Source: Acholeplasmatales bacterium
GTDB taxonomy: Bacteria > Bacillota_I > Bacilli_A > Acholeplasmatales > Anaeroplasmataceae
Length of the DNA stretch: 64,000 nucleotides
Assembly (NCBI GenBank): GCA_017444645.1
Contig: JAFSWG010000037.1
Coordinates: 1 to 64,000 of the forward strand
Direction of reading: 5' to 3'
Shown here: piece after piece, positions 1 through 64,000 of the stretch
How the letters are laid out: the number at the start of each line of letters is the position of its first letter
How positions within the stretch are numbered: the stretch's first letter is position 1
Program-made: the position numbers and the translations under genes
The notes under the pieces: generated by a model
The model's database searches: none
The model's input: the letters and a program-made list of their open reading frames with translations, nothing else
What the model was told of the DNA's origin: nothing

Positions 1-2
1 AT

Positions 3-281
3 AATAGAAAATATGCAGGTATTATTCCATTATTATATTATTCAAATCATTTAGATGTATTTGAAGAAGTATTGAAATACTTTGCAAATACAATATATCA
101 AAAATATGGTTTATATTTACAATATTCAATGAATATATTAATTAAATTCTGTAAAGAATATAATTTACCATATGTAGAAATGTTGGAAGATGCTAAAAAA
201 AGAGCTAAAGAATTAGATTATCCATCTAATCATGAATTTAAATACCAATTTTTACCAAGATTAGATGTTAAGTGGGAATAG
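3..281 (+). CDS. 3' end of an unidentified gene (partial at left edge)
   Basis: This frame is open from the left edge of the window to a TAG stop at 279-281, so only the last 92 residues are visible. The internal TTG at 72 is not needed as a start because the frame continues upstream of it. The fragment is mixed helical and soluble-looking, without membrane segments, and ends in FLPRLDVKWE. I do not recognise the family. A strong terminator overlaps the stop codon, so this gene ends its transcription unit. Confidence 0.6.
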   Translation, partial: NRKYAGIIPLLYYSNHLDVFEEVLKYFANTIYQKYGLYLQYSMNILIKFCKEYNLPYVEMLEDAKKRAKELDYPSNHEFKYQFLPRLDVKWE

Positions 282-313
282 AGAAATGACTTAAAAACAT
301 TTCTCTTTTTTTT
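280..313 (+). terminator. Rho-independent terminator after the partial first gene
   Basis: A 9-bp perfect stem (AGAGAAATG at 280-288 with CATTTCTCT at 298-306) is followed by a run of T. It begins within the stop codon of the partial gene. Confidence 0.9.
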
Positions 314-354
314 AATATAATTAAATTGTATAATTTAATGTGATGGTGATTAAT

Positions 355-1074
355 ATGTTAAATCAATTTTCTAGAACAGCATTATTATTAAAAAATGAAT
401 CAATGGAAATATTAAAAAATAAAAAAGTAATTATTTTTGGTATTGGTGGAGTAGGAGGCTACGTATGTGAGGCTCTTGCTAGAAGTGGAATCTATAATTT
501 CACATTAGTTGATAATGATGATGTTGCCCTAACTAATATCAATAGACAAATAATTGCGACATTTGATACTGTAGGTATGCCTAAGGTAGATGTTATGGAA
601 AAAAGAATTTTATCAATTAATCCTGATGCTAAAATAGAAAAAAGACAATGCTTTTATTTACCAGAAAATGCAAATGAATTTGATTTTAATAACTATGATT
701 ATATAGTAGATTGTGTAGATACAGTTACAGCTAAAATATCAATCATAGTTGAAGCTAAAAAATGCAATAAGCCTATTATTTCAGCAATGGGTGCTGGAAA
801 TAAAATGGATCCATTAAAGCTAGAGGTAGCTGATATATATAAAACAAGTGTATGTCCACTTGCTAGAGTCATGAGATATGAGCTTAAAAAAAGAAGAATT
901 AAAAGCTTAAAGGTTGTTTATTCTAAAGAAGAACCAATTAAAATTGATTCATCTATGATTGAAGAGGATACACATAAAAAAATAGTTCCAGGATCAAATG
1001 CTTTTGTTCCTACAACTATGGGCTTAGTTATCGCATCAGAAATAATAAAGGATTTAATTAATTATAAAAAATGA
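355..1074 (+). CDS. tcdA: tRNA threonylcarbamoyladenosine dehydratase TcdA
   Basis: This is a ThiF/HesA/E1-like ATP-dependent enzyme of the TcdA (YgdL/CsdL) family, which cyclises t6A at position 37 of ANN-decoding tRNAs in the cytoplasm. The N-terminal nucleotide-binding loop reads IFGIGGVGGY, followed by the acidic VDNDD strand and the NINRQI segment typical of the family. SAMGAGNKMDP and the DIYKTSVCPLARVMR segment further support TcdA over other ThiF members. I chose the ATG at 355: GGTGAT at 346-351 is a good ribosome site, and a TATAAT at 329-334 would start transcription near 341, excluding the upstream GTG/ATG codons. Its TGA stop overlaps the next start codon (ATGA). Confidence 0.92.
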   Translation: MLNQFSRTALLLKNESMEILKNKKVIIFGIGGVGGYVCEALARSGIYNFTLVDNDDVALTNINRQIIATFDTVGMPKVDVMEKRILSINPDAKIEKRQCFYLPENANEFDFNNYDYIVDCVDTVTAKISIIVEAKKCNKPIISAMGAGNKMDPLKLEVADIYKTSVCPLARVMRYELKKRRIKSLKVVYSKEEPIKIDSSMIEEDTHKKIVPGSNAFVPTTMGLVIASEIIKDLINYKK

Positions 1075-2105
1075 AAAAAAGAAAAAGAATAATTATAATA
1101 TCAAGTATTATCTTGTTTTTATTAATATCTTATTTTTTAGGTGGTATTATTGCCTCTAATATTGTATTAAATAATATATTTGATAAAAGAGGTTCCGATT
1201 TATCATCTTTATTAAATGTAGAAGAAAGAATTTATAAGACAAGAAATGATTATGATATTTTAAAAGAAAGAACTGAATATTATTTTTATAATAATTATAA
1301 TGAAAAATTAGTTGGATATTATTATAAAACAAATGATTCTAAAGGCTTAGTAATATCAGCTCATGGTATGACTAGTCAAGCTGATTCATTTGATGCTGAA
1401 TATCAAAGCTATTTTGTAGAAAATGGATATGACCTATTTTCCTTTGATTTAACCGCATCAGGTAAAAGTGAAGGAAATAGTATGAGAGGTTTACATCAAT
1501 CAGCATATGATGTATATAGTGCTTATACATTTTTAAAAGCTAATAATTTATTAGAAAATAATCTTATTTTAGTAGGACATTCATGGGGAGCTTATGGTGT
1601 TGCTACATCTCTATCACTTGGTGTAAAGGCTAATTATTTAATTACTTTTTCAGCATTTGATAATCCATATGATACATATATTAGATATAGTAAAAACTAT
1701 ATGGGTGATTTTATTAATTTAACGATACCTTCATTCTTTATATCAACTGAAATAAAATATGGTAAAAATAATAGACTAAGTGCTAGTCAAGCAATTAAAG
1801 ATTCAAATATTAAATCATTAATTATCCATGGTAATAATGATAATAGTATTCCATATGATAATGAAGCATTATATAATCATGTTAAAGATTATAGTAATTG
1901 TGAAACATTATTATTAGATGGTATTAATCATAATAGACCATGGTTAAGTATAGAATCTATGGAATATGTTAATGATAATATAAATAATAAAATAAAAGAA
2001 TTAAAGGATAATGAATTAGATACATTTATTAATAATATTGATAAAAATAAAACAACAGAATTATCAAATATTGTATTTAATAAAATAAATAATTTTTTAA
2101 ATTAG
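1071..2105 (+). CDS. Membrane-anchored alpha/beta hydrolase
   Basis: An alpha/beta-hydrolase of the serine aminopeptidase/lysophospholipase-like group, substrate unknown. A basic N-terminus (MKKRKR) and one hydrophobic segment at about residues 7-29 anchor it with the catalytic domain probably outside. The oxyanion-hole strand ends in SAHGMTSQ, the nucleophile elbow is GHSWGAYG, the acid is likely the second Asp of GNNDNSIP, and the catalytic His lies in DGINHNRPW. The start overlaps the tcdA stop by 4 nt, so translation is probably coupled. The sequence after the catalytic His is a charged helix of about 60 residues. Confidence 0.85.
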   Translation: MKKRKRIIIISSIILFLLISYFLGGIIASNIVLNNIFDKRGSDLSSLLNVEERIYKTRNDYDILKERTEYYFYNNYNEKLVGYYYKTNDSKGLVISAHGMTSQADSFDAEYQSYFVENGYDLFSFDLTASGKSEGNSMRGLHQSAYDVYSAYTFLKANNLLENNLILVGHSWGAYGVATSLSLGVKANYLITFSAFDNPYDTYIRYSKNYMGDFINLTIPSFFISTEIKYGKNNRLSASQAIKDSNIKSLIIHGNNDNSIPYDNEALYNHVKDYSNCETLLLDGINHNRPWLSIESMEYVNDNINNKIKELKDNELDTFINNIDKNKTTELSNIVFNKINNFLN

Positions 2106-2119
2106 GAGATTAAATAACT

Positions 2120-3121
2120 ATGTTACTAGATATTATTATTCCTCAATATAAGGAAGATGAAAATATAATAAAATGTTTATTAGATTCTATAATAAATCAA
2201 AAGAATGTAGATTTTAAGGATATCAATGTAACTATAGTTAATGATGCATCTGATGTTAAACTATCTAATAAATTTTTATTAAAATATAAAAAATTAAATA
2301 TTTGTTATGTAGAAAATGAAAAAAACACAGGACCAGGTTTAGCACGTCAAAAGGGTGTTGATGTAACAGATAATAAATACATAATGTTTTGTGATGCAGA
2401 TGATGAATTATATAATGATACTGTTTTATCTAAAATAATAGAATTCATTAAGAAATTCCAACCCAATTATTTAGTAACTAATATTGCAGTAGAGGCAATA
2501 GTAAATAATGAAAAATCATTAATTATAAAGAAAAATAGAGATACCTTCCCATGGATGCATGGAAAGGTATATAAAAGATTTTTCTTAGAAGATAAAAAGA
2601 TTAGATTCTGTGAGCATATTAGACATGTAGAAGATACATATTATACAACATGTGTTATTGGTTCTATGAATCCTAATGATATTTATTATTTAGATTTAAT
2701 AACATATAAATGGAAAAATAATTTATCAAGCTTAACTAGAAATAAAAATAAATATTCATATACAGTATCTATTTTTGATGATTTCTTTAATGCTCCTATA
2801 TATACATATGATTTCTTATGTAAGATTAAAAGTTATTATAGATATAGCTTTTTAATTAATTCAATGTTTGGTATTTATATAATGCTAAATTCTAATTTAT
2901 TTGATTATAAGGAATTAAAAGAAGAAAAAGAAGATTATTTAAATAAATTAAAAGAATATTTAAAAACAAAAAGAAATATATTTGTTTTAGTAAAAAAAGA
3001 AGAATTAGAAAAAATGTTTAATGAAGAATTAAAACAATTAAAAATTAGAAATGGTGTAGAAAATATTTCTAAATCATTAGATGATTTTATAAATGAATTT
3101 ATTACTATAAATAAGAATTAA
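2120..3121 (+). CDS. Family 2 glycosyltransferase
   Basis: A GT-A fold glycosyltransferase of family 2. The N-terminus gives the typical nucleotide-sugar binding strand (IIIPQYKEDENI), then VNDASD and NTGPGLARQKG. The metal-binding motif is CDADDELY, a variant of the usual DxD. There is no signal peptide or membrane helix, so it acts at the cytoplasmic face. The C-terminal third is charged helix and strand with no second recognised domain. An AGGAG site lies at the end of the preceding gene. The acceptor could be a glycolipid or surface glycan; nothing in the sequence decides this. Confidence 0.88.
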   Translation: MLLDIIIPQYKEDENIIKCLLDSIINQKNVDFKDINVTIVNDASDVKLSNKFLLKYKKLNICYVENEKNTGPGLARQKGVDVTDNKYIMFCDADDELYNDTVLSKIIEFIKKFQPNYLVTNIAVEAIVNNEKSLIIKKNRDTFPWMHGKVYKRFFLEDKKIRFCEHIRHVEDTYYTTCVIGSMNPNDIYYLDLITYKWKNNLSSLTRNKNKYSYTVSIFDDFFNAPIYTYDFLCKIKSYYRYSFLINSMFGIYIMLNSNLFDYKELKEEKEDYLNKLKEYLKTKRNIFVLVKKEELEKMFNEELKQLKIRNGVENISKSLDDFINEFITINKN

Positions 3122-3140
3122 ATAAAGATGGTTTTTAATT

Positions 3141-4001
3141 ATGAAAAATAATAAAATTATTAGCTTAATTATAATCTTAATAATATATATTATTGCGGCA
3201 ATGATAGGATTTATAGCATATATTAATTTGCCTTTTGAATTTTATTTTAATTTATTAATTGCTGATGTAATATCTACAATTGTAGTATTTACATTTTCAT
3301 TAATATTAAATAATGCATCCTGTTATGATCCGTATTGGTCTATTGCCCCATTATTTATTGTTGTTGCATTATTAATGAATAGACCATTAAATCTGCCAAG
3401 AATATTAGTTTCAATTGCGGTAATTGGTTGGGCAGTTAGATTAACAATCAATTGGATATATACATTTGATAACTTAAATTGGATTGATTGGAGATATGAA
3501 TTGCTTAAAGATAAAAGTAAGAAATTATATCCAATAATAAATCTTTTAGGAATACATATGTTTCCAACCATTGTAGTTTATTTTTGTATTTTACCTGTTG
3601 TATTCATGTTTTATTATGAAGTTTCTATAAACCCATTAGTTATTGTTTTCTTTATTTTTTCTATTATGTCATTTACTATGCAAGGAATTGCAGATATACA
3701 GATGCATAAATATAGAAAGAATAGGAATGGAACATTTAATAGAAATGGTTTATGGAAATATTCTCGTCATCCTAATTATTTAGGAGAGATTTTAATGTGG
3801 ATTAATATTGCTATAATCGCAATATCTGCGTTAGGTAATTATTATTTTTTAATAATAGGCGCTGTTATTAATACATTAATGTTTATATTTATATCCATTC
3901 CTTTAGCTGAAAATCATCAGAAGGATAGAAAAGAAGGATTCTTAGAATATAAAAATGAAACAAGAATGTTATTACCTATTTATAAAAAGAAGAATAATTA
4001 A
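3141..4001 (+). CDS. DUF1295-family integral membrane protein (steroid-reductase/isoprenylcysteine-methyltransferase-like)
   Basis: A polytopic membrane protein with about seven hydrophobic segments. The C-terminal part carries the family signature GLWKYSRHPNYLGEI, shared by DUF1295, the steroid 5-alpha-reductase C-terminal family and ICMT-like methyltransferases; in relatives this region binds the cofactor. YDPYWSIAPL near residue 62 is also typical of DUF1295. The enzymatic activity of bacterial DUF1295 proteins is not settled, so I leave function open. The ribosome site is weak (GATGG), and it probably shares the transcript of the preceding glycosyltransferase. Confidence 0.82.
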   Translation: MKNNKIISLIIILIIYIIAAMIGFIAYINLPFEFYFNLLIADVISTIVVFTFSLILNNASCYDPYWSIAPLFIVVALLMNRPLNLPRILVSIAVIGWAVRLTINWIYTFDNLNWIDWRYELLKDKSKKLYPIINLLGIHMFPTIVVYFCILPVVFMFYYEVSINPLVIVFFIFSIMSFTMQGIADIQMHKYRKNRNGTFNRNGLWKYSRHPNYLGEILMWINIAIIAISALGNYYFLIIGAVINTLMFIFISIPLAENHQKDRKEGFLEYKNETRMLLPIYKKKNN

Positions 4002-4017
4002 GAACAAAAGTTTATTT

Positions 4018-4046
4018 TTGCATAATTATAAATAATGTGTTAAAAT
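4018..4046 (+). promoter_or_regulatory. Promoter of the first MscS-type gene
   Basis: TTGCAT at 4018-4023, a 17-nt spacer, and TAAAAT at 4041-4046 with an upstream TG (extended -10). The region is a near copy of the promoter at 9148-9176: about 25 of 31 aligned positions match starting from TTTTGCA. Confidence 0.7.
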
Positions 4047-4093
4047 CATAAAAGATGGTTTTAAAAAATAAAATACTGGGGGGAGGGAGTTAA

Positions 4094-5149
4094 ATGAAAG
4101 ACAATAAAAAGAAGAATAAAAAGAAATTTACAATTATTGAGCTTGTAATAATTGGAATTGTTATAACAGCTTGTATTGTTTTTATAGCTATAGAAATGGC
4201 AGCTCCTGGCTCTAGTGTAGGTTCTTGGGTTAAAGAAAATATTTTGGATACAGAAAAAGCTGGACAGGATTTTATGAATCATTTACCTGTTTTAATCCAA
4301 AGTATTATATACGTTGTAATTATTTATGCTGTATGTAAGCTAATTAGAATTATATTTGAATTTATAATGAAAAAATCTAATCGTGCTAGAACAGTAGTTA
4401 TATTACTTGATGGTTTAGTAAAATATGCATGTGCTATCGCAATTATTATTTTCGTATTACAAGCAGTAGGTGTTAACTCAACAGCTATTTTCGCATCAGT
4501 TGGTATTTTAACACTAGTAATTGGTTTAGGTTGCCAAAGCTTAATCGCAGACGTAGTGGCTGGAATGTTCATTATATTTGAAAATGAATATAATGTAGGT
4601 GAAATAATTACAATCGGAGATTTCCGTGGTACAGTAACTGAAATTGGTATTCGTGATACAACAATTATGGATGCCGCAGGTAATATTTCAAGTATAAATA
4701 ATTCTGAAATTTCTAGTGTTATTAATTTATCGAGAGAATTATCTTTGGCAGTAGTAGATTGTGAATTCCCATATGATGTACCTATTGAGGTAGTAGAAGG
4801 ATTATTAAAAGATAATTTTGATAATTTTAAGAAAAGAATTCCTGCAATAATTGAAGGACCTTTCTATAAAGGTGTATCAGGATACGGAGCTTCAAATGTA
4901 GCTGTAAAAGTAGTAGCTAAATGCCATGAAGAGGATAGATATCAGGTTCAAAGAGATTTACTTCGTGAATATAGAAAAGTATTTACAGAGGCAGGTATCG
5001 ATTTATCATTCAATCAAGTTGTTGTTCAAAATTATCAGCCTACAGAATATCATTTAACTAAGAAGATGAAACAAGAGGCTGAACAATTTATTGATGAACA
5101 AAAGGAATTATCAAAAGATGTTGATGGTGGAGCTGATAATAAGCAATAA
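4094..5149 (+). CDS. MscS-family mechanosensitive channel, copy 1
   Basis: A small-conductance mechanosensitive channel-like protein of 351 residues. A lysine-rich N-terminus precedes a hydrophobic segment at about 13-36, a second at about 68-90, and the pore region (about 110-165) with VGILTLVIGLGCQSLIADVVAGMF. The MscS beta domain follows (VGEIITIGDFRGTVTEIGIR), then an alpha/beta C-terminal domain and an acidic tail. It is about 88% identical, by my hand count of about 42 differences, to the gene at 18266-19321, and the pore and beta-domain stretch is identical in protein. A strong site (GGGGGGAGGGAG) precedes the ATG. Here the gene stands alone behind its own promoter, unlike copy 2. Confidence 0.92.
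   Translation: MKDNKKKNKKKFTIIELVIIGIVITACIVFIAIEMAAPGSSVGSWVKENILDTEKAGQDFMNHLPVLIQSIIYVVIIYAVCKLIRIIFEFIMKKSNRARTVVILLDGLVKYACAIAIIIFVLQAVGVNSTAIFASVGILTLVIGLGCQSLIADVVAGMFIIFENEYNVGEIITIGDFRGTVTEIGIRDTTIMDAAGNISSINNSEISSVINLSRELSLAVVDCEFPYDVPIEVVEGLLKDNFDNFKKRIPAIIEGPFYKGVSGYGASNVAVKVVAKCHEEDRYQVQRDLLREYRKVFTEAGIDLSFNQVVVQNYQPTEYHLTKKMKQEAEQFIDEQKELSKDVDGGADNKQ
4402..4655 (+). repeat. Conserved direct-repeat core, copy A (partner 18574-18827)
   Basis: This 254-nt segment of the first MscS gene matches 18574-18827 with only four differences, all synonymous, whereas the flanking parts of the two genes differ at many amino acids. The two cores lie exactly 14,172 nt apart in direct orientation. 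Confidence 0.85.
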
Positions 5150-5168
5150 AAACGGCTCTTTCCAAAAT

Positions 5169-5348
5169 TAGGTAGTTTTGTAGATAGCTACCTAGAAATT
5201 GAAAGAAATATAAAAATGGATGTTATACATACTTCCAAAGTGAGGTAGGTACCAGTTTAGTAGACAAAAAAATAAAAAATGGTACTAAGATAACTTTATA
5301 AGAAATAAAATATGGTTACTAACAGAAATAAGTTGGTAACCATTTTTA
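5169..5348 (+). other. Intergenic region with two hairpins; possible remnant of an insertion-sequence end
   Basis: The stretch after the first channel gene has an inverted repeat (TAGGTAG at 5169-5175 with CTACCTA at 5188-5194). It then has a 12-bp stem with one G-U pair (ATGGTTACTAAC at 5312-5323 with GTTGGTAACCAT at 5332-5343) followed by TTTTTAT, which looks like a terminator. The intervening AT-rich text around 5243-5285 (GGTACCAGTTTAGTAGACA) resembles the leader of an IS3-like element, but I see no transposase and cannot confirm this. Confidence 0.4.
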
Positions 5349-5368
5349 TATGAAAGGATCTTAGTATT

Positions 5369-6004
5369 ATGAGATATGTTAGATTAGAATTGTTATACAT
5401 AATAATAAACAAAAAAGGAAATAATTATTTAGATGATGTTTGGCTAGCCATATCAAATTCATTTCAAGAAAACATATCCGATACACTTGAGAAAATATCT
5501 AATATTTTTTCTAAAGTATCATCATTTGTAAAAAATATCACAGACACTTTATCGGATTCATTGCTTCCATTTATTGAGTCGATTAACAAAATAACTTCGT
5601 CTTTTAAAGGATTTGAATTAAATACTGCTAAGATAGATAGCTTATTAAAGAAGTGGGATAAATATGGGTGGTGTTTTACAAATTTTTCTTCTTTTTCTAA
5701 TGTAGATTATGAACTAAAGACAATTTAAGAAGCTGATGAGATACAAATTAATAAACATAAGGATGAAATTATTACATCAATGATTAATGAAATATCAACC
5801 TATACTGAATACAAGGATGATTTAGCTGAGGCGATTATTTGTTATAATGAAGGACATTATAAAGCATCATTAATGATTATTTTTTCAATCATTTCAAATA
5901 TTCTTTTATTGTTGAAGTTTCTACAATTAATCATACTATCAACATTAGTTAAAATAGCTTCTCTTAGGGGAATATTCTTCCTATTACAGTATTCGACAAA
6001 GTAA
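5369..6004 (+). pseudogene. Decayed gene with an in-frame TAA stop
   Basis: Two pieces in the same frame, 5369-5725 and 5729-6004, are separated only by a TAA at 5726-5728. Reading through the stop gives one continuous helical protein. The first part holds an amphipathic heptad-like stretch (SFVKNITDTLSDSLLPFIESI), then LLKKWDKYGW. The second holds EAIICYNEGHYKASLMIIFSII, a pattern I associate with hypothetical proteins of mobile regions in Firmicutes. The end loses similarity in a hydrophobic run, suggesting a further frameshift or truncation. A good AAAGGA site precedes 5369. The function is unknown; it is probably cargo of a lost mobile element. Confidence 0.55.
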
Positions 6005-6006
6005 CC

Positions 6007-6222
6007 TCAGTTATCTTTGAAAACATCTTGAATGGTAATATGATTATTTTCTTTTCTAGCGCAAGTGAGATTATTAAGTTTATTATATTCATTTTCGTAA
6101 ACATCATGTCCAGCTTTAGCAGCATCTAAAAGAAGATGAGAAAGGTATCCTCTTTTAGCGTGAGCATAATAAGGGTTAGATTTAATTTCTAAAGGTAAAT
6201 AATCAGTTACGATAGAAGCCAT
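6007..6222 (-). CDS. Small orphan protein of 71 residues
   Basis: A short minus-strand gene. I start it at the ATG at 6220-6222, because GGTGAT sits at a proper distance upstream; the longer frame to 6264 has no ribosome site. The protein is soluble and His/Tyr-rich (NPYYAHAKRGYLSHLLLDAAKAGHDVY) with no recognised domain, and could be the remaining end of a larger protein. It converges on the decayed gene and lies between it and the LRR lipoprotein, inside the segment bracketed by the two channel genes. It may be a remnant. Confidence 0.4.
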   Translation of the reverse strand: MASIVTDYLPLEIKSNPYYAHAKRGYLSHLLLDAAKAGHDVYENEYNKLNNLTCARKENNHITIQDVFKDN

Positions 6223-6392
6223 AAAATCACCACTATCTATAATACAGGAAAAAAGCCAAAACAAAAAGATTTAAAATCTTTTGGAATTCTATTTTTTATG
6301 TAAAATAATACAAAATTTAATATATGTGTTTTAAAAACATGCTATAATGATATTAAACTCATTACAGTTACAAACAAGATAGGAGACACTTT

Positions 6393-9062
6393 ATGAAAAA
6401 AAGATTATTATCGATAGCAGCATTAGCAATCTCAAGCTTTATACCATTCATGCTTACTTCCTGTGGAACAAAAACAGAGACTTCATCGAATATACCTATA
6501 ACAAGTATTGTAGAAACCTCAGTTGAAATTACTGCCTCAAGCAATGTGTATTTTTTGGGAAATGATGCAAATAAAATAAAAATTTCCTACAGCATTTCAG
6601 AAAATTTAGCTAGCCTTAATAAAAATATTTCCTTTGATTTAATGGATAATATTTGTGATGGAAAGATTACACAAGAAGGAGATAGCTATTATTTTACTGC
6701 TAAAAATATAGGTAGCGTAAAAATCATAGCGAAATATGATAATTACAAATCAAACATAATAACTATCACATGTAAAAATGCGGATACAACGGTTGCAGAT
6801 TTAATGGATTCAACTCTAAATATAAGTGGTGGTGTTGTCTTTGGACAAGAATATGATTTAGGCATCGATCCATCTGAGGCTTCACATTATACCATTGATG
6901 GAGCAGATGGCATTTTAAAAATTAATGAGAATGGAAAGCTTGAGGTTTTAGGTTTAGGAAAAGGTAAAATCACACTTAAAAATCAAAATGCAGTCATTTA
7001 TGAAGGAAGATATACGGTATATAATTCCGTTCTTTCCACGATATTAAAAGAAGATTTAATTGCCAAAGGCATTATTGAAAATAAGGCTTCAAATGTTGAA
7101 AATGATATGCTTTCAAATATTAAAGAGCTTGATTTAAATGGAGAATTAATAAATGATCCAACTGCTAGTTTTGGTATAAAGTATTTAAATGCTCTTGAGT
7201 CCTTGGATTTATCTAATAATGATTTGACGGATGCCTCATTTTTAATTAATATATCCAATCTTAAGAGATTAAATTTAAAAAATAATTATTTTTCTGATAT
7301 TTCCTCTGTTGTTGAAAATGAGAATCTAGAATATTTGGATTTATCGAATAATAATTTATCTAATATTACAAAGCTTCAATTCTTATATGAGATAAAAGAC
7401 TTAGATTTATCTGGTAATCATATAACGGATGTAAGTTCATTAAGTACATCCTATTCCCTAGAGTCTTTAAATTTGAACAATAATAAAATTAGTAATTTTA
7501 AGGATTCATTATCTGGATTAGAATATTTAAAAGAATTATACGTAGGTAATTGCGATATTCCATTTACGGATATTATTTCTTTAAAATATTTAAAGAATAT
7601 TGAAGCATTAGATATTTCAGGTACGGATCCTACATTAGATAATCTGTTGATTTTAAATAAGCTTAATAAATTAATATTAAGCGATTGTAAATTATCTGAA
7701 AAGGATATTACAAAGCTTAATAATCTAACCAATTTAGAGTATTTAGATATATCTAATAACGACATTGATACAGTTTCTTACGGAAATGGATTAGATGCAT
7801 CTAAGCTCACTAAGATTCATACGCTAAAGATGGGAGGTAATGCATTTTTAGAGATGCCTTTACTATCTTCTTTTACGAATCTTAAGGCACTTGATTTATC
7901 CAATTCATATAATTTAATAGATGTATCTTCTATATCAAATTTAAAGATTGAAGAATTAGTATTGGATAATTCAAATTCTATTGATATATCTGAAAATAAG
8001 TTTGAAGATATGTTGGATTCTTTATCTGACTTAAAGAGATTATCTGTCGTTGGTGGATTTAATTTCTTGAACAAGGATTTATATAATAATTTAATTTCAA
8101 AAGTAGAAAATGGTACAATAAGTTTAAGATTCTTAGATGGCATTTATGTAGATAATAATACAGTTTATAATTATAAGAAAAATGTAATCTTTGGTATGGA
8201 TGAGTTTTTAAGCATTTGTACACTAGAAGAAGATGGTTCTTATACAATTAATGATTTAGCCGATAGAAGACAAATTGTATTAGCTCTTGCAAATGATCAA
8301 GCATCTACTGCAACAGCCACATATAAATTCAATGTAAGCAAATCCTTATTTAGATTAGATGTATTCGGAAACACGTATAAAACATATGATATTCGATTCA
8401 AAGTTGAAGATAGAAAGGAATCATCTTTTACGTTTGGATTCTATGATTTTAATGATGCAATATCTAAAAAAGAGCCACTTATTCAAGCCGCAAGTGGTAG
8501 TAAAATTATTTTGACAGGTGATGGTAAATCCACCTTAAAGTCTAAGGTAAAGGATAAATCACCAAAAGCCTTAATAGATTGTTATGATATTTATATTAAA
8601 TATTCCAACGTAACAAATTCAAGTCTAAACATTATAGGTGGTGAAGCCTCAAAGGGCGAAAATGGCCATGATGCAGATACTGGTGATAGAGAGTATAAAA
8701 ATGGCAAGAAGGGATATAATGCTACTTATACTATTGTTTGTAATTATATATCCATAAACAAATGTAACGTTAAAGTTGTAGGCGGTACTGGTGGTGAAGG
8801 TGGAAACGGAGGAAAATCAACCTCAGGCTTCCTTACAATGATAGATAATTATAAAAAAGGTGGAAACGGCGGTAATGGTGGTACCGGTGGTACTGCAGTT
8901 TACTGCAAAGATTACTTTATTTATGATTTAACTACACTAGAAGCCGGAAAGGGTGGAAAGCCTGGTTCTGTAGGTAAAGGATTCAATGACGATACATATT
9001 GGTATGGTGATAAAGGCAAAAATGGTTCTGATGGAAAGACCATAGTTGTAGAAGAGAAGTAA
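6393..9062 (+). CDS. Leucine-rich-repeat lipoprotein with glycine-rich C-terminus
   Basis: A predicted surface lipoprotein of 889 residues. The signal peptide ends in the lipobox LTSC with acylated Cys24. Residues about 40-210 form beta-rich, Ig-like material (Big-type). Residues about 243-555 are internalin-type leucine-rich repeats of about 22 residues, with repeated LDLSNN and LKRLNLKNN patterns. The segment from about 560 to 740 is beta-rich without a recognised family. The last about 140 residues are strikingly Gly/Asn/Lys-rich (GGTGGEGGNGG, KKGGNGGNGG, GKGGKPGS). A TATAAT with extended TG at 6342-6350 and an AGGAG site precede it, and a terminator follows. The role is probably adhesion or protein binding; the partner is unknown. 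Confidence 0.88.
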   Translation: MKKRLLSIAALAISSFIPFMLTSCGTKTETSSNIPITSIVETSVEITASSNVYFLGNDANKIKISYSISENLASLNKNISFDLMDNICDGKITQEGDSYYFTAKNIGSVKIIAKYDNYKSNIITITCKNADTTVADLMDSTLNISGGVVFGQEYDLGIDPSEASHYTIDGADGILKINENGKLEVLGLGKGKITLKNQNAVIYEGRYTVYNSVLSTILKEDLIAKGIIENKASNVENDMLSNIKELDLNGELINDPTASFGIKYLNALESLDLSNNDLTDASFLINISNLKRLNLKNNYFSDISSVVENENLEYLDLSNNNLSNITKLQFLYEIKDLDLSGNHITDVSSLSTSYSLESLNLNNNKISNFKDSLSGLEYLKELYVGNCDIPFTDIISLKYLKNIEALDISGTDPTLDNLLILNKLNKLILSDCKLSEKDITKLNNLTNLEYLDISNNDIDTVSYGNGLDASKLTKIHTLKMGGNAFLEMPLLSSFTNLKALDLSNSYNLIDVSSISNLKIEELVLDNSNSIDISENKFEDMLDSLSDLKRLSVVGGFNFLNKDLYNNLISKVENGTISLRFLDGIYVDNNTVYNYKKNVIFGMDEFLSICTLEEDGSYTINDLADRRQIVLALANDQASTATATYKFNVSKSLFRLDVFGNTYKTYDIRFKVEDRKESSFTFGFYDFNDAISKKEPLIQAASGSKIILTGDGKSTLKSKVKDKSPKALIDCYDIYIKYSNVTNSSLNIIGGEASKGENGHDADTGDREYKNGKKGYNATYTIVCNYISINKCNVKVVGGTGGEGGNGGKSTSGFLTMIDNYKKGGNGGNGGTGGTAVYCKDYFIYDLTTLEAGKGGKPGSVGKGFNDDTYWYGDKGKNGSDGKTIVVEEK

Positions 9063-9066
9063 AGTT

Positions 9067-9114
9067 AAATCCGATGATGTAGGTTATACATGAACTTACA
9101 TATCGGATTTTTTA
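9067..9114 (+). terminator. Rho-independent terminator of the LRR lipoprotein gene
   Basis: A 9-bp stem (AAATCCGAT at 9067-9075 with ATCGGATTT at 9102-9110) with a 26-nt loop that holds a weaker inner pairing, then T residues. Confidence 0.8.
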
Positions 9115-9147
9115 GTAATATCTAAGTAAAGCGTTTTTATATTTTTT

Positions 9148-9176
9148 TTGCAAATAAATAAATAATATGTTATAAT
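9148..9176 (+). promoter_or_regulatory. Promoter of the giant surface-protein gene
   Basis: TTGCAA at 9148-9153, a 17-nt spacer and TATAAT at 9171-9176, with TG one base upstream of the -10. It closely resembles the promoter of the first channel gene at 4018-4046. The transcript would carry a leader of about 45 nt with AAGGGAG before the ATG at 9230. Confidence 0.75.
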
Positions 9177-9229
9177 ATCTTGAGTTTTGGTTTTTTTAAA
9201 TTAAATTTATACGAAGGGAGAGTATATTT

Positions 9230-12200
9230 ATGTCGAGACTGAAAAGATTTAGAGACGAATTTCAATACCAGGGTAGTGAATACAATCGTCCTATTTTAGA
9301 AGCTAAGCCAATTGCTGCTATAAAACCTATTTTTAATCCTAAAGAATCAAAAAACTCTCCTTTTGAAACAAAAAGTACTAGGGTACCAGAGTACTATAAT
9401 GATAATTTAGGTATGACCATTGAAGAAGAACAAAACAACAGAAGTAATTCTTACAATGATAATCAAAATAAATATAATGAAAATGGAAATAAAGATTTAA
9501 CAAATAATGCCGATACAGGTTCAGATATATCTAATGACAGTTCATTTGGATCTGAGGGAAATGTAACAGATGGTTTAGGCGGTACTGAAGCTGGTGGAGA
9601 GGCAGCAATAGAAGCTGCAACATCTACTGCAGTATCATCTTCAGCCACAGTAGTTTCAACTGCGTCATTAACTGGTGGTGTAACAATTATTTCAGCATGC
9701 GCTGTTGTTGCGGTAACCGTTGGTGGAAATATTATGAATACTCCACCTAAATTTGAAAATTTAATGTATGAACCAGGTACAGATTATTTAATTTATGAAT
9801 ATGATATAGATGATTTCCAAGAAGGACAAACTTATAAATTAAAAGTAACTTATGGAAATAGAGTAATTTTTGAAAAAGAAATTGAAGAACCAGGTCATCA
9901 TAAAGAATTATTAACAGGATTAATTCCAAATAGAACATATGATTTCCAAATCTTAGGTACTAATGGTGAATTTGGAGATATTGAATATTATACATTCCAA
10001 TGTTGTACAACTAAATTAGATGAACCAGAAGCTGTATTCATTTTCGATTCTAAAATTGACTATGAAGAAGGAATATTTGATATAGTATATGATATCTATA
10101 TCTCTGATTATTTCCATACAGGTAGTGATACATATCTAGAATTATATACAGGTGAAAATCTAATCAGAACTGAAAAAGTATTAGATAATGAAGGCTTCTT
10201 TAGAGGTGCCTTAACTAATTTACCTGATGGATATGAAGTTGGTGCGATTGTCTATACTACATATTATGACAAGGTTATTGAAATCGGTAGATTTGGTTAT
10301 GTTGCTAAATATCCAGATGATTTCAATGGTAACGAAAATAAACAAATTGCCACATTTGATTTTACAGAAGAATCATTTGCGAATACATTTAATAAAGAAA
10401 CAGGTATGCAAGAATTAGTAATTAGTACTAATTTTGATAATACCCTAGATACAAGAGAATCATATAGAATTGATTTATACGATATGGAAGAGAATTTAAT
10501 AGACTCTAAAATATCTTCTGAAAAGGAAGTATCTTTTAGTGTGCCTGCATATTATAAAAAGGTTAAGGCTGTCTTAACACCAATAAAAGAAGTAGGACCT
10601 AAAAATACTAATGTTCAATCTAAACAAGGTATAACAAAAGAATTTGAACCAATAATAATTGAATATGAATTTAACCCACCTCTATTTAGTGATGAAAAGA
10701 TAGAGTTCTTTAATAATGGTTATAATTTTAGTTTATTTGCAAATAGTGAAATACTTACAGATGCAATATTAAGTGTAGGATTTATTCAAAATAATGCAGA
10801 TGGAACTAAAAATGAAAAATATTTTGAATTAGAAAATGCAGAATTCAGTCAAAATGTTTTAACATCAATTGATGGTTCTATTCTAATAAAAGATGTATCT
10901 AGTATAGATGTTGAAATATATTTAGGCGAATATGTTATAGGTAAATATACATATACTATACCTGAGAATGCGCCTACAGAAGAATTAAATAATGATTTCT
11001 TATCTACTTATTCATTAACAAATAAGAGTATCACACAAGAATATAATAATGGTAATTATGAATTAACTATTGATACTAAATTTAAACAAGAAGTAGCAAA
11101 TGAATCATATAAATTAGAAATATATAATAATGATGAATTACTTGATTCTATAGAAAATACTACAGATGCCGTTAATACATTTACTATTCCTGCATATTAT
11201 AAAAATATTAAGGTTGTATTAACACCATTAAAAGAAATGGTTACAGGAACAGTAGAATTTGATACAACAGAAGTAGAATATACATTTGAACCTGAACTAA
11301 TTATTGATGAAAAGATTAGTTATTTTAATAATGGTTATATTGTTAGTTTAAAACCTAATTCATTAGTATTTAATGAAGATGATGTATTCACATTAGAAAT
11401 AACTGAAAATTATAAAGATGAAACTATTGAATCAAGAAAATTAACATCTGAATTCAGTGGTGAATTAAATAAAGATATCATAACATCAACAGATAGTTCT
11501 ATACTATTAAGTGATATAAAAGATATTGATGTAGTAATAAAATTAGGTGATGTAGTAATTGGTAAATATAATTATGATTTATCTAATGTTGTAACTACAG
11601 AAAATATGCCATATTTATCTACATATACTTTTAATGAAGATAGTATTAGTACAGTATTTGATAAAGAAACAGGTATTAATACAATAATTGTTAACACAGG
11701 ATTTACTCAAAAGAGCGAATATGAAAAATATAGAATTGATATTTTAGTTGATGATGAAATAATTGAATCATCTGATGCAATTACTTCATCAAGTATTGAT
11801 ATAGAATTAGAGGCATACCATAATAATATAACAATTAATTTTGTTAGAATTAAAGTCAATAATGAATTAGAAGCTATTTCATTAGATTATATAACAGAAC
11901 CAGCTTTATTTAGTAATGGAATTGAATACTACAATAATGGTTATATATTAGATATTGCTGCAAATGAAGATGTATTTGAGGAAGCTGATTCATTACATGT
12001 AATTGTTTATCAAAATAATAACGATGGTTCAACAACTGAATTTAGTTATGATTTTAATTTATCTTTAAATGAAGAAATATTAACATCAGAAGATGAATCT
12101 ATATTACTTAAAGATGTATCAAGTATTGAAGTAATTATTACATCAAATGATATTACATATGGTAGATTTGTTTATGAAATACCAGAAGATATTCCTTCTG

Positions 12201-15200
12201 CGAAATTATCAGATAAATTCATGTCTACATATACATTTAATGAGGATTCAATTACTGCTGTATTTGATAAAGAAAATTTAGAATATAATGTTACAGTTCT
12301 AACTGATTTTGATAATACAGATCATGAAAATGAAAAATATAAGATTGAAATAATTGATAATAGTGGTGTTTTAGTAGATCCAATTGCTACTATTACATCA
12401 ACTAACGCTAGTGAAACATTGTCTATCCCTTCAATCTATAAAGATATAAAGGTTAGATTTGTACCTTTAAAAGATATGGCTGATAGTACAACTATAGATT
12501 TTAGTGCCAAAGAAGTAGAAAGCATTTCTACACCAGCATTATTTAATGATTTAAGTGATGCTATATCTTATTATAAAGATGGATATATCTTTGATTTGAC
12601 AGCAAATAATACCTTATTTAATAATGGTGATACTTTTAGTGTACAAATTATTGAAACATATAGTGATGATACAACTAATGAAACAAATACATTTGAATTT
12701 AGTGAATCAATCACTAAAGAAATAATGACATCTTTAGATGGATCTATATTGTTAGAAAACATTAAGAGTATTCAAATAATTATTACATTATATGATGTAG
12801 TATTAGAATCATACACATATGATACAACTGAAGTTACTACTACAGAAAACTTATCATATAAGTCTACATATACATTTAATGAAGATAGTATTAGTTCAGC
12901 ATTTGATAAAGAAACAGGTATTAATACAATAACTGTTAATACAGGCTTTGATCAAGCTAATGAATATGAAAAATATAGAATAGATATTTTATATAATGAT
13001 GAAATTATTAAATCATCTGATGTAACTACAAATTCAAGCGTTAGCTTAGAAATAGAATCTTATTACGATAATATAGTAATTAAATTCACTGAAATAAAAG
13101 GTGAAAATGAATTAGATTCAACACCTGTTGAATATGAGACACCTGTATTATTTACAGGTAAGAATATAGATTATTATAATGATGGTTATGAAATTAATAT
13201 TACAGCTAATAAAGAATATTTTACTACAGATGATAGCTTTACAATTAAAATAAAAGAAATATATAAAGAATCTGATATAGCAAGAGAGCCTAGAGAATTA
13301 GATAAAGATTTCATTTATTCATTAGATAAAGTAGTAATGACTGATGGTTTATTATCTGAATTATCAATCTTAGAAATAACTATTTTATATAATGAAATAG
13401 AAATTTATAAAACAATTGAAGATTTATCTAAAGCAACTCCTGAAAAAAATATGCCATTTTTATCAGAATATTCATTTGAATTAACTGATATATCTAATGA
13501 ATATGATCTAGAAAATGGTAAGAATACAATAACTATTAATACAGGATTTGTACAAAAGAGTGATTTAGAATCATATAAGATTGTATTATATGATGGAGAA
13601 AATATAATAACTGAAGCAGAGGCAACAACTGATTCAACAGTCACTTTAGAATTATATTTATATCTTAAGAATTTCACTGTTAAATTGATTAGAATAAAAG
13701 ATGATTATGAATATGATCCTATTGAATTAGAGTATGAATCTATACCTATTTTATTCAATACAACAGTAGATTGGTATACTAATGGTTATGTATTAAATAT
13801 TATTCCAAATGAAGAAATTTTTAATGAAGATTCCGGTCTTACATTACATATTATTGAAGTGTATGCTGATCAAGAGCTTGATCAAGGTGGAGAGGTCGTA
13901 GGTGAATACCATCAACAATACATGCTAACAGGTGATGGATCTACGCCTATTACTGATTTAGTGAGATTAGAAGTATCAATTAATAGTGCTGATGATGTTT
14001 GTTTAGAATCATATGATTTTGTATATGATGGAGAAAACAATGGAGATTTACCTTATAAATCAACATTTACATTATCAGAAGATAATATTACAAAAACATA
14101 TAATAAAGCTGATGATACAGTAACACTTACAATTGATACAGGCTTTGTACAAAAATCTGATTTAGATCATTTTAGAATTGATATTTTAGATGGTGATGAT
14201 GTAATTGGTACAGCTGACAATTTGGTTAATAATGAAATTTCAACATCAGTAAGTATTAGTATTCCTGCTAGTACTAAAAATGTAACAATTAAATTAACTC
14301 CAATAAAGAGTTTATTAGAATTTACTGATTTAGTTGAAACAATAGAAGAATATGATGCAAGTGTTACATTATTTACTAACCCTGAAGGTGTTAGATATTA
14401 TGAATCAGGATTCTCATTTGAAATCCATGCAGATACAAAAATATTTAATCCAGAAGAGGATGCCTTAACAGCAACTGTTACAGTACGTTTTAATGATGAA
14501 TCATATAGAACTATTGATGATTTATCATTTGAAGATTTATTGTTAAGTACTGAAATTGATATTTCTGAATATGATAAAACAATTTCAGATTTAGCAAGCT
14601 TTGATATTGATATATCATTAAACGGTAGTATTATCCATACATTCTACTTTACTTATGAATCATTACCTATTACGATAGATCAAACAAGTATAGCAGTAGA
14701 TGATGATGGTAATATTTCATTTGATTATTCAGTTACTCTACCTGATGGTGCAACATTAAACTCAATATCAGGTATGTTTATAGGTGCAAATGATCAAATT
14801 GAATTAGATGCATTATCTGGTTCAATAACATTAACTGAATTAACAGCTAGTACTTTAACTCCTAGCTTATATATCAATTACACAACTAAAGATGGTGAAA
14901 CTGTTGAAATGCCTCTATCTTATGTTGGTGAATTAGATTTAGGTCTTGAAATAACTACATCATCTTATATCACGTATACTAATAGTGAATTAAATGTTAA
15001 TATTAAATTTGATGTAGAAAAAGATGGAACGTTGGTTAATGCAAATCTTGAATTACAATATAAAGAATCTGGTTTTGTTGAAAATCCAGATACTGGTGAA
15101 TCTGAAGAATCTATTGATTATAGAGATCCTGAGGTAATTAATACATATGAAGGTAAATATTTCCAATTTAAACCAATTACAGAAGAAGGAACTAATGGAA

Positions 15201-18200
15201 AAATATATTTAACTTATAAAATAACTTCAAATGGATTTGACAATGAAGAAAAAACAATTAATATCACTAAATCAATAATTCAAGAATATGCTTCATCAGG
15301 TACAGAGCTGTTCAATTATGAATCTAGTGTTCAAGGTTATAGTGATTCAAAATATATTAATTATATTAAAACAACAAATACTGATGGTACAGTAAATTAT
15401 TATTTTGATACTGGATTTAGCGATAATTCATCTAACCATAATGAAAGAATTATGTATACTTATACAGTAGATTCTAAGACAGTATATAAATATACAGAAT
15501 TCTTTACTGATAGCTACTTTGCATTAGAAAATGTAGAAGACTTAAATTACGACTTTAAGCTTATGATTTTCTATAATTATACTGATGGCTTATCATATTG
15601 TAGTGAAAGTGCGTATGGTGAAGCTTTAGATTCAGATAATGTAATTGATATATCTAATTCTACAATTAGTGAAGATGAAATAGATTTAGAACCTTATACT
15701 ATAGTTGATTTTAGTTTAGAAACTACATCTGTAGATTTATCAGAACCTATTAGTATTGCATATAAAGGTAATAATTATAGTATTAGTATTCCATTAAATG
15801 GTGATGGTAATATTGATATATCTGATAATGGTTATTCAGGTACTGATAATGATTTACAATATAATGTGACATTAGATGGAAGTACTTTAACATTTAATTT
15901 AAGATTTAAAGGCTCTCCTACAATTCCATTAAATGATAATTTACCTACTGTTTCATTCAACTATGTACCTTATATAATTGCTAAGATTGGTCAAGCAAAT
16001 ATTAAAAATTATGAATCATTATCTGAAACTGTTGAAACAGAAATAGCTAAATATATGGCTACATATAATCTAGATTCATTTAATATAGAAGATTTAGAAA
16101 AATATGAAAATAGTGATGGCTATAATAAAGTATATTTCCAAATCCCAGAATTTGATTCTAGTGATAAAAGGGATACATATTTGATATTAGCATATTATAA
16201 TGATGAAGTAATTGCTGAAAGCTATTATAGCTATAATTATAATATGGCAGAAGTTAACACACCGATAGTGTATGATAATGTATCATATAAGGTTGTATTT
16301 GTTAAAAATATAGATGATGATTATTGGAATCCTAAATATCAAGCATATATAGATGAAATAGATTTAGGAACATTGACATTTACTAGTGTTGATGCATTAG
16401 AAAATGTTAATGTAACATTAGATGGAAATAGCTATAGTATTTCAGCAAATTTAGTTAGTGGCTATACATCTAATTCCGATAACACATTTGTAGCTAAGGT
16501 AATTGAATATTATGATGATGGTACAAATTCAGAAGAAATAACATTAGATGATGGTATTGGTGTAGATGCTCCGATATTGTTATCTAATGAAGCAAATTTA
16601 AAAATCTCAAGTGTTAAATTATCAATTTACATGAGTAATAGTAATGATAAATTAGTATATGAAAAAACATTTGTAAATCCTGATATAACATTAGATGATT
16701 ATACATATAATGATGGTGATGATTATATTAGCTTACCATATAGTATTGATTTACCTACAGGTGCAACAATAACTGAAGGTTCTATTCAATATAATGGAAT
16801 ATCTACTGAAATTGGTGAAGCTTCAGGAAATTATATAATTAGTGAATTACAAAATAGTAGTATTTATTTAACATTTAATATTCAATATGAGGTTGATGGT
16901 ATAACATATTCTGTATCTAAAAATATAGAAAAGCAATTAGAATCTGTATTAGATTTTGATTATGAAATAAAAGCATATACAGGTTCAGATTATTATTATA
17001 GTTTTGAACGTGAATTAGCTGATAGCAATCATCCGTTCTATTATGATGATAAAACAAATTTAGTATGCTATTATGATTCAGCCCAAGATGCTTATATCAG
17101 CAATCAAACGGGTGAAGTTACTGGATACTATTTTGAAAATAATACGTTCTATGATGCAGATGGTAATGAACTTCAAGGATCATGGAATACAGTTTATAAT
17201 ACTTATTTATATGTGGTTGAAGGAAGCTTGTATGAAAATATTGGCTGTTTCAAGCTTCTTTATACTGATTCAAGCTGTGAAATAAATGTAACTAAAGCTG
17301 GAGGCAGTATATTTAATCCTTCAACAGGAGCTGAAAGTGATACATCGAGTCAAGGTGATCCATACTCATTAAATACATATACAATTTCTTCACCACCACA
17401 AACATTAAAGCTTACAATGCTTCATGAAGAAGTTGGATATTACTTAGATTATCCATTTATATATTCAGTAAATAACTGTGAGCATGAATTTGAAGTAACT
17501 TATAATGGTGAAACATTGATAACTAGAACAATTTCATATAGTGAACCACTAAAGAAAGCAGATATTAATAATTTTATTGATGATTCAGCGTTTACAACGA
17601 GTGACTCAAATGATTCAGTCACATTAAATGATGATGGAACAATTAATTTAACTATTAATACTGGTTTTGATAATACAGTAGATTCTAATTATGTATATAA
17701 ATTGATTTTATATGAAGATACAGATTTTAGCCATGAATATCATTCAAATGAATATGATATTGTAGCTTATGAGTCAGATTACTTAACAGAATCAACTGTT
17801 CAAGTAAGTAACGTTACAAGAACAAATTTAGTTGCGGTAGTGAAGTTATATTATCATGATAGTAGTTCGGGTGAATATGCTGAATGTGATATTACAAAGG
17901 AACTTGGATTTGTAAATTCACCTATGTATTCTGATTATGATGGATATTCATCTAGTGATCAAAAGTATTATAATAAATTGTATATAAATACAGATTTTAT
18001 TAATCCTGATTATTTAGATGGTACAATGGATCTTCAAGTTACATTACATGGAACTAATTATGAAATAGATTTATCTAATATAGAAGAACAAACTTTATCA
18101 AGTTCTACATCAGCAGTAGTATCTACTGATGTAGACGGTTTAATAACAGTAACTATTAAAGCATCTTCTGGTTCAAGCTATGTTAGAGGATCTGCTACTA

Positions 18201-18253
18201 TAAGTTATGGTAATTCAACAATTGGTTATACTGACATTACATATACAATCTAG
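9230..18253 (+). CDS. Giant membrane-anchored repeat protein (3007 residues)
   Basis: A huge, acidic, beta-rich protein. It has no N-terminal signal peptide. About 125 residues of basic then Asn/Ser/Gly-rich sequence precede one Ala/Ser/Thr/Val hydrophobic segment (about 128-168), so it probably inserts N-in with about 2,840 residues outside. An FN3-like domain follows (about 172-262, with LIPNRTYDFQI). Seven tandem units of about 200 residues begin near residues 374, 592, 797, 999, 1212, 1412 and 1611, each opening with a variant of STYTFNEDSI...NTGF. Two related LPxGAT domains lie near residues 1812 and 2486. There is no LPXTG or other sorting signal at the C-terminus. The AGGAGG site of the downstream channel gene overlaps its stop. 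I recognise no named family. Confidence 0.85.
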   Translation: MSRLKRFRDEFQYQGSEYNRPILEAKPIAAIKPIFNPKESKNSPFETKSTRVPEYYNDNLGMTIEEEQNNRSNSYNDNQNKYNENGNKDLTNNADTGSDISNDSSFGSEGNVTDGLGGTEAGGEAAIEAATSTAVSSSATVVSTASLTGGVTIISACAVVAVTVGGNIMNTPPKFENLMYEPGTDYLIYEYDIDDFQEGQTYKLKVTYGNRVIFEKEIEEPGHHKELLTGLIPNRTYDFQILGTNGEFGDIEYYTFQCCTTKLDEPEAVFIFDSKIDYEEGIFDIVYDIYISDYFHTGSDTYLELYTGENLIRTEKVLDNEGFFRGALTNLPDGYEVGAIVYTTYYDKVIEIGRFGYVAKYPDDFNGNENKQIATFDFTEESFANTFNKETGMQELVISTNFDNTLDTRESYRIDLYDMEENLIDSKISSEKEVSFSVPAYYKKVKAVLTPIKEVGPKNTNVQSKQGITKEFEPIIIEYEFNPPLFSDEKIEFFNNGYNFSLFANSEILTDAILSVGFIQNNADGTKNEKYFELENAEFSQNVLTSIDGSILIKDVSSIDVEIYLGEYVIGKYTYTIPENAPTEELNNDFLSTYSLTNKSITQEYNNGNYELTIDTKFKQEVANESYKLEIYNNDELLDSIENTTDAVNTFTIPAYYKNIKVVLTPLKEMVTGTVEFDTTEVEYTFEPELIIDEKISYFNNGYIVSLKPNSLVFNEDDVFTLEITENYKDETIESRKLTSEFSGELNKDIITSTDSSILLSDIKDIDVVIKLGDVVIGKYNYDLSNVVTTENMPYLSTYTFNEDSISTVFDKETGINTIIVNTGFTQKSEYEKYRIDILVDDEIIESSDAITSSSIDIELEAYHNNITINFVRIKVNNELEAISLDYITEPALFSNGIEYYNNGYILDIAANEDVFEEADSLHVIVYQNNNDGSTTEFSYDFNLSLNEEILTSEDESILLKDVSSIEVIITSNDITYGRFVYEIPEDIPSAKLSDKFMSTYTFNEDSITAVFDKENLEYNVTVLTDFDNTDHENEKYKIEIIDNSGVLVDPIATITSTNASETLSIPSIYKDIKVRFVPLKDMADSTTIDFSAKEVESISTPALFNDLSDAISYYKDGYIFDLTANNTLFNNGDTFSVQIIETYSDDTTNETNTFEFSESITKEIMTSLDGSILLENIKSIQIIITLYDVVLESYTYDTTEVTTTENLSYKSTYTFNEDSISSAFDKETGINTITVNTGFDQANEYEKYRIDILYNDEIIKSSDVTTNSSVSLEIESYYDNIVIKFTEIKGENELDSTPVEYETPVLFTGKNIDYYNDGYEINITANKEYFTTDDSFTIKIKEIYKESDIAREPRELDKDFIYSLDKVVMTDGLLSELSILEITILYNEIEIYKTIEDLSKATPEKNMPFLSEYSFELTDISNEYDLENGKNTITINTGFVQKSDLESYKIVLYDGENIITEAEATTDSTVTLELYLYLKNFTVKLIRIKDDYEYDPIELEYESIPILFNTTVDWYTNGYVLNIIPNEEIFNEDSGLTLHIIEVYADQELDQGGEVVGEYHQQYMLTGDGSTPITDLVRLEVSINSADDVCLESYDFVYDGENNGDLPYKSTFTLSEDNITKTYNKADDTVTLTIDTGFVQKSDLDHFRIDILDGDDVIGTADNLVNNEISTSVSISIPASTKNVTIKLTPIKSLLEFTDLVETIEEYDASVTLFTNPEGVRYYESGFSFEIHADTKIFNPEEDALTATVTVRFNDESYRTIDDLSFEDLLLSTEIDISEYDKTISDLASFDIDISLNGSIIHTFYFTYESLPITIDQTSIAVDDDGNISFDYSVTLPDGATLNSISGMFIGANDQIELDALSGSITLTELTASTLTPSLYINYTTKDGETVEMPLSYVGELDLGLEITTSSYITYTNSELNVNIKFDVEKDGTLVNANLELQYKESGFVENPDTGESEESIDYRDPEVINTYEGKYFQFKPITEEGTNGKIYLTYKITSNGFDNEEKTINITKSIIQEYASSGTELFNYESSVQGYSDSKYINYIKTTNTDGTVNYYFDTGFSDNSSNHNERIMYTYTVDSKTVYKYTEFFTDSYFALENVEDLNYDFKLMIFYNYTDGLSYCSESAYGEALDSDNVIDISNSTISEDEIDLEPYTIVDFSLETTSVDLSEPISIAYKGNNYSISIPLNGDGNIDISDNGYSGTDNDLQYNVTLDGSTLTFNLRFKGSPTIPLNDNLPTVSFNYVPYIIAKIGQANIKNYESLSETVETEIAKYMATYNLDSFNIEDLEKYENSDGYNKVYFQIPEFDSSDKRDTYLILAYYNDEVIAESYYSYNYNMAEVNTPIVYDNVSYKVVFVKNIDDDYWNPKYQAYIDEIDLGTLTFTSVDALENVNVTLDGNSYSISANLVSGYTSNSDNTFVAKVIEYYDDGTNSEEITLDDGIGVDAPILLSNEANLKISSVKLSIYMSNSNDKLVYEKTFVNPDITLDDYTYNDGDDYISLPYSIDLPTGATITEGSIQYNGISTEIGEASGNYIISELQNSSIYLTFNIQYEVDGITYSVSKNIEKQLESVLDFDYEIKAYTGSDYYYSFERELADSNHPFYYDDKTNLVCYYDSAQDAYISNQTGEVTGYYFENNTFYDADGNELQGSWNTVYNTYLYVVEGSLYENIGCFKLLYTDSSCEINVTKAGGSIFNPSTGAESDTSSQGDPYSLNTYTISSPPQTLKLTMLHEEVGYYLDYPFIYSVNNCEHEFEVTYNGETLITRTISYSEPLKKADINNFIDDSAFTTSDSNDSVTLNDDGTINLTINTGFDNTVDSNYVYKLILYEDTDFSHEYHSNEYDIVAYESDYLTESTVQVSNVTRTNLVAVVKLYYHDSSSGEYAECDITKELGFVNSPMYSDYDGYSSSDQKYYNKLYINTDFINPDYLDGTMDLQVTLHGTNYEIDLSNIEEQTLSSSTSAVVSTDVDGLITVTIKASSGSSYVRGSATISYGNSTIGYTDITYTI
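10349..14660 (+). repeat. Seven tandem units of about 600 nt inside the giant gene
   Basis: Unit starts, judged from the recurring STYTFNEDSI-like opening, are at about 10349, 11003, 11618, 12224, 12863, 13463 and 14060. Spacings are 654, 615, 606, 639, 600 and 597 nt. Units 3 and 5 are very similar at nucleotide level (for example a shared GATAAAGAAACAGGTATTAA), more so than either is to unit 4, suggesting a recent duplication. Confidence 0.75.
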
Positions 18254-18265
18254 GAGGAGAGGAAA

Positions 18266-19321
18266 ATGGAAGATAACAAAAAGAAAAACAAAAAGAAATT
18301 TACAATTGCGGAGTTGATAGTAATTGGAATTGTTATAACAACATTTTTGGTGTTTATGATAATTGAAATGGCCGCACCAACATCAGCTGTTGGTTCATGG
18401 GTAAAGGATAATGTTTGGGATACAGAAAAAGCTGGAAAGGATTTTATGAGCCATTTACCTGTTCTAATCCAAAGCATTATATATGTAGTAATTATTTATG
18501 CAGTATGTAAGCTAATTAGAATTATCTTCAGAGCGAAGATGGAAAAATCCGATCGTGCTAAAACAGTAATTACATTACTTGATGGTTTAGTAAAATATGC
18601 ATGTGCTATCGCAATCATTATTTTCGTATTACAAGCAGTAGGTGTTAACTCAACAGCTATTTTCGCATCAGTTGGTATTTTAACACTAGTAATTGGTTTA
18701 GGATGCCAAAGCTTAATCGCAGACGTAGTAGCTGGAATGTTCATTATATTTGAAAATGAATATAATGTAGGTGAAATAATTACAATCGGAGATTTCCGTG
18801 GTACAGTAACAGAAATTGGTATTCGTGCAACTAAAATCTTAGACGCAGCTGGTAATATCAAAATCATTAATAACTCAGATATTTCAAATGTAATCAATAT
18901 GTCTAGAGAATTATCTCTAGCAATTGTAGATTGTGAATTCCCATACGATGTACCTATTGAGGTAGTAGAAGGGTTATTAAAAGACAATTTTGATAACTTT
19001 AGAGAAAGAATTCCTGCAATAATTGAAGGACCTTTCTATAAAGGTGTATCAGGCTATGGTGATTCAAACGTAGCTGTAAAAGTAGTAGCTAAATGTAAAG
19101 AAGAAGATAGATATCAAGTACAAAGAGATTTACTTCGTGAATATAGAAAAGTATTTACAGAGGCAGGTATCGATTTATCATTCAACCAAGTTGTTGTTCA
19201 AAATTATCAGCCTACAAATTATCATGTAACTAAGAAAATGAAACAAGAGGCTGAACAATTTGTTGATGAACAAAAAGAATTATCAAAAGATGTAGATGGT
19301 GGAGCTGACCATAAAGAATAA
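18266..19321 (+). CDS. MscS-family mechanosensitive channel, copy 2
   Basis: The paralogue of the gene at 4094-5149, with the same 351-residue length, same domain order and no gaps in alignment. Differences cluster in the first transmembrane segment, the linker after segment 2 (residues about 90-102), a short loop at about 188-210 and the tail. The pore and beta domain (about residues 103-187) are identical. It starts 12 nt after the giant gene's stop, and its AGGAGG ribosome site at 18252-18257 overlaps that stop, so the two are co-transcribed and probably translationally coupled. That coupling suggests the channel and the giant surface protein work together, which is inference. Confidence 0.92.
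   Translation: MEDNKKKNKKKFTIAELIVIGIVITTFLVFMIIEMAAPTSAVGSWVKDNVWDTEKAGKDFMSHLPVLIQSIIYVVIIYAVCKLIRIIFRAKMEKSDRAKTVITLLDGLVKYACAIAIIIFVLQAVGVNSTAIFASVGILTLVIGLGCQSLIADVVAGMFIIFENEYNVGEIITIGDFRGTVTEIGIRATKILDAAGNIKIINNSDISNVINMSRELSLAIVDCEFPYDVPIEVVEGLLKDNFDNFRERIPAIIEGPFYKGVSGYGDSNVAVKVVAKCKEEDRYQVQRDLLREYRKVFTEAGIDLSFNQVVVQNYQPTNYHVTKKMKQEAEQFVDEQKELSKDVDGGADHKE
18574..18827 (+). repeat. Conserved direct-repeat core, copy B (partner 4402-4655)
   Basis: This 254-nt core of the second channel gene differs from 4402-4655 at four synonymous positions only, despite strong divergence on both sides. This fits gene conversion or strong purifying selection. Confidence 0.85.
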
Positions 19322-19330
19322 GCAATAAAA

Positions 19331-19357
19331 AAACTCGGGCAACCGAGTTTTTATTTT
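19331..19357. terminator. Bidirectional terminator between channel 2 and the diguanylate cyclase gene
   Basis: AAACTCGG (19331-19338), a GCAA tetraloop and CCGAGTTT (19343-19350), flanked by A on the left and T on the right, so it can serve both convergent genes. Confidence 0.9.
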
Positions 19358-20397
19358 TCTATAAGGTCAATTGTTATTGTTTTAGCTAAATAAAGAAGAA
19401 TAGCTATTTCATTACTTTGCCAAATTCTTGATGTTCTTTCTAAGGCATACATTATATATCCATAATTATTATTTGTAGTTCTTAATTTAGTAATTAATAC
19501 AGAAGATGTATTATATTTTCTAGTAGCTTCATATAGATTTGAATCTATAGCCTTTAGATCATTACTATGATTAGTTTTAATTATTTCATTATTAAATTTA
19601 GCTTTAGATAAATCTATTCCATCTCCGAATTTAGATAAATCATCTAAATTAAATATTTCTCCATTTGCATTTATATAGAATAAATAATCTAATCTTAATG
19701 TTTTCTTTATATATTCAGAAGCTTCATTACATTTAGATTTAAAATCTATATTATTCATAAATGCTGAATGTATATTTAATAAGATAGTTGCTTCATCATC
19801 ATTAACTAATTTTTTAATTTGTAAATCTTTATGTTTTTCATGTACATAAATGATATAACAATTTCTACCTTTTAATTTACCTCTATATAATGTTTTATCT
19901 GCCATTTCAAATAAATCTTCATAAGTAGAAGCATTAGTAGGGAAAACTGCACTACCAATAGTACCAGTGATATAAGTAGATTCGTCACCTATAGTAATAT
20001 TTTTTCTTAATACTGTATTATTATGATTCATATCATCATAAAAATCATGGATTTGGTTATATTCATTATGTTTGAATATAACAATAATGAATTCATCTCC
20101 ACCAAATCTTCCAGCAACGCCTGTATCACCTAAAAATGATATTAAATCATTTCCAATTGTTTCTAATACCACATCACCAGCAGTATGACCATAATTATCA
20201 TTGATATTTTTAAAATTATCTAAATCTAACATAGCCATTGTGAATGGAACATTATTATTAATTAATTCTTTAATAAATTCAACCATATATTTTCTATTAA
20301 CTAATCCAGTTAATGGATCAAGCATATATTCAATTTTAATAAATTTAGAAAGAGATTTAAAATATTTATATTTTGATAATGTTTCTTCGGTATACAT
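19351..20397 (-). CDS. Diguanylate cyclase (GGDEF) with C-terminal GAF-like domain
   Basis: A predicted cytoplasmic diguanylate cyclase that makes c-di-GMP from two GTP. The GGDEF domain spans about residues 25-180, with DPLTGLVNR, MLDLDNFKNIND and an intact GGDEF at 99-103. The inhibitory RxxD site expected five residues before GGDEF is absent (GDTG there). Residues about 200-348 form a GAF-like domain ending in WQSNEIAILLYLAKTI; its position after GGDEF is unusual. I chose the ATG at 20397 over the one at 20415, because AAAGGA lies at the right distance only for the inner start. It follows msrA closely, with the ribosome site inside the end of msrA. It is paralogous to the gene at 24113-25168. 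Confidence 0.88.
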   Translation of the reverse strand: MYTEETLSKYKYFKSLSKFIKIEYMLDPLTGLVNRKYMVEFIKELINNNVPFTMAMLDLDNFKNINDNYGHTAGDVVLETIGNDLISFLGDTGVAGRFGGDEFIIVIFKHNEYNQIHDFYDDMNHNNTVLRKNITIGDESTYITGTIGSAVFPTNASTYEDLFEMADKTLYRGKLKGRNCYIIYVHEKHKDLQIKKLVNDDEATILLNIHSAFMNNIDFKSKCNEASEYIKKTLRLDYLFYINANGEIFNLDDLSKFGDGIDLSKAKFNNEIIKTNHSNDLKAIDSNLYEATRKYNTSSVLITKLRTTNNNYGYIMYALERTSRIWQSNEIAILLYLAKTITIDLIEK

Positions 20398-20401
20398 ATT
20401 T

Positions 20402-20890
20402 TTATTTCCTTTCATCTTTCTTAATTAATTTTAAATTAACATGACAATACCCAGTTGGATTTTTAATTAAATAATCCTGATGAAATTTCTCAGCTAAATA
20501 GAAATTATCTAAAGGTAATACTTCAATTTTATAATTTGGTTTTAAATTATTTTTAAAGTAATTAATTATAATATTATAATCTAAATTATCGATGTAATAG
20601 ACACCGCTTCTATATTGATGACCAACGTCTTCACCTTGCTTATCAACAGAATAAGGGTCAACAAATCTTAGGAAATGTTCTAATAATTTTTCTAAAGATA
20701 TTAAATTGTCATCATAATCAATTTTAACTGTTTCCGAATGTGTAGCAATTCCATGCTTTAAATCCTCATATTTTGGATTTTTAATATTTCCGTTAGCATA
20801 GCCAACCTTAGTGCCAATTACACCCTTTAGTGATTGAAAATATGCCTCTACACCCCAGAAACAGCCACCAGCGATATATATTGTTTTCAT
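20402..20890 (-). CDS. msrA: Peptide methionine-(S)-S-oxide reductase MsrA
   Basis: MsrA reduces the S epimer of methionine sulfoxide in proteins or as the free amino acid. The active-site motif GGCFWGVEAYF lies at the N-terminus, followed by GTKVGYANG and the conserved DVGHQYRSGVYY segment. At 162 residues it is a single-domain MsrA without MsrB. The ATG at 20890 is chosen because GAGG precedes it; the longer reading begins with a GTG inside that ribosome site. A minus-strand -10 (TATACT, extended TG) lies at 20910-20915. The downstream diguanylate cyclase is in the same transcript. Confidence 0.95.
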   Translation of the reverse strand: MKTIYIAGGCFWGVEAYFQSLKGVIGTKVGYANGNIKNPKYEDLKHGIATHSETVKIDYDDNLISLEKLLEHFLRFVDPYSVDKQGEDVGHQYRSGVYYIDNLDYNIIINYFKNNLKPNYKIEVLPLDNFYLAEKFHQDYLIKNPTGYCHVNLKLIKKDERK

Positions 20891-20996
20891 ATAAAACCTC
20901 ACTATTTAAAGTATAACATAATTAAAAAAAATAATAAAGCACGGCGCTATTTTTTGTTCATCAAAAAAATAAAGTATATTTAAGTGAAAAGAATAA

Positions 20997-21024
20997 TTGA
21001 CTATCTAATTAAATTGTATAAAAT
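20997..21024 (+). promoter_or_regulatory. Promoter of the threonine-aldolase-like gene
   Basis: TTGACT at 20997-21002, a 16-nt spacer and TAAAAT at 21019-21024, followed by AAGGAG before the ATG at 21058. Confidence 0.65.
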
Positions 21025-21057
21025 AGATATGAATGAAGAAGTAAGGAGTCTTTTAAA

Positions 21058-22062
21058 ATGATTAATTTAAAAAATGACTATAATACAATTGGAGATAAAA
21101 AAATATTAAACGAATTACTAAAATATAGTGATGAAAAATATATTGGGTATGGAGAAGATATTAAAACAAAAGAATTAAACACATTAGTTAATAATATTTG
21201 TAATAAAGAAGTAGATACATATGTATTGGCTGGTGGTACATTAAGTAATGTTATTGGTTTAAATCAAATGCTAAGATATCCATATGAAGCTGTAATAACT
21301 GTAGAATCAAGCCACATTAATGTACATGAAACAGGGGCAATAGAAGCAACAGGTCATAAAATAATATATACACCTAATATTTTAGGTAAGATTGATATTT
21401 CAAAAATCAAGGATACATTTTATAAATATCAAGATAATCATATGGTTATGCCTAAGGCATTATATTTAGCTAACGCAACTGAACTTGGAGAAGTATATAC
21501 CTTAGAAGAATTAAAAGAAATATCTAAGATATGTAAAGAATTAAATCTATATTTTTTTATTGATGGTGCAAGATTACCTCAGGCATTAGCTTCAGCCAAT
21601 TATAAATTATCTGATGTTGCAGCTTTATGTGATATGTTTTATTTAGGTGGAACAAAGCTTGGCTTACCTTATGGTGAATTATTAATTATAGTTAATGAAG
21701 AATTAAAGAAAAATTTTAAATATTTAATAAAAAATAGATTAGGAATGCTTGCTAAAGGATTTGTTGGTGCTATAATGTTTTTAGCATTCATAAAAGATGA
21801 TTATTATTTATCTCTAGCTAAAAAATCAATTGATCTAGCTAATATCATTAGAGAAGAATTAAATGATTACTTGATTTATCCTAATACAACTAATCAAGTA
21901 TTTATTAAGATTAATAATAATGATATTAATAAATTAAAAGAAAAAATAGAATTTGAAGTATGGGAAAATACTAATTCGTATACAGTAATTAGATTAGTAA
22001 CATCAATTAATACGACAAAAGAAGAAATAGATGAATGCGTAAAAATAATTAAGAATTTATAG
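21058..22062 (+). CDS. Threonine-aldolase-like PLP enzyme (beta-eliminating lyase family)
   Basis: A fold-type I PLP enzyme of the beta-eliminating lyase/L-threonine aldolase family. Threonine aldolases cleave L-threonine or allo-threonine to glycine and acetaldehyde. Visible elements are the phosphate-binding region LAGGTLSN, the SSHINVHETGAIEATGHK segment with the stacking His, the Asp pairing with the pyridine nitrogen in FIDGARL, and the Schiff-base Lys in LGGTKLG. The GGTKLG lysine context is the variant found in the second, less well characterised subgroup, so substrate preference is uncertain. At 334 residues it is of normal length. The next gene follows after 8 nt. Confidence 0.85.
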   Translation: MINLKNDYNTIGDKKILNELLKYSDEKYIGYGEDIKTKELNTLVNNICNKEVDTYVLAGGTLSNVIGLNQMLRYPYEAVITVESSHINVHETGAIEATGHKIIYTPNILGKIDISKIKDTFYKYQDNHMVMPKALYLANATELGEVYTLEELKEISKICKELNLYFFIDGARLPQALASANYKLSDVAALCDMFYLGGTKLGLPYGELLIIVNEELKKNFKYLIKNRLGMLAKGFVGAIMFLAFIKDDYYLSLAKKSIDLANIIREELNDYLIYPNTTNQVFIKINNNDINKLKEKIEFEVWENTNSYTVIRLVTSINTTKEEIDECVKIIKNL

Positions 22063-22070
22063 GATTTTTT

Positions 22071-22667
22071 ATGGATACTGTGTTAATTATTGCTAATGTA
22101 TTATCTTTAATTGGAAATGCATTATTTACATTATCATCAATTTTAAGAAATAAAAAGAAGATATTATTATGCCAGTCTTCTAATTATGTTTTAGCAGTTA
22201 TTTCTGAATTTATGACTAAGGCTTATAGTGGTATGGTCCAAGAAGCAATGTCTTTTATTAGAAATATCATTTTATTATTTGTTAAATCAAAAAATAAAAT
22301 TGCTAAATTAATTATTACATTAGTATGTGTTACTATTGCAGTAGTAGCTGGTATATTAATAAATATATTTATTAGTGATAATGTTTGGTATGGTTATTTA
22401 CCTGTGTGTGGTACAATTGTTTACTCCACTGCGGTTATTTTAGCATTTATGATTAATTGTCATGAAATAACTAGTGAATTTATTATAAAAATAGGATTAT
22501 TGATTAATTCATTCATTTGGACATCATATGGATTTTTTGTTAAACTATACCCAATAATGATTTTCAATATTATTACAATTATTTTATGTATAATTTCAAT
22601 TATTAGAATTGTAATTATTGTTAAAAAGCATAATCCTAAAAATATTAAAGAAACAGAGTCTGAATAA
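22071..22667 (+). CDS. YgjV-like inner-membrane protein
   Basis: A polytopic membrane protein with about six hydrophobic segments. The opening (ANVLSLIGNALFTLSSILRNKKKILLCQ) and the paired helical hairpins match the YgjV-type family (Imp-YgjV), whose function is unknown. The C-terminus is short and charged (KHNPKNIKETESE) and cytoplasmic by the positive-inside rule. The AGGA ribosome site overlaps the stop of the preceding aldolase-like gene, so the two are one transcript, closed by the terminator at 22655. Confidence 0.7.
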   Translation: MDTVLIIANVLSLIGNALFTLSSILRNKKKILLCQSSNYVLAVISEFMTKAYSGMVQEAMSFIRNIILLFVKSKNKIAKLIITLVCVTIAVVAGILINIFISDNVWYGYLPVCGTIVYSTAVILAFMINCHEITSEFIIKIGLLINSFIWTSYGFFVKLYPIMIFNIITIILCIISIIRIVIIVKKHNPKNIKETESE

Positions 22668-22679
22668 GACTCTTTTTTT
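22655..22679 (+). terminator. Terminator overlapping the end of the YgjV-like gene
   Basis: AGAGTC (22655-22660) pairs with GACTCT (22668-22673), followed by T residues. The stop codon of the gene lies in the loop. Confidence 0.85.
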
Positions 22680-22725
22680 CTAGAGAAAAATATGCTAAAA
22701 TTATTAGAAAAGCGAGGTTTAATTT

Positions 22726-23697
22726 ATGGTTAAAATTGTTGTTGATTTAATGGGTGCTGATAATAAGCCAGAAGAATTAGTAAAGGGAGCTATAAAGGCT
22801 GCCAATGAAAATAAGGATCTATATTTATATTTATGTGGACCAAAAGAAATTTTAGAAAGCGAAATTAAATCAGCTATTAATGGTAATTTATGTATCGTTG
22901 ATGCTACAGAGGCAATTACTAATTATGATAAGCCTGTAAAGGCATTTAAAACAAAACCTAATTCATCTTTAGTTAAAGGATTAACATTAGCTAAAGAAAA
23001 TGATGAAATTGACGCATTTGTATCATGTGGTTCAACAGGCGCTGTTTTAGTATCTAGTGTATTTGTTTTAGGTAGAATAGGTAAAGTAAGACCAGCATTA
23101 TCTCCAATCCTTGGGGGAAGTCATGATTTTTGTATCGTAGACTGTGGAGCTAATGTAGATACAAGAATTGATGAATTATTAGATTTCGCTAAAATGGGAA
23201 AAGCTTATATGGAAGCATATGGAGTAGAAAATCCTAAAATTGCATTATTATCTAATGGATCAGAACCAGGCAAGGGTAATGATTTAGTTAAAGAAGCATA
23301 TCAAGCCTTAAGCAATATGGATGGTTATAATTTCATTGGTAATGTAGAAGGTAAAAATATTTTATTTTCAGAAGCTGATGTAATTGTATGTGATGGTTTT
23401 GCTGGAAATATAGCATTAAAAACAATTGAAGGTACAGCAATCGCGATTGTTAGGGGATTAATTGAATATGGTAAAAAGAATAACTGTATGGATGTTATTG
23501 GTAGTGCAGTTAATGATATTATGAATAAATTTGATTACAATACAAAAGGTGGAGCTGTAATGCTTGGTGTTAACAAGCTTGTTATTAAGGGACACGGGGC
23601 AGCTGTTGCTGAAACAGTATATTCAATTATAAATCAAGCTTATAAATTAACTAAAAATGAATTAATAAAGAAAATTAAGGATAATTTAAATGATTAA
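22726..23697 (+). CDS. plsX: Phosphate acyltransferase PlsX
   Basis: PlsX converts acyl-ACP and phosphate to acyl-phosphate, the donor for PlsY in the first step of phospholipid synthesis at the membrane surface. The N-terminus MVKIVVDLMGADNKPEE, the SCGSTGAVLV loop, VDCGANVDTR and the ISSEAD-like NILFSEADVIVCDGFAGN are characteristic. The length (323 residues) is normal. A TAAAAT with extended TG at 22693-22701 and a GAGG site precede the ATG. The deformylase gene overlaps its end by 8 nt. The usual plsX - fabD/fabG neighbours are absent here. Confidence 0.95.
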   Translation: MVKIVVDLMGADNKPEELVKGAIKAANENKDLYLYLCGPKEILESEIKSAINGNLCIVDATEAITNYDKPVKAFKTKPNSSLVKGLTLAKENDEIDAFVSCGSTGAVLVSSVFVLGRIGKVRPALSPILGGSHDFCIVDCGANVDTRIDELLDFAKMGKAYMEAYGVENPKIALLSNGSEPGKGNDLVKEAYQALSNMDGYNFIGNVEGKNILFSEADVIVCDGFAGNIALKTIEGTAIAIVRGLIEYGKKNNCMDVIGSAVNDIMNKFDYNTKGGAVMLGVNKLVIKGHGAAVAETVYSIINQAYKLTKNELIKKIKDNLND

Positions 23698-24103
23698 AAA
23701 CATTGTAAAGGATATTATATTTTTAAGTCAAAAATCTTTTGATATGACATTAGATGACAAATATATAATAGATGATTTAAAGGATACATTATTATTTAAT
23801 AAATCTAGATGTGTAGGCATGGCAGCTAATATGATTGGATATCATAAAAATGCCATTATATTTGAAGATAATAATAAAAAATATCAAATAATGCTAAATC
23901 CTGTAATTCTAAAAAAAGAAATGGAATATGAAGCAGAAGAAGGATGTTTATCATTAACTGGTGTTAGAAAGACTAAAAGATATAAAAAAATAAAAGTAAA
24001 ATATTTAGATGAATTATATAGAGAAAGAATAAAAACTTTTATCGATTTTGAAGCTGAAATAATTCAGCATGAAATAGATCATTTATTTGGAATAATTATT
24101 TAA
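23690..24103 (+). CDS. Peptide deformylase-family protein with altered motif I
   Basis: A short (137-residue) polypeptide deformylase homologue. Motif II EEGCLSL (metal ligand Cys86) and motif III QHEIDHL (ligands His127 and His131, catalytic Glu128) are intact. Motif I reads GMAANMIG: the glutamine that in E. coli (Gln50) stabilises the transition state is Met48 here. I associate this variant with a short deformylase-like subgroup in Firmicutes. It may deformylate poorly or act on another substrate; a second canonical def may exist elsewhere. It overlaps plsX by 8 nt and is followed by a GGDEF gene. Confidence 0.82.
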   Translation: MIKNIVKDIIFLSQKSFDMTLDDKYIIDDLKDTLLFNKSRCVGMAANMIGYHKNAIIFEDNNKKYQIMLNPVILKKEMEYEAEEGCLSLTGVRKTKRYKKIKVKYLDELYRERIKTFIDFEAEIIQHEIDHLFGIII

Positions 24104-24112
24104 GGAGGGACC

Positions 24113-25168
24113 ATGGGAGTATTTGATATTGAGTATTTTAATAAGAATAAGGAAAATGTTAATTTTGATTCTTTAACAAAAGTACTAAGTAGAAGTTCTT
24201 TTTATCAATATATGCAGTATTTAATTGATTCTAATAGAACATTTTCTTATTTCTTTTTTGATTTCGATGATTTCAAATCAATTAATGATGTTTTAGGTCA
24301 CCATTCAGGTGATGAAGCATTAGTAATTGCCGCTACTAGAATTGATGAAATTGTATGTAAATATAATGGTGTGACTGGAAGATTTGGTGGAGATGAATTT
24401 TTTGCAATATTTGAAAATTTAACAGAATATGACGATGTATGGAAAATTGCAAAAGAGATAAATGAAAAGGTTAGAGAAGAAAATTCAATTTCTAATATCC
24501 AATTAGCATTACCAGCAGGTATGCTAACAATTACAATAGGTATTGCAAGATTTCCAAAAGATGGTAAAACAATGGATGAATTGTTTGAAGTTACCGATAA
24601 GGCATTGTATAGAGGAAAACAAAAGGGTAAGAATTGTTTTATTATCTACAATCATGAGCTTCATAAAGATATTTTTAAGGATAAAGAAGTAAGAAAGCTT
24701 GATGTGAAAAATCTTATTGATTATGTATTTGTTTCAATGACTGATAAAGATTATTCATTGAATGAAAACCTTAAGCATGTTGGTACATTTATTGCGAATT
24801 ATTTTGGTGTAAGTATTTTTTCTAAAAATTATAATAAAAAATTTGAAATCATTTATTCAAATTGGAAAATGAAAGATCCTTCTTATGTAGACGAAAAATT
24901 ATTTTTAGATTTAAAAGCATCTGATGATTCAATGATTTTTATGTATGTTAATAATTTAAATGAAGATAATGAATTAAAAAAAGCACTTGAGAAACAAAAT
25001 GTGCACGCATCAATTCTAATTTCGTGTCAAACAAAGACAAAATTATATGGCTATTTAAGAGTAGATTCTAAATATGAAAGAATTTGGACTAAGGCTGAAA
25101 AAATAGTATTCCAAATAATTGCTAATTTATATGCTTTATTATTAGAATTTAAAAATGAAGAATTTTAA
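24113..25168 (+). CDS. Diguanylate cyclase (GGDEF) with C-terminal GAF-like domain, second copy
   Basis: A paralogue of the gene at 19351-20397 with the same architecture. GGDEF occupies about residues 18-175 with FDFDDFKSIND and an intact GGDEF at 92-96. The position of the inhibitory RxxD site holds KYNG, so product inhibition at the I-site is not expected. Residues about 195-348 are a GAF-like sensory domain ending in WTKAEKIVFQIIANLYALLLEF. Cytoplasmic, no membrane segment. A strong AAGGAGGG site precedes the ATG, 9 nt after the deformylase stop, so it is in the plsX operon. Confidence 0.88.
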   Translation: MGVFDIEYFNKNKENVNFDSLTKVLSRSSFYQYMQYLIDSNRTFSYFFFDFDDFKSINDVLGHHSGDEALVIAATRIDEIVCKYNGVTGRFGGDEFFAIFENLTEYDDVWKIAKEINEKVREENSISNIQLALPAGMLTITIGIARFPKDGKTMDELFEVTDKALYRGKQKGKNCFIIYNHELHKDIFKDKEVRKLDVKNLIDYVFVSMTDKDYSLNENLKHVGTFIANYFGVSIFSKNYNKKFEIIYSNWKMKDPSYVDEKLFLDLKASDDSMIFMYVNNLNEDNELKKALEKQNVHASILISCQTKTKLYGYLRVDSKYERIWTKAEKIVFQIIANLYALLLEFKNEEF

Positions 25169-25169
25169 G

Positions 25170-25196
25170 ACAGCCTAATTGGCTGTTTTCTTTTTT
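25170..25196 (+). terminator. Terminator of the plsX - deformylase - GGDEF unit
   Basis: ACAGCC (25170-25175), a 5-nt loop and GGCTGT (25181-25186), followed by TTTCTTTTTT. Confidence 0.85.
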
Positions 25197-25253
25197 ATTC
25201 AAAAATAAAAAAATTATGTTATAATGAAATTAATATAAAGGATGGTGTTCGAT

Positions 25254-25853
25254 ATGAAATTTGTAATTACGATTGGTCGTGAATATGGTAGTGGAGGAAG
25301 ATTCGTAGGTAAGCTTGTTGCTGAAAGACTTGGAATTCCTTTCTATGATAGTGAATTATTAGTAAAGGCAGCTAAAGATTCTGGATTAAGTGAAGCAATT
25401 TTTAAGAGTTTTGATGAGAAGAAAGATGGTTTCTTGGGAAGTGGAATCGGTCTTTATTCATACGATATGTCTTTAAGCCAAAAGGTATTCTTAGCTCAAT
25501 TTGATACAATTAAAAAGATTGCAGCTGAAGAATCATGTGTTATTGTTGGTAGATGTGCTGATTATGTATTAAAGGATTATCCTAATTTAGTATCAGTATT
25601 TGTTTGCGCACCTATGGGAGATAAAATTGATCGTGCAGTTAAATATTATGGCTTAAATCCTGATAAGGCTGAAAATTTAATTTATAAGCAGGATAAAAAG
25701 AGAAAGAGCTATTACAATTTCTATACAGATAGAGAGTGGGGTAAAGCATCTAATTATGATTTATGTATTAACTCACGAGTTGGTATTGAATCAGCAGTAG
25801 ATGCAATCGAGGCTTATGTCAGAAGAAGATTTGGCCTTAAGAAAGAAGATTAG
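25254..25853 (+). CDS. Cytidylate-kinase-like protein
   Basis: A P-loop-related protein of the cytidylate kinase-like family (Cytidylate_kin2). The N-terminus ITIGREYGSGGRFVGKLVAERLGIPFYD is the family nucleotide-binding region, and IVGRCADYVL and NFYTDREWGKASNYDLCINS match its lid and C-terminal segments. Whether members phosphorylate CMP is not established; the true cmk is usually distinct. I start at the ATG at 25254, which has GGATGG upstream; the earlier GTG lies within that site. TATAAT with extended TG lies at 25217-25225. The aminopeptidase gene starts inside its 3' end. Confidence 0.85.
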   Translation: MKFVITIGREYGSGGRFVGKLVAERLGIPFYDSELLVKAAKDSGLSEAIFKSFDEKKDGFLGSGIGLYSYDMSLSQKVFLAQFDTIKKIAAEESCVIVGRCADYVLKDYPNLVSVFVCAPMGDKIDRAVKYYGLNPDKAENLIYKQDKKRKSYYNFYTDREWGKASNYDLCINSRVGIESAVDAIEAYVRRRFGLKKED

Positions 25854-26919
25854 TAATTATTTTGATTACGTTTTAAAATTTGGAATTAATATTAAAGAGA
25901 ATGATTATATTGAAATAGTTACTACAAGTTATATTGAAAATTATTTATCATTATTAATTGAAAGATTAAAAATATATAACGCAAATATTTTTATAACCTT
26001 TACAGATGGTGATGAATTAGAATCGATAATAAACGGGGATTATAATACTTATATTTCTGATAAGGTCAATATGTATCATATGTTGATTGAAAAGAAATTC
26101 AAAAGGTTAAGTATTATTTCCCCTTTTGTAATTCCTATGGCAAGAACTAAAAATGCTATAGAATATTTAAAACAAAATTATAAACTATTATTTGTTAGAA
26201 ATTATTTTTTGAAAAATCCTCATACTATTTTTCCAATAGCTAATGAAATGTGGGCACATAAGCTTCAAATAAGCGTAGAAGAATTATGGAATATAATATT
26301 TGATTATTCATATAAAACATCTGAATTAGAATATTTTAAAGATGAATTATCTAACCTCAATTTAAAAGCACTACATTTTAAAACGTCACTTGGTACAAAC
26401 CTCTATGTAGGAATACCTAATAAATCAAAATTTTTAGGAAAAAAATGGATTAGTGATGGAATAGAATATCAGCCTAATATTCCATGTTTAGAAATCTTTT
26501 TATCACCAGATAAATTTCAAGTTGATGGTAAGCTAGTATCATCGAAGCCGTTATATTATTCTGGTTATTATGTTAATAATTACATGATTGAATTTAAAAA
26601 TGGTAATATTATTAATCAAAATGGTTTAAAAGAAATTATAGATTTAGATTCAAATATGAATTATGCTGGAGAAATTGCTTTAGTATTAGATTTCAATCCT
26701 TTTTTATTTTATTCAATAATAATGGATGAAAATTCTGGTTGCCATTTAGCATTAGGCAATGGCTATACTGAAGGTGTAATAGAAGAGGACAGAATTAACC
26801 ATTCTAAATATCATGTTGATTTAGTATTTGGAACAAATGATATATGTGTTAGTGGAATTGATTATGATAATAATACTATTAAAATAATAGAAAACGGAAA
26901 GCTTGTGTGGAATATATAA
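25816..26919 (+). CDS. M29-family aminopeptidase
   Basis: A metallo-aminopeptidase of family M29 (AmpS/PepS/aminopeptidase T type), a cytoplasmic enzyme releasing N-terminal residues. The characteristic ligand regions are all present: Glu in CLEIFLSPD, Glu in AGEIALV, MDENSGCHLALGNGY with the His ligand, and HSKYHVDLVFGT with the final His and Asp. The length is slightly short of the usual about 410. The start is uncertain: I take the ATG at 25816 (GAGG just upstream) inside the 3' end of the kinase-like gene; a TTG at 25831 is the alternative. Its stop shares a base with the next start (TAATG). Confidence 0.88.
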   Translation: MSEEDLALRKKISNYFDYVLKFGINIKENDYIEIVTTSYIENYLSLLIERLKIYNANIFITFTDGDELESIINGDYNTYISDKVNMYHMLIEKKFKRLSIISPFVIPMARTKNAIEYLKQNYKLLFVRNYFLKNPHTIFPIANEMWAHKLQISVEELWNIIFDYSYKTSELEYFKDELSNLNLKALHFKTSLGTNLYVGIPNKSKFLGKKWISDGIEYQPNIPCLEIFLSPDKFQVDGKLVSSKPLYYSGYYVNNYMIEFKNGNIINQNGLKEIIDLDSNMNYAGEIALVLDFNPFLFYSIIMDENSGCHLALGNGYTEGVIEEDRINHSKYHVDLVFGTNDICVSGIDYDNNTIKIIENGKLVWNI

Positions 26920-27248
26920 TGTATACAAAAGACATTCATTCAAATAAAGAAACAGTTAAAGATGCTTTATATGAGCTTGATGTTTCTATTAAGATGGCAA
27001 AAAGAGATAAAGATAAAATCTTATGTTTAATAACAGGATATGGAAGTCATAATACATCACATAAGATTAAAACAGCTATTGAAGAAAGACTAGATGAGTA
27101 TTTAAAAACAGGTTTTATTAAAGTTTGGTTAACCGGAAATGAATTAGATATTTTTAACTTGAAATATCAATCATTTCCAAATAGGGATAGAATTCCTGAG
27201 AAAGACAAATATATCAAAAATCCAGGTGTAATTTACGTATCTGTATAA
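26919..27248 (+). CDS. Putative Smr (MutS2-like) domain protein
   Basis: A 109-residue protein. The pattern KILCLITGYGSHNTSHKIKT followed by an amphipathic helix and the strand FIKVWLTGNEL resembles the Smr domain, whose usual core is a hydrophobic strand, HGxG-like turn, helix and strand; here the turn is TGYGSH. Smr domains are nucleic-acid nucleases or nicking/ribosome-rescue domains. The match is by eye and could be wrong. Its ATG overlaps the aminopeptidase stop in TAATG, so translation is coupled. A terminator overlaps its 3' end. Confidence 0.55.
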   Translation: MYTKDIHSNKETVKDALYELDVSIKMAKRDKDKILCLITGYGSHNTSHKIKTAIEERLDEYLKTGFIKVWLTGNELDIFNLKYQSFPNRDRIPEKDKYIKNPGVIYVSV

Positions 27249-27268
27249 CTGTAAAAAACACCTTTTTT
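27224..27268 (+). terminator. Terminator after the Smr-like gene
   Basis: AGGTGT (27224-27229) pairs with ACACCT (27258-27263), with an inner TTAC/GTAA pairing separated by a small internal loop, then TTTTT. It overlaps the coding end. Confidence 0.7.
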
Positions 27269-27405
27269 GAATAAAACGTTTTCAAACATATGAATTTAAT
27301 TTGAAAAATTTGTGAAAATGTAGATTTCGTTATACAAAATTCGAAGTTTTAATTAAAATGCAAAATATTATTTTATTTAATCAAAAAATTCAAAAATGAT
27401 ATGCG

Positions 27406-27423
27406 GAAAAACGACTATTTTTC
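27406..27423. promoter_or_regulatory. Inverted repeat next to the ilv operon -35 box (possible operator)
   Basis: GAAAAA (27406-27411), six bases, TTTTTC (27418-27423), ending one base before the TTGACA box. It could be an operator; the binding protein is unknown and A/T-rich arms can arise by chance. Confidence 0.35.
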
Positions 27424-27424
27424 G

Positions 27425-27453
27425 TTGACATAATAGTGTTTTTTTCATATAAT
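27425..27453 (+). promoter_or_regulatory. Consensus promoter of the branched-chain amino-acid operon
   Basis: TTGACA at 27425-27430, exactly 17 nt, then TATAAT at 27448-27453: a perfect sigma-A consensus at both boxes. The leader of about 45 nt contains the hairpin ACTAGC/GCTAGT (27472-27488) and then AAAGGAG (27491-27497) before the GTG at 27504. I see no T-box antiterminator sequence or leader peptide rich in Ile, Leu or Val codons. Confidence 0.9.
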
Positions 27454-27503
27454 AGAGGGGTATATTTTAAAACTAGCATAAAGCTAGTAGAAAGGAGCTA
27501 ATA

Positions 27504-28010
27504 GTGGCTAAACATACATTATCAGTATTAGTAAATAATCATATGGGTGTTTTATCAAGAGTTTCCGGATTGTTCTCTAGACGTGGATTTAGTATTGAAA
27601 GCTTATCTTCAGGTACTACAGAGAATAAAAAGGTTGCAAGAATGACTATTGTGGTTGACTGCGATACTATAGAGTTCAATCAAATTAAAAACCAACTTGC
27701 AAAGCTTATGGACGTTGTCGCAATTAGTGAAGCAAAGGATGATGACTCAGTAATGAGAGAGCTTGCTTTAATCAAGATTGATTGCCAAAGCGATAAGCGT
27801 AGTCAAATTATGGAAATAGTTAATATATTTAGAGCTCATGTTGTCGATGTTACTAATAGTTCTATGATTTTGGAAATTACAGGTGATAAGAGTAAAATCA
27901 CTGCACTAATTTCTATGCTTGATGAGTTCGGAATTAAAGAGGTTATCCGAACAGGCGTTACTGCAATCGCAAGAGGCGAAAGCGAATTAAAAAATAATGC
28001 ATTAGACTAA
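27504..28010 (+). CDS. ilvN: Acetolactate synthase small (regulatory) subunit
   Basis: The regulatory subunit of acetohydroxyacid synthase. The ACT domain at residues 1-75 starts LSVLVNNHMGVLSRVSGLFSRRGFSIESL, the valine-binding pattern of IlvH/IlvN; the C-terminal domain (80-160) ends in EVIRTGVTAIARG. It confers valine feedback inhibition and full activity on IlvB. The GTG start has a good AAAGGAG site. It is the first gene of the operon, while the catalytic partner ilvB is the last, about 7.3 kb downstream; the two are usually adjacent. Confidence 0.95.
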   Translation: MAKHTLSVLVNNHMGVLSRVSGLFSRRGFSIESLSSGTTENKKVARMTIVVDCDTIEFNQIKNQLAKLMDVVAISEAKDDDSVMRELALIKIDCQSDKRSQIMEIVNIFRAHVVDVTNSSMILEITGDKSKITALISMLDEFGIKEVIRTGVTAIARGESELKNNALD

Positions 28011-28013
28011 TAA

Positions 28014-29072
<1,059 letters not shown>

Positions 29073-29101
29073 TCTTTAAAAATAATTTTGAATTTAGACT
29101 A

Positions 29102-29133
29102 AGGTGGAAGCATTGATTTGCTTTCCACTTTTG
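29102..29133 (+). other. Hairpin between ilvC and cimA
   Basis: GTGGAAGC pairs with GCTTTCCAC with a one-base bulge and is followed by a short TTTTG. It may be a weak terminator or an RNA processing/stability element within the operon. Confidence 0.45.
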
Positions 29134-29158
29134 TCATATATATTAGGGGGTGTTTTTC

Positions 29159-30727
29159 TTGAATGTCAAGGTATTTGATTCGACATTAAGAGATGGTGCC
29201 CAGGCAGAAGGAATAAGTTTTCTTGTAGGCGACAAGATAAAGGTTGCCCAAGCTCTTGATGAATTAGGAGTCGATTATATTGAAGCAGGAAATCCTGGTT
29301 CAAATAAGAAGGACTTAGAATTTTTCAAGCAAGCAACAAAGCTTGAATTTAAACATTCTAAGCTAGTTGCATTTGGTAGTACTAGAAGATGTAATTCTTT
29401 GGCAGCTTCAGATGCTAATTTAAAAGCATTACTTGAAGCTCGCACTGAATATGTTTGTATATTTGGTAAGTCGTGGGATTTTCATGTCGAAAGTATAATC
29501 GGCACAACTAAAGAAGAAAATCTAAATATGATTAAGGACTCAATTTCATTTTTAATTCAAAATGGAAAAAAGGTTTTCTATGATGCAGAGCATTTCTTTG
29601 ATGGTTATAAAAACAACAAGGAATATGCAATTGAAACATTGAAGGCAGCTGAAGAAGCAGGTGCTGAGACTTTAATATTATGTGATACTAATGGTGGTAC
29701 CTTCCCGGATGAAATGGTAGATATCATTGGTGAAGTGAAAAAAGTTGTTAAAACTCCACTTGGAATTCATGCACATAATGATTCAGGTATGGCAGTTGCA
29801 TGTAGTGTCTTATCCGTAGTTGCAGGATGCACTCAAGTCCAAGGTACATTCTTAGGTTATGGTGAAAGATGTGGAAATGCAAATCTAGCTGCAATAATAG
29901 CTAACCTTGAGTTAAAAAAGAATATTAAATGCTTACCAGATGGAAATTTAGTAAAGCTTACACCAATCGCTAAAGCAATTGCTGAGATTTCTAATTTTAA
30001 GCTAGAATCTAATTTACCATATGTTGGTTCATCAGCATTTGCTCATAAAGCAGGAATGCATATTGATGGTGTATATAAGAATTCTAAATCATTTGAGCAT
30101 GTATCACCTGATTTAGTTGGTAACGAAAGAAAATTCTTAATTAGTGAGGTTGCAGGTAAGTCAACAGTACTTGCTAAAATAAATAAAGTTTATCCTGATG
30201 TTAAAAAGGATGATCCAAGATTATCACTAATTATTGATACTATAAAGAACATGGAATATGGTGGATACCAATTCGATGGAGCTGATGCTTCATTCGAACT
30301 TATTGTTCATAAAGCATTTGGTAATTTTAAACCATTCTTTGAAGTTAAAAACTTCAAAACAATTGGTGAAGGCCCATCTAATTCTAAAGAATTTAGTGCA
30401 TCTGCAATAATCAATGTAATTGTTGAGGATACTGAAGAAGTTACTGGAGCAAATGGTGATGGTCCAGTTGATGCATTAAATAGAGCCCTAAGAAAGGCTA
30501 TTGGTAAATTCTATCCAGTATTAAACAAAGTATCACTTGCTGATTACAAGGTTCGTATACTTGATGGAAAAGAAGCAGCTACAGCTGCAAAAACAAGAGT
30601 TATTATTGAATCAACTAATGGAAAAATGAGCTGGTCTACAGTTGGTGTTTCAAAAGATATTATTGAAGCATCATTTAAAGCATTAATTGATTCTATTGAA
30701 TATATATTATATAAGGAGAATAAATAA
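29159..30727 (+). CDS. cimA: (R)-citramalate synthase
   Basis: A member of the HMGL-like/isopropylmalate synthase superfamily that condenses pyruvate and acetyl-CoA to citramalate. The opening [17 protein letters not shown] with [12 protein letters not shown] is diagnostic for the CimA (TIGR00977-type) group rather than LeuA. The metal-binding [11 protein letters not shown] and the [10 protein letters not shown] segment are present, and the C-terminal regulatory LeuA-dimer domain runs from about residue 385 ([16 protein letters not shown]). Start: TTG at 29159, placed seven bases after AGGGGGTG; the GTG at 29150 lies inside that site. It supplies 2-oxobutyrate for isoleucine without threonine deaminase. 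Confidence 0.92.
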
Positions 30728-30729
30728 TC

Positions 30730-32007
30730 ATGGGAATGACAATGACACAAAAAATCCTTGCAGCTCATGCAGGATTAAAAGAAGTAACTGCTGGTCAATT
30801 AATTACTTGTAAGCTTGATTTAGTACATGGTAATGATATCACTACACCAGTTGCAGTAAATGTATTTAAAAACATTCATGTAAATGAAGTATTTGATAAG
30901 AATAAGGTTTCAATTGTTCCTGATCACTTTGTTCCTAACAAAGATATTAAATCAGCTGAACAATGCAAATATATTAGAGAATTTGCAAGAGAAAAAGGAG
31001 TTGTAAACTTCTTTGAAGTTGGCCAAATGGGTATTGAGCATGCCTTACTTCCTGAAAAAGGTTTAGTAGTTGCAGGTGATGTTGTAATTGGTGCTGACTC
31101 TCATACATGTACTTATGGTGCACTTGGTGCTTTCTCTACAGGTGTTGGTTCAACAGATATGGCTGTTGGTATGGCAACTGGTGAAGCATGGTTTAAGGTA
31201 CCTTCAGCAATCAAATTTAATTTAATTGGTAAGTTAAATAAGGATTGTAGTGGTAAAGATGTTATCCTACACATTATCGGTATGATTGGTGTAGATGGTG
31301 CATTATATAAATCAATGGAATTCGATGGACCTGGTCTAAAGAATTTAACAATGGATTCTCGTTTATGTATGGCTAACATGGCTATTGAAGCTGGTGCTAA
31401 GAACGGAATCTTCGCTGTTGATGATTTAACATTAGAATATTGCAAGAGCCATTCAAAGAAGACTCCTGTAGTTTATAAAGCAGATGCAGATGCTAAGTAT
31501 GACGCAGTTTATGATATCGATTTATCAAAGATTCGTCCAACTGTTGCATTCCCACATTTACCAGAAAATACAAAGACAGTAGATGAAATTGGTGAAAAAG
31601 AAGTTAAGATTGACCAAGTAGTAATCGGTTCTTGTACAAATGGTCGTATGGAAGATTTAAGAATTGCTCGTGATATCTTAAAGGGTAAGAAGGTTGATTC
31701 AACTGTAAGAGCAATTATTATTCCTGGTACTCAAAAGATTTATTTAGAAGCAATCGCAGAAGGAATTATCCAAGATTTAGTAGAAGCAGGTTGTGCTGTA
31801 TCTACTCCAACTTGTGGACCATGTCTAGGTGGTTATATGGGTATTTTAGCTGCAGGTGAAAGATGCGTTTCTACAACTAACAGAAACTTCGTTGGTCGTA
31901 TGGGACATGTTGATTCTGAGGTATATCTTGCATCTCCTGCAACAGCCGCAGCATCAGCATTAACAGGATATATTACAAATCCTGATAAATTTGTGGAGGT
32001 AAAGTAA
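30730..32007 (+). CDS. leuC: Isopropylmalate/citramalate isomerase large subunit
   Basis: An aconitase-family dehydratase large subunit. The 4Fe-4S cysteines lie in VIGSCTNGR and in [34 protein letters not shown] is the conserved active-site region. At 425 residues it belongs to the shorter, archaeal/homoaconitase-like LeuC group often paired with CimA. With LeuD it isomerises citramalate via citraconate to 3-methylmalate and can also serve isopropylmalate. The AGGAG site is at the end of cimA, with 2 nt between stop and ATG. Confidence 0.95.
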
Positions 32008-32008
32008 A

Positions 32009-32533
32009 ATGAACGCTAAGGGTAAAGTATTTAAATATGGCGCAGATATCGATACAGATGTAATTATTCCTGCAAGATATCTTAATACATCAGTTCCTGC
32101 AGAATTAGCAAAGCACTGTATGGAAGATTCTAAGCAAGATATTAATGCTGGCTTAGCACCATTCTCACAAAGAGTAACTCCAGGTGCTATTATGGTAGCT
32201 GATAAGAACTTCGGTTGTGGTTCTTCAAGAGAGCATGCTCCTATCGCAATTAAGGCTTGTGGAGTATCTTGTGTTATTGCTAAAACATTCGCAAGAATTT
32301 TCTATAGAAACTCAATTAACATTGGTTTACCTATTCTTGAATGTCCTGAAGCAGTTGAAAATATTAATGATGGTGATACTGTATCAGTTAATTTTGATTC
32401 AGGTGTTATCAAAAATGAAACAACTGGAAAGGAATTCCAAGCTCAACCATTCCCACCATTCATGCAAGAAATTATTCAATGCGGTGGTTTAATTAATAAG
32501 ATTAATAAGAAGTTTGATGAGGAGAAAAAGTAA
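32009..32533 (+). CDS. leuD: Isopropylmalate/citramalate isomerase small subunit
   Basis: The swivel-domain partner of Leu[16 protein letters not shown] and [19 protein letters not shown] are the typical small-subunit motifs, the latter binding the substrate. At 174 residues it is of the short LeuD type matching the short LeuC. It begins one base after the leuC stop, indicating coupled translation and a stoichiometric complex. The GGAGGTAAAG ribosome site is in the end of leuC. Confidence 0.95.
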
Positions 32534-32534
32534 A

Positions 32535-33641
32535 ATGGCAAAGAAGACATTTAATATCGTAACATTACCTGGTGATGGTATTGGTCCAGATATCGTAAAA
32601 CAAGCTGTAAAAGTAATCAATAGAATTGGTGAAATTTATGGTTATACATTTAATATTACAGAAAAGAGAATGGGTGGTATCGCTATCGATATGGATGGCT
32701 GTTCACTTCCTCAAGATACAATTGATGCAGCTTTAGCATCAGATGCAGTATTACTAGGAGCTGTAGGTGGTCCTAAATGGGATAATCTTCCAAATGGTGA
32801 CCGTCCTGAAAAAGGTCTTTTAGGTATTCGTGGAGCTTTAAAGCTTTATGCTAACTTAAGACCTGCAGTATTATATCCACAATTACAACATACTTCACCA
32901 TTAAAGGCTGAAATCATTGGTGAAGGCTTAGATATTTTAGTTGTACGTGAATTAACTGGTGGTATGTATTTCGGTGAAAAAGCTAATTCACCTAAATTCA
33001 ATCCTGAAAATCCTGATTGCTGGGCTTCAGATTTAGAGAAGTATTCAGTATTTGAAATTGAAAGAATTTTAAAGACTGGTTTTGATGCAGCAAGAAAGAG
33101 AAATCATAAATTATGCTGTGTACATAAAGCAAATGTACTTGAATCTTCAAGATTATGGAGAGCAGTATTTGATAGAGTAAAGAAAGATTATCCAGATGTT
33201 GAGACATCAGAAATGTATGTTGATAATGCAGCAATGCAATTAGTTAGAAACCCTAGACAATTTGACGTTATCGTTACATCAAATATCTTTGGTGATATCT
33301 TAACTGATGAAGCATCTCAAGTAGCTGGTTCAATTGGTATGTTAGCATCTGCATCTTTAGGTGCAGGTACTCTTGGTTTATATGAGCCAATCCATGGTTC
33401 AGCACCAGATATCGCTGGTAAGAACTTAGCTAACCCACTTGCAACTATCCTTTCAGTACCAATGATGTTCAGATATTCACTTGGTTTAATGAAGGAAGCT
33501 GACGCAATTGATAAAGCTGTTATGGATGTATTAAACGCTGGTTATAGAACTGGTGATATCTTTAATAAAGATTTAGACGATGCTTCTAAGAAGGTCGGAA
33601 CAGAAGAAATGGGAGACCTTGTTGTAAAGGCATTAAAGTAA
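32535..33641 (+). CDS. leuB: 3-Isopropylmalate/3-methylmalate dehydrogenase
   Basis: An NAD-dependent beta-decarboxylating dehydrogenase. Visible are [24 protein letters not shown], the substrate-recognition [10 protein letters not shown] and the C-terminal [18 protein letters not shown] nucleotide-binding loop. In this operon it would turn 3-methylmalate into 2-oxobutyrate and, if leuA exists elsewhere, isopropylmalate into the leucine precursor. The start is the ATG at 32535, with GAGGAG inside the end of leuD; the longer frame from 32514 has no site. At 368 residues the length is normal. Confidence 0.95.
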
Positions 33642-33672
33642 TTTAAAATTATAATTAATTTTGGAGGTTCAT

Positions 33673-35334
33673 ATGAAAAGTGATGTAGTTAAAAAGAGAC
33701 CTGAAATGGTTCCTAATAGATCATTATTTAAGGCACTAGGTTATACTGATGAAGAAATCGAAAGACCTTTAATTGGTGTTGTTTGTGCTAAAAGTGACAT
33801 TGTCCCAGGACATGCTCATCTAGATAAAATTGCAGAAGCAGTTAAAACTGGTATTTTAATGGCTGGAGGTACTCCAATTGTGGTGCCAGCAATTGGTGTA
33901 TGTGATGGTATAGCAATGGGACATGAAGGTATGAAATATTCATTAGTTACAAGAGAATTAATCGCTGATAGTACTGAATGTATGGCAAGAGCTCATGCTT
34001 TTGATGGTTTAGTTTTAATTCCTAACTGTGATAAAATCGTTCCTGGTATGCTAATGGGTGCATGTAGATTAAATTTACCTACAATCGTTTGTTCAGGTGG
34101 ACCTATGCTTGCAGGTAGAGTAAATGGTCAAAAGACTTCATTATCATCTACATTTGAAGCAGTTGGTAAATATTTATCTGGTAAAATCACAGAAGAAGAA
34201 TTACAAGAATATGAAGATCATTCTTGTCCTGGTTGTGGTTCTTGTTCAGGTATGTATACTGCAAACTCAATGAACTGTATGTGTGAAGTTTTAGGTATAG
34301 CACTTCCTGGTCATGGTACTATTCCTGCAGTATATGCAGATAGAATTAGATTAGCTAAGCACACTGGTATGAAAATCATGGACTTAGTTAAAAATAATGT
34401 AAAAATTAGAGATATTATTAATGAAAAATCACTTAGAAATGCCTTAACTATGGATATGGCACTTGGTTGTTCAACTAACACAATGCTTCATTTACCTGCA
34501 ATTGCACATGAAGCAGGTGTTAATATCAATTTAGATATGGCAAATGAAATTTCAGAGCATACTCCTAATTTATGCCACTTAGCTCCAGCAGGTCATACAT
34601 ATATGGAAGACTTAAATGAAGCAGGTGGAATCCAAGCTGTTATGAAAGAAATTTCTAAGATTGATGGCGCATTAAACTTAGATTTATTAACTGTAACAGG
34701 TAAAACAATAAGAGAAAATATTGCGAAAGCAATTAATAAGAATCCAGAAATCATTAGAACAATTGATAATGCATATTCAAAGATTGGTGGAATTGCTGTA
34801 TTAAAGGGAAATTTAGCACTAAATGGTTGCGTTGTAAAACGTGGTGCCGTTGCTCCTGAAATGTTAAGACATACAGGTCCAGCTAAATGCTTTAATTCTG
34901 AAGAGGAAGCAATTGCTGCAATCGATGGTGGAAAGATTCAAAAGGGCGATGTAGTAGTAATTCGTTACGAAGGTCCTAAGGGAGGTCCTGGTATGAGAGA
35001 AATGCTAGCACCTACATCTAGAATCGCTGGTATGGGTCTTGATAAGGATTGTGCATTAATTACAGATGGTAGATTTTCTGGTGCTACACGTGGAGCATCG
35101 ATTGGCCACGTATCTCCAGAAGCTGCTGAAGGAGGATTAATTGGTCTAGTAGAAGATGGAGATATGATTGAAATCGATATTATTGGTTGTAAGATTAACC
35201 TTTTAGTATCTGATGAAGAAATAGCAAAACGTAAAAAGAATTTCAAAATGGTATTAAAGCCAGTTACAGGATATCTATCTCGTTATAGAAAGCTTGTAAC
35301 ATCAGCATCTACAGGTGCAATTTTTGAAGATTAA
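33673..35334 (+). CDS. ilvD: Dihydroxy-acid dehydratase
   Basis: IlvD dehydrates dihydroxyisovalerate or dihydroxymethylvalerate to the 2-oxo acids. The Fe-S ligand cysteines are in [10 protein letters not shown] and [31 protein letters not shown] and the C-terminal [15 protein letters not shown] are also conserved. The ATG at 33673 follows GGAGG; the frame extends upstream to a TTG inside that site. The protein is 553 residues from this start, of normal length. It is sensitive to oxygen as a family property. Confidence 0.96.
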
Positions 35335-35352
35335 TTAAGGTAGGTGAGATTT

Positions 35353-37020
35353 ATGAAACTTAATGGTTCACAAATCATTGTAGAATGTTTAGTAGAGCAA
35401 GGTGTTGATACAATCTTTGGTTATCCAGGTGGTGCAGTATTAAACATATATGATGAGCTTTACAAAAATCAAGATAGAATTAGACATATTTTAACAAGCC
35501 ATGAACAAGGTGCATCTCATGCTGCTGATGGTTATGCTAGATCAACTGGTAAGGTAGGCGTAGTTTTAGCTACATCAGGTCCTGGTGCAACAAACCTAGT
35601 AACAGGTATTGCTACTGCATATATGGATTCAGTTCCAGTTGTTGCAATCACAGGTAACGTACCTACATCGTTACTTGGTAAAGACTCTTTCCAAGAAGTT
35701 GATATTGCAGGTATTACAATGCCTATTACAAAGCATAATTATATTGTTAAAGATGTTAAAAATCTTGCTGATACAATTCGTGAAGCCTTCCAAATCGCAA
35801 GAAGCGGTAGACCTGGTCCAGTTTTAATCGATATTCCAAAGGATGTTACTGCAGCAGTTACAGAATATGAGCCAGTTAAAATTGATTTAACTAAGCCAGT
35901 AAAAACATTACCTGAGATTTCTGATGAAAAAATTAAAGAAGTGGCTGAACTAATTATGGCAGCTAAAAAGCCATTCATTTATGCTGGTGGTGGAATTATT
36001 AAGAGTGATTCATCTAAAGAATTAAATGAATTCGCAACAAAACTAGACATTCCAACTTCTACATCTTTAATGGGTATTGGTGCATTTGATCAAGCTAATA
36101 AATTATCAACAGGTTTAATTGGTATGCATGGTACAGTTGCATCTAATAAATGTGTTGTTGAATGTGATTTATTATTAGCACTTGGTGTTAGATTCTCAGA
36201 TCGTGTATTATCAAATCATAAGCATTTTGCCGAAAATGCAAAGATTATTCATGTTGATGTTGATCAAGCTGAAATTGATAAGAACATTAAAGATGATATA
36301 AGCCTAGTTATGGATTTAAAAGATTTCTTCCATAGAGTATCTAAATATATTTCAGAAAAGAAAAATCCTATTTGGCTAGCATTAGTTGAATCATGGAAGA
36401 ATATTTTCACAGAAAATCAAGTATCTTCAAGCTTAAAGCCAAGATATTTCATGGAAGCAATTAACGAAGTAACAAATGGTAATTGTTTCATTACGACTGA
36501 AGTAGGACAACATCAATTATGGGCTGCTCAATATTTTACATATAGAGAACCAAAGAGATTAATCACTTCAGGTGGTTTAGGTACAATGGGATTTGGTTTA
36601 GGTGCATCTATTGGTACACAAGTAGGTAATCCAAATGCTTATGTATTCAATATCGCAGGTGATGGTTCATTCAGAATGAATATGAATGAATTATTAACTT
36701 GTGCTAAATATAATTTGCCAGTATGCGTAGTTATCGCAAATAATGGTGTACTCGGTATGGTTAGACAATGGCAAACAGCATTCTATGATAAGCGCTATAG
36801 TCAAACTAACCTTGACACAGTTATTAATTATGAATATCTAGCAAAAGGTTTAGGTGTTGATTATTATTATGCTTCAACAAGAGCTGAATATAAAAAGGCT
36901 ATTGAAGAAGTAGTAAAGAATAGAAGACCAGCTATTATTAATGCAATAGTTGATACAGATGAGAAAGTATTACCAATGGTTGCCCCAGGTAAACCTATTG
37001 ATGATATTATGTTAAAGTAA
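35353..37020 (+). CDS. ilvB: Acetolactate synthase large (catalytic) subunit
   Basis: A ThDP enzyme that condenses two pyruvates, or pyruvate and 2-oxobutyrate. The catalytic Glu lies in SHEQGASHAADGYAR, the FAD/herbicide region includes the GKDSFQEVD loop, and the ThDP/Mg site is GDGSFRMNMNELLT...NNGVLGMVRQWQ. At 555 residues it is complete. The ATG at 35353 has AGGTGAG upstream. It is the last gene of the operon and is closed by a strong terminator; its regulatory subunit IlvN is the first gene. Confidence 0.96.
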   Translation: MKLNGSQIIVECLVEQGVDTIFGYPGGAVLNIYDELYKNQDRIRHILTSHEQGASHAADGYARSTGKVGVVLATSGPGATNLVTGIATAYMDSVPVVAITGNVPTSLLGKDSFQEVDIAGITMPITKHNYIVKDVKNLADTIREAFQIARSGRPGPVLIDIPKDVTAAVTEYEPVKIDLTKPVKTLPEISDEKIKEVAELIMAAKKPFIYAGGGIIKSDSSKELNEFATKLDIPTSTSLMGIGAFDQANKLSTGLIGMHGTVASNKCVVECDLLLALGVRFSDRVLSNHKHFAENAKIIHVDVDQAEIDKNIKDDISLVMDLKDFFHRVSKYISEKKNPIWLALVESWKNIFTENQVSSSLKPRYFMEAINEVTNGNCFITTEVGQHQLWAAQYFTYREPKRLITSGGLGTMGFGLGASIGTQVGNPNAYVFNIAGDGSFRMNMNELLTCAKYNLPVCVVIANNGVLGMVRQWQTAFYDKRYSQTNLDTVINYEYLAKGLGVDYYYASTRAEYKKAIEEVVKNRRPAIINAIVDTDEKVLPMVAPGKPIDDIMLK

Positions 37021-37027
37021 AAAAATT

Positions 37028-37057
37028 AGGAAATGACAAAAATCATTTCCTTTTTTT
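37028..37057 (+). terminator. Terminator of the branched-chain amino-acid operon
   Basis: AGGAAATGA (37028-37036) pairs perfectly with TCATTTCCT (37043-37051), followed by a T run. Confidence 0.95.
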
Positions 37058-37119
37058 CTTTTATTTATACATAGTAAAGTATATAATAGAATAGTAATAA
37101 TGTTTTAGGGGCTGATACA

Positions 37120-38142
37120 ATGAATTTAATCACATCAATATTAGCAATATCTATCGCAATGGTTTTATATATAGCTTTAATTGAAATATTCGCAGTTCTA
37201 TTTAGAATTACTGGTCTAACAAAGGAAAAAGCGAAATTTCAAGTGATTTCAATGATTACATGTGCCGGATATACAACAAGTGAAGCTGAAATAATCACAA
37301 CAAATAGAATAAGAAGACGTTTAGCAATTGCTTGTATGATTTCAGGTAATTTATTTAATGTATTAATTATTTCCTTAATTATTAACTTAATTTCATCTAT
37401 TTCAAGCGAAGGATTTAGAGAAGAACAATTAATGTGGATATTTATAATTCTAGGTTCTGTATTAATTATAATTCTATTCTCTAAAATTCCATTTATAGCT
37501 AGATTCTATGAAAAAGTAATAGAAAAAATTGGTAGAAAAATGTTTAATAAGCGTGATAACGCCAATATATTAACAATGCTAGATTCATATGATAATGATG
37601 CGATTGTTGAAATATATATTAATAACATTCCAGATATTTTAGCTAATAAATCATTAATTGAATCTAATTTTAAGGCAACATATAACTTAAATATTTTAAT
37701 GTTAAAAAGAGGTAATAGAACAATTGAAATAACTAAGGATACAGTTATTCAAAACAAGGATCAAATCATTGTATTTGGAAAAAAACAAGTAATAAAGGAT
37801 TTATTCACTTATAAAGTAGATGAGCAATATGAAGATGAAGTTATTAATTCATCTAAAGAAAATATTTTAAATTTAATTGATAATTATGGTAGTGATGCAA
37901 TGGCAGAAGTTGAGATTCACATATTACCTGAAATATTAAATAATAAAAAGCTTTCTGAATCTGTAATTAAAACTGAGTATAATTTAAATGTATTAATGAT
38001 TAAAAGAGAAGGAACACCTGTTCCTGTAACAAGAAATAGTATTATTAAGGAAAATGATACAATAATTATATTTGGTAATTATGCAAGTATAAAAAAGATT
38101 TTCCTTGAAGAAAAACAACTTAAAACAACTGAATCTAATTAG
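37120..38142 (+). CDS. Membrane protein with two TrkA-C (RCK_C) domains
   Basis: Three hydrophobic segments in the first about 130 residues (about 1-26, 70-93, 105-123) are followed by two TrkA-C domains: about 160-230 (VEIYINNIPDILANKSL...IEITKDTVIQNKDQIIVFG) and about 255-330 (VEIHILPEILNNKKLS...NSIIKENDTIIIFG). TrkA-C domains bind ligands such as nucleotides and gate or regulate transporters. There is no ion-channel filter or full transporter core, so this looks like a membrane-bound regulator or minimal transporter component; function unknown. AGGGG precedes the ATG. It is followed after 9 nt by the glycosidase gene. Confidence 0.8.
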   Translation: MNLITSILAISIAMVLYIALIEIFAVLFRITGLTKEKAKFQVISMITCAGYTTSEAEIITTNRIRRRLAIACMISGNLFNVLIISLIINLISSISSEGFREEQLMWIFIILGSVLIIILFSKIPFIARFYEKVIEKIGRKMFNKRDNANILTMLDSYDNDAIVEIYINNIPDILANKSLIESNFKATYNLNILMLKRGNRTIEITKDTVIQNKDQIIVFGKKQVIKDLFTYKVDEQYEDEVINSSKENILNLIDNYGSDAMAEVEIHILPEILNNKKLSESVIKTEYNLNVLMIKREGTPVPVTRNSIIKENDTIIIFGNYASIKKIFLEEKQLKTTESN

Positions 38143-38151
38143 GAGGGCAAC

Positions 38152-40596
38152 ATGAATAATTTTTTAGATAATACAAAAATATCTTCATTTTTTACTGATT
38201 ATTCTTTGAAGCGTCTTAATGATTATAAAAATAAATATTATTTAAAAGATTATATTGATAACCCTACTATAATTAATACAAATAAAATTCAAAATTTAAT
38301 AGATTACATATCTGATAATAATGGAGGACTATTGATAATAGATGGTATTTATTATACAGGTGCCCTATATTTTAAAGATAATGTAAGCTTATATCTAGAA
38401 AAAAATTCTAAATTAATTGGCAGTGATAATATAAATGATTACCCACTAACTTACACGAGAATAGAAGGGGAAAGTGGGCTTTATTATCCTGCCCTTTTAA
38501 ATTTTATAGGAGTATCAAATATCCAAATATTTGGTGAAGGTATAATAGATGGAAATGGCTTTAAATCTTGGAAAGCCTTTTGGTCTAGATATAGCTGGAA
38601 TAAGGATTTAAAAAATAAAGATGAACAAAGACCAAGAATATTATTTATATCTAATTCTAATAATATAATAGTAGATGGATTAAAGATTAGAAATTCAGCC
38701 TTTTGGAGTATTCATGTTTATAAATCAGAATATATTAAATTAATGAATTTAAATATCTATTCTCCAGAATCTCCTGTTAAAGCACCATCAACAGATGGTA
38801 TTGATATTGATTATTGTAATAATATATTAATTAAAAATAATTATTTCGATGTTAATGATGACGCAATAAGCTTAAAAGGTGGAAAAGGTCCATATGCTGA
38901 TAATGATTTTCATAATGGCATAAATGAATATATTATTATTGAAGATAATGAATTTGCTTTTTGTCATTCTTGTTTAACCCTAGGTAGTGAATCAATCCAT
39001 AATAAGGATGTTATATTTAGAAATTCTAAGACTACTAATTCTAATAATGTATTATGGTGTAAAATGAGACCTGATACACCACAAATATACGAAAATATAT
39101 TATTAGATAATATTAGCGGCTATTCTAAAGCGTTAATTTATATTTATCCATGGACTCAGTTTTTTGATTTAAAGGGTAGAATAGATAAACCAATAAATAT
39201 AGTTAAAAACATTAAAATATCTAATGTTAATTTAAAATGTGATAATTATTTTAAAATAACAAAATCTGATCAATATATTTTAAAAGATTTTGAATTTAAT
39301 AATCTAAATATAGATTGCTTAATATCAGGATTTGATAATAATATTGTTAAAAATATTAAATTAAATAATGTAAATATAATAGAAGAATATCCTAATTTAA
39401 AAGAAAAATTAGAATATGTTACTAATAAATTAAAAAATGAAAATATTTGTAATATAGCAAATATAAAGGATAAATTAATATCTATATCAAGTGAATACCC
39501 TGGTATTTGGTTAGAACATGTATATGATTCAATTATGTATGGTAATTTATTCGATGATTTTAGCATCGCTAAAAATACAATAAATGCCTTTATTGATTTA
39601 CAATTACCAAATGGACAATTACCATGCTTTATCAAAAGTAGTGGAGAAATTGGTTATTCGCAAATTCAAGAATGTGTTTCATTTACAAGACTTGGATTCA
39701 TTGTTTTTGAAAAAACAAATGATTACGAATTCTTAAAAAAATTATATAAAGCATCACAAGCTTGGGTTGATTTTTTATATACATATCGTATGAGTATGAA
39801 CCTAGGATTAGTTGAAATGTTTGTTGGATATGATACAGGACATGATAATAGTGGAAGACTTGATGGTATGAAATATAAAGGCTATTATTCAAAAGATGGA
39901 AAAAGAATAAATGCCAATATAAAGCCAGATGATGACCCAATCATAACTGTAGATATGAATGCTAATTTATATATGACATTAAATACAATAAAAGAAATTG
40001 CAATTATATTAAATGATTCTAAAAATATTAATAAATATGATTCTTTAGCTAGAAATATAAAAAAGAAATTATTTGAAATTTGTTATGATAAAAATAAAAA
40101 TTATTTTTTTGATGTAGATAAATCTGGTAAAAGAATATATTATTCATCAACAATATTCCATTTGTTTTTAGAAAGAGTATTAGATAAAGAAAAAGATAAT
40201 GATTTAATTGAAAGCTTTTATAATGACTATATTAAGAATCAAAAGGAATTTTTTACTAATTATCCATTTCCATCAATGTCTATTAGTGATAAATCATTTA
40301 AGACTCATAAAATGCCAAATTCATGGGGCTATTATAGTCAAGCATTAATTATTCTTAGATGTTCATTATGGATGGATTATTATGGATATAATAAAGATTA
40401 TGATTATATTTTATATAAATGGTTAGATATATTTGTTAAAGAATACGATACTAATCCATTTAGTCAAGAAATAGATCCAATAACTGGTGAATCAAGTGGT
40501 GTATCTAAATGGTATTCATCATCTATGATATTATTCTTATATATAATTAGAAGATTAAAACTAATTAATTCTAATGATATAATACCTAAATTTTAA
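38152..40596 (+). CDS. Two-domain glycosidase: GH28-like beta-helix fused to a six-hairpin (alpha/alpha)6 domain
   Basis: An 814-residue predicted cytoplasmic enzyme; there is no signal peptide. Residues about 30-410 are a polygalacturonase-type (GH28) parallel beta-helix. It has GEGIIDGNG, the substrate-site STDGIDID and the paired acids in NDDAISLKGG, then CKMRPDTP where the family has its RIK-like element. The usual His of the GHG motif region is replaced around CHSCLTLGSES. Residues about 450-810 resemble an (alpha/alpha)6 glycosidase (TRLGFIVFEKTNDYEFLKKLYKASQAWVDFL, DDDPIITVDMNANLY, SWGYYSQALI), closest in style to GH63/GH37-like families. Each half may attack a different linkage of an imported oligosaccharide. 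The AGGAGGG site overlaps the upstream gene's stop. Confidence 0.75.
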   Translation: MNNFLDNTKISSFFTDYSLKRLNDYKNKYYLKDYIDNPTIINTNKIQNLIDYISDNNGGLLIIDGIYYTGALYFKDNVSLYLEKNSKLIGSDNINDYPLTYTRIEGESGLYYPALLNFIGVSNIQIFGEGIIDGNGFKSWKAFWSRYSWNKDLKNKDEQRPRILFISNSNNIIVDGLKIRNSAFWSIHVYKSEYIKLMNLNIYSPESPVKAPSTDGIDIDYCNNILIKNNYFDVNDDAISLKGGKGPYADNDFHNGINEYIIIEDNEFAFCHSCLTLGSESIHNKDVIFRNSKTTNSNNVLWCKMRPDTPQIYENILLDNISGYSKALIYIYPWTQFFDLKGRIDKPINIVKNIKISNVNLKCDNYFKITKSDQYILKDFEFNNLNIDCLISGFDNNIVKNIKLNNVNIIEEYPNLKEKLEYVTNKLKNENICNIANIKDKLISISSEYPGIWLEHVYDSIMYGNLFDDFSIAKNTINAFIDLQLPNGQLPCFIKSSGEIGYSQIQECVSFTRLGFIVFEKTNDYEFLKKLYKASQAWVDFLYTYRMSMNLGLVEMFVGYDTGHDNSGRLDGMKYKGYYSKDGKRINANIKPDDDPIITVDMNANLYMTLNTIKEIAIILNDSKNINKYDSLARNIKKKLFEICYDKNKNYFFDVDKSGKRIYYSSTIFHLFLERVLDKEKDNDLIESFYNDYIKNQKEFFTNYPFPSMSISDKSFKTHKMPNSWGYYSQALIILRCSLWMDYYGYNKDYDYILYKWLDIFVKEYDTNPFSQEIDPITGESSGVSKWYSSSMILFLYIIRRLKLINSNDIIPKF

Positions 40597-40609
40597 ATAT
40601 AATAAAAAG

Positions 40610-40635
40610 TGTCAGCATCTATGCTGACATTTTTT
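40610..40635 (+). terminator. Terminator after the glycosidase fusion gene
   Basis: TGTCAGCAT (40610-40618) and ATGCTGACA (40621-40629) form a perfect stem with a tiny loop, followed by T residues. Confidence 0.95.
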
Positions 40636-40697
40636 ATATAGTAAAATTTTTATTTTAATGTTATAATAGAAAAAAAGATACTTCAGGGGTTGATAGT

Positions 40698-42302
40698 ATG
40701 TACGATTTCATAAAGTTCATAGATATATTAAATAATAAGCCAGATTCTTTTTATGACGCTTTTAATTTAATAAAAAATGATTTTCATATCGGAAAAGTAG
40801 TTATTAAATCAACTGATTCATTTGAATATTTAGAATATAATTTTGATAAAAACTATATTAATAGTCCAGTTATATCTTATTCTAATGGTGGTTATGATTA
40901 TATTATTTATAAAAATAGTGATTCTCATAAATATAATGAAGAAGAAATAAAGGATATAACCTTGCTTATAAGAGTAGTTGCAGTACATCATAAGAATTAT
41001 TTATTAAATAAAAAAGCGACAGAAGGAGAATTCGTTAGCTTTAATACTAAATTACCTAATACACATGGCTATATTAAAAAAATAGAAGAATTAGTAAAGC
41101 ATGTAGATGCTACAAATTATAATTCATATTTCATTAATTTAAAGGGCTTTGGTTTAGTAAATAAACTATATAGTAATGAAATTGGCGATAAAGCAATAGT
41201 TTATTATGCCAATAAGCTAAAGGAATTTAAAGAAGATGATGAAGTTATAGGACACTTAGGTGGAGATAATTTTGTTGCGTTTATTAAGAAACATAGACAT
41301 GATGATTTTGTAAAATTAGCATCTAACGTAAGTGTAAATTTACAAATTAATAATACTAAAGCGTCATTAACGTTAGTAGGTGTTATTGGATTTACTGAAA
41401 TTGGAGATACTACACCTAATTATAGAGAAATATTAACTAATTCATCTATTGCATGCCAATATGCTCGTGCGACTAAAAAGCTTATTGTTAAGCTTACACA
41501 AGAATTATATGAAATGGTTATTTCAATTAAAAATATTGAGAATACTTTTAAGGATGAATTACAACGTGGTAATTTCTTAGTTTATTATCAACCAAAATTT
41601 GATATTGAAACAGGAAAGGTAGTAGGTGTAGAAGCATTATCCCGTTGGATAAATAATGGTAAAATAGTACCACCAGGATTATTTGTCCCTGTATTAGAAA
41701 AAAATGGAGAAATAATAGATCTTGATTTATTTGTTTTAGAGAAGTTATGTAGTGATATACATAATTATAGAAACCAAGGGCATAAAATAGTTCCTGCATC
41801 ATGTAATTTAAGTAGAAGAGATTTTGAGCATAAGGATCTAGAACAAAAAGTTATTGAAATTATAAGAAAATATAATGTTAGAACAAATGATATTGTTATT
41901 GAAGTAACAGAAACAACTAACCTAGAAGAAAATGAAAGATTAGCTAAATTCATTAATACAATGTGGGAAAATGGTATTATGACATCTATTGATGACTTTG
42001 GTACAGGCTATTCATCACTTTCTGTATTAAGAGATTTTAAAGTAAATGAAATTAAAATTGATAGATCATTTATTAATAGAGAAGTATTAACAGAATCAGA
42101 TGAAATAATAATTGGATCTATTATAGATATGGCCAAGAGATTAAATATTGGTGTAATTTGTGAAGGTGTTGAAACTAAAATGCAAGCAGAATTTTTAGTT
42201 AAATTAGGCTGTTATAAAGCCCAAGGCTTCTATTATAGTAAGCCAGTACCAAAAGAAGAATTTGAAGCTATGCTTCAAAGAATTGGAACAGTTTATGATT
42301 AG
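40698..42302 (+). CDS. c-di-GMP phosphodiesterase (degenerate GGDEF + EAL)
   Basis: A 534-residue cytoplasmic protein. An N-terminal region (about 1-110) looks like a small GAF-like sensory domain. The GGDEF domain (about 115-270) has GGDNF at about residue 188 instead of GGDEF and lacks the metal-binding acids of a cyclase, so it is probably regulatory. The EAL domain (about 280-530) keeps the catalytic set: VEALSRW, the Asn of CNLSRRDF, EVTETTN, DDFGTGYSS, KIDRSFI, CEGVET and GCYKAQGFYYSKP. It should hydrolyse c-di-GMP to pGpG. It has its own promoter (TATAAT with extended TG at 40659-40667) and is monocistronic between two terminators. Confidence 0.92.
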   Translation: MYDFIKFIDILNNKPDSFYDAFNLIKNDFHIGKVVIKSTDSFEYLEYNFDKNYINSPVISYSNGGYDYIIYKNSDSHKYNEEEIKDITLLIRVVAVHHKNYLLNKKATEGEFVSFNTKLPNTHGYIKKIEELVKHVDATNYNSYFINLKGFGLVNKLYSNEIGDKAIVYYANKLKEFKEDDEVIGHLGGDNFVAFIKKHRHDDFVKLASNVSVNLQINNTKASLTLVGVIGFTEIGDTTPNYREILTNSSIACQYARATKKLIVKLTQELYEMVISIKNIENTFKDELQRGNFLVYYQPKFDIETGKVVGVEALSRWINNGKIVPPGLFVPVLEKNGEIIDLDLFVLEKLCSDIHNYRNQGHKIVPASCNLSRRDFEHKDLEQKVIEIIRKYNVRTNDIVIEVTETTNLEENERLAKFINTMWENGIMTSIDDFGTGYSSLSVLRDFKVNEIKIDRSFINREVLTESDEIIIGSIIDMAKRLNIGVICEGVETKMQAEFLVKLGCYKAQGFYYSKPVPKEEFEAMLQRIGTVYD

Positions 42303-42330
42303 GATTGATACTTTAGTATTAGTCCTTTTT
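42301..42330 (+). terminator. Terminator after the GGDEF/EAL gene
   Basis: An 11-bp stem with two G-U pairs (42302-42312 with 42315-42325) followed by TTTTT; it overlaps the stop codon. Confidence 0.75.
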
Positions 42331-42363
42331 ATAATATAATTAACTTTGTGGGAGAGTGATAAA

Positions 42364-42478
42364 ATGAATAATAAAATAGGAATTATAGGGGCAGCTATTA
42401 ATGTATTAACTGTGTATTTATTTCCTTCCAATTGGAATATTATCTATTATTCATTTTGTTAAAAATAAGGAAGAATAA
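42364..42478 (+). pseudogene. Small membrane-protein reading frame, probably frameshifted
   Basis: An ATG at 42364 with GGGAGAG upstream and a TATAAT run (42330-42340) opens a frame beginning MNNKIGIIGAAINVLTVYLF, then breaks into FPSNWNI and stops at 42462. The neighbouring frame takes over at the same point, reading FLPIGILSIIHFVKNKEE to a stop at 42478 just before the tfoX-like start. The two halves together look like a small hydrophobic protein with a one-base lesion near 42420. It could also be a genuine 32-residue peptide. Confidence 0.35.
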
Positions 42479-42479
42479 T

Positions 42480-42752
42480 ATGGCAACAACATTAGATTAT
42501 TTAGAATATGTATTAGATTTATTAAATGATTTTAAAGATATTACATATAAGAAAATGATGGGAGAATTCTTATTATATAAGAATAGTATCATTTTTGGTG
42601 GTATATATGATAATAGATTTTTAATTAAGAAAAATCCAATATTAGATAAATATAATTTAAAAGAAGAAATACCATATCAGGGTGCTAAACCAATGCTTTT
42701 ACTTGATATAGATGATAAAGAATTAATAAAAGAAATAATAGAAAAAATATAA
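42480..42752 (+). CDS. TfoX N-terminal domain protein
   Basis: A 90-residue protein matching the TfoX N-terminal domain: LDYLEYVLDLLNDF, the core KKMMGEFLLYKNSIIFGGIYDNRFLIKK and the PYQGAKPMLLLDIDD end. In Gammaproteobacteria TfoX regulates competence, but stand-alone TfoX-N proteins in Firmicutes have no established role. The ATG at 42480 has AAGGAAG upstream; the longer frame from 42432 runs through the broken small ORF. Confidence 0.85.
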   Translation: MATTLDYLEYVLDLLNDFKDITYKKMMGEFLLYKNSIIFGGIYDNRFLIKKNPILDKYNLKEEIPYQGAKPMLLLDIDDKELIKEIIEKI

Positions 42753-42841
42753 ATTGTTGAGTAGATAAATTAGATGAATCATTACTTTTTTGTATAGAGT
42801 AAACATTCATCTTTTTTATTTGAAAAATTTTTTCAAAAATA

Positions 42842-42858
42842 TTGATACTAAGTATCAA
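42842..42858. promoter_or_regulatory. Perfect 17-nt palindrome upstream of the padR operon
   Basis: TTGATACT, one base, AGTATCAA, centred at 42850. It lies about 35 nt upstream of the -35 box of the padR promoter and is a good candidate for an operator of this or another regulator. Confidence 0.6.
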
Positions 42859-42892
42859 CAAAAAAATATTAAAAAAATTAATCGTTTAAGTG

Positions 42893-42927
42893 TTGACAGA
42901 CTATATACCTCGTGATATGATGTATAT
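42893..42927 (+). promoter_or_regulatory. Promoter and possible operator of the padR operon
   Basis: TTGACA at 42893-42898, 17 nt, TATGAT at 42916-42921 with extended TG. An inverted repeat ATATAC (42903-42908) / GTATAT (42922-42927) brackets the -10 box, a typical position for autorepression by PadR. Confidence 0.75.
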
Positions 42928-42945
42928 CGTAAGGAGATGCATGAG

Positions 42946-43254
42946 ATGGACGCACAACTTAAAAGAGGAGTGTTAGATATCTGCGTATTGACTGCCATCA
43001 AAAATGAAGATTCATATGGATATAAGATTATAAAAGATCTTAAACCGGTTGTATCCTTATCGGAATCGACATTATATACAATCTTAAAAAGACTAGAGGA
43101 TGCAAAAATGCTAGTAGTTAGAAGTGAGGAGCATGATGGAAGGCTTCGTAGGTACTATCACATAACGGAAAGCGGATTAAAAAGAATCAAAGACTTTATG
43201 GATGAATGGAAAGATTTAATGGAGATTTATTCATTTATTGAGAGGGGAATATAA
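42946..43254 (+). CDS. PadR-family transcriptional regulator
   Basis: A winged-helix repressor of 102 residues. The N-terminus LKRGVLDICVLTAIKNEDSYGYKII and the wing region SESTLYTILKRLEDAKMLV...GRLRRYYHITESGLKRI are diagnostic of PadR. It has only a short C-terminal helix, as in the class controlling HAAS/DUF4097 operons. The ATG at 42946 is preferred because AAGGAG sits nine bases before it; the ATG at 42937 directly abuts the site. It is likely autoregulated from the inverted repeats upstream. The next gene begins one base after its stop. Confidence 0.92.
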   Translation: MDAQLKRGVLDICVLTAIKNEDSYGYKIIKDLKPVVSLSESTLYTILKRLEDAKMLVVRSEEHDGRLRRYYHITESGLKRIKDFMDEWKDLMEIYSFIERGI

Positions 43255-43255
43255 G

Positions 43256-43849
43256 ATGAAAAAGAAAGAGTTTTTAGAAGAACTTCGAAAAAGACTCAAG
43301 GGTCTACCACAAGAAGATATTGATAGTAGAATTAATTTCTACAGCGAGATGATAGATGATAGAGTTGAAGAAGGTAAAACTGAGGAGGAGGCAATTTTAG
43401 ATGTTGGTGGTATTGATGGTGTTGTATCTGATATTGCAAAGGATACACCACTAGTAAGCTTAGTTAAAGAGAAAATTAAGCCAAAGAGAAGACTTAGAGG
43501 TTTTGAAATAGTTTTATTAATTTTAGGATTTCCACTATGGTTTCCACTATTAATGGTTGCGTTAATACTATTCTTAGTTGGATATTTTGTATTATGGATC
43601 TTAGAATTCGCATTATACGTGGTAGATACAGCAATGCTAATTGGTTCAGTTGGATGTGGAATTACATTCTTACTTAATCTAAAGGATGGTAACATATTTA
43701 TATCACATCTTGGATTTGGATGTTTAGCATTTGCTGCATTCTGGTTGTTATTAATAGCTTGTATTTATTCAACAAAGGGAGTTGTAAAAATTACAAAGCA
43801 TAATGCAATCGCAATTAAATCTTGGTTTATTAGGGGAGGCAAGGATTAA
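43256..43849 (+). CDS. HAAS-domain (DUF1700) membrane protein
   Basis: Residues 1-65 form the HAAS signalling-associated domain (KKEFLEELRKRLKGLPQEDIDSRINFYSEMIDDR...EEGKTEEEAILDVG). They are followed by a basic linker and about four hydrophobic segments in two hairpins (about 78-115 and 120-175). In Firmicutes this family sits between padR and a DUF4097 gene, as here, and is thought to act in envelope-stress or drug-response modules. The start is the ATG at 43256, one base after the padR stop. Confidence 0.88.
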   Translation: MKKKEFLEELRKRLKGLPQEDIDSRINFYSEMIDDRVEEGKTEEEAILDVGGIDGVVSDIAKDTPLVSLVKEKIKPKRRLRGFEIVLLILGFPLWFPLLMVALILFLVGYFVLWILEFALYVVDTAMLIGSVGCGITFLLNLKDGNIFISHLGFGCLAFAAFWLLLIACIYSTKGVVKITKHNAIAIKSWFIRGGKD

Positions 43850-43851
43850 TT

Positions 43852-44811
43852 ATGAAAAAGTTTGTTTTATTCGCTGTAATCATATCAGTTTTATTTCTAG
43901 TAGCTGGTGCTGGCTTAACAGCATACGCAATGCATAGAAAGGAATTTAATTCAACAATGGGAAAAGATGTAGTTAAGACTTATGAATTTGAAAATTTTGA
44001 TGATATTAATATTAACGTTGAAATATCTGATATTACAATCACTTATGTTGAGGGAACAAAGTGTGTGGTAGAATGTCATGAAAAAGAAAAAGTAGCACAT
44101 GTAGTAAATGTAGAAAATAATACATTAAAAGTAACTCAAAATGATACAAGAAAATGGTATCAAAAAATATTTAATTTTAACAATAAGATTTCAGCTGATA
44201 TTAAATTACCTAAGAATAATTATAATAATGTAGTTATCAAATCTAGTACTGGTAATTTAACTATCAATAAAGGTATGACATATGAAGCATTAGAACTTAA
44301 TTCAGAAACAGGTAATGTTTATCTACAATCAAATGTTAATTCAGTTAGTAATGTAAAAACATCAACAGGAAATGTAAGAATTGAAGAAGCAGAAATAAAA
44401 GGCTTAGAATTAACAACATCAACAGGAGATGTAATACTTAAAAATTTAACACTAACAGATGATATTTCATATTCAGGATCTACCGGCTCAATTAGTTTAA
44501 CTAACGTAAATATGAATAATGTAAAAATTGAAGTATCAACTGGTGATGTTTCATTTGATAATAGTATTGCGAAAGGCAATTTAGATGTTAAAGCATCTAC
44601 AGGTAATATTACATTAACATTAAGTGATGCAGCTAATATGAAGCTTAAAACATCTACAGGTAATGTAAAAGGTTCAATTTTATCAGATAAGGTATTTACT
44701 ACTAAAACATCAACTGGTAAGCAACAAGTTCCTGTTTCAGTATCAGGTGCTGGTACATGTGATATTGAAACATCTACAGGAAACATTATAATTGAAGTTA
44801 AGAAAGCATAG
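43852..44811 (+). CDS. DUF4097-family surface protein
   Basis: A membrane-anchored or secreted protein with an N-terminal hydrophobic segment (about 4-26) and then a beta-solenoid-like DUF4097 domain. The repeated STGN/STGD motif occurs about ten times (for example SSTGNLTI, TSTGNVRI, STGDVILK, STGNIIIE), each marking one rung. LiaX of enterococci, a sensor of antimicrobial peptides, contains related domains, but the function here is not shown. It ends the padR operon. Confidence 0.9.
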   Translation: MKKFVLFAVIISVLFLVAGAGLTAYAMHRKEFNSTMGKDVVKTYEFENFDDININVEISDITITYVEGTKCVVECHEKEKVAHVVNVENNTLKVTQNDTRKWYQKIFNFNNKISADIKLPKNNYNNVVIKSSTGNLTINKGMTYEALELNSETGNVYLQSNVNSVSNVKTSTGNVRIEEAEIKGLELTTSTGDVILKNLTLTDDISYSGSTGSISLTNVNMNNVKIEVSTGDVSFDNSIAKGNLDVKASTGNITLTLSDAANMKLKTSTGNVKGSILSDKVFTTKTSTGKQQVPVSVSGAGTCDIETSTGNIIIEVKKA

Positions 44812-44812
44812 T

Positions 44813-44840
44813 AAGGGTGTCTATTTCGACCCCTTTTTTT
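44813..44840 (+). terminator. Terminator of the padR operon
   Basis: AAGGGTGTC (44813-44821) pairs with GACCCCTT (44828-44835) with one bulged base, followed by T residues. Confidence 0.8.
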
Positions 44841-44896
44841 ATGCTTTATATTTAAAAATATTAAGTGTATAATTAAAGAAAAATAGGAGTATTTTT

Positions 44897-45685
44897 ATGC
44901 TTGATTTATATCCATATATTTATAAAAGAAAATCATTTCATTTATTTAGAAACAATAAAACTAAAGAAGAATATAAAGATAAATATCATATATCAAATGA
45001 AGAAATAAATGAAATTTATAATGTATTCAATACATTAAAGCCTCTAATAGATGATATAAAAGTAGATATTAAAATAGTTAAGCCTGAACTAACAAATTGT
45101 AAAAGAGGAGAAGAATATTGTATTCTTTTTTCTAGCGAAAAAAAGAATAATTATTTACAAAATATAGGATATATTGGAGAACAATTAGATTTATATTTGG
45201 TTAGTAAAAATATAGGTACTTTATGGTATGGAATAGGAAAGACAAATGATTTAAAAAATGATGATTTAGATTATGTAACAATGATGGCTATCTGTAAGGT
45301 GCCAGAAGATTCTTTTAGAAAAGATATGTTTAAATCAAAAAGAAAAAATATTGATGAAATATATAATGGAAATAAATATAATAATATCATTAATATAGCT
45401 AGATTTTCTCCATCAAGCTGTAATACCCAGCCATGGTTTATTAATGAAGATAATAATTCATTATTAATATATAGATACAGAAAAGAAGGCAAAAGAGGTA
45501 TAATGCCAAAGGATAAAATAATATATCAAAATTTATTAGATATAGGTATATTTATCTTATTTTTAGAATTAATATTAAAAGAGAATGATATTAATTATAA
45601 TAAAATTATTCATGATGATAATGAATTAAATGAAGAAGAATTAGTATTAAATGTTATATTTAGTTTAGGTGATATTAATGTATAA
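44897..45685 (+). CDS. Nitroreductase-family protein (TM1586-like)
   Basis: A 262-residue flavin nitroreductase-like protein. The tandem-fold arrangement fits the TM1586-type group: an N-terminal half with IGYIGEQLDLYLVSKNIGTLWYGIGK and a C-terminal half with INIARFSPSSCNTQPWF, the FMN-binding segment of nitroreductases. The substrate is unknown. TATAAT at 44868-44873 and AGGAG precede the ATG. The AAC(3)-like gene overlaps its end by 8 nt, so the two are co-expressed. Confidence 0.82.
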   Translation: MLDLYPYIYKRKSFHLFRNNKTKEEYKDKYHISNEEINEIYNVFNTLKPLIDDIKVDIKIVKPELTNCKRGEEYCILFSSEKKNNYLQNIGYIGEQLDLYLVSKNIGTLWYGIGKTNDLKNDDLDYVTMMAICKVPEDSFRKDMFKSKRKNIDEIYNGNKYNNIINIARFSPSSCNTQPWFINEDNNSLLIYRYRKEGKRGIMPKDKIIYQNLLDIGIFILFLELILKENDINYNKIIHDDNELNEEELVLNVIFSLGDINV

Positions 45686-46454
45686 AAAAGAAGAATTACT
45701 AAATGAAATAAAAAATATAGAATTGAATGGTAATGAAACATTAATGATTCATTCTTCATTTTCTAGTGTTAAAAACATAGAAGGTGGAGCTGAAGCATTT
45801 TTAGAAGCATTTAAAGAATATTTTAAAAATGGATTACTGTTATTACCATCTCATACCTGGGCATCTATTAAAAATGATAATGATGTATTAAATAAACAAG
45901 AAGCTAATTCATGTGTTGGATATTTAACTAATGTTGCGATAAAGGATAAAGATTTTATTAGAAGTAATCATCCAACCCATTCAGTAGTAGCTTATGGTAT
46001 GAATGCAATAGATTATATAAAAGATGATGATTATGCAAAAACACCAGTGTCTCCAAATGGTTCATTTGGTAAATTAAAGAATAATGGATATATTTTATTT
46101 ATTGGTGCTCCATTATCTAAAAATACATTTATTCATTCGATTGAAGAGGAAACGAATGTAGATGATAGATTTACAGATCATATTTATACATTCTATACAA
46201 ATGATAATAACAAATTAATTAAATTTAATATGCCAAGGCATTATAGTACATTAAATCCTCATATATCAGATAATTATGAAAAATTATTACCTGTATTATT
46301 AAAAAGAAATATAGCTAAGAAAGTCAAAATAATGGATTCTAATTCATATTTATTAGATGCTAAAAAGACATATAATTTAGTAAAAGAAATATTAAATAAA
46401 GATATTCACGCCTTTGATGACTTAAGAGATATAGAAGAAATATTAAATAAGTAG
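45678..46454 (+). CDS. AAC(3)-family N-acetyltransferase
   Basis: An antibiotic_NAT-type acetyl-CoA-dependent acetyltransferase, related to aminoglycoside 3-N-acetyltransferases and to YokD. It shows ETLMIHSSFSSV, LLPSHTWAS, the conserved RSNHPTHSVVAYG and TPVSPNGSFGKL, and FIGAPLSKNTFIHSIEE. Chromosomal members often do not confer resistance, so the substrate is open. The ATG at 45678 follows GGTGAT; the gene begins inside the end of the nitroreductase gene. Confidence 0.88.
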   Translation: MYKKEELLNEIKNIELNGNETLMIHSSFSSVKNIEGGAEAFLEAFKEYFKNGLLLLPSHTWASIKNDNDVLNKQEANSCVGYLTNVAIKDKDFIRSNHPTHSVVAYGMNAIDYIKDDDYAKTPVSPNGSFGKLKNNGYILFIGAPLSKNTFIHSIEEETNVDDRFTDHIYTFYTNDNNKLIKFNMPRHYSTLNPHISDNYEKLLPVLLKRNIAKKVKIMDSNSYLLDAKKTYNLVKEILNKDIHAFDDLRDIEEILNK

Positions 46455-46479
46455 TATAATAATAAAACGGAGGAATATT

Positions 46480-46896
46480 ATGAAAACAGCAAGTAGAATT
46501 TTATTATTAGTTGGCGCTATTTTATCATGCATTGAAACATTTGTTTATTGTATTATGGGATTTATTTTTATTGGAATGGGATCTAATCCAGAAGTAAAAG
46601 AAGATCTTATAAAAGAATATAATCCAGTTAATAATCCAAGTGTAACTCCAGACGAGTATGCAAAAACTATTCAATCATTTTTTGTAGCATTAGGTGTTGT
46701 ATTTGTAATTGCTGCAATATTATGTATTATAAATGCAATTATAGCATTTGTTGGTAGAAGTAAGGGCAATAAGCCTTTGATGATCTTAAATATTATATTT
46801 GGATTTTTATCAAGCTGTATTATAAACGCAGTTGGCGGTATCTTTGGTTTAATAGCTAAAGATAATAATACTGAAACAGCATTGTTAAACGAATGA
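46480..46896 (+). CDS. DUF4064-like small membrane protein
   Basis: A 138-residue protein with about three to four membrane segments: one at the N-terminus (LLLVGAILSCIETFVYCIMGFIFIGMG), a 35-residue polar loop, then two near the C-terminus (FFVALGVVFVIAAILCIINAIIAFV and LNIIFGFLSSCIINAVGGIFGLIA). This layout resembles DUF4064. Function unknown. GGAGG precedes the ATG. Confidence 0.65.
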   Translation: MKTASRILLLVGAILSCIETFVYCIMGFIFIGMGSNPEVKEDLIKEYNPVNNPSVTPDEYAKTIQSFFVALGVVFVIAAILCIINAIIAFVGRSKGNKPLMILNIIFGFLSSCIINAVGGIFGLIAKDNNTETALLNE

Positions 46897-46908
46897 TAAA
46901 ATAAAGAA

Positions 46909-46934
46909 AAAAGGAAAGTTCGAGCTTTCCTTTT
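46909..46934. terminator. Bidirectional terminator between convergent genes
   Basis: AAAAGGAAAG (46909-46918) pairs with CTTTCCTTTT (46925-46934), flanked by A-rich and T-rich runs, serving both sides. Confidence 0.9.
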
Positions 46935-47664
46935 ATTTTGTATAACCACCAATTGTTTTACCATCAATATGATATTCATCATAAGTATATTTTAAAATAT
47001 AGTTTTCTGTTTTAACTCCATTATCTTCATATTGGAATCTAATTAATACATATAAATCAGGAGTATAAACTTTAACTGGGACTGGGAATGTGTTCGCAGT
47101 TATTGGGAATGATTTTAATCCCTCAACTGATTTAGAAGCTGTAATAGCATCAGAAGTAGATGTTATTTTATTATTTGCCATAGAAGTTGCATATTTACAG
47201 AATCCAACCCAATCAGAAGCTAAGCAAAATGCTAATTGAATATTATGTTGACTGTTATCTAAATCTTTTAATACCTTAGCTTTATTTGAAGTGTTTTCAT
47301 TCCATTTTAAAGTTGCTTTAAACTGTCCATAACCATTTGTTTGTTGACCATATTCTGTACATTCAACAGCTAAATCAAATAGGTTGAAATCTTTTCCATT
47401 CATTCTTATTATTTTATAATTATCACTTTCTTGTTCGAGTGTGATAGGAGAAGTGTTTTTATAAGAATCAGTTTCAGATGATTCTGTATTCTTTTGCGTA
47501 ACAAATGGAGTTACTGTATTTTTATTCCATGTGCTTGCATAACTATAAATTGTATATGATACAAAAAATATAATTGCAAGTGATAAAACAACTATAATTA
47601 AGCTTAGTGGGTTTCTACCAAATTTGAATTTGGTTCTTTGCATATTTTCTTCACTTTTCTTCAT
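46933..47664 (-). CDS. Hypothetical membrane-anchored protein
   Basis: A 243-residue protein with a cytoplasmic basic start, one transmembrane segment at about residues 20-42 and an extracellular part. That part opens with a Ser/Thr/Glu-rich linker and then a beta-rich domain (about 80-243) without a family I recognise. GAGGT lies before the ATG at 47664, and a minus-strand TATAAT with extended TG is at 47698-47703. It stands alone, divergent from rny and convergent with the DUF4064-like gene. Confidence 0.65.
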   Translation of the reverse strand: MKKSEENMQRTKFKFGRNPLSLIIVVLSLAIIFFVSYTIYSYASTWNKNTVTPFVTQKNTESSETDSYKNTSPITLEQESDNYKIIRMNGKDFNLFDLAVECTEYGQQTNGYGQFKATLKWNENTSNKAKVLKDLDNSQHNIQLAFCLASDWVGFCKYATSMANNKITSTSDAITASKSVEGLKSFPITANTFPVPVKVYTPDLYVLIRFQYEDNGVKTENYILKYTYDEYHIDGKTIGGYTK

Positions 47665-47782
47665 AATAACTACCTCACAATTAAATAAACTATTATTATT
47701 ATAGCAAATTATTGTTTAAAAAAACATAGATATTTATATAAATATATTACTTTATTTAATGATATTAATTGGGTATTTTTCA

Positions 47783-47811
47783 TTGACTAATGTAGTCAAA
47801 AAAAGTATAAT
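47783..47811 (+). promoter_or_regulatory. rny promoter with a palindrome over the -35 box
   Basis: TTGACT at 47783-47788, 17 nt, TATAAT at 47806-47811. The -35 box is the left arm of a perfect inverted repeat, TTGACTA - 3 nt - TAGTCAA (47783-47799), so a bound protein would block polymerase. Confidence 0.75.
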
Positions 47812-47860
47812 GAAAGAGTAGGTTTTTTATACTACGATAATATAATATTTGGAGGCAAAA

Positions 47861-49441
47861 ATGTTAATTTTAGAAATTCCTATTGTAGTTGACATCCTCC
47901 TTATTGTTTTGGGTTTGATTTTAGGCATTGTTGGTTTAGTATTTTTCTTACAATCAAAGAAAAATCAAAAATCAATTGAAGCAAGTAAGGCTGAAGCTGA
48001 AAAAATTATAGAAGCAGCTGAAGTAGAGGCAGAGAAAAAGAAAAAAGATTCAATTAATGAAGCAAAACAAGAGATTGCAGAATTAAAGCAATCAGCTGAA
48101 AATGATATTAAGGAGAGAAAAAATGTTGTTGTAGAGCTTGAAAATAAGCTTAATCAACGTGAGGATACTTTAGATCGTCGTAGTCAAAATCTTGATAGAC
48201 GTGAAGAATTACTTAATACTAAAGAGCAAAAAATTGATGAAAAGAAATTAGAATTAGAACAACAAAATAATAAGGTTGAGGCAGTTTTAAAGCAACAAGA
48301 ACAAAAACTTGTTGAAATTTCTGGTCTTAAGCGTGATGAAGCTCGTAAAATCATTATGGATGATGTCCATGAGCGTATGAAGCAAGAAATTGCTACATAT
48401 ATTAAAGACGAAGAAGAAAAAGCCAAATTTGAAGTTAAGTCTAAAGCTAAAAATGTTTTAGCATTAGCTATTCAAAAATATGCTGGAGAAACTGCAGGAG
48501 AATCAACTGTTACTACCGTTTCTCTTCCTGTTGAAGAAATGAAGGGTAGAATTATTGGTCGTGAAGGTAGAAATATTCGTGCCATCGAATCTTTAACTGG
48601 TGTCGATTTAATTATTGATGATACTCCTGAAGCTGTTGTTTTATCAGGATTTGATCCAGTTAGAAGAGAAATTGCTAAACGTTCATTAGAAATATTAGTA
48701 TCTGATGGTAGAATTCACCCAGGTAGAATCGAAGAAGTCGTTGAAAGATGTCGTAATGATGTTGAAATGGTTATTCGTGAAATGGGTGAAGATGCAGTAT
48801 TTAAAACTGGTATTGGTAAGATTCATCCAGATTTAATTAAGCTACTTGGTAGATTACATTTTAGAACAAGCTATGGTCAAAATGTATTAGCTCATTCAAT
48901 TGAGACTGCCATGATTGCTGGTAAGCTAGCTGCCGAAATTGGTGAAAACGAAATTATAGCTAGACGTGCTGGATTATTACATGATATCGGTAAAGCTTGT
49001 GATCATGAAATTGAAGGAAGCCATGTTGAAATTGGTGTAGAATTAGCTAATAAATATCATGAACCAAAAGAAGTTGTAGATGCAATCGCATCTCACCATG
49101 AGGATGTTGCTCCTAAGACAATTATTGCAGTTTTAGTTGCAGCTGCTGATGCTCTTTCAAGTGCAAGACCTGGTGCTAGATCTGATTCATTAGAAAACTA
49201 TACTAAGCGTCTTGAAAACCTAGAAGCTATTTCTAATAATATTAAGGGAGTTCAATCTAGCTTCGCAATTCAAGCTGGACGTGAGGTTCGTGTTATAGTT
49301 AATCCTGATGAGGTTGATGACTTATCAACATTCTCAATCGCAAGACAAATTAAGGAAGAAATTGAAGAAAAGCTTCAATATCCTGGTACAATTAAAGTAA
49401 CTGTTATCCGTGAGACAAGAGCTACTGATGTTGCGAAATAA
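47861..49441 (+). CDS. rny: Ribonuclease Y
   Basis: RNase Y, the membrane-anchored endoribonuclease that starts mRNA decay in Firmicutes. One N-terminal transmembrane segment (about 5-27) is followed by a long Glu/Lys/Gln-rich coiled coil (about 30-190). Next come the KH domain (about 210-270, [29 protein letters not shown]) and the HD domain with [12 protein letters not shown] and SHHEDVAP (about 330-430). From the ATG at 47861, with GGAGG upstream, it is 526 residues, the usual size. It is followed by ymdB and, further on, miaB and ymcA, as in Bacilli. Confidence 0.97.
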
Positions 49442-49449
49442 TAATTAAG

Positions 49450-49470
49450 GAGTGAGTTATCTCACTCTTT
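49450..49470 (+). terminator. Terminator-like hairpin between rny and ymdB
   Basis: GAGTGAG (49450-49456), TTAT loop, CTCACTC (49461-49467), then TTTATT. The next gene starts only 20 nt later, so it may attenuate rather than end transcription, or mark a processing site. Confidence 0.6.
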
Positions 49471-49490
49471 ATTATATTTAGGAGGTATAT

Positions 49491-50261
49491 ATGCGCATAT
49501 TATATTTTGGTGATATAGTAGGTGAAAATACTATTAAAGTATTTGAAAAACATTTAGATGAAATTAAAAAAGAATATAAAATAAATGTTGCATTTGCAAA
49601 TGCAGAAAATGTAACCATGGGTAAAGGATTAAATGTTAAGCATTATAAAGCATTAAAGGCTTTAGGTTTTCAAGGTTTTACAATGGGAAATCATACATTT
49701 TCTAAAAAAGAAATTAAAGAATATATTGATGATGCAACTATTGCTAGACCTGCAAATTTAAATACTGAATATGGTAAAGAAGTATTATATGTAAAATATA
49801 ATGATAAAACTATTGCGTTAGTTAATCTTCTTGGTCGTGTGTATTCAAATACTCCTTTAGATTGTCCTTTTAAAACTATGGATAGATTATTAGATAATAT
49901 TAAGGCTGATTATATAATCGTTGATATTCATGCTGATGCTACATCAGAAAAGAAAGCTTTATTTTATGATTTATCTGGTAAGGTAACTGCCGTATTAGGA
50001 AGCCATACTCATATTCAAACAGCTGATGAAGAGGTTTATAATAACACTTGCTATATCACAGATATGGGAATGTGTGGGCCTTATGAATCAGTACTTGGTG
50101 ATGACAAGGATATGGTTATTAAAAGATTTAGAACAGGAATGTTTGATCCATTACCTGTAAGTAACGATAATAATTATGTTTTAAATGGTGTTATTTTAGA
50201 TATAAAAGAATCTGGTAATCAAATTATTAGATTTAGTAAGAAATATACTCTTGATAATTAA
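49491..50261 (+). CDS. ymdB: YmdB-type metallophosphoesterase (TIGR00282)
   Basis: A dinuclear-metal phosphoesterase related to B. subtilis YmdB, a phosphodiesterase with reported activity on 2',3'-cyclic nucleotides that affects biofilm and motility decisions. Motifs: YFGDIVGENT (metal Asp), NAENVTMGKG, TMGNHTFSKKE (Asn/His) and VLGSHTHIQTADE with the His pair. The segment NLLGRVYSNTPLDCPF is family-typical. It is 256 residues, behind AGGAGG. Location next to rny is conserved in Bacilli. Confidence 0.93.
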   Translation: MRILYFGDIVGENTIKVFEKHLDEIKKEYKINVAFANAENVTMGKGLNVKHYKALKALGFQGFTMGNHTFSKKEIKEYIDDATIARPANLNTEYGKEVLYVKYNDKTIALVNLLGRVYSNTPLDCPFKTMDRLLDNIKADYIIVDIHADATSEKKALFYDLSGKVTAVLGSHTHIQTADEEVYNNTCYITDMGMCGPYESVLGDDKDMVIKRFRTGMFDPLPVSNDNNYVLNGVILDIKESGNQIIRFSKKYTLDN

Positions 50262-50294
50262 TATCAATAGAGTATAATACTTTTGGTGAAAAAT

Positions 50295-51731
50295 ATGAAG
50301 AATAAGATAAATATTAGCATGCCTTCTTTAAAGGATGCAAAATTAAGAAGAAACCTAGAGGTTCAAACAATTAGATATACAAATAATGAAAAATATAATG
50401 ATTTAGGTAAGGGTAAGAATTATTATATTTTTACTTATGGATGCCAAGGTAATGAAGCAGATAGTGAAGTTATGGCAGGTATCTTAGAATCAGTAGGATA
50501 TATAAAATCAGATGATCCAATGAATAGTGATGTTGTATTACTAAATACGTGTGCTATTAGAGAAAACGCAGAACAACGTATTTGGGGTGTACTTGGTCAA
50601 TTAAAGGGAAGAAAAAGAGAACATCCAGATATGATAGTTGGTATTTGTGGATGTATGCCACAAGAGGAAAATGCAACTAAAAAGATTATAGAATCATATG
50701 ATGTAGATATTATTTTTGGTACACATAATAGACACCATTTGCCTGAATTAATCTATCAAGCATACGAAACAAAATCTAAAGTAGTTGAAGTATTATCTAA
50801 TGAAGGTACTATTTTAGAAGATGCTCCAGTAGTTAGAGAATCTAAGCACAAAGCTTGGGTTAATATTATGTTTGGTTGCGATGAATTCTGTACATATTGT
50901 ATTGTTCCATACACAAGAGGTAGAGAAAGATCTAGAAGCAAAGATGATATTATCAATGAAGTAAAAGGCTTAGTAGCTGAAGGATATAAAGAAATAACTT
51001 TACTTGGTCAAAATGTAAATGCTTATGGAAAAGATTTAGGTTTAGATTATACATTTGGTGATTTATTATATGACCTAGATAAAACAGGTATTGAAAGAAT
51101 TAGATATACAACAAGCCATCCAAGAGATTTAGATGAAAAAACGATGCTTGCGATGAGAGATTGTAAGAGTGTAATGCCACACCTACATCTACCTGTTCAA
51201 TCAGGCGATAATGATATCTTGAAAATAATGAATAGAAAATATACATATGAAGAATATATGGCAAAAATAACTAGATTAAGAGAATTAGTACCAGATATTT
51301 CTTTAACTACAGATATCATTGTAGGTTTCCCTAATGAGACTGAAGAGCAATTCCAAAATACTTTAAAATTAGTAGAAAATGCTAAATTTGAAGGAGCCTT
51401 CACTTTCATTTATTCACCAAGAGAGGGTACACCTGCAGCTAAAATGAAGGATGATGTAACTGAAGAGGAAAAGCATGATCGTTTAAATAGATTAATTGAA
51501 AAAACTAATGAGGGATACTTAAGAGGACATGAAAGATTTGTAGGAAAAGTAGTTGAAGTATTAGTCGATTCAGAATCTAAAAATGGTGATGGTATGATGT
51601 GTGGTTATTCAAAGCATCTTAAGCTAACTCATTTTAAATCAACTGATAAATCATTAATCGGCAAAATAGTAAAAGTAAAAGTTACAGAAGCTAAAACTTG
51701 GTTTATGATAGGTGATTTAGTTGAAGACTAA
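50295..51731 (+). CDS. miaB: tRNA-2-methylthio-N6-dimethylallyladenosine synthase MiaB
   Basis: A radical-SAM methylthiotransferase modifying A37 of tRNA. The N-terminal UPF0004 domain supplies three cysteines (YGCQGNEAD, NTCAIRENA, CGCMPQE) for the auxiliary cluster; the radical-SAM cluster is CDEFCTYC; LPVQSGDNDIL and the C-terminal TRAM domain (about 405-475) complete it. The ATG at 50295 is chosen because GGTGA precedes it; the upstream TTG overlaps that site. A YmcA-like gene overlaps its end by 11 nt. Confidence 0.96.
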   Translation: MKNKINISMPSLKDAKLRRNLEVQTIRYTNNEKYNDLGKGKNYYIFTYGCQGNEADSEVMAGILESVGYIKSDDPMNSDVVLLNTCAIRENAEQRIWGVLGQLKGRKREHPDMIVGICGCMPQEENATKKIIESYDVDIIFGTHNRHHLPELIYQAYETKSKVVEVLSNEGTILEDAPVVRESKHKAWVNIMFGCDEFCTYCIVPYTRGRERSRSKDDIINEVKGLVAEGYKEITLLGQNVNAYGKDLGLDYTFGDLLYDLDKTGIERIRYTTSHPRDLDEKTMLAMRDCKSVMPHLHLPVQSGDNDILKIMNRKYTYEEYMAKITRLRELVPDISLTTDIIVGFPNETEEQFQNTLKLVENAKFEGAFTFIYSPREGTPAAKMKDDVTEEEKHDRLNRLIEKTNEGYLRGHERFVGKVVEVLVDSESKNGDGMMCGYSKHLKLTHFKSTDKSLIGKIVKVKVTEAKTWFMIGDLVED

Positions 51732-52053
51732 AGATGAGATTATAAAGTACTTTAATGATTTAGAAGAAGTAAAAAGAATTAAGGAATTAGAACCATACAT
51801 TAAAAATAACGAAGAAATCAATAATAAATTTAATGAATTAAAAGACTTTCAAAAACAAATGATTAATTCTAAAGAATTCAATCAATTTAATCAATATAAT
51901 GTATTGAAAAAAGAATATGAATTAAAAAAAGAAGAATTATTAAATCTACCATTTGTTGAAGAATATTTAGAATTAGTAGATGAAGTAAATAATATCTTAA
52001 ATAATTTAAGTAATGAAATCAATTATTTAATTGATAAGGAGATTAATAAATAA
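51721..52053 (+). CDS. ymcA: YlbF/YmcA-family protein (RNase Y specificity-factor type)
   Basis: A 110-residue all-helical protein of the Com_YlbF family. In B. subtilis YmcA, YlbF and YaaT form a complex that steers RNase Y. The central LKDFQKQMINSKEFNQFNQYNVLKKEYELKKEEL and the FVEEYLELVDEVNNIL helix fit the family. The location directly after miaB matches ymcA, which is why I give that symbol; paralogue identity could be wrong. It starts with TTG at 51721 behind GGTGAT inside miaB. Confidence 0.8.
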   Translation: MKTKDEIIKYFNDLEEVKRIKELEPYIKNNEEINNKFNELKDFQKQMINSKEFNQFNQYNVLKKEYELKKEELLNLPFVEEYLELVDEVNNILNNLSNEINYLIDKEINK

Positions 52054-52274
52054 TGAAATTATTTTTAATCATTACTGGTGTAATTATGGGCATCTCTTTT
52101 TTAGCTTATGTATTTGCGTTATTAGTAGATCATTTTGCATCAGTAGATGGATATGATAACCCAAAAGATTTTTGGAAAATATCAAGAAAAGTATTTGGAT
52201 ATTTATTTTTAATATCACTTGTTGTCTTCTTTGTAGCTAATTTTTTAGGTTTTTTAGGAGTCTTTACATATTAG
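52053..52274 (+). CDS. Small two-helix membrane protein
   Basis: A 73-residue protein with a transmembrane segment at each end (about 3-25 and 47-72) and a polar loop containing HFASVDGYDNPKDFWK. Its ATG shares one base with the ymcA stop (TAATG), so it is coupled to ymcA. I do not recognise the family. Confidence 0.65.
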   Translation: MKLFLIITGVIMGISFLAYVFALLVDHFASVDGYDNPKDFWKISRKVFGYLFLISLVVFFVANFLGFLGVFTY

Positions 52275-52306
52275 GATGAAAATATATATTTCATCCTTTT
52301 ATTTTT
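52273..52306 (+). terminator. Terminator of the ymdB - miaB - ymcA unit
   Basis: AGGATGAAA (52273-52281) pairs perfectly with TTTCATCCT (52289-52297), followed by T-rich sequence. Confidence 0.92.
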
Positions 52307-52363
52307 TGTGATATAATTTTTCTATAAAATAGGATTTTAAAAGACCTCGAAAGGAGGGAGAAT

Positions 52364-55300
52364 ATGATGAAGAAGTCATTTTTATTTGTTTTTAGTTTTT
52401 TTATTGCATCAATTATTATTATGATTGGCATGCCAAATGTATATGCTGATTCATATTTGAGCGATAAAACTGAAATGGAAATAGATCTTGATGTACCTGG
52501 AGTAGAGGCAATATGTCAAACCGATGATGGTTATATTTGGATAGCGCAATATTCAGGTCTTATAAGATATGATTCTAAAGAACAAATAACATATAAATAT
52601 TTTGAAGAAAATGGAATTAAGCATGAAACAATTAATGTTAGAGCATTAAAGCAGCTAAATAATGAATTATTCATTATGACAAAAACAGATTTATATAAAT
52701 ATGCTGATAATAAATTTCAAACAGTTAATTTTGATTTGGATTCATTTAAAAAAATAGTAGGAGCTGATTCTAATAGAAGTGTAGAATTATTAGAATTAGA
52801 ATTAGATAGCTATAATTCTTTATTATATGTATCTTCGGATATTGGCTTAATAAAATATGATATTAAAAACAATCAATCTTCATTTATAGAAGAAACTAAA
52901 GATAAAAAAGTAAATGATTGCGCGACATATAAAGATGGTAGCATTGTGTTCTACGTATTAGAAGATGGTATATATTCTAATGGTACTTTAATTCATTCTG
53001 ATACAACAATATTAGATATTTATGTGTATGATAATAATTTATTAATAGGTAATACAACTGGCTTTAAAAAGAGAAATATTTTAAGCGGCGATGAAACAGA
53101 TTATAAGACAGATATACCAACTGGCCAAGTAAATAAATTTTTATATTCTGAAAGCAATAAAATTTTATTTGTAGCTAGTGATAAAAAAGGCTTATATTGT
53201 GTTGATACCGAAGATTATTCTTATACTATTGCTGATTCATTAGCAAATAAGGATAAATTAGTTGATATTTTAGTCGATTATGAAAATAATTTATGGGTTG
53301 CATCACACAGCGTTTCAGCATCAGGATTATCTTTAATCACTAAAAATGCATTATTTAATTTATTATACGATGATACATATTGGGCAAAGAAGATTTCTAA
53401 TAAGCAAGTAAACGCAATTAAAAGATATGAAAATTATATCTTAATCGCATCTAATTCTCATGGTATTTTATCATATGACTTAAATCAAAAGAAAATAGTA
53501 GATAGCGATATTACAACTGCAGTAATGTCTAAAATAAATGAATATGTTGAAAATTTAGGTGAAGAAGTCTCACCAGCATATTGTGACATTGAAATTTATA
53601 ACAATGATTTATATTTTGCAGTCTATGGAATAGGATTAGTAAAATATGATACTTCAACTAAAGAAGTAACTATTTATGGTAAAGCCTTTGTTGAAGATGA
53701 TAATAATTTTGTAGAAATAAATGCTGATGGTACTAATAGCCTAGTTTCAAGAGCAAGACTATTAGATTTGAGATGCTTAAAAGCTTTTGATGGATATTTA
53801 ATTATTGGATATCAAAATGGTGGTATCATTAAATTTGAAGATTCAAAATATACAGTATTTAATGTTGGTAAAACAGTATTAAATATTCATAAAGCTTTAA
53901 ATGGTAATATTTTATTTGTATATACTAAAAAGATTTATGAAATTACTAAGGATTTGAAAAATCCTGTAGAAATTGAAACAGAAGCCAATGTTGATGGTAA
54001 TAAATTAACTTTATTAGTTGATGATAATAAAATTTATTATAATTTAAATAGTAGATTATTCTGTTATGAAAAGAATGGAGATACAATATCAAATAGAGAA
54101 ATAGTACTACCAGGCATCAAAGGCTCTATATTTGAAATTAAAAAAGTAAAAATAGAAGAAAATAGTGGAAATATTTCATATAAGTTTATTATTGTAAGTC
54201 AAAATCAAATTTTTATTACTGAATCATTAGATAAGGAATATTTAGATGAGGATAATAAATTAAAGAATTTTGATGTTTATGATTCATCTAATGGAATTAA
54301 ATCAATCTATAATAATACATTTGGTTATTATGATGAAAATACATTAAAATATTATTTACAAACAACAGATGGTATTTTTGTATATGATTTTAATGAATTA
54401 GAAGAAGATATTCCAGCCCTAAAGACAGCAATTAATTCAATTGATATTGATGGCACAAATTACTATACTGATAATGTTACAGTAGATAAAAATGCATATC
54501 GTATTGTATTTAATATATCAGTATTAGGATATAGACCAAACAAAGGTTATTCTCTATATTATAAATTAGATGGTGTTGATAGTGATTATATTCAAGTATT
54601 TAATGGAAATAGTGTATCTTACACAAATTTAAATGGTGGAAATTATACATTCCATTCATATGTATTAGATGAATATGGACAAAAGAGTAATGAAATAACA
54701 ATTAATATCATCAAGCCTAAGAAATTCTTTGAAGAACCTGGATTCTGGGTAATACTTGGTATATTATTAATCATCGCAATATTAGTATTCAACTATTTCA
54801 TTATTCGAAGAAGAACTAAAAAAGCTATCGAAAGACAAAATGAATATAAAGCTATAACATTAGAATCAATAGAAGCAATTGCTCGTACAATTGATGCTAA
54901 GGATTCTTACACTAATGGTCACTCTAAGCGTGTAGGAATCTATTCAAGAGAAATAGCAAGAGCTTTGAAATTGCCTGATGATGAAATAGATAATATTTAT
55001 TATATTGCCCTACTACATGATATTGGTAAGATTTCAATTCCACTTGAAATATTAAATAAACCAGGTAGACTTACTGATGAAGAATTTGAAATAATGAAGA
55101 GTCATACAACTGCAGGCGCTAAGATTCTTGATGGTATTACAACTATTCCACATATTGTTGAAGGTGCTAAATATCACCATGAAAGATTTGGTGGTGGAGG
55201 ATATCCTACAGGTATTAGTGGCGAAGAAATTCCATTTATTGCGAGAATTATTTGTTGTGCAGACTGTTATGATGCGATGGCTACAAAGAGAACATATAAG

Positions 55301-55456
55301 GAGCCTTATACAAAAGAAAAGATTATATCAGAATTTGAACGTTGTAAGGGTTCACAATTTGATCCTAAGATTGCTGATATTGTTATTAAGCTAATCAAAG
55401 AGGATAGATTAAGATATGGTACTGAATTGAAATCAGAATCAAAGGAGAAAAATTAA
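52364..55456 (+). CDS. Membrane receptor with beta-propeller sensor, Y_Y_Y domain and HD-GYP output
   Basis: A 1030-residue protein. A signal peptide/anchor (about 1-29, ending VYADS) leads to an extracellular seven-bladed-type propeller built of Reg_prop-like repeats (DGYIWIAQYSGLIRYD, NNLWVASHS). A Y_Y_Y domain (about 705-785, YSLYYKLDGVDSDY) and a transmembrane helix (about 793-815) follow. The cytoplasmic HD-GYP domain (about 835-1015) has [30 protein letters not shown] and CCADCYDAM, so it should degrade c-di-GMP. The sensor half is that of hybrid two-component systems, here wired directly to a phosphodiesterase. It has AAGGAGGG before the ATG and an extended -10 at 52309-52317. Confidence 0.92.
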   Translation: MMKKSFLFVFSFFIASIIIMIGMPNVYADSYLSDKTEMEIDLDVPGVEAICQTDDGYIWIAQYSGLIRYDSKEQITYKYFEENGIKHETINVRALKQLNNELFIMTKTDLYKYADNKFQTVNFDLDSFKKIVGADSNRSVELLELELDSYNSLLYVSSDIGLIKYDIKNNQSSFIEETKDKKVNDCATYKDGSIVFYVLEDGIYSNGTLIHSDTTILDIYVYDNNLLIGNTTGFKKRNILSGDETDYKTDIPTGQVNKFLYSESNKILFVASDKKGLYCVDTEDYSYTIADSLANKDKLVDILVDYENNLWVASHSVSASGLSLITKNALFNLLYDDTYWAKKISNKQVNAIKRYENYILIASNSHGILSYDLNQKKIVDSDITTAVMSKINEYVENLGEEVSPAYCDIEIYNNDLYFAVYGIGLVKYDTSTKEVTIYGKAFVEDDNNFVEINADGTNSLVSRARLLDLRCLKAFDGYLIIGYQNGGIIKFEDSKYTVFNVGKTVLNIHKALNGNILFVYTKKIYEITKDLKNPVEIETEANVDGNKLTLLVDDNKIYYNLNSRLFCYEKNGDTISNREIVLPGIKGSIFEIKKVKIEENSGNISYKFIIVSQNQIFITESLDKEYLDEDNKLKNFDVYDSSNGIKSIYNNTFGYYDENTLKYYLQTTDGIFVYDFNELEEDIPALKTAINSIDIDGTNYYTDNVTVDKNAYRIVFNISVLGYRPNKGYSLYYKLDGVDSDYIQVFNGNSVSYTNLNGGNYTFHSYVLDEYGQKSNEITINIIKPKKFFEEPGFWVILGILLIIAILVFNYFIIRRRTKKAIERQNEYKAITLESIEAIARTIDAKDSYTNGHSKRVGIYSREIARALKLPDDEIDNIYYIALLHDIGKISIPLEILNKPGRLTDEEFEIMKSHTTAGAKILDGITTIPHIVEGAKYHHERFGGGGYPTGISGEEIPFIARIICCADCYDAMATKRTYKEPYTKEKIISEFERCKGSQFDPKIADIVIKLIKEDRLRYGTELKSESKEKN

Positions 55457-55851
55457 TGTTTTGTAAATATTGTGGAGAAGAAGTAACTGAAGGAGTTAAA
55501 TATTGTTCAAGCTGTGGACATCCTATAGATAACAATATTGATATTGATTTTACTAAAAAAGAAGAAGGACCAGTAGTTGACACTGGTCCATACAAAGTTT
55601 TTGCAATAATTGGATATGTATATGGATTTGCATCTTTAGCATTTTGTTGGTGCCCATATATGTTTTTCGCAATGATTCCTGGTATTGTATTAGCATGTCT
55701 TGGTACAAATAGTAAAAATGAAACTAAGAGAAATCAAGCAGCAACAGGAAGAACATTAACAATTATAGCAACTGCAATTAATGTTATATTAACAATTGCA
55801 TTTACAGTCTTTTGGATTGCATTTGCATTTGATATGGCAAAACGAAATTAA
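55456..55851 (+). CDS. Zinc-ribbon membrane protein
   Basis: A 131-residue protein opening with a four-cysteine zinc ribbon (FCKYCGEEV...YCSSCGHPI), an acidic linker, then two hydrophobic regions (about 48-82 and 97-125) as in DUF4190-type proteins. The ribbon is cytoplasmic. Its ATG shares a base with the HD-GYP gene's stop (TAATG), so the two are co-expressed; function unknown. Confidence 0.78.
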   Translation: MFCKYCGEEVTEGVKYCSSCGHPIDNNIDIDFTKKEEGPVVDTGPYKVFAIIGYVYGFASLAFCWCPYMFFAMIPGIVLACLGTNSKNETKRNQAATGRTLTIIATAINVILTIAFTVFWIAFAFDMAKRN

Positions 55852-55861
55852 GACATAAAAA

Positions 55862-55898
55862 AAGCCGTGGATTTTATATTAAAGCACGGTTTTTTTTC
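55862..55898. terminator. Terminator between convergent genes
   Basis: CCGTG (55865-55869) pairs with CACGG (55885-55889), extended by A/T pairing with one bulged G, and followed by eight T. The A-rich left flank lets it serve the opposite strand as well. Confidence 0.75.
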
Positions 55899-56585
55899 TT
55901 ATTCAGCTTTTTCTTCAGAAGTAGTATTTTCTTCTTTAGCTTCATTAACATCTTTTACTTCAGCATTAATTGCTTCCTTTTTAGCAGGAGTAGGCATTGC
56001 AATAAATGTTGCAAGACAAGCTAATACTGCAAAAATTACAATTATAATACCAAAGATAATTAATTGAACATCCTTTTTGATAACAGGATCGTTACCAATC
56101 ATTAAAGCGCCAAGTACAATTGAAATTACACCGAATAAAGTAATTATAACAGTAGCAATAACAACTTCCTTAATAGAGCTTTTCTTAACGATTGCAAATA
56201 CTAAGTTTAAGATAGCATCAACAACAATGATTGAACCAACAACGATTAATACGTATGGTACAAATGCTAAGAATAGAAGAATTAATTCTCCACCTAAGCT
56301 TTTATTTACAACGAAGAAGATACCCATAGCTAATGCAACGCTTACGCCGATTGCAGTAATGCCAAAACCAGCTTCACCCTTAGACATAATAGAAGCAACA
56401 AGTGCAATTACTAAAACTAAACCTGAAATAATAAGTAATGAAATACCAATAACCATTGAAATTCCTTCAAATGCATTAGCACTAGCTTCACCACTTGCAG
56501 CCCCAGCAACGATACATAAAATACCGATTACTAATAAAATCAAAGCACTAGCCCATTTAGCGATATTCTTTTTTACAAATTCCAT
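55899..56585 (-). CDS. Multi-pass membrane protein with acidic tail
   Basis: A 228-residue hydrophobic protein with about six transmembrane segments between residues 8 and 200, followed by an acidic Glu/Lys-rich cytoplasmic tail (EAKEENTTSEEKAE). I do not recognise a precise family; the paired helices and Gly/Ala-rich segments resemble HdeD/DUF308-like proteins. I start at the ATG at 56585, with AAAGGAG upstream, rather than the earlier frame start at 56606. It is transcribed divergently from the TetR gene and is its likely target. Confidence 0.7.
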   Translation of the reverse strand: MEFVKKNIAKWASALILLVIGILCIVAGAASGEASANAFEGISMVIGISLLIISGLVLVIALVASIMSKGEAGFGITAIGVSVALAMGIFFVVNKSLGGELILLFLAFVPYVLIVVGSIIVVDAILNLVFAIVKKSSIKEVVIATVIITLFGVISIVLGALMIGNDPVIKKDVQLIIFGIIIVIFAVLACLATFIAMPTPAKKEAINAEVKDVNEAKEENTTSEEKAE

Positions 56586-56602
56586 GTTTTCTCCTTTCTG
56601 TA

Positions 56603-56621
56603 TCATCTTGTATTATGATGA
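56603..56621. promoter_or_regulatory. Inverted repeat in the tetR / membrane-gene intergenic region
   Basis: TCATC (56603-56607), nine bases, GATGA (56617-56621). It overlaps the -35 box of the plus-strand promoter and the leader of the minus-strand gene. Short arms make it a tentative operator. Confidence 0.35.
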
Positions 56622-56666
56622 CACTTATGATATAAATATTATATAATCAAGATTGTGTGTTGTAAA
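56618..56666. promoter_or_regulatory. Overlapping divergent promoters
   Basis: Plus strand: ATGACA (56618-56623), 18 nt, TATAAT (56642-56647). Minus strand: TTTACA (complement at 56661-56666), 17 nt, TATAAT (complement at 56638-56643). The two -10 boxes share two bases, so the promoters should exclude each other. Confidence 0.75.
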
Positions 56667-56694
56667 CAAAAAATTAAGTTAAGGAGCACAAATT

Positions 56695-57225
56695 GTGGAT
56701 AAGAGAGTATATAGAACCCAAAAAGCAATAATCTCTGCATATTTAGAATTAACATCTAGAAAAGGCAAATTTACAATTAAGGAAATTTGTGATCTTGCAG
56801 GAATAAATAAATCAACATTTTATAGAAATTTCAACGATTTAGACGATTTTAAGCATAAGGCTGTTGATAAGATGTCTGAATATATTATAGAACATATTAA
56901 AGACGTTAATATGTTCTATACTGATCCTAAGGCATTTTATTTAGATTTCTTGGGTATATTAGAAGGTATTATTGCTAATTTAGGATTAGATGTAGAACTA
57001 TCAAGATTATCTTCATTAATATTATTATTAACTAAGAAATTTAAAGTATTACATGAAAATAATAAAAATATATCATATAGTTATTCAAGAACTTTATTTT
57101 TAAATGGCGGTATTGTTTCATTCCTTGAAAGAAATGGTGATGTATTACTTTCAGAAGCAATCAAGGATTTTAAAAATAATATAGATTTAATTACTAAATA
57201 TTCAATTGCTTTAATGAATTGTTAA
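56695..57225 (+). CDS. TetR-family transcriptional regulator
   Basis: A 176-residue regulator. The helix-turn-helix (about residues 25-48) reads FTIKEICDLAGINKSTFYRNFNDLDDF, typical of TetR; the C-terminal helical domain resembles the TetR_C_8 type found in DhaS-like proteins. The inducer is unknown. It starts with GTG behind AAGGAG. Its divergent arrangement with the membrane-protein gene and the shared promoter region suggest it controls that gene and itself. Confidence 0.88.
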   Translation: MDKRVYRTQKAIISAYLELTSRKGKFTIKEICDLAGINKSTFYRNFNDLDDFKHKAVDKMSEYIIEHIKDVNMFYTDPKAFYLDFLGILEGIIANLGLDVELSRLSSLILLLTKKFKVLHENNKNISYSYSRTLFLNGGIVSFLERNGDVLLSEAIKDFKNNIDLITKYSIALMNC

Positions 57226-57229
57226 TAGA

Positions 57230-57260
57230 AAAACTGGTCAATATAGTGACCAGTTTTTTT
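57230..57260. terminator. Bidirectional terminator between tetR and the U32 peptidase gene
   Basis: AAAACTGGTCA (57230-57240) pairs with TGACCAGTTTT (57247-57257), followed by T and preceded by A. Confidence 0.95.
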
Positions 57261-59481
57261 ATAATATTTCTCTTTTAAAATATCCTCTTGTGTCAGTATT
57301 TGAATTAAAGAATTTGTTAGATTTAGGATTTTTTAATTTCTCCTTAAATTTATTAACAATTTCTATTACTTCATCGTATGATTCAGTAGTAAATTGTAAT
57401 CTTAATCTATTTGATATTGGTAATATGTTTGCTATATCATCAATTAAATTAAGTGGCTTTTCATTAATAATATGAGTTATACATCCATCATGATATATAC
57501 CAAATTTTGCTATATCATCACTGATTTCATATTTATTTTTATTACATTTACCACATTCATTATATCTTCTTAATGGACAATATTTTAATGTCATTAAATT
57601 TTGTTTACCATATACTATGACTTCTAAATTAGGATTATCGCCATATTTTTCTTTATATCCATTTACCATATTGCATAAATCTTTGTATGATGCCTCAAAA
57701 GAAGCACATACATATTTAGCTCCTGCTTTATGTAAATCATAAATAGCTTTACTATTTATTACATTAAATGAATAATCACAGGTAATATCTTTTCCTTCAT
57801 ATTTATATAATGCTCCATAATTACCTGCAAGTATATAATTATCATCGATATCCTTTAATTCACCAACATATGGTGCATAATTCTTATAATAGATAGTATC
57901 AATACCAGAATCCTTTAATGCTTTATATTGCTCATCATTTGTACAGAACGCAACTAATTTAGTTTCTTCAAATGGATAATTTATTTTAATTATTTCATTA
58001 GCTTCATTATTTAATTCTCTTTTATTTTGCATAAAAGAATTAATATTATTAATTAAATTTCTTCTAGCTTCATTTATTCCTGATACAGTAATAAATAGAT
58101 TATTAGCTAATTTGTTGTTTATTTCTTTTAAATAAAATGATGTTTCATTTAATTTTGATATTTGTTTAAATAATACTTCATCATCTATTGGTCTAGATTT
58201 AGCTTCTTGTAGAAGCATTTCAGATTTTCCTTCGAATCTTGTATTATCAATAATAGTAACTAATTTTAGAGGCTCATTTAATTTGCCTGTTATTTCAATT
58301 ATTAATCCTCTTTTATATGTGTTATCATATGTAATATCAATAGAAGAATCAATCATTCTATATATTTTTGAATTAGGATTCATATCCTTGAAAATATTTA
58401 AGTAAGATGTTCCAATAGAATTATTAACTAATTTATTATTTTTATTATATATTTCATCTACTGTAAAATAATAATCTACACCATTGTTATCAATTCTAAT
58501 ACGATCATTTATATTTAATGTTTTCTTTAATTCAATTTCAGTTAGTTTACCTTTTTTATTTTTGATAAATCCAATTAATTCACCCTCATTACTTTTTTTA
58601 GTAATGTCAACGATACTACCCTTATCTTCTCCAAAGACAAACCCTTTTGTATAATTTCTGTGGAAAACAGATTCAAGTAGAGGTGTATTGTAATTGTTAT
58701 CATCAATTTTCTTTCTATATTCACTAGTTATTATTTTTACATATTCAGGATTTTTCATTCTACCTTCAAGTTTTAATGAATCTACACCTAAATTAACTAA
58801 TTGTTTAATATTAGAAGAAGTATTTAAATCTCTCATTGATAGGAAGAATCCCTTTTTATCCATTGGTTCACCATTTTTATATAATGTATATTCTCTTCTA
58901 CAATTTTGAGAACAACGACCTCTATTACCACTTCTTAGTGTTAGAAGTGATGACATTAAGCATCCACCACTATATGATACACATAGTGCGCCATGGGCAA
59001 ATACTTCAATTGGCATATTAGAATTTTCTTTTATGTATTTAATTTCGTCAATACTATTTTCTCTTGCTAGAACACATCTTTTAGCTCCAAGCTTTTCAAA
59101 GAATCTAATATCATCTATATTTTTAACACCTGCTTGAGTTGAGATATGAGCTTCCATACCACTACAATTATCAATAACATAATTAATTAGGGCATAATCA
59201 GCTAATATTAATCCATCAACCCCAAGAGAATATAATTCATTAACAAATTTTATACATTCATCAAGCTCATCTTCTTTAATAATTGTATTTACTGTAACAT
59301 ATATTTTCTTATTTAAACTATGCGCTAAAATAAGAAGTTCCTTTAGCTCATCCATTGTTAAGTTTTTTGCATAAGCTCTAGCGCCAAAGCGTTCAGCTGC
59401 ACAATATATTGCATCACAGCCGTTATAAAGTGCTACCTTAGCACAAGTGAAATCTCCTGCTGGAGATAAAAGTTCTGTCAT
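57259..59481 (-). CDS. U32-family peptidase/hydroxylase-type protein with DUF3656-like region
   Basis: A 740-residue member of the U32 family. The N-terminal TIM-barrel region starts ELLSPAGDFTCAKVALYNGCDAIYCAAERFGAR. The Fe-S-type cysteine cluster lies in HGALCVSYSGGCLMSSLLTLRSGNRGRCSQNCRREY, the arrangement seen in RlhA (23S rRNA C2501 hydroxylase) and relatives; SMRDLNT and LKLEGRMKNPEYV are also family marks. The long C-terminal part contains a DUF3656-like segment and a second cysteine set (CPLRRYNECGKCNKNKY). Members act in RNA hydroxylation or as putative proteases, so the precise role is open. GGTGAT precedes the ATG at 59481. Confidence 0.88.
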   Translation of the reverse strand: MTELLSPAGDFTCAKVALYNGCDAIYCAAERFGARAYAKNLTMDELKELLILAHSLNKKIYVTVNTIIKEDELDECIKFVNELYSLGVDGLILADYALINYVIDNCSGMEAHISTQAGVKNIDDIRFFEKLGAKRCVLARENSIDEIKYIKENSNMPIEVFAHGALCVSYSGGCLMSSLLTLRSGNRGRCSQNCRREYTLYKNGEPMDKKGFFLSMRDLNTSSNIKQLVNLGVDSLKLEGRMKNPEYVKIITSEYRKKIDDNNYNTPLLESVFHRNYTKGFVFGEDKGSIVDITKKSNEGELIGFIKNKKGKLTEIELKKTLNINDRIRIDNNGVDYYFTVDEIYNKNNKLVNNSIGTSYLNIFKDMNPNSKIYRMIDSSIDITYDNTYKRGLIIEITGKLNEPLKLVTIIDNTRFEGKSEMLLQEAKSRPIDDEVLFKQISKLNETSFYLKEINNKLANNLFITVSGINEARRNLINNINSFMQNKRELNNEANEIIKINYPFEETKLVAFCTNDEQYKALKDSGIDTIYYKNYAPYVGELKDIDDNYILAGNYGALYKYEGKDITCDYSFNVINSKAIYDLHKAGAKYVCASFEASYKDLCNMVNGYKEKYGDNPNLEVIVYGKQNLMTLKYCPLRRYNECGKCNKNKYEISDDIAKFGIYHDGCITHIINEKPLNLIDDIANILPISNRLRLQFTTESYDEVIEIVNKFKEKLKNPKSNKFFNSNTDTRGYFKREIL

Positions 59482-59584
59482 AATATCACCGTTTTGGATT
59501 TTAACACAATTTCACTTAATAATAAAGTAAGCAATACTTAAAATTATACAAAAAATATGGTATAATATCTTAGGTGAATTTTTT

Positions 59585-60442
59585 ATGAAGCAAAAGAAGG
59601 ATAGATTAAAAGATTATATAAAAAGCTATCTTATAAATCATAATGATGAATTTAAGGAGCTTTTAAGTTATAAAAATTTAAAGAAGAATAGTCAATCATA
59701 TAAATTCTTAACTAATAGATTATATGTATTAAGATTTATCCTTGATGCTAAATTTGTAGATAAAATTTTATGTGACCAATTCACCGAAGCATATAGATTA
59801 GAAGATTTTGAGACTTGTTATGAAGTATTAACATATATTTATAAATATTATTTCATTGAAATAGATTTAAATTATGTTGATTATCCTGAAAAATTAAATA
59901 GAAGATTTTTAGTTCCTTTTAGAAATACAATTGGCGATTTAATAACATCAATTGTTGTTTTGATTAGGGCATCTGGTAATCATCTAGCTAATATCACATT
60001 TGCAAATAAAGAATTGATTACTGCAGCTGAAAATGTTGATGGATTATTAGAATTTAAGGATACAGTAGATTATGCTAATAATTATCAGGTATATGATTTA
60101 ATTAATAGTGGTAAGGCAAAATTTTATTATGATTATGCAGACGGTTATGAATTTACTTTAAAAATTAGAAAATCAATTCCAATTGACGATAATTTATGTA
60201 TGAGTAATTTAATATTAGTAGAAGCTAATGGATATGGAATTTACGAAGATAATAGAATTATATTAAATGATTATTGTAAAAATCCTAACGCTTTTAATAA
60301 TTATGAAAGAAAATTAATTAAGGATATGATTCCTTTTAATTTTGAAGAGGTTGATGTAGATTCATTAATTTTAAAATTTGAATCTGAATATAGAAGAATA
60401 AATGAATTATATTCTTTTGATGATAAAAAAGAGGTGCAATAA
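59585..60442 (+). CDS. Hypothetical protein, possibly PRiA4-ORF3-like
   Basis: A 285-residue soluble protein. The N-terminal half is helical and unrecognised. The C-terminal half (about 175-250) contains FYYDYADGYEFTLKIRKSI and LVEANGYGIYED, which echo the YDFGDGW and acidic/PPEDCGG-like pattern of the plasmid pRiA4b ORF-3 family; the match is weak. TATAAT with extended TG lies at 59558-59566 and AGGTGA before the ATG. It heads the transcript that continues into the two protease lipoproteins, 3 nt apart from the first. Confidence 0.5.
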   Translation: MKQKKDRLKDYIKSYLINHNDEFKELLSYKNLKKNSQSYKFLTNRLYVLRFILDAKFVDKILCDQFTEAYRLEDFETCYEVLTYIYKYYFIEIDLNYVDYPEKLNRRFLVPFRNTIGDLITSIVVLIRASGNHLANITFANKELITAAENVDGLLEFKDTVDYANNYQVYDLINSGKAKFYYDYADGYEFTLKIRKSIPIDDNLCMSNLILVEANGYGIYEDNRIILNDYCKNPNAFNNYERKLIKDMIPFNFEEVDVDSLILKFESEYRRINELYSFDDKKEVQ

Positions 60443-60445
60443 AAA

Positions 60446-62170
60446 ATGAAAAGAAAAATCAAATTTTTATCTTTTCTAGTTTTTTTGTTTTTATTAATTC
60501 CTACACTTTCATCATGTACATATATTAATTCTTTAATTCGTATTGCGAACGATGGTGAAACTCAAAAAAGTGTTCCAAATACTGAATTAACAGTTAATTA
60601 TCATTTTGATGATCAAGTTAATACTGTAAAAACAACTGATAGAAATAGATTTGAATTTCCTGAAAAACCAACTAAAGAAGGATATACATTTGGTGGTTGG
60701 ACATATAAAGATAGTTATCAAACATTATCTAAAGATGATATTATTTATAAAACTGAAACAAGTATAGACTTATATGCATATTTTAGTGAAGGAGATAAAT
60801 ATCATTTTAGCGATAATTTGAATTATAATGGACCATATTTTTCTAAAAATGGTTTGCCATCACTTGGTAAACCTAAGGTTTTAGTTGTTCCTGTTAATTT
60901 GGGTGGTTCAACTGACAAATCTAGTTATACACCAACTGATATGACAATGATTGATGAAATTAAAAAAGCATTTAATGGCACATCAGAAGAAACAGGATTT
61001 GAGTCAGTATCTAGCTATTATAAAAAAAGTAGCAATAATAAATTAGAATTAGAATTTGATGTTGTAGATGAATGGTTTACACCTAAAAATAGTCCATCAT
61101 ATTATGAACAATATGATTCTAAAACTGATAAATATTATGAAGCAGGTGCCGGATTAATTTTAAATGAATTTATCCAATCATATGATTCAAAATATGATTT
61201 TAGCCAATATGATTATAATAAGGATGGCTATATTGACGCTGTTTGGATGATATATAATGTAGAACCTAATTACAACGATACAACATTCTACTGGGCATAT
61301 GTAACATATAGTCAAAATACATCAAAAAAATATGATGGCTGTTATCCAAGACATTATGGTTTTGCAAGCTATTATTTTATTCATGAATATGAATTATCAA
61401 GAAAACAAAGAAGAGAAATAGAATTATATGATATGTCAGATATAACATATGATGCGCATACATATATTCATGAAACAGGCCATTTGATGGGTTTAACAGA
61501 TTATTATGATTCTGATAAATCTAAAGGTGGAACTGGTGGATTATATGGTGCTGGAATGATGGATGCAAACCAAGGTGATATGAATACAATTGATAAACTA
61601 TTACTTGGCTGGATTGATCCATATGTATGTTATACAAATAGCGATGTAGTAGAATTTAATATTAGACCATTTACTGAAACTGGCGATGTAATATTAATTT
61701 CTAAAAATAAACCAGGAAGTATTTATAATGAATATTTCTTATTAGAGCTATATACTAATACAGGCTTAAATAGTCATGATAAGCCAATAGATTTACCATC
61801 ATCAACTTTAGAAAGAATAAAATTAAATTTAGAGAATAAAAGAAATGTATATGGCATAAGATTATTACATATAAACGCCACTACATCTGATGAATATAAT
61901 GGTAAAACTTATAATCAACAAATGGATTTTGTATATAATAATTCAACAACTAGAAACTTATTTGTAGATATGATTGTAAATAGTAAAACCGCTTATGAAA
62001 CTAAAGCGTCTAAAACTATTGTTAATAGCTACGCATTAATTACTGATATAGATAAAGAGATTAATTTAAAGACTAGTACTTATAGAATGACTAATCAATC
62101 AAATATATTCTTTAATTTTAAAATAAATGAATTAACTGAAAATAATGCGAAAATCAATATAATTTTTTAA
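60446..62170 (+). CDS. M6-family metalloprotease lipoprotein
   Basis: A secreted lipoprotein protease of 574 residues. The signal peptide ends in the lipobox LSSC (Cys24). An InlB B-repeat-like segment lies at about 48-112 (FPEKPTKEGYTFGGW). The M6 peptidase domain follows, with the zinc motif HETGHLMG at about residues 349-356 and DYYD just after. An EF-hand-like DYNKDGYIDAVW near residue 256 is common in this family. M6 proteases (immune inhibitor A type) degrade host or environmental proteins. GAGGTG precedes the ATG. Confidence 0.88.
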   Translation: MKRKIKFLSFLVFLFLLIPTLSSCTYINSLIRIANDGETQKSVPNTELTVNYHFDDQVNTVKTTDRNRFEFPEKPTKEGYTFGGWTYKDSYQTLSKDDIIYKTETSIDLYAYFSEGDKYHFSDNLNYNGPYFSKNGLPSLGKPKVLVVPVNLGGSTDKSSYTPTDMTMIDEIKKAFNGTSEETGFESVSSYYKKSSNNKLELEFDVVDEWFTPKNSPSYYEQYDSKTDKYYEAGAGLILNEFIQSYDSKYDFSQYDYNKDGYIDAVWMIYNVEPNYNDTTFYWAYVTYSQNTSKKYDGCYPRHYGFASYYFIHEYELSRKQRREIELYDMSDITYDAHTYIHETGHLMGLTDYYDSDKSKGGTGGLYGAGMMDANQGDMNTIDKLLLGWIDPYVCYTNSDVVEFNIRPFTETGDVILISKNKPGSIYNEYFLLELYTNTGLNSHDKPIDLPSSTLERIKLNLENKRNVYGIRLLHINATTSDEYNGKTYNQQMDFVYNNSTTRNLFVDMIVNSKTAYETKASKTIVNSYALITDIDKEINLKTSTYRMTNQSNIFFNFKINELTENNAKINIIF

Positions 62171-62189
62171 AATGAGGTAGGTGAAATTA

Positions 62190-63887
62190 ATGAGAATAAA
62201 AAAGATTATTACAACATGTTTTTTATTAATTTCATCTACTCTTTTTTTATCATCATGTGCTAAGGATGATAAAATAGCGTATAAAGAAGAAAAATTAGAA
62301 TTTGTAAATTTAGCCAATAGCTATTATGATATGAAGGCTAATAGTTTGAATATTTATTATGTTGATAATTCTGATATACAATATGTTGATGCAGGGAATT
62401 TTATGAAAACCTTAGATGGTTTTTATCAGTCTTCCTTATTTAAAAAATCAATTTCATCATTTAGAAATATTTATAATATTTATGTATATGCTAATACAGG
62501 TAATGGTATTGAATATATAAGCTGTGTATTTGATTGGAATAAAAATACAATCACAGTTAATAATCCATTATTTTTCAATATCAAATATAATCCATCTAGT
62601 GTAGAATTTATGACTCATTTAGAAGAAGGTAAAGCTGAAATAGAAAATCAAAAAGAAATAGTTTTTGATTTAGCTAAATATGGTTTTGATATTTATTATA
62701 AAAATGGTAAATGCTTAGTACCATTTAGTATTATGAATACTATATTTTGTTCGGATGGCTATTATAATTTATATAATAATGGTGAAAAAATATATGGTAC
62801 ATATTATGATATATCAAATGTAAGTGACGAAACTTTTAATTCAATTTATAATGATAATTTATCTAATAAAGGTCAAACTAATGAATTAAGATTAGAAACA
62901 TATAATCATTTAAGATTTGTAATGAATAATTATTATGGTCTTAAAAAATTTAAAGAGATAGATGATTTTGATTCTATTTTAGAAAATTATAAGGAAGATA
63001 TTTTATCATTAGATGTAGAAAAAAATAGAAAAGCATATTATAATTTATTTTCAACATATTTAAATGATTTACATACTAGAATAGGTGCATATTCTTTTTA
63101 TAATACTAAAGAAATAGCTATTCCAACTTATGCAGCTAAGGATATGTGGGATTCTAATAAATTAAGTGAGAATAGAAGAATATATAAAGAAAAAATCCAA
63201 TATTTATCTAATTTATCTAAGGATATTTATCCTAACAATGAATCAACATATAGAACATATGATAAAACCGCGATATTATATATGAGCGAATTCAATGTTG
63301 GTACAACAGAACAAAACAAGAGTTTAGATGCGTATAAATATGATTCATACGAATATATGAAATGGGCATTGAAGAATATTGAAGATAAAGGTATTAAAAA
63401 TGTAGTTTTAGATTTATCTCAAAATGGTGGTGGCGTTGTTGCGGCACTACTAAAGGTATTAGGATTTGTATCAAATGATGATATTACATATAGAATATAT
63501 GATACGTTAGCTGATTCTACTACATCTGTTAAATTTAGAGTTGATATTAATGCTGATGATGATTATTCAGATTTAGATGCATATACTAATTATAATTGGT
63601 ATGTTTTAGCTGGTGTTAATACATATAGTGCGGCTAACACATTTGTCGGTATGTCAAAGGAATTAGGTGTAAAATCAATTGGTCAAAAATCAGGCGGTGG
63701 AATGTGCTCTGTATTACCTGTCATTTTAGCTGATACAACAACTGTAGAAATGAGTTCAACTAACGCAATGTATACTTATGTAAATAATAAATTAGTATTT
63801 ATGGAAGGCGGATTTGAGCCTGATATAGAGCTAGATTATGATAAATTTTATGATATTGAATATATTAATTCTATTTTAATTGATTAG
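62190..63887 (+). CDS. S41-family (tail-specific-like) peptidase lipoprotein
   Basis: A lipoprotein of 565 residues. The signal peptide ends in the lipobox LSSC. A long N-terminal region without a recognised domain precedes the S41 domain at about residues 350-550: NVVLDLSQNGGG, the catalytic-serine segment NTYSAANTFVGMSKELG, and GQKSGGGMCSVLP, which corresponds to the G-T-KTGGG region of relatives. I do not see a clear PDZ domain. The ATG at 62190 is preferred over the GTG at 62181, because the latter lies within the ribosome site AGGTAGGTGA. It is co-transcribed with the M6 protease gene. Confidence 0.82.
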   Translation: MRIKKIITTCFLLISSTLFLSSCAKDDKIAYKEEKLEFVNLANSYYDMKANSLNIYYVDNSDIQYVDAGNFMKTLDGFYQSSLFKKSISSFRNIYNIYVYANTGNGIEYISCVFDWNKNTITVNNPLFFNIKYNPSSVEFMTHLEEGKAEIENQKEIVFDLAKYGFDIYYKNGKCLVPFSIMNTIFCSDGYYNLYNNGEKIYGTYYDISNVSDETFNSIYNDNLSNKGQTNELRLETYNHLRFVMNNYYGLKKFKEIDDFDSILENYKEDILSLDVEKNRKAYYNLFSTYLNDLHTRIGAYSFYNTKEIAIPTYAAKDMWDSNKLSENRRIYKEKIQYLSNLSKDIYPNNESTYRTYDKTAILYMSEFNVGTTEQNKSLDAYKYDSYEYMKWALKNIEDKGIKNVVLDLSQNGGGVVAALLKVLGFVSNDDITYRIYDTLADSTTSVKFRVDINADDDYSDLDAYTNYNWYVLAGVNTYSAANTFVGMSKELGVKSIGQKSGGGMCSVLPVILADTTTVEMSSTNAMYTYVNNKLVFMEGGFEPDIELDYDKFYDIEYINSILID

Positions 63888-63898
63888 GTGGTGTTAAA

Positions 63899-64000
63899 AT
63901 GGCTGTAAAGCTTTCAGTAATGGTAGAAGGATTAAAATGGGTTTGTGCTCATAATACTGTTTATATAAATATAAAGAAGAATACTTTAATTAATTTAGCG
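63899..64000 (+). CDS. 5' end of an unidentified gene (partial at right edge)
   Basis: The ATG at 63899 follows a GGTGGTG site that overlaps the end of the S41 gene, and the frame is open to the window edge (34 codons). It begins MAVKLSVMVEGLKWV. The opening recalls proteins that start with a DRTGG-type or HPr-kinase N-terminal domain, but this is too short to call. It is in the operon of the two proteases. Confidence 0.55.
   Translation, partial: MAVKLSVMVEGLKWVCAHNTVYINIKKNTLINLA

Follow-up and report, generated by a model that had tools for sequence, protein, structure and literature searches.

Organisation of the locus and anatomy of the giant protein

We analysed a window of 64,000 nucleotides from a contig of an Acholeplasmatales bacterium. 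On its forward strand, an open reading frame at positions 9230-18253 runs from an ATG start to a stop codon without internal stops and encodes 3007 residues. After a gap of 12 nt, on the same strand and downstream, it is followed by mscS2 (18266-19321, +), which encodes an MscS-family protein of 351 residues. A channel function is probable from its match to the MscS beta domain (PF00924, E = 7.3e-16), where it scores 58.5 bits against a gathering score of 20.2; it also matches the NCBIfam MscS models, at 141 bits against an equivalog cut-off of 500. By inspection, it has four hydrophobic segments and a lysine-rich N-terminus. A putative promoter lies ahead of the giant gene (TTGCAA-17-TATAAT, with a TG before the -10; 9148-9176, +; 10/12 in a consensus scan), and a bidirectional, intrinsic terminator-like hairpin lies after mscS2 (19329-19352, +; two found against 0.3 expected). 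From these signals, the giant gene and mscS2 seem to form one transcription unit.

Other genes lie further upstream. A second MscS copy, mscS1 (4094-5149, +), is 88% identical to mscS2 and has a longer end branch; in the window, no partner is directly adjacent to it. An LRR lipoprotein-like gene (6393-9062, +; PF12799 and others) is located between mscS1 and the giant gene, outside the conserved pair described below. A GT2 glycosyltransferase gene (2120-3121, +; PF00535) is usually directly upstream of the giant gene in relatives, while in the window other genes intervene.

The giant protein starts with an acidic, low-complexity and probably cytoplasmic N-tail (residues 1-136; 9230-9637, +), which holds a degraded copy of a motif conserved in the relatives, DEF..E[FY]K..AVEYY. 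Hydropathy reveals one outstanding segment in the 3007 residues, and the family alignment agrees in placing there a single transmembrane (TM) segment rich in A, S, T, G and V (about residues 137-170; 9638-9739, +). Then comes a membrane-proximal fibronectin type III (FN3) domain (about residues 171-269; 9740-10036, +). Taken by itself, the window protein stays below the Pfam fn3 threshold, and the domain is seen through the family: the profile of the TM+FN3 module (A3) matches fibronectin type III chains of the PDB (1fnf, E = 4.8e-10). Neither a signal peptide (the N-terminus is not hydrophobic) nor an LPXTG-like end is visible in the protein, whose last residues are GYTDITYTI; it thus lacks both marks of the wall-anchored adhesins of Gram-positives, a signal peptide and a C-terminal sorting motif. 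The original prediction, made from the sequence alone, had described a membrane-anchored repeat protein of this length with one internal hydrophobic segment as anchor, an FN3-like domain and seven repeat units, and this description holds.

The units occupy residues 371-1813, are 199-220 residues long (about 205) and share 24-46% pairwise identity. On the forward strand, they correspond to residues 371-590 (unit 1, 10340-10999), 591-795 (unit 2, 11000-11614), 796-997 (unit 3, 11615-12220), 998-1210 (unit 4, 12221-12859), 1211-1410 (unit 5, 12860-13459), 1411-1609 (unit 6, 13460-14056) and 1610-1813 (unit 7, 14057-14668). A unit profile scored 218-270 bits on each of the seven, which are its own training rows, and 13.9 bits on an eighth, degenerate match at residues 2276-2480. 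The repetition exceeds chance, as the repeated DNA is in register and homologous single units occur in other genomes. Most relatives carry one clear unit and the unit number varies strongly between species; judging from the sequences, the window giant is an expansion within its family by tandem duplication.

The unit sequence has no match among the Pfam, NCBIfam and PDB sequence profiles, and curated adhesin profiles (Pfam, NCBIfam) gave nothing above cut-off on the giant protein. The sole PDB-sequence match of the unit profile, 6rfl_G, was discarded as a chance hit (E = 0.21). The predicted structure of unit 3 (pLDDT 95) contains 14 strands arranged in two tandem sandwiches, each with the seven-stranded FN3-like fold; its best Foldseek match was a tandem FN3 (probability 1.00, E = 3.3e-5), with a low global TM-score. 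The absence of a known family, as originally proposed, is therefore valid for the sequence, while the predicted fold is of an ordinary FN3-like type, and the repeat of about 200 residues is, according to the model, really two beta-sandwich domains of about 100 residues each. The hhalign comparison of the unit profile with the FN3 module gave no match, so that homology between the two is not demonstrated.

The C-terminal part (residues 1814-3007; 14669-18250, +) is collinear with that of relatives, at about 28-32% identity. Its distal 532 residues (16655-18250, +) are beta-rich, share 33-38% identity with most relatives and represent a candidate functional tip. Their predicted model is of moderate confidence (pLDDT 70, pTM 0.39) and retrieved generic sandwich strings with Foldseek (complement C3/C5, cytokine receptors), with no lectin or enzyme among the matches.

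Conserved pairing with one MscS branch

A survey of giant genes beside mscS had been suggested in the original prediction merely as a check; this neighbour is the key to the gene. Among 150 genomes of the order, we split the MscS matches at 190 bits and counted partners, i.e. proteins with N-tail, TM segment and FN3 domain, within 10 kb. A partner was found in 47/59 cases for MscS of at least 190 bits, most exceptions being contig ends, versus 1/49 for the other MscS paralogs of the same genomes (100-190 bits). When loci were collected through MscS alone, with an MscS alignment as query (33 loci, 32 informative), a large ORF was directly upstream of MscS in 32/32, with gaps from -14 to +45 nt. 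Coherently, in the genomes of the family mscS follows every giant whose downstream side is on the contig. In the MscS tree a single clade (SH-aLRT 99) holds the paired sequences, losses being few, and in three loci (L048, L049, L050) the gene order is reversed with the pair still adjacent.

The partners are usually about 440 residues long, and in the genus of the window organism sizes of 1000-3000 residues are the rule. The minimal ones (189-306 residues) have one or two FN3-like domains only and are nonetheless paired; the shortest, in locus L051, consists of 189 residues with a TM segment and one FN3. In other families of the class, short partners adjoin mscS and often overlap it. Their TM+FN3 modules are homologous to the N-module of the giant: A3, led by the window protein, aligned with the independent profile A5 at 98.3% probability (hhalign, E = 1.6e-14). 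The window giant thus belongs, by adjacency and by its N-module, to what we define here as the MscS-linked N-tail/TM/FN3 partner family.

In a sample of 295 genomes of the phylum, A5 matched in its own class only. A search of genome contigs with a single N-module protein as query retrieved nothing, and the plasmid collection contained no match to the N-module. Weak A3 matches in some families (below about 35-46 bits; e.g. L118, L119, L122-L124, L127) were FN3 domains of other proteins and do not represent pairs. On the whole, the pairing of the partner and MscS genes is class-wide and well supported. The two genes evolve at different rates, the giant diverging fast (30-40% identity) and MscS being conserved at 72-88%.

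Membrane orientation and cell wall

In a set of 33 shorter relatives, K and R residues number on average 7.4 in the 30 positions preceding the TM segment versus 2.3 following it, and 32/33 have more before. By the charge rule, this supports a type-II orientation with the repeats outside, as initially suggested. The accompanying suggestion of a host with little or no wall also agrees with the gene content: MraY and transpeptidase were found neither in the genome of the window organism (74% complete) nor in most relatives carrying the gene. Across the class, a peptidoglycan transpeptidase was present in 0/29 genomes with a strong partner match versus 133/267 others, an association not corrected for phylogeny. 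The window organism, a gut-type bacterium, is apparently wall-less through loss. Three genomes of its own family (G007, G022, G034) have both the pair and transpeptidase, so wall loss is not required for the pair, and six family genomes have neither wall genes nor pair.

A possible dedicated partner of MscS

As the pairing with one MscS branch recurs throughout a class whose members are mostly wall-less, the giant is probably not an isolated adhesin but a protein dedicated to partnering the channel. The full reading that we prefer, to which we assign a probability of roughly 45%, is that it is an expanded member of a partner family dedicated to this branch, passing force or binding from outside to the channel. 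The earlier idea of a giant surface fibre is supported as to anchoring and outward direction, and would become more specific. The family would share a cytosolic tail, one TM helix and an outer membrane-proximal FN3 domain, followed by a variable FN3/Ig-like string, which here comprises about 2840 residues and, if extended, may measure something like 100 nm. Within the membrane, the TM helix, with its small residues, would dock on the MscS channel together with the FN3 domain; the outer string could bind or tangle with a food particle, mucin, a neighbouring cell or the cell's own coat, and a pull or binding event outside would shift gating in cells without a load-bearing wall. The strongest form of this proposal, a bacterial mechanosensitive channel opened by force on an outer fibre beyond membrane tension alone, with a single-pass FN3 string of up to 3007 residues as dedicated MscS subunit in wall-less relatives of the Bacilli, appears rather unlikely at present.

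Some observations speak against the partner reading. Co-expression alone, without physical contact, can explain a conserved gene order; fast divergence of the giant contrasts with conservation of MscS. In addition, mscS1 stands without an adjacent partner, the window protein has the cytosolic motif only in degraded form, and presence of the pair and absence of wall genes do not go together in the three and six family genomes mentioned above.

FN3/Ig-like domain strings are frequent in adhesins. The giant could thus be an ordinary adhesin or coat fibre held by a TM segment for want of a wall, with mscS co-transcribed for envelope integrity and never in contact with it. The well conserved distal 532 residues, the GT2 gene usually found upstream and the association with missing wall genes fit such a fibre. 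The minimal partners, however, are hardly fibres and are paired all the same, which weakens this explanation; the restriction to one MscS branch, with other MscS of the same genomes unpaired, and the adjacency kept through order reversal also count against it, and we regard it as unlikely.

The short partners are relevant to two other explanations, both quite improbable in our judgement and to the same degree. They resemble receptor-style subunits, as would suit a ligand sensor in which the FN3 ectodomain binds an outer molecule and opens MscS as a solute exporter; export-specialised MscS relatives do exist, such as MscCG with its glutamate export in Corynebacterium (PMC6110860). We identified no ligand-binding fold or conserved pocket, a string of 2840 residues would be excessive for sensing, and the neighbourhoods compared have no conserved gene for transport or metabolism beside the pair. 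The sufficiency of short TM+FN3 forms would equally suit an MscS assembly or stability factor, or a channel-clustering scaffold, whose long ectodomain would have expanded neutrally or under separate selection. The overlapping or near-overlapping genes suggest co-translational assembly, and the strong differences in unit number among species agree with this explanation; conservation of the distal part across species, however, argues against neutral expansion, and the rule of 1000-3000 residues in the genus also counts against the explanation.

If the dedicated-partner reading is true, MscS would in some bacteria be linked by a protein to the exterior of the cell, with a partner that is class-wide, confined to one branch and associated with transpeptidase absence. 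Since near-complete genomes that lack wall genes contain short pairs, the pair offers a testable route to how wall-less cells handle mechanical and osmotic load. The giant, in turn, shows how far tandem duplication can stretch an ectodomain.

In textbooks, the MscS of bacteria stands for gating by lipid force alone. To our knowledge, canonical MscS has no separate partner and no MscS auxiliary subunit is known, and our literature search for a published one of this kind found none. mscS2 shares the beta domain (PF00924) with the canonical E. coli MscS, from which it is set apart by its 351 residues with four hydrophobic segments, its lysine-rich N-terminus and scores far below the equivalog cut-offs. 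The giant Ig-like/FN3 adhesins of walled Gram-positives are also long beta-sandwich strings, and they are exported by a signal peptide and fixed to the wall by an anchor of the LPXTG kind; the window giant has neither of these and has a conserved channel neighbour. With fibronectin type III proteins it shares the TM-proximal FN3 profile and the tandem FN3-like fold of the units, differing in the unmatched unit sequences, the bacterial host, the type-II anchor and the MscS neighbour. The hair-cell tip link PCDH15/TMC1 likewise has a long extracellular domain string linked to a channel (PMC10801851); this is an analogy only, with cadherin repeats, an unrelated channel and a eukaryotic setting, and force transfer in the window system is a proposal. 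A further comparison is MscCG of Corynebacterium glutamicum, an MscS-like channel with an added TM segment and, at the C-terminus, an extension that matters for gating (PMC6110860): there channel and extension are one fused protein, no FN3 is described and the host is walled, whereas here the FN3 partner is a separate protein and the wall is apparently lost.

Architecture of the giant protein

The gene at 9230-18253 (+) reads as an open frame of 3007 aa, and its product had no match above cut-off in Pfam and NCBIfam. T, S, N, D and E are abundant in the protein, Cys and Arg are scarce, and hydropathy identifies a single clearly hydrophobic stretch (aa 137-170). A profile built from this transmembrane (TM) segment and the next ~100 aa in 40 relatives (the A3 family profile) matched PDB fibronectin FN3 chains (1fnf, E 4.8e-10).

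Beyond this module lie seven units (aa 371-1813; 199-220 aa each, identity 24-46%). The structure of unit 3, predicted using 14 aligned units, has a pLDDT of 95 and 14 strands forming two sandwiches. Its top Foldseek match was a tandem FN3 pair (probability 1.00, E 3.3e-5); global TM-scores were low, which we ascribe to differing angles between the two domains. A model of the distal 532 aa was beta-rich, with moderate confidence. In the unit-profile search, most relatives showed one clear unit per protein (e.g., L027, 1115 aa), while L030 carried several; the seven units of the window giant are thus best read as a tandem expansion.

Among 33 short relatives, the 30 residues before the TM segment contain a mean of 7.4 K+R vs 2.3 after it, with more before than after in 32/33. 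This excess points to a predicted topology with the N-terminus inside and the FN3 part outside. The N-tail of the giants is acidic, and the motif DEF..E[FY]K occurs near the N-terminus in 21/28 of them vs 0.3 expected from shuffles, the pattern having been derived from the same data; the copy in the window giant is degraded.

A conserved gene pair specific to one MscS subfamily

The giant stop codon lies 12 nt before the start of an MscS channel gene, mscS2 (18266-19321, +). Because a sequence scan also placed a promoter-like TTGCAA-17-TATAAT ~50 nt ahead of the giant and a terminator-like hairpin at 19329-19352, 3' of mscS2, the two genes look like one transcription unit.

Among 60 relatives searched, the giant was matched in 19 genomes, from two genera of its own family, mostly over its N-module (roughly the first 500 aa) and over aa ~1790-3000, the C-terminal part. 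An mscS gene lay 3' in every case with the downstream side on the contig, and a GT2 gene was usually found 5'. These MscS proteins are 72-88% identical to that of mscS2, vs 30-40% identity for the giants. Conversely, an MscS-first profile search of genome contigs gave 33 loci, with a large ORF directly upstream in 32/32 informative ones (gap -14 to +45 nt). All of these come from MAGs, which carry the label Acholeplasmatales, Bacillales, Bacilli or Clostridia and in many cases originate from rumen or faeces; since several contigs are common to both searches, the two counts are not additive. At one locus (L080, 1137-9971), the giant 5' of mscS appears split into two frames (1603 + 1313 aa), either by assembly error or naturally.

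For the more distant MscS paralogs of the family (34-47% identity), the partner is likewise an N-tail/TM/FN3 protein in most cases, the smallest of 189 aa (L051), and gene order is reversed in three pairs. Two distant pairs, of a small TM+FN3 gene with mscS, are preceded by another giant surface protein, of 2976 aa (L043, 1-8931) and 1839 aa (L045, 621-6140), each ending in its own hydrophobic segments.

The A3 profile found relatives in 65/150 genomes of the order; in families f2, f3 and f5, the better matches checked were proteins directly 5' of MscS, mostly ~440 aa. A3 and MscS matches were then cross-compared across the 150 genomes, with pairing defined as an FN3 partner within 10 kb of MscS, a rule that also scores the second window copy, mscS1, as paired. 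A partner was present for 47/59 MscS matches of at least 190 bits vs 1/49 of those at 100-190 bits. All four unpaired MscS of at least 500 bits were cut by contig ends, and FN3 matches of at least 65 bits lacking MscS were at contig ends in 7/7 cases. As regards the six unpaired MscS at 190-250 bits, A5, an independent profile of short partners from other families of the class, revealed a partner in three (L128, L130, L132), and two were at contig ends (L131, L133), leaving only L129 truly unpaired.

A5 matched in 42/296 genomes of the class, in several families, and no match was found outside the class in the phylum sample. In 18/20 regions read, the partner adjoins or overlaps mscS, and the other two were cut by contig ends. 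A5 and A3 have no rows in common, yet align across TM and FN3 (E 1.6e-14). Furthermore, paired rows fall in one clade of the MscS tree with few losses (a quick-method tree, with long branches flagged). The pair is therefore conserved and specific to one MscS subfamily.

The duplicated channel and the surrounding genes

The mscS1 gene (4094-5149, +) is 88% identical to mscS2 in DNA and is its sister in the tree, with a ~4x longer end branch (0.12 vs 0.029). It is altered at beta-domain positions conserved in other copies (e.g., NIKIINNSDIS to NISSINNSEIS), which together with the longer branch suggests relaxed or altered function. The following ~1.2 kb (5150-6392) holds a short ORF only and looks like decayed sequence or an insertion scar. 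At 6393-9062, just 5' of the giant, an 889-aa protein combines leucine-rich repeats with a lipoprotein-like signal and a C-terminal part rich in glycine; its gene is outside the conserved pair. The locus was probably rearranged by mscS duplication and insertion of other genes, including this one.

Genes of c-di-GMP type signalling are frequent in the window: 19351-20415, 24113-25168, 40698-42302 and 52364-55456 encode two GGDEF proteins (the second assigned from sequence motif), one GGDEF-EAL and one HD-domain protein with propeller-type sensor repeats. GGDEF genes occur near the pair in relatives too. A branched-chain amino acid cluster (28047-37020; KARI, LeuA-like, aconitase family, IlvD, TPP enzyme) has a G+C of ~35% vs ~26% in the remaining window and was possibly acquired. 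The 814-aa product of 38152-40596 looks like a fusion of two enzymes: the N-terminal half matches GH28, and the C-terminal half matches six-hairpin (trehalase/MGH1-like) glycosidase profiles.

Cell wall genes and the proposed role of the pair

MraY and transpeptidase were not found in the genome itself (74% complete) or in most of the relatives with the pair; both occur in other genomes of the family. Across the class, transpeptidase was present in 0/29 genomes with a strong partner match vs 133/267 others (Fisher p 9.5e-9), and within the family in 3/23 vs 7/13 (p 0.018), both uncorrected for relatedness. The pair is thus associated with wall-gene absence. Peptidoglycan gene loss has been published for related gut lineages (PMC7301438). 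Among the genomes of the family (G000-G035), a single genus includes members with both MraY and transpeptidases alongside members with neither, some of the latter >95% complete; wall loss there seems recent or repeated.

Taken together, the conservation and specificity of the pair, the partner's build (an outside FN3 string and a cytosolic tail) and the wall-gene association lead us to infer that the giant is a dedicated MscS partner. Less certainly, the FN3 string could act as a tether, through which outside force or binding would be passed to the channel. In the literature searched, limited to openly licensed texts, this MscS-partner pairing was not found; its component parts are of known kinds.
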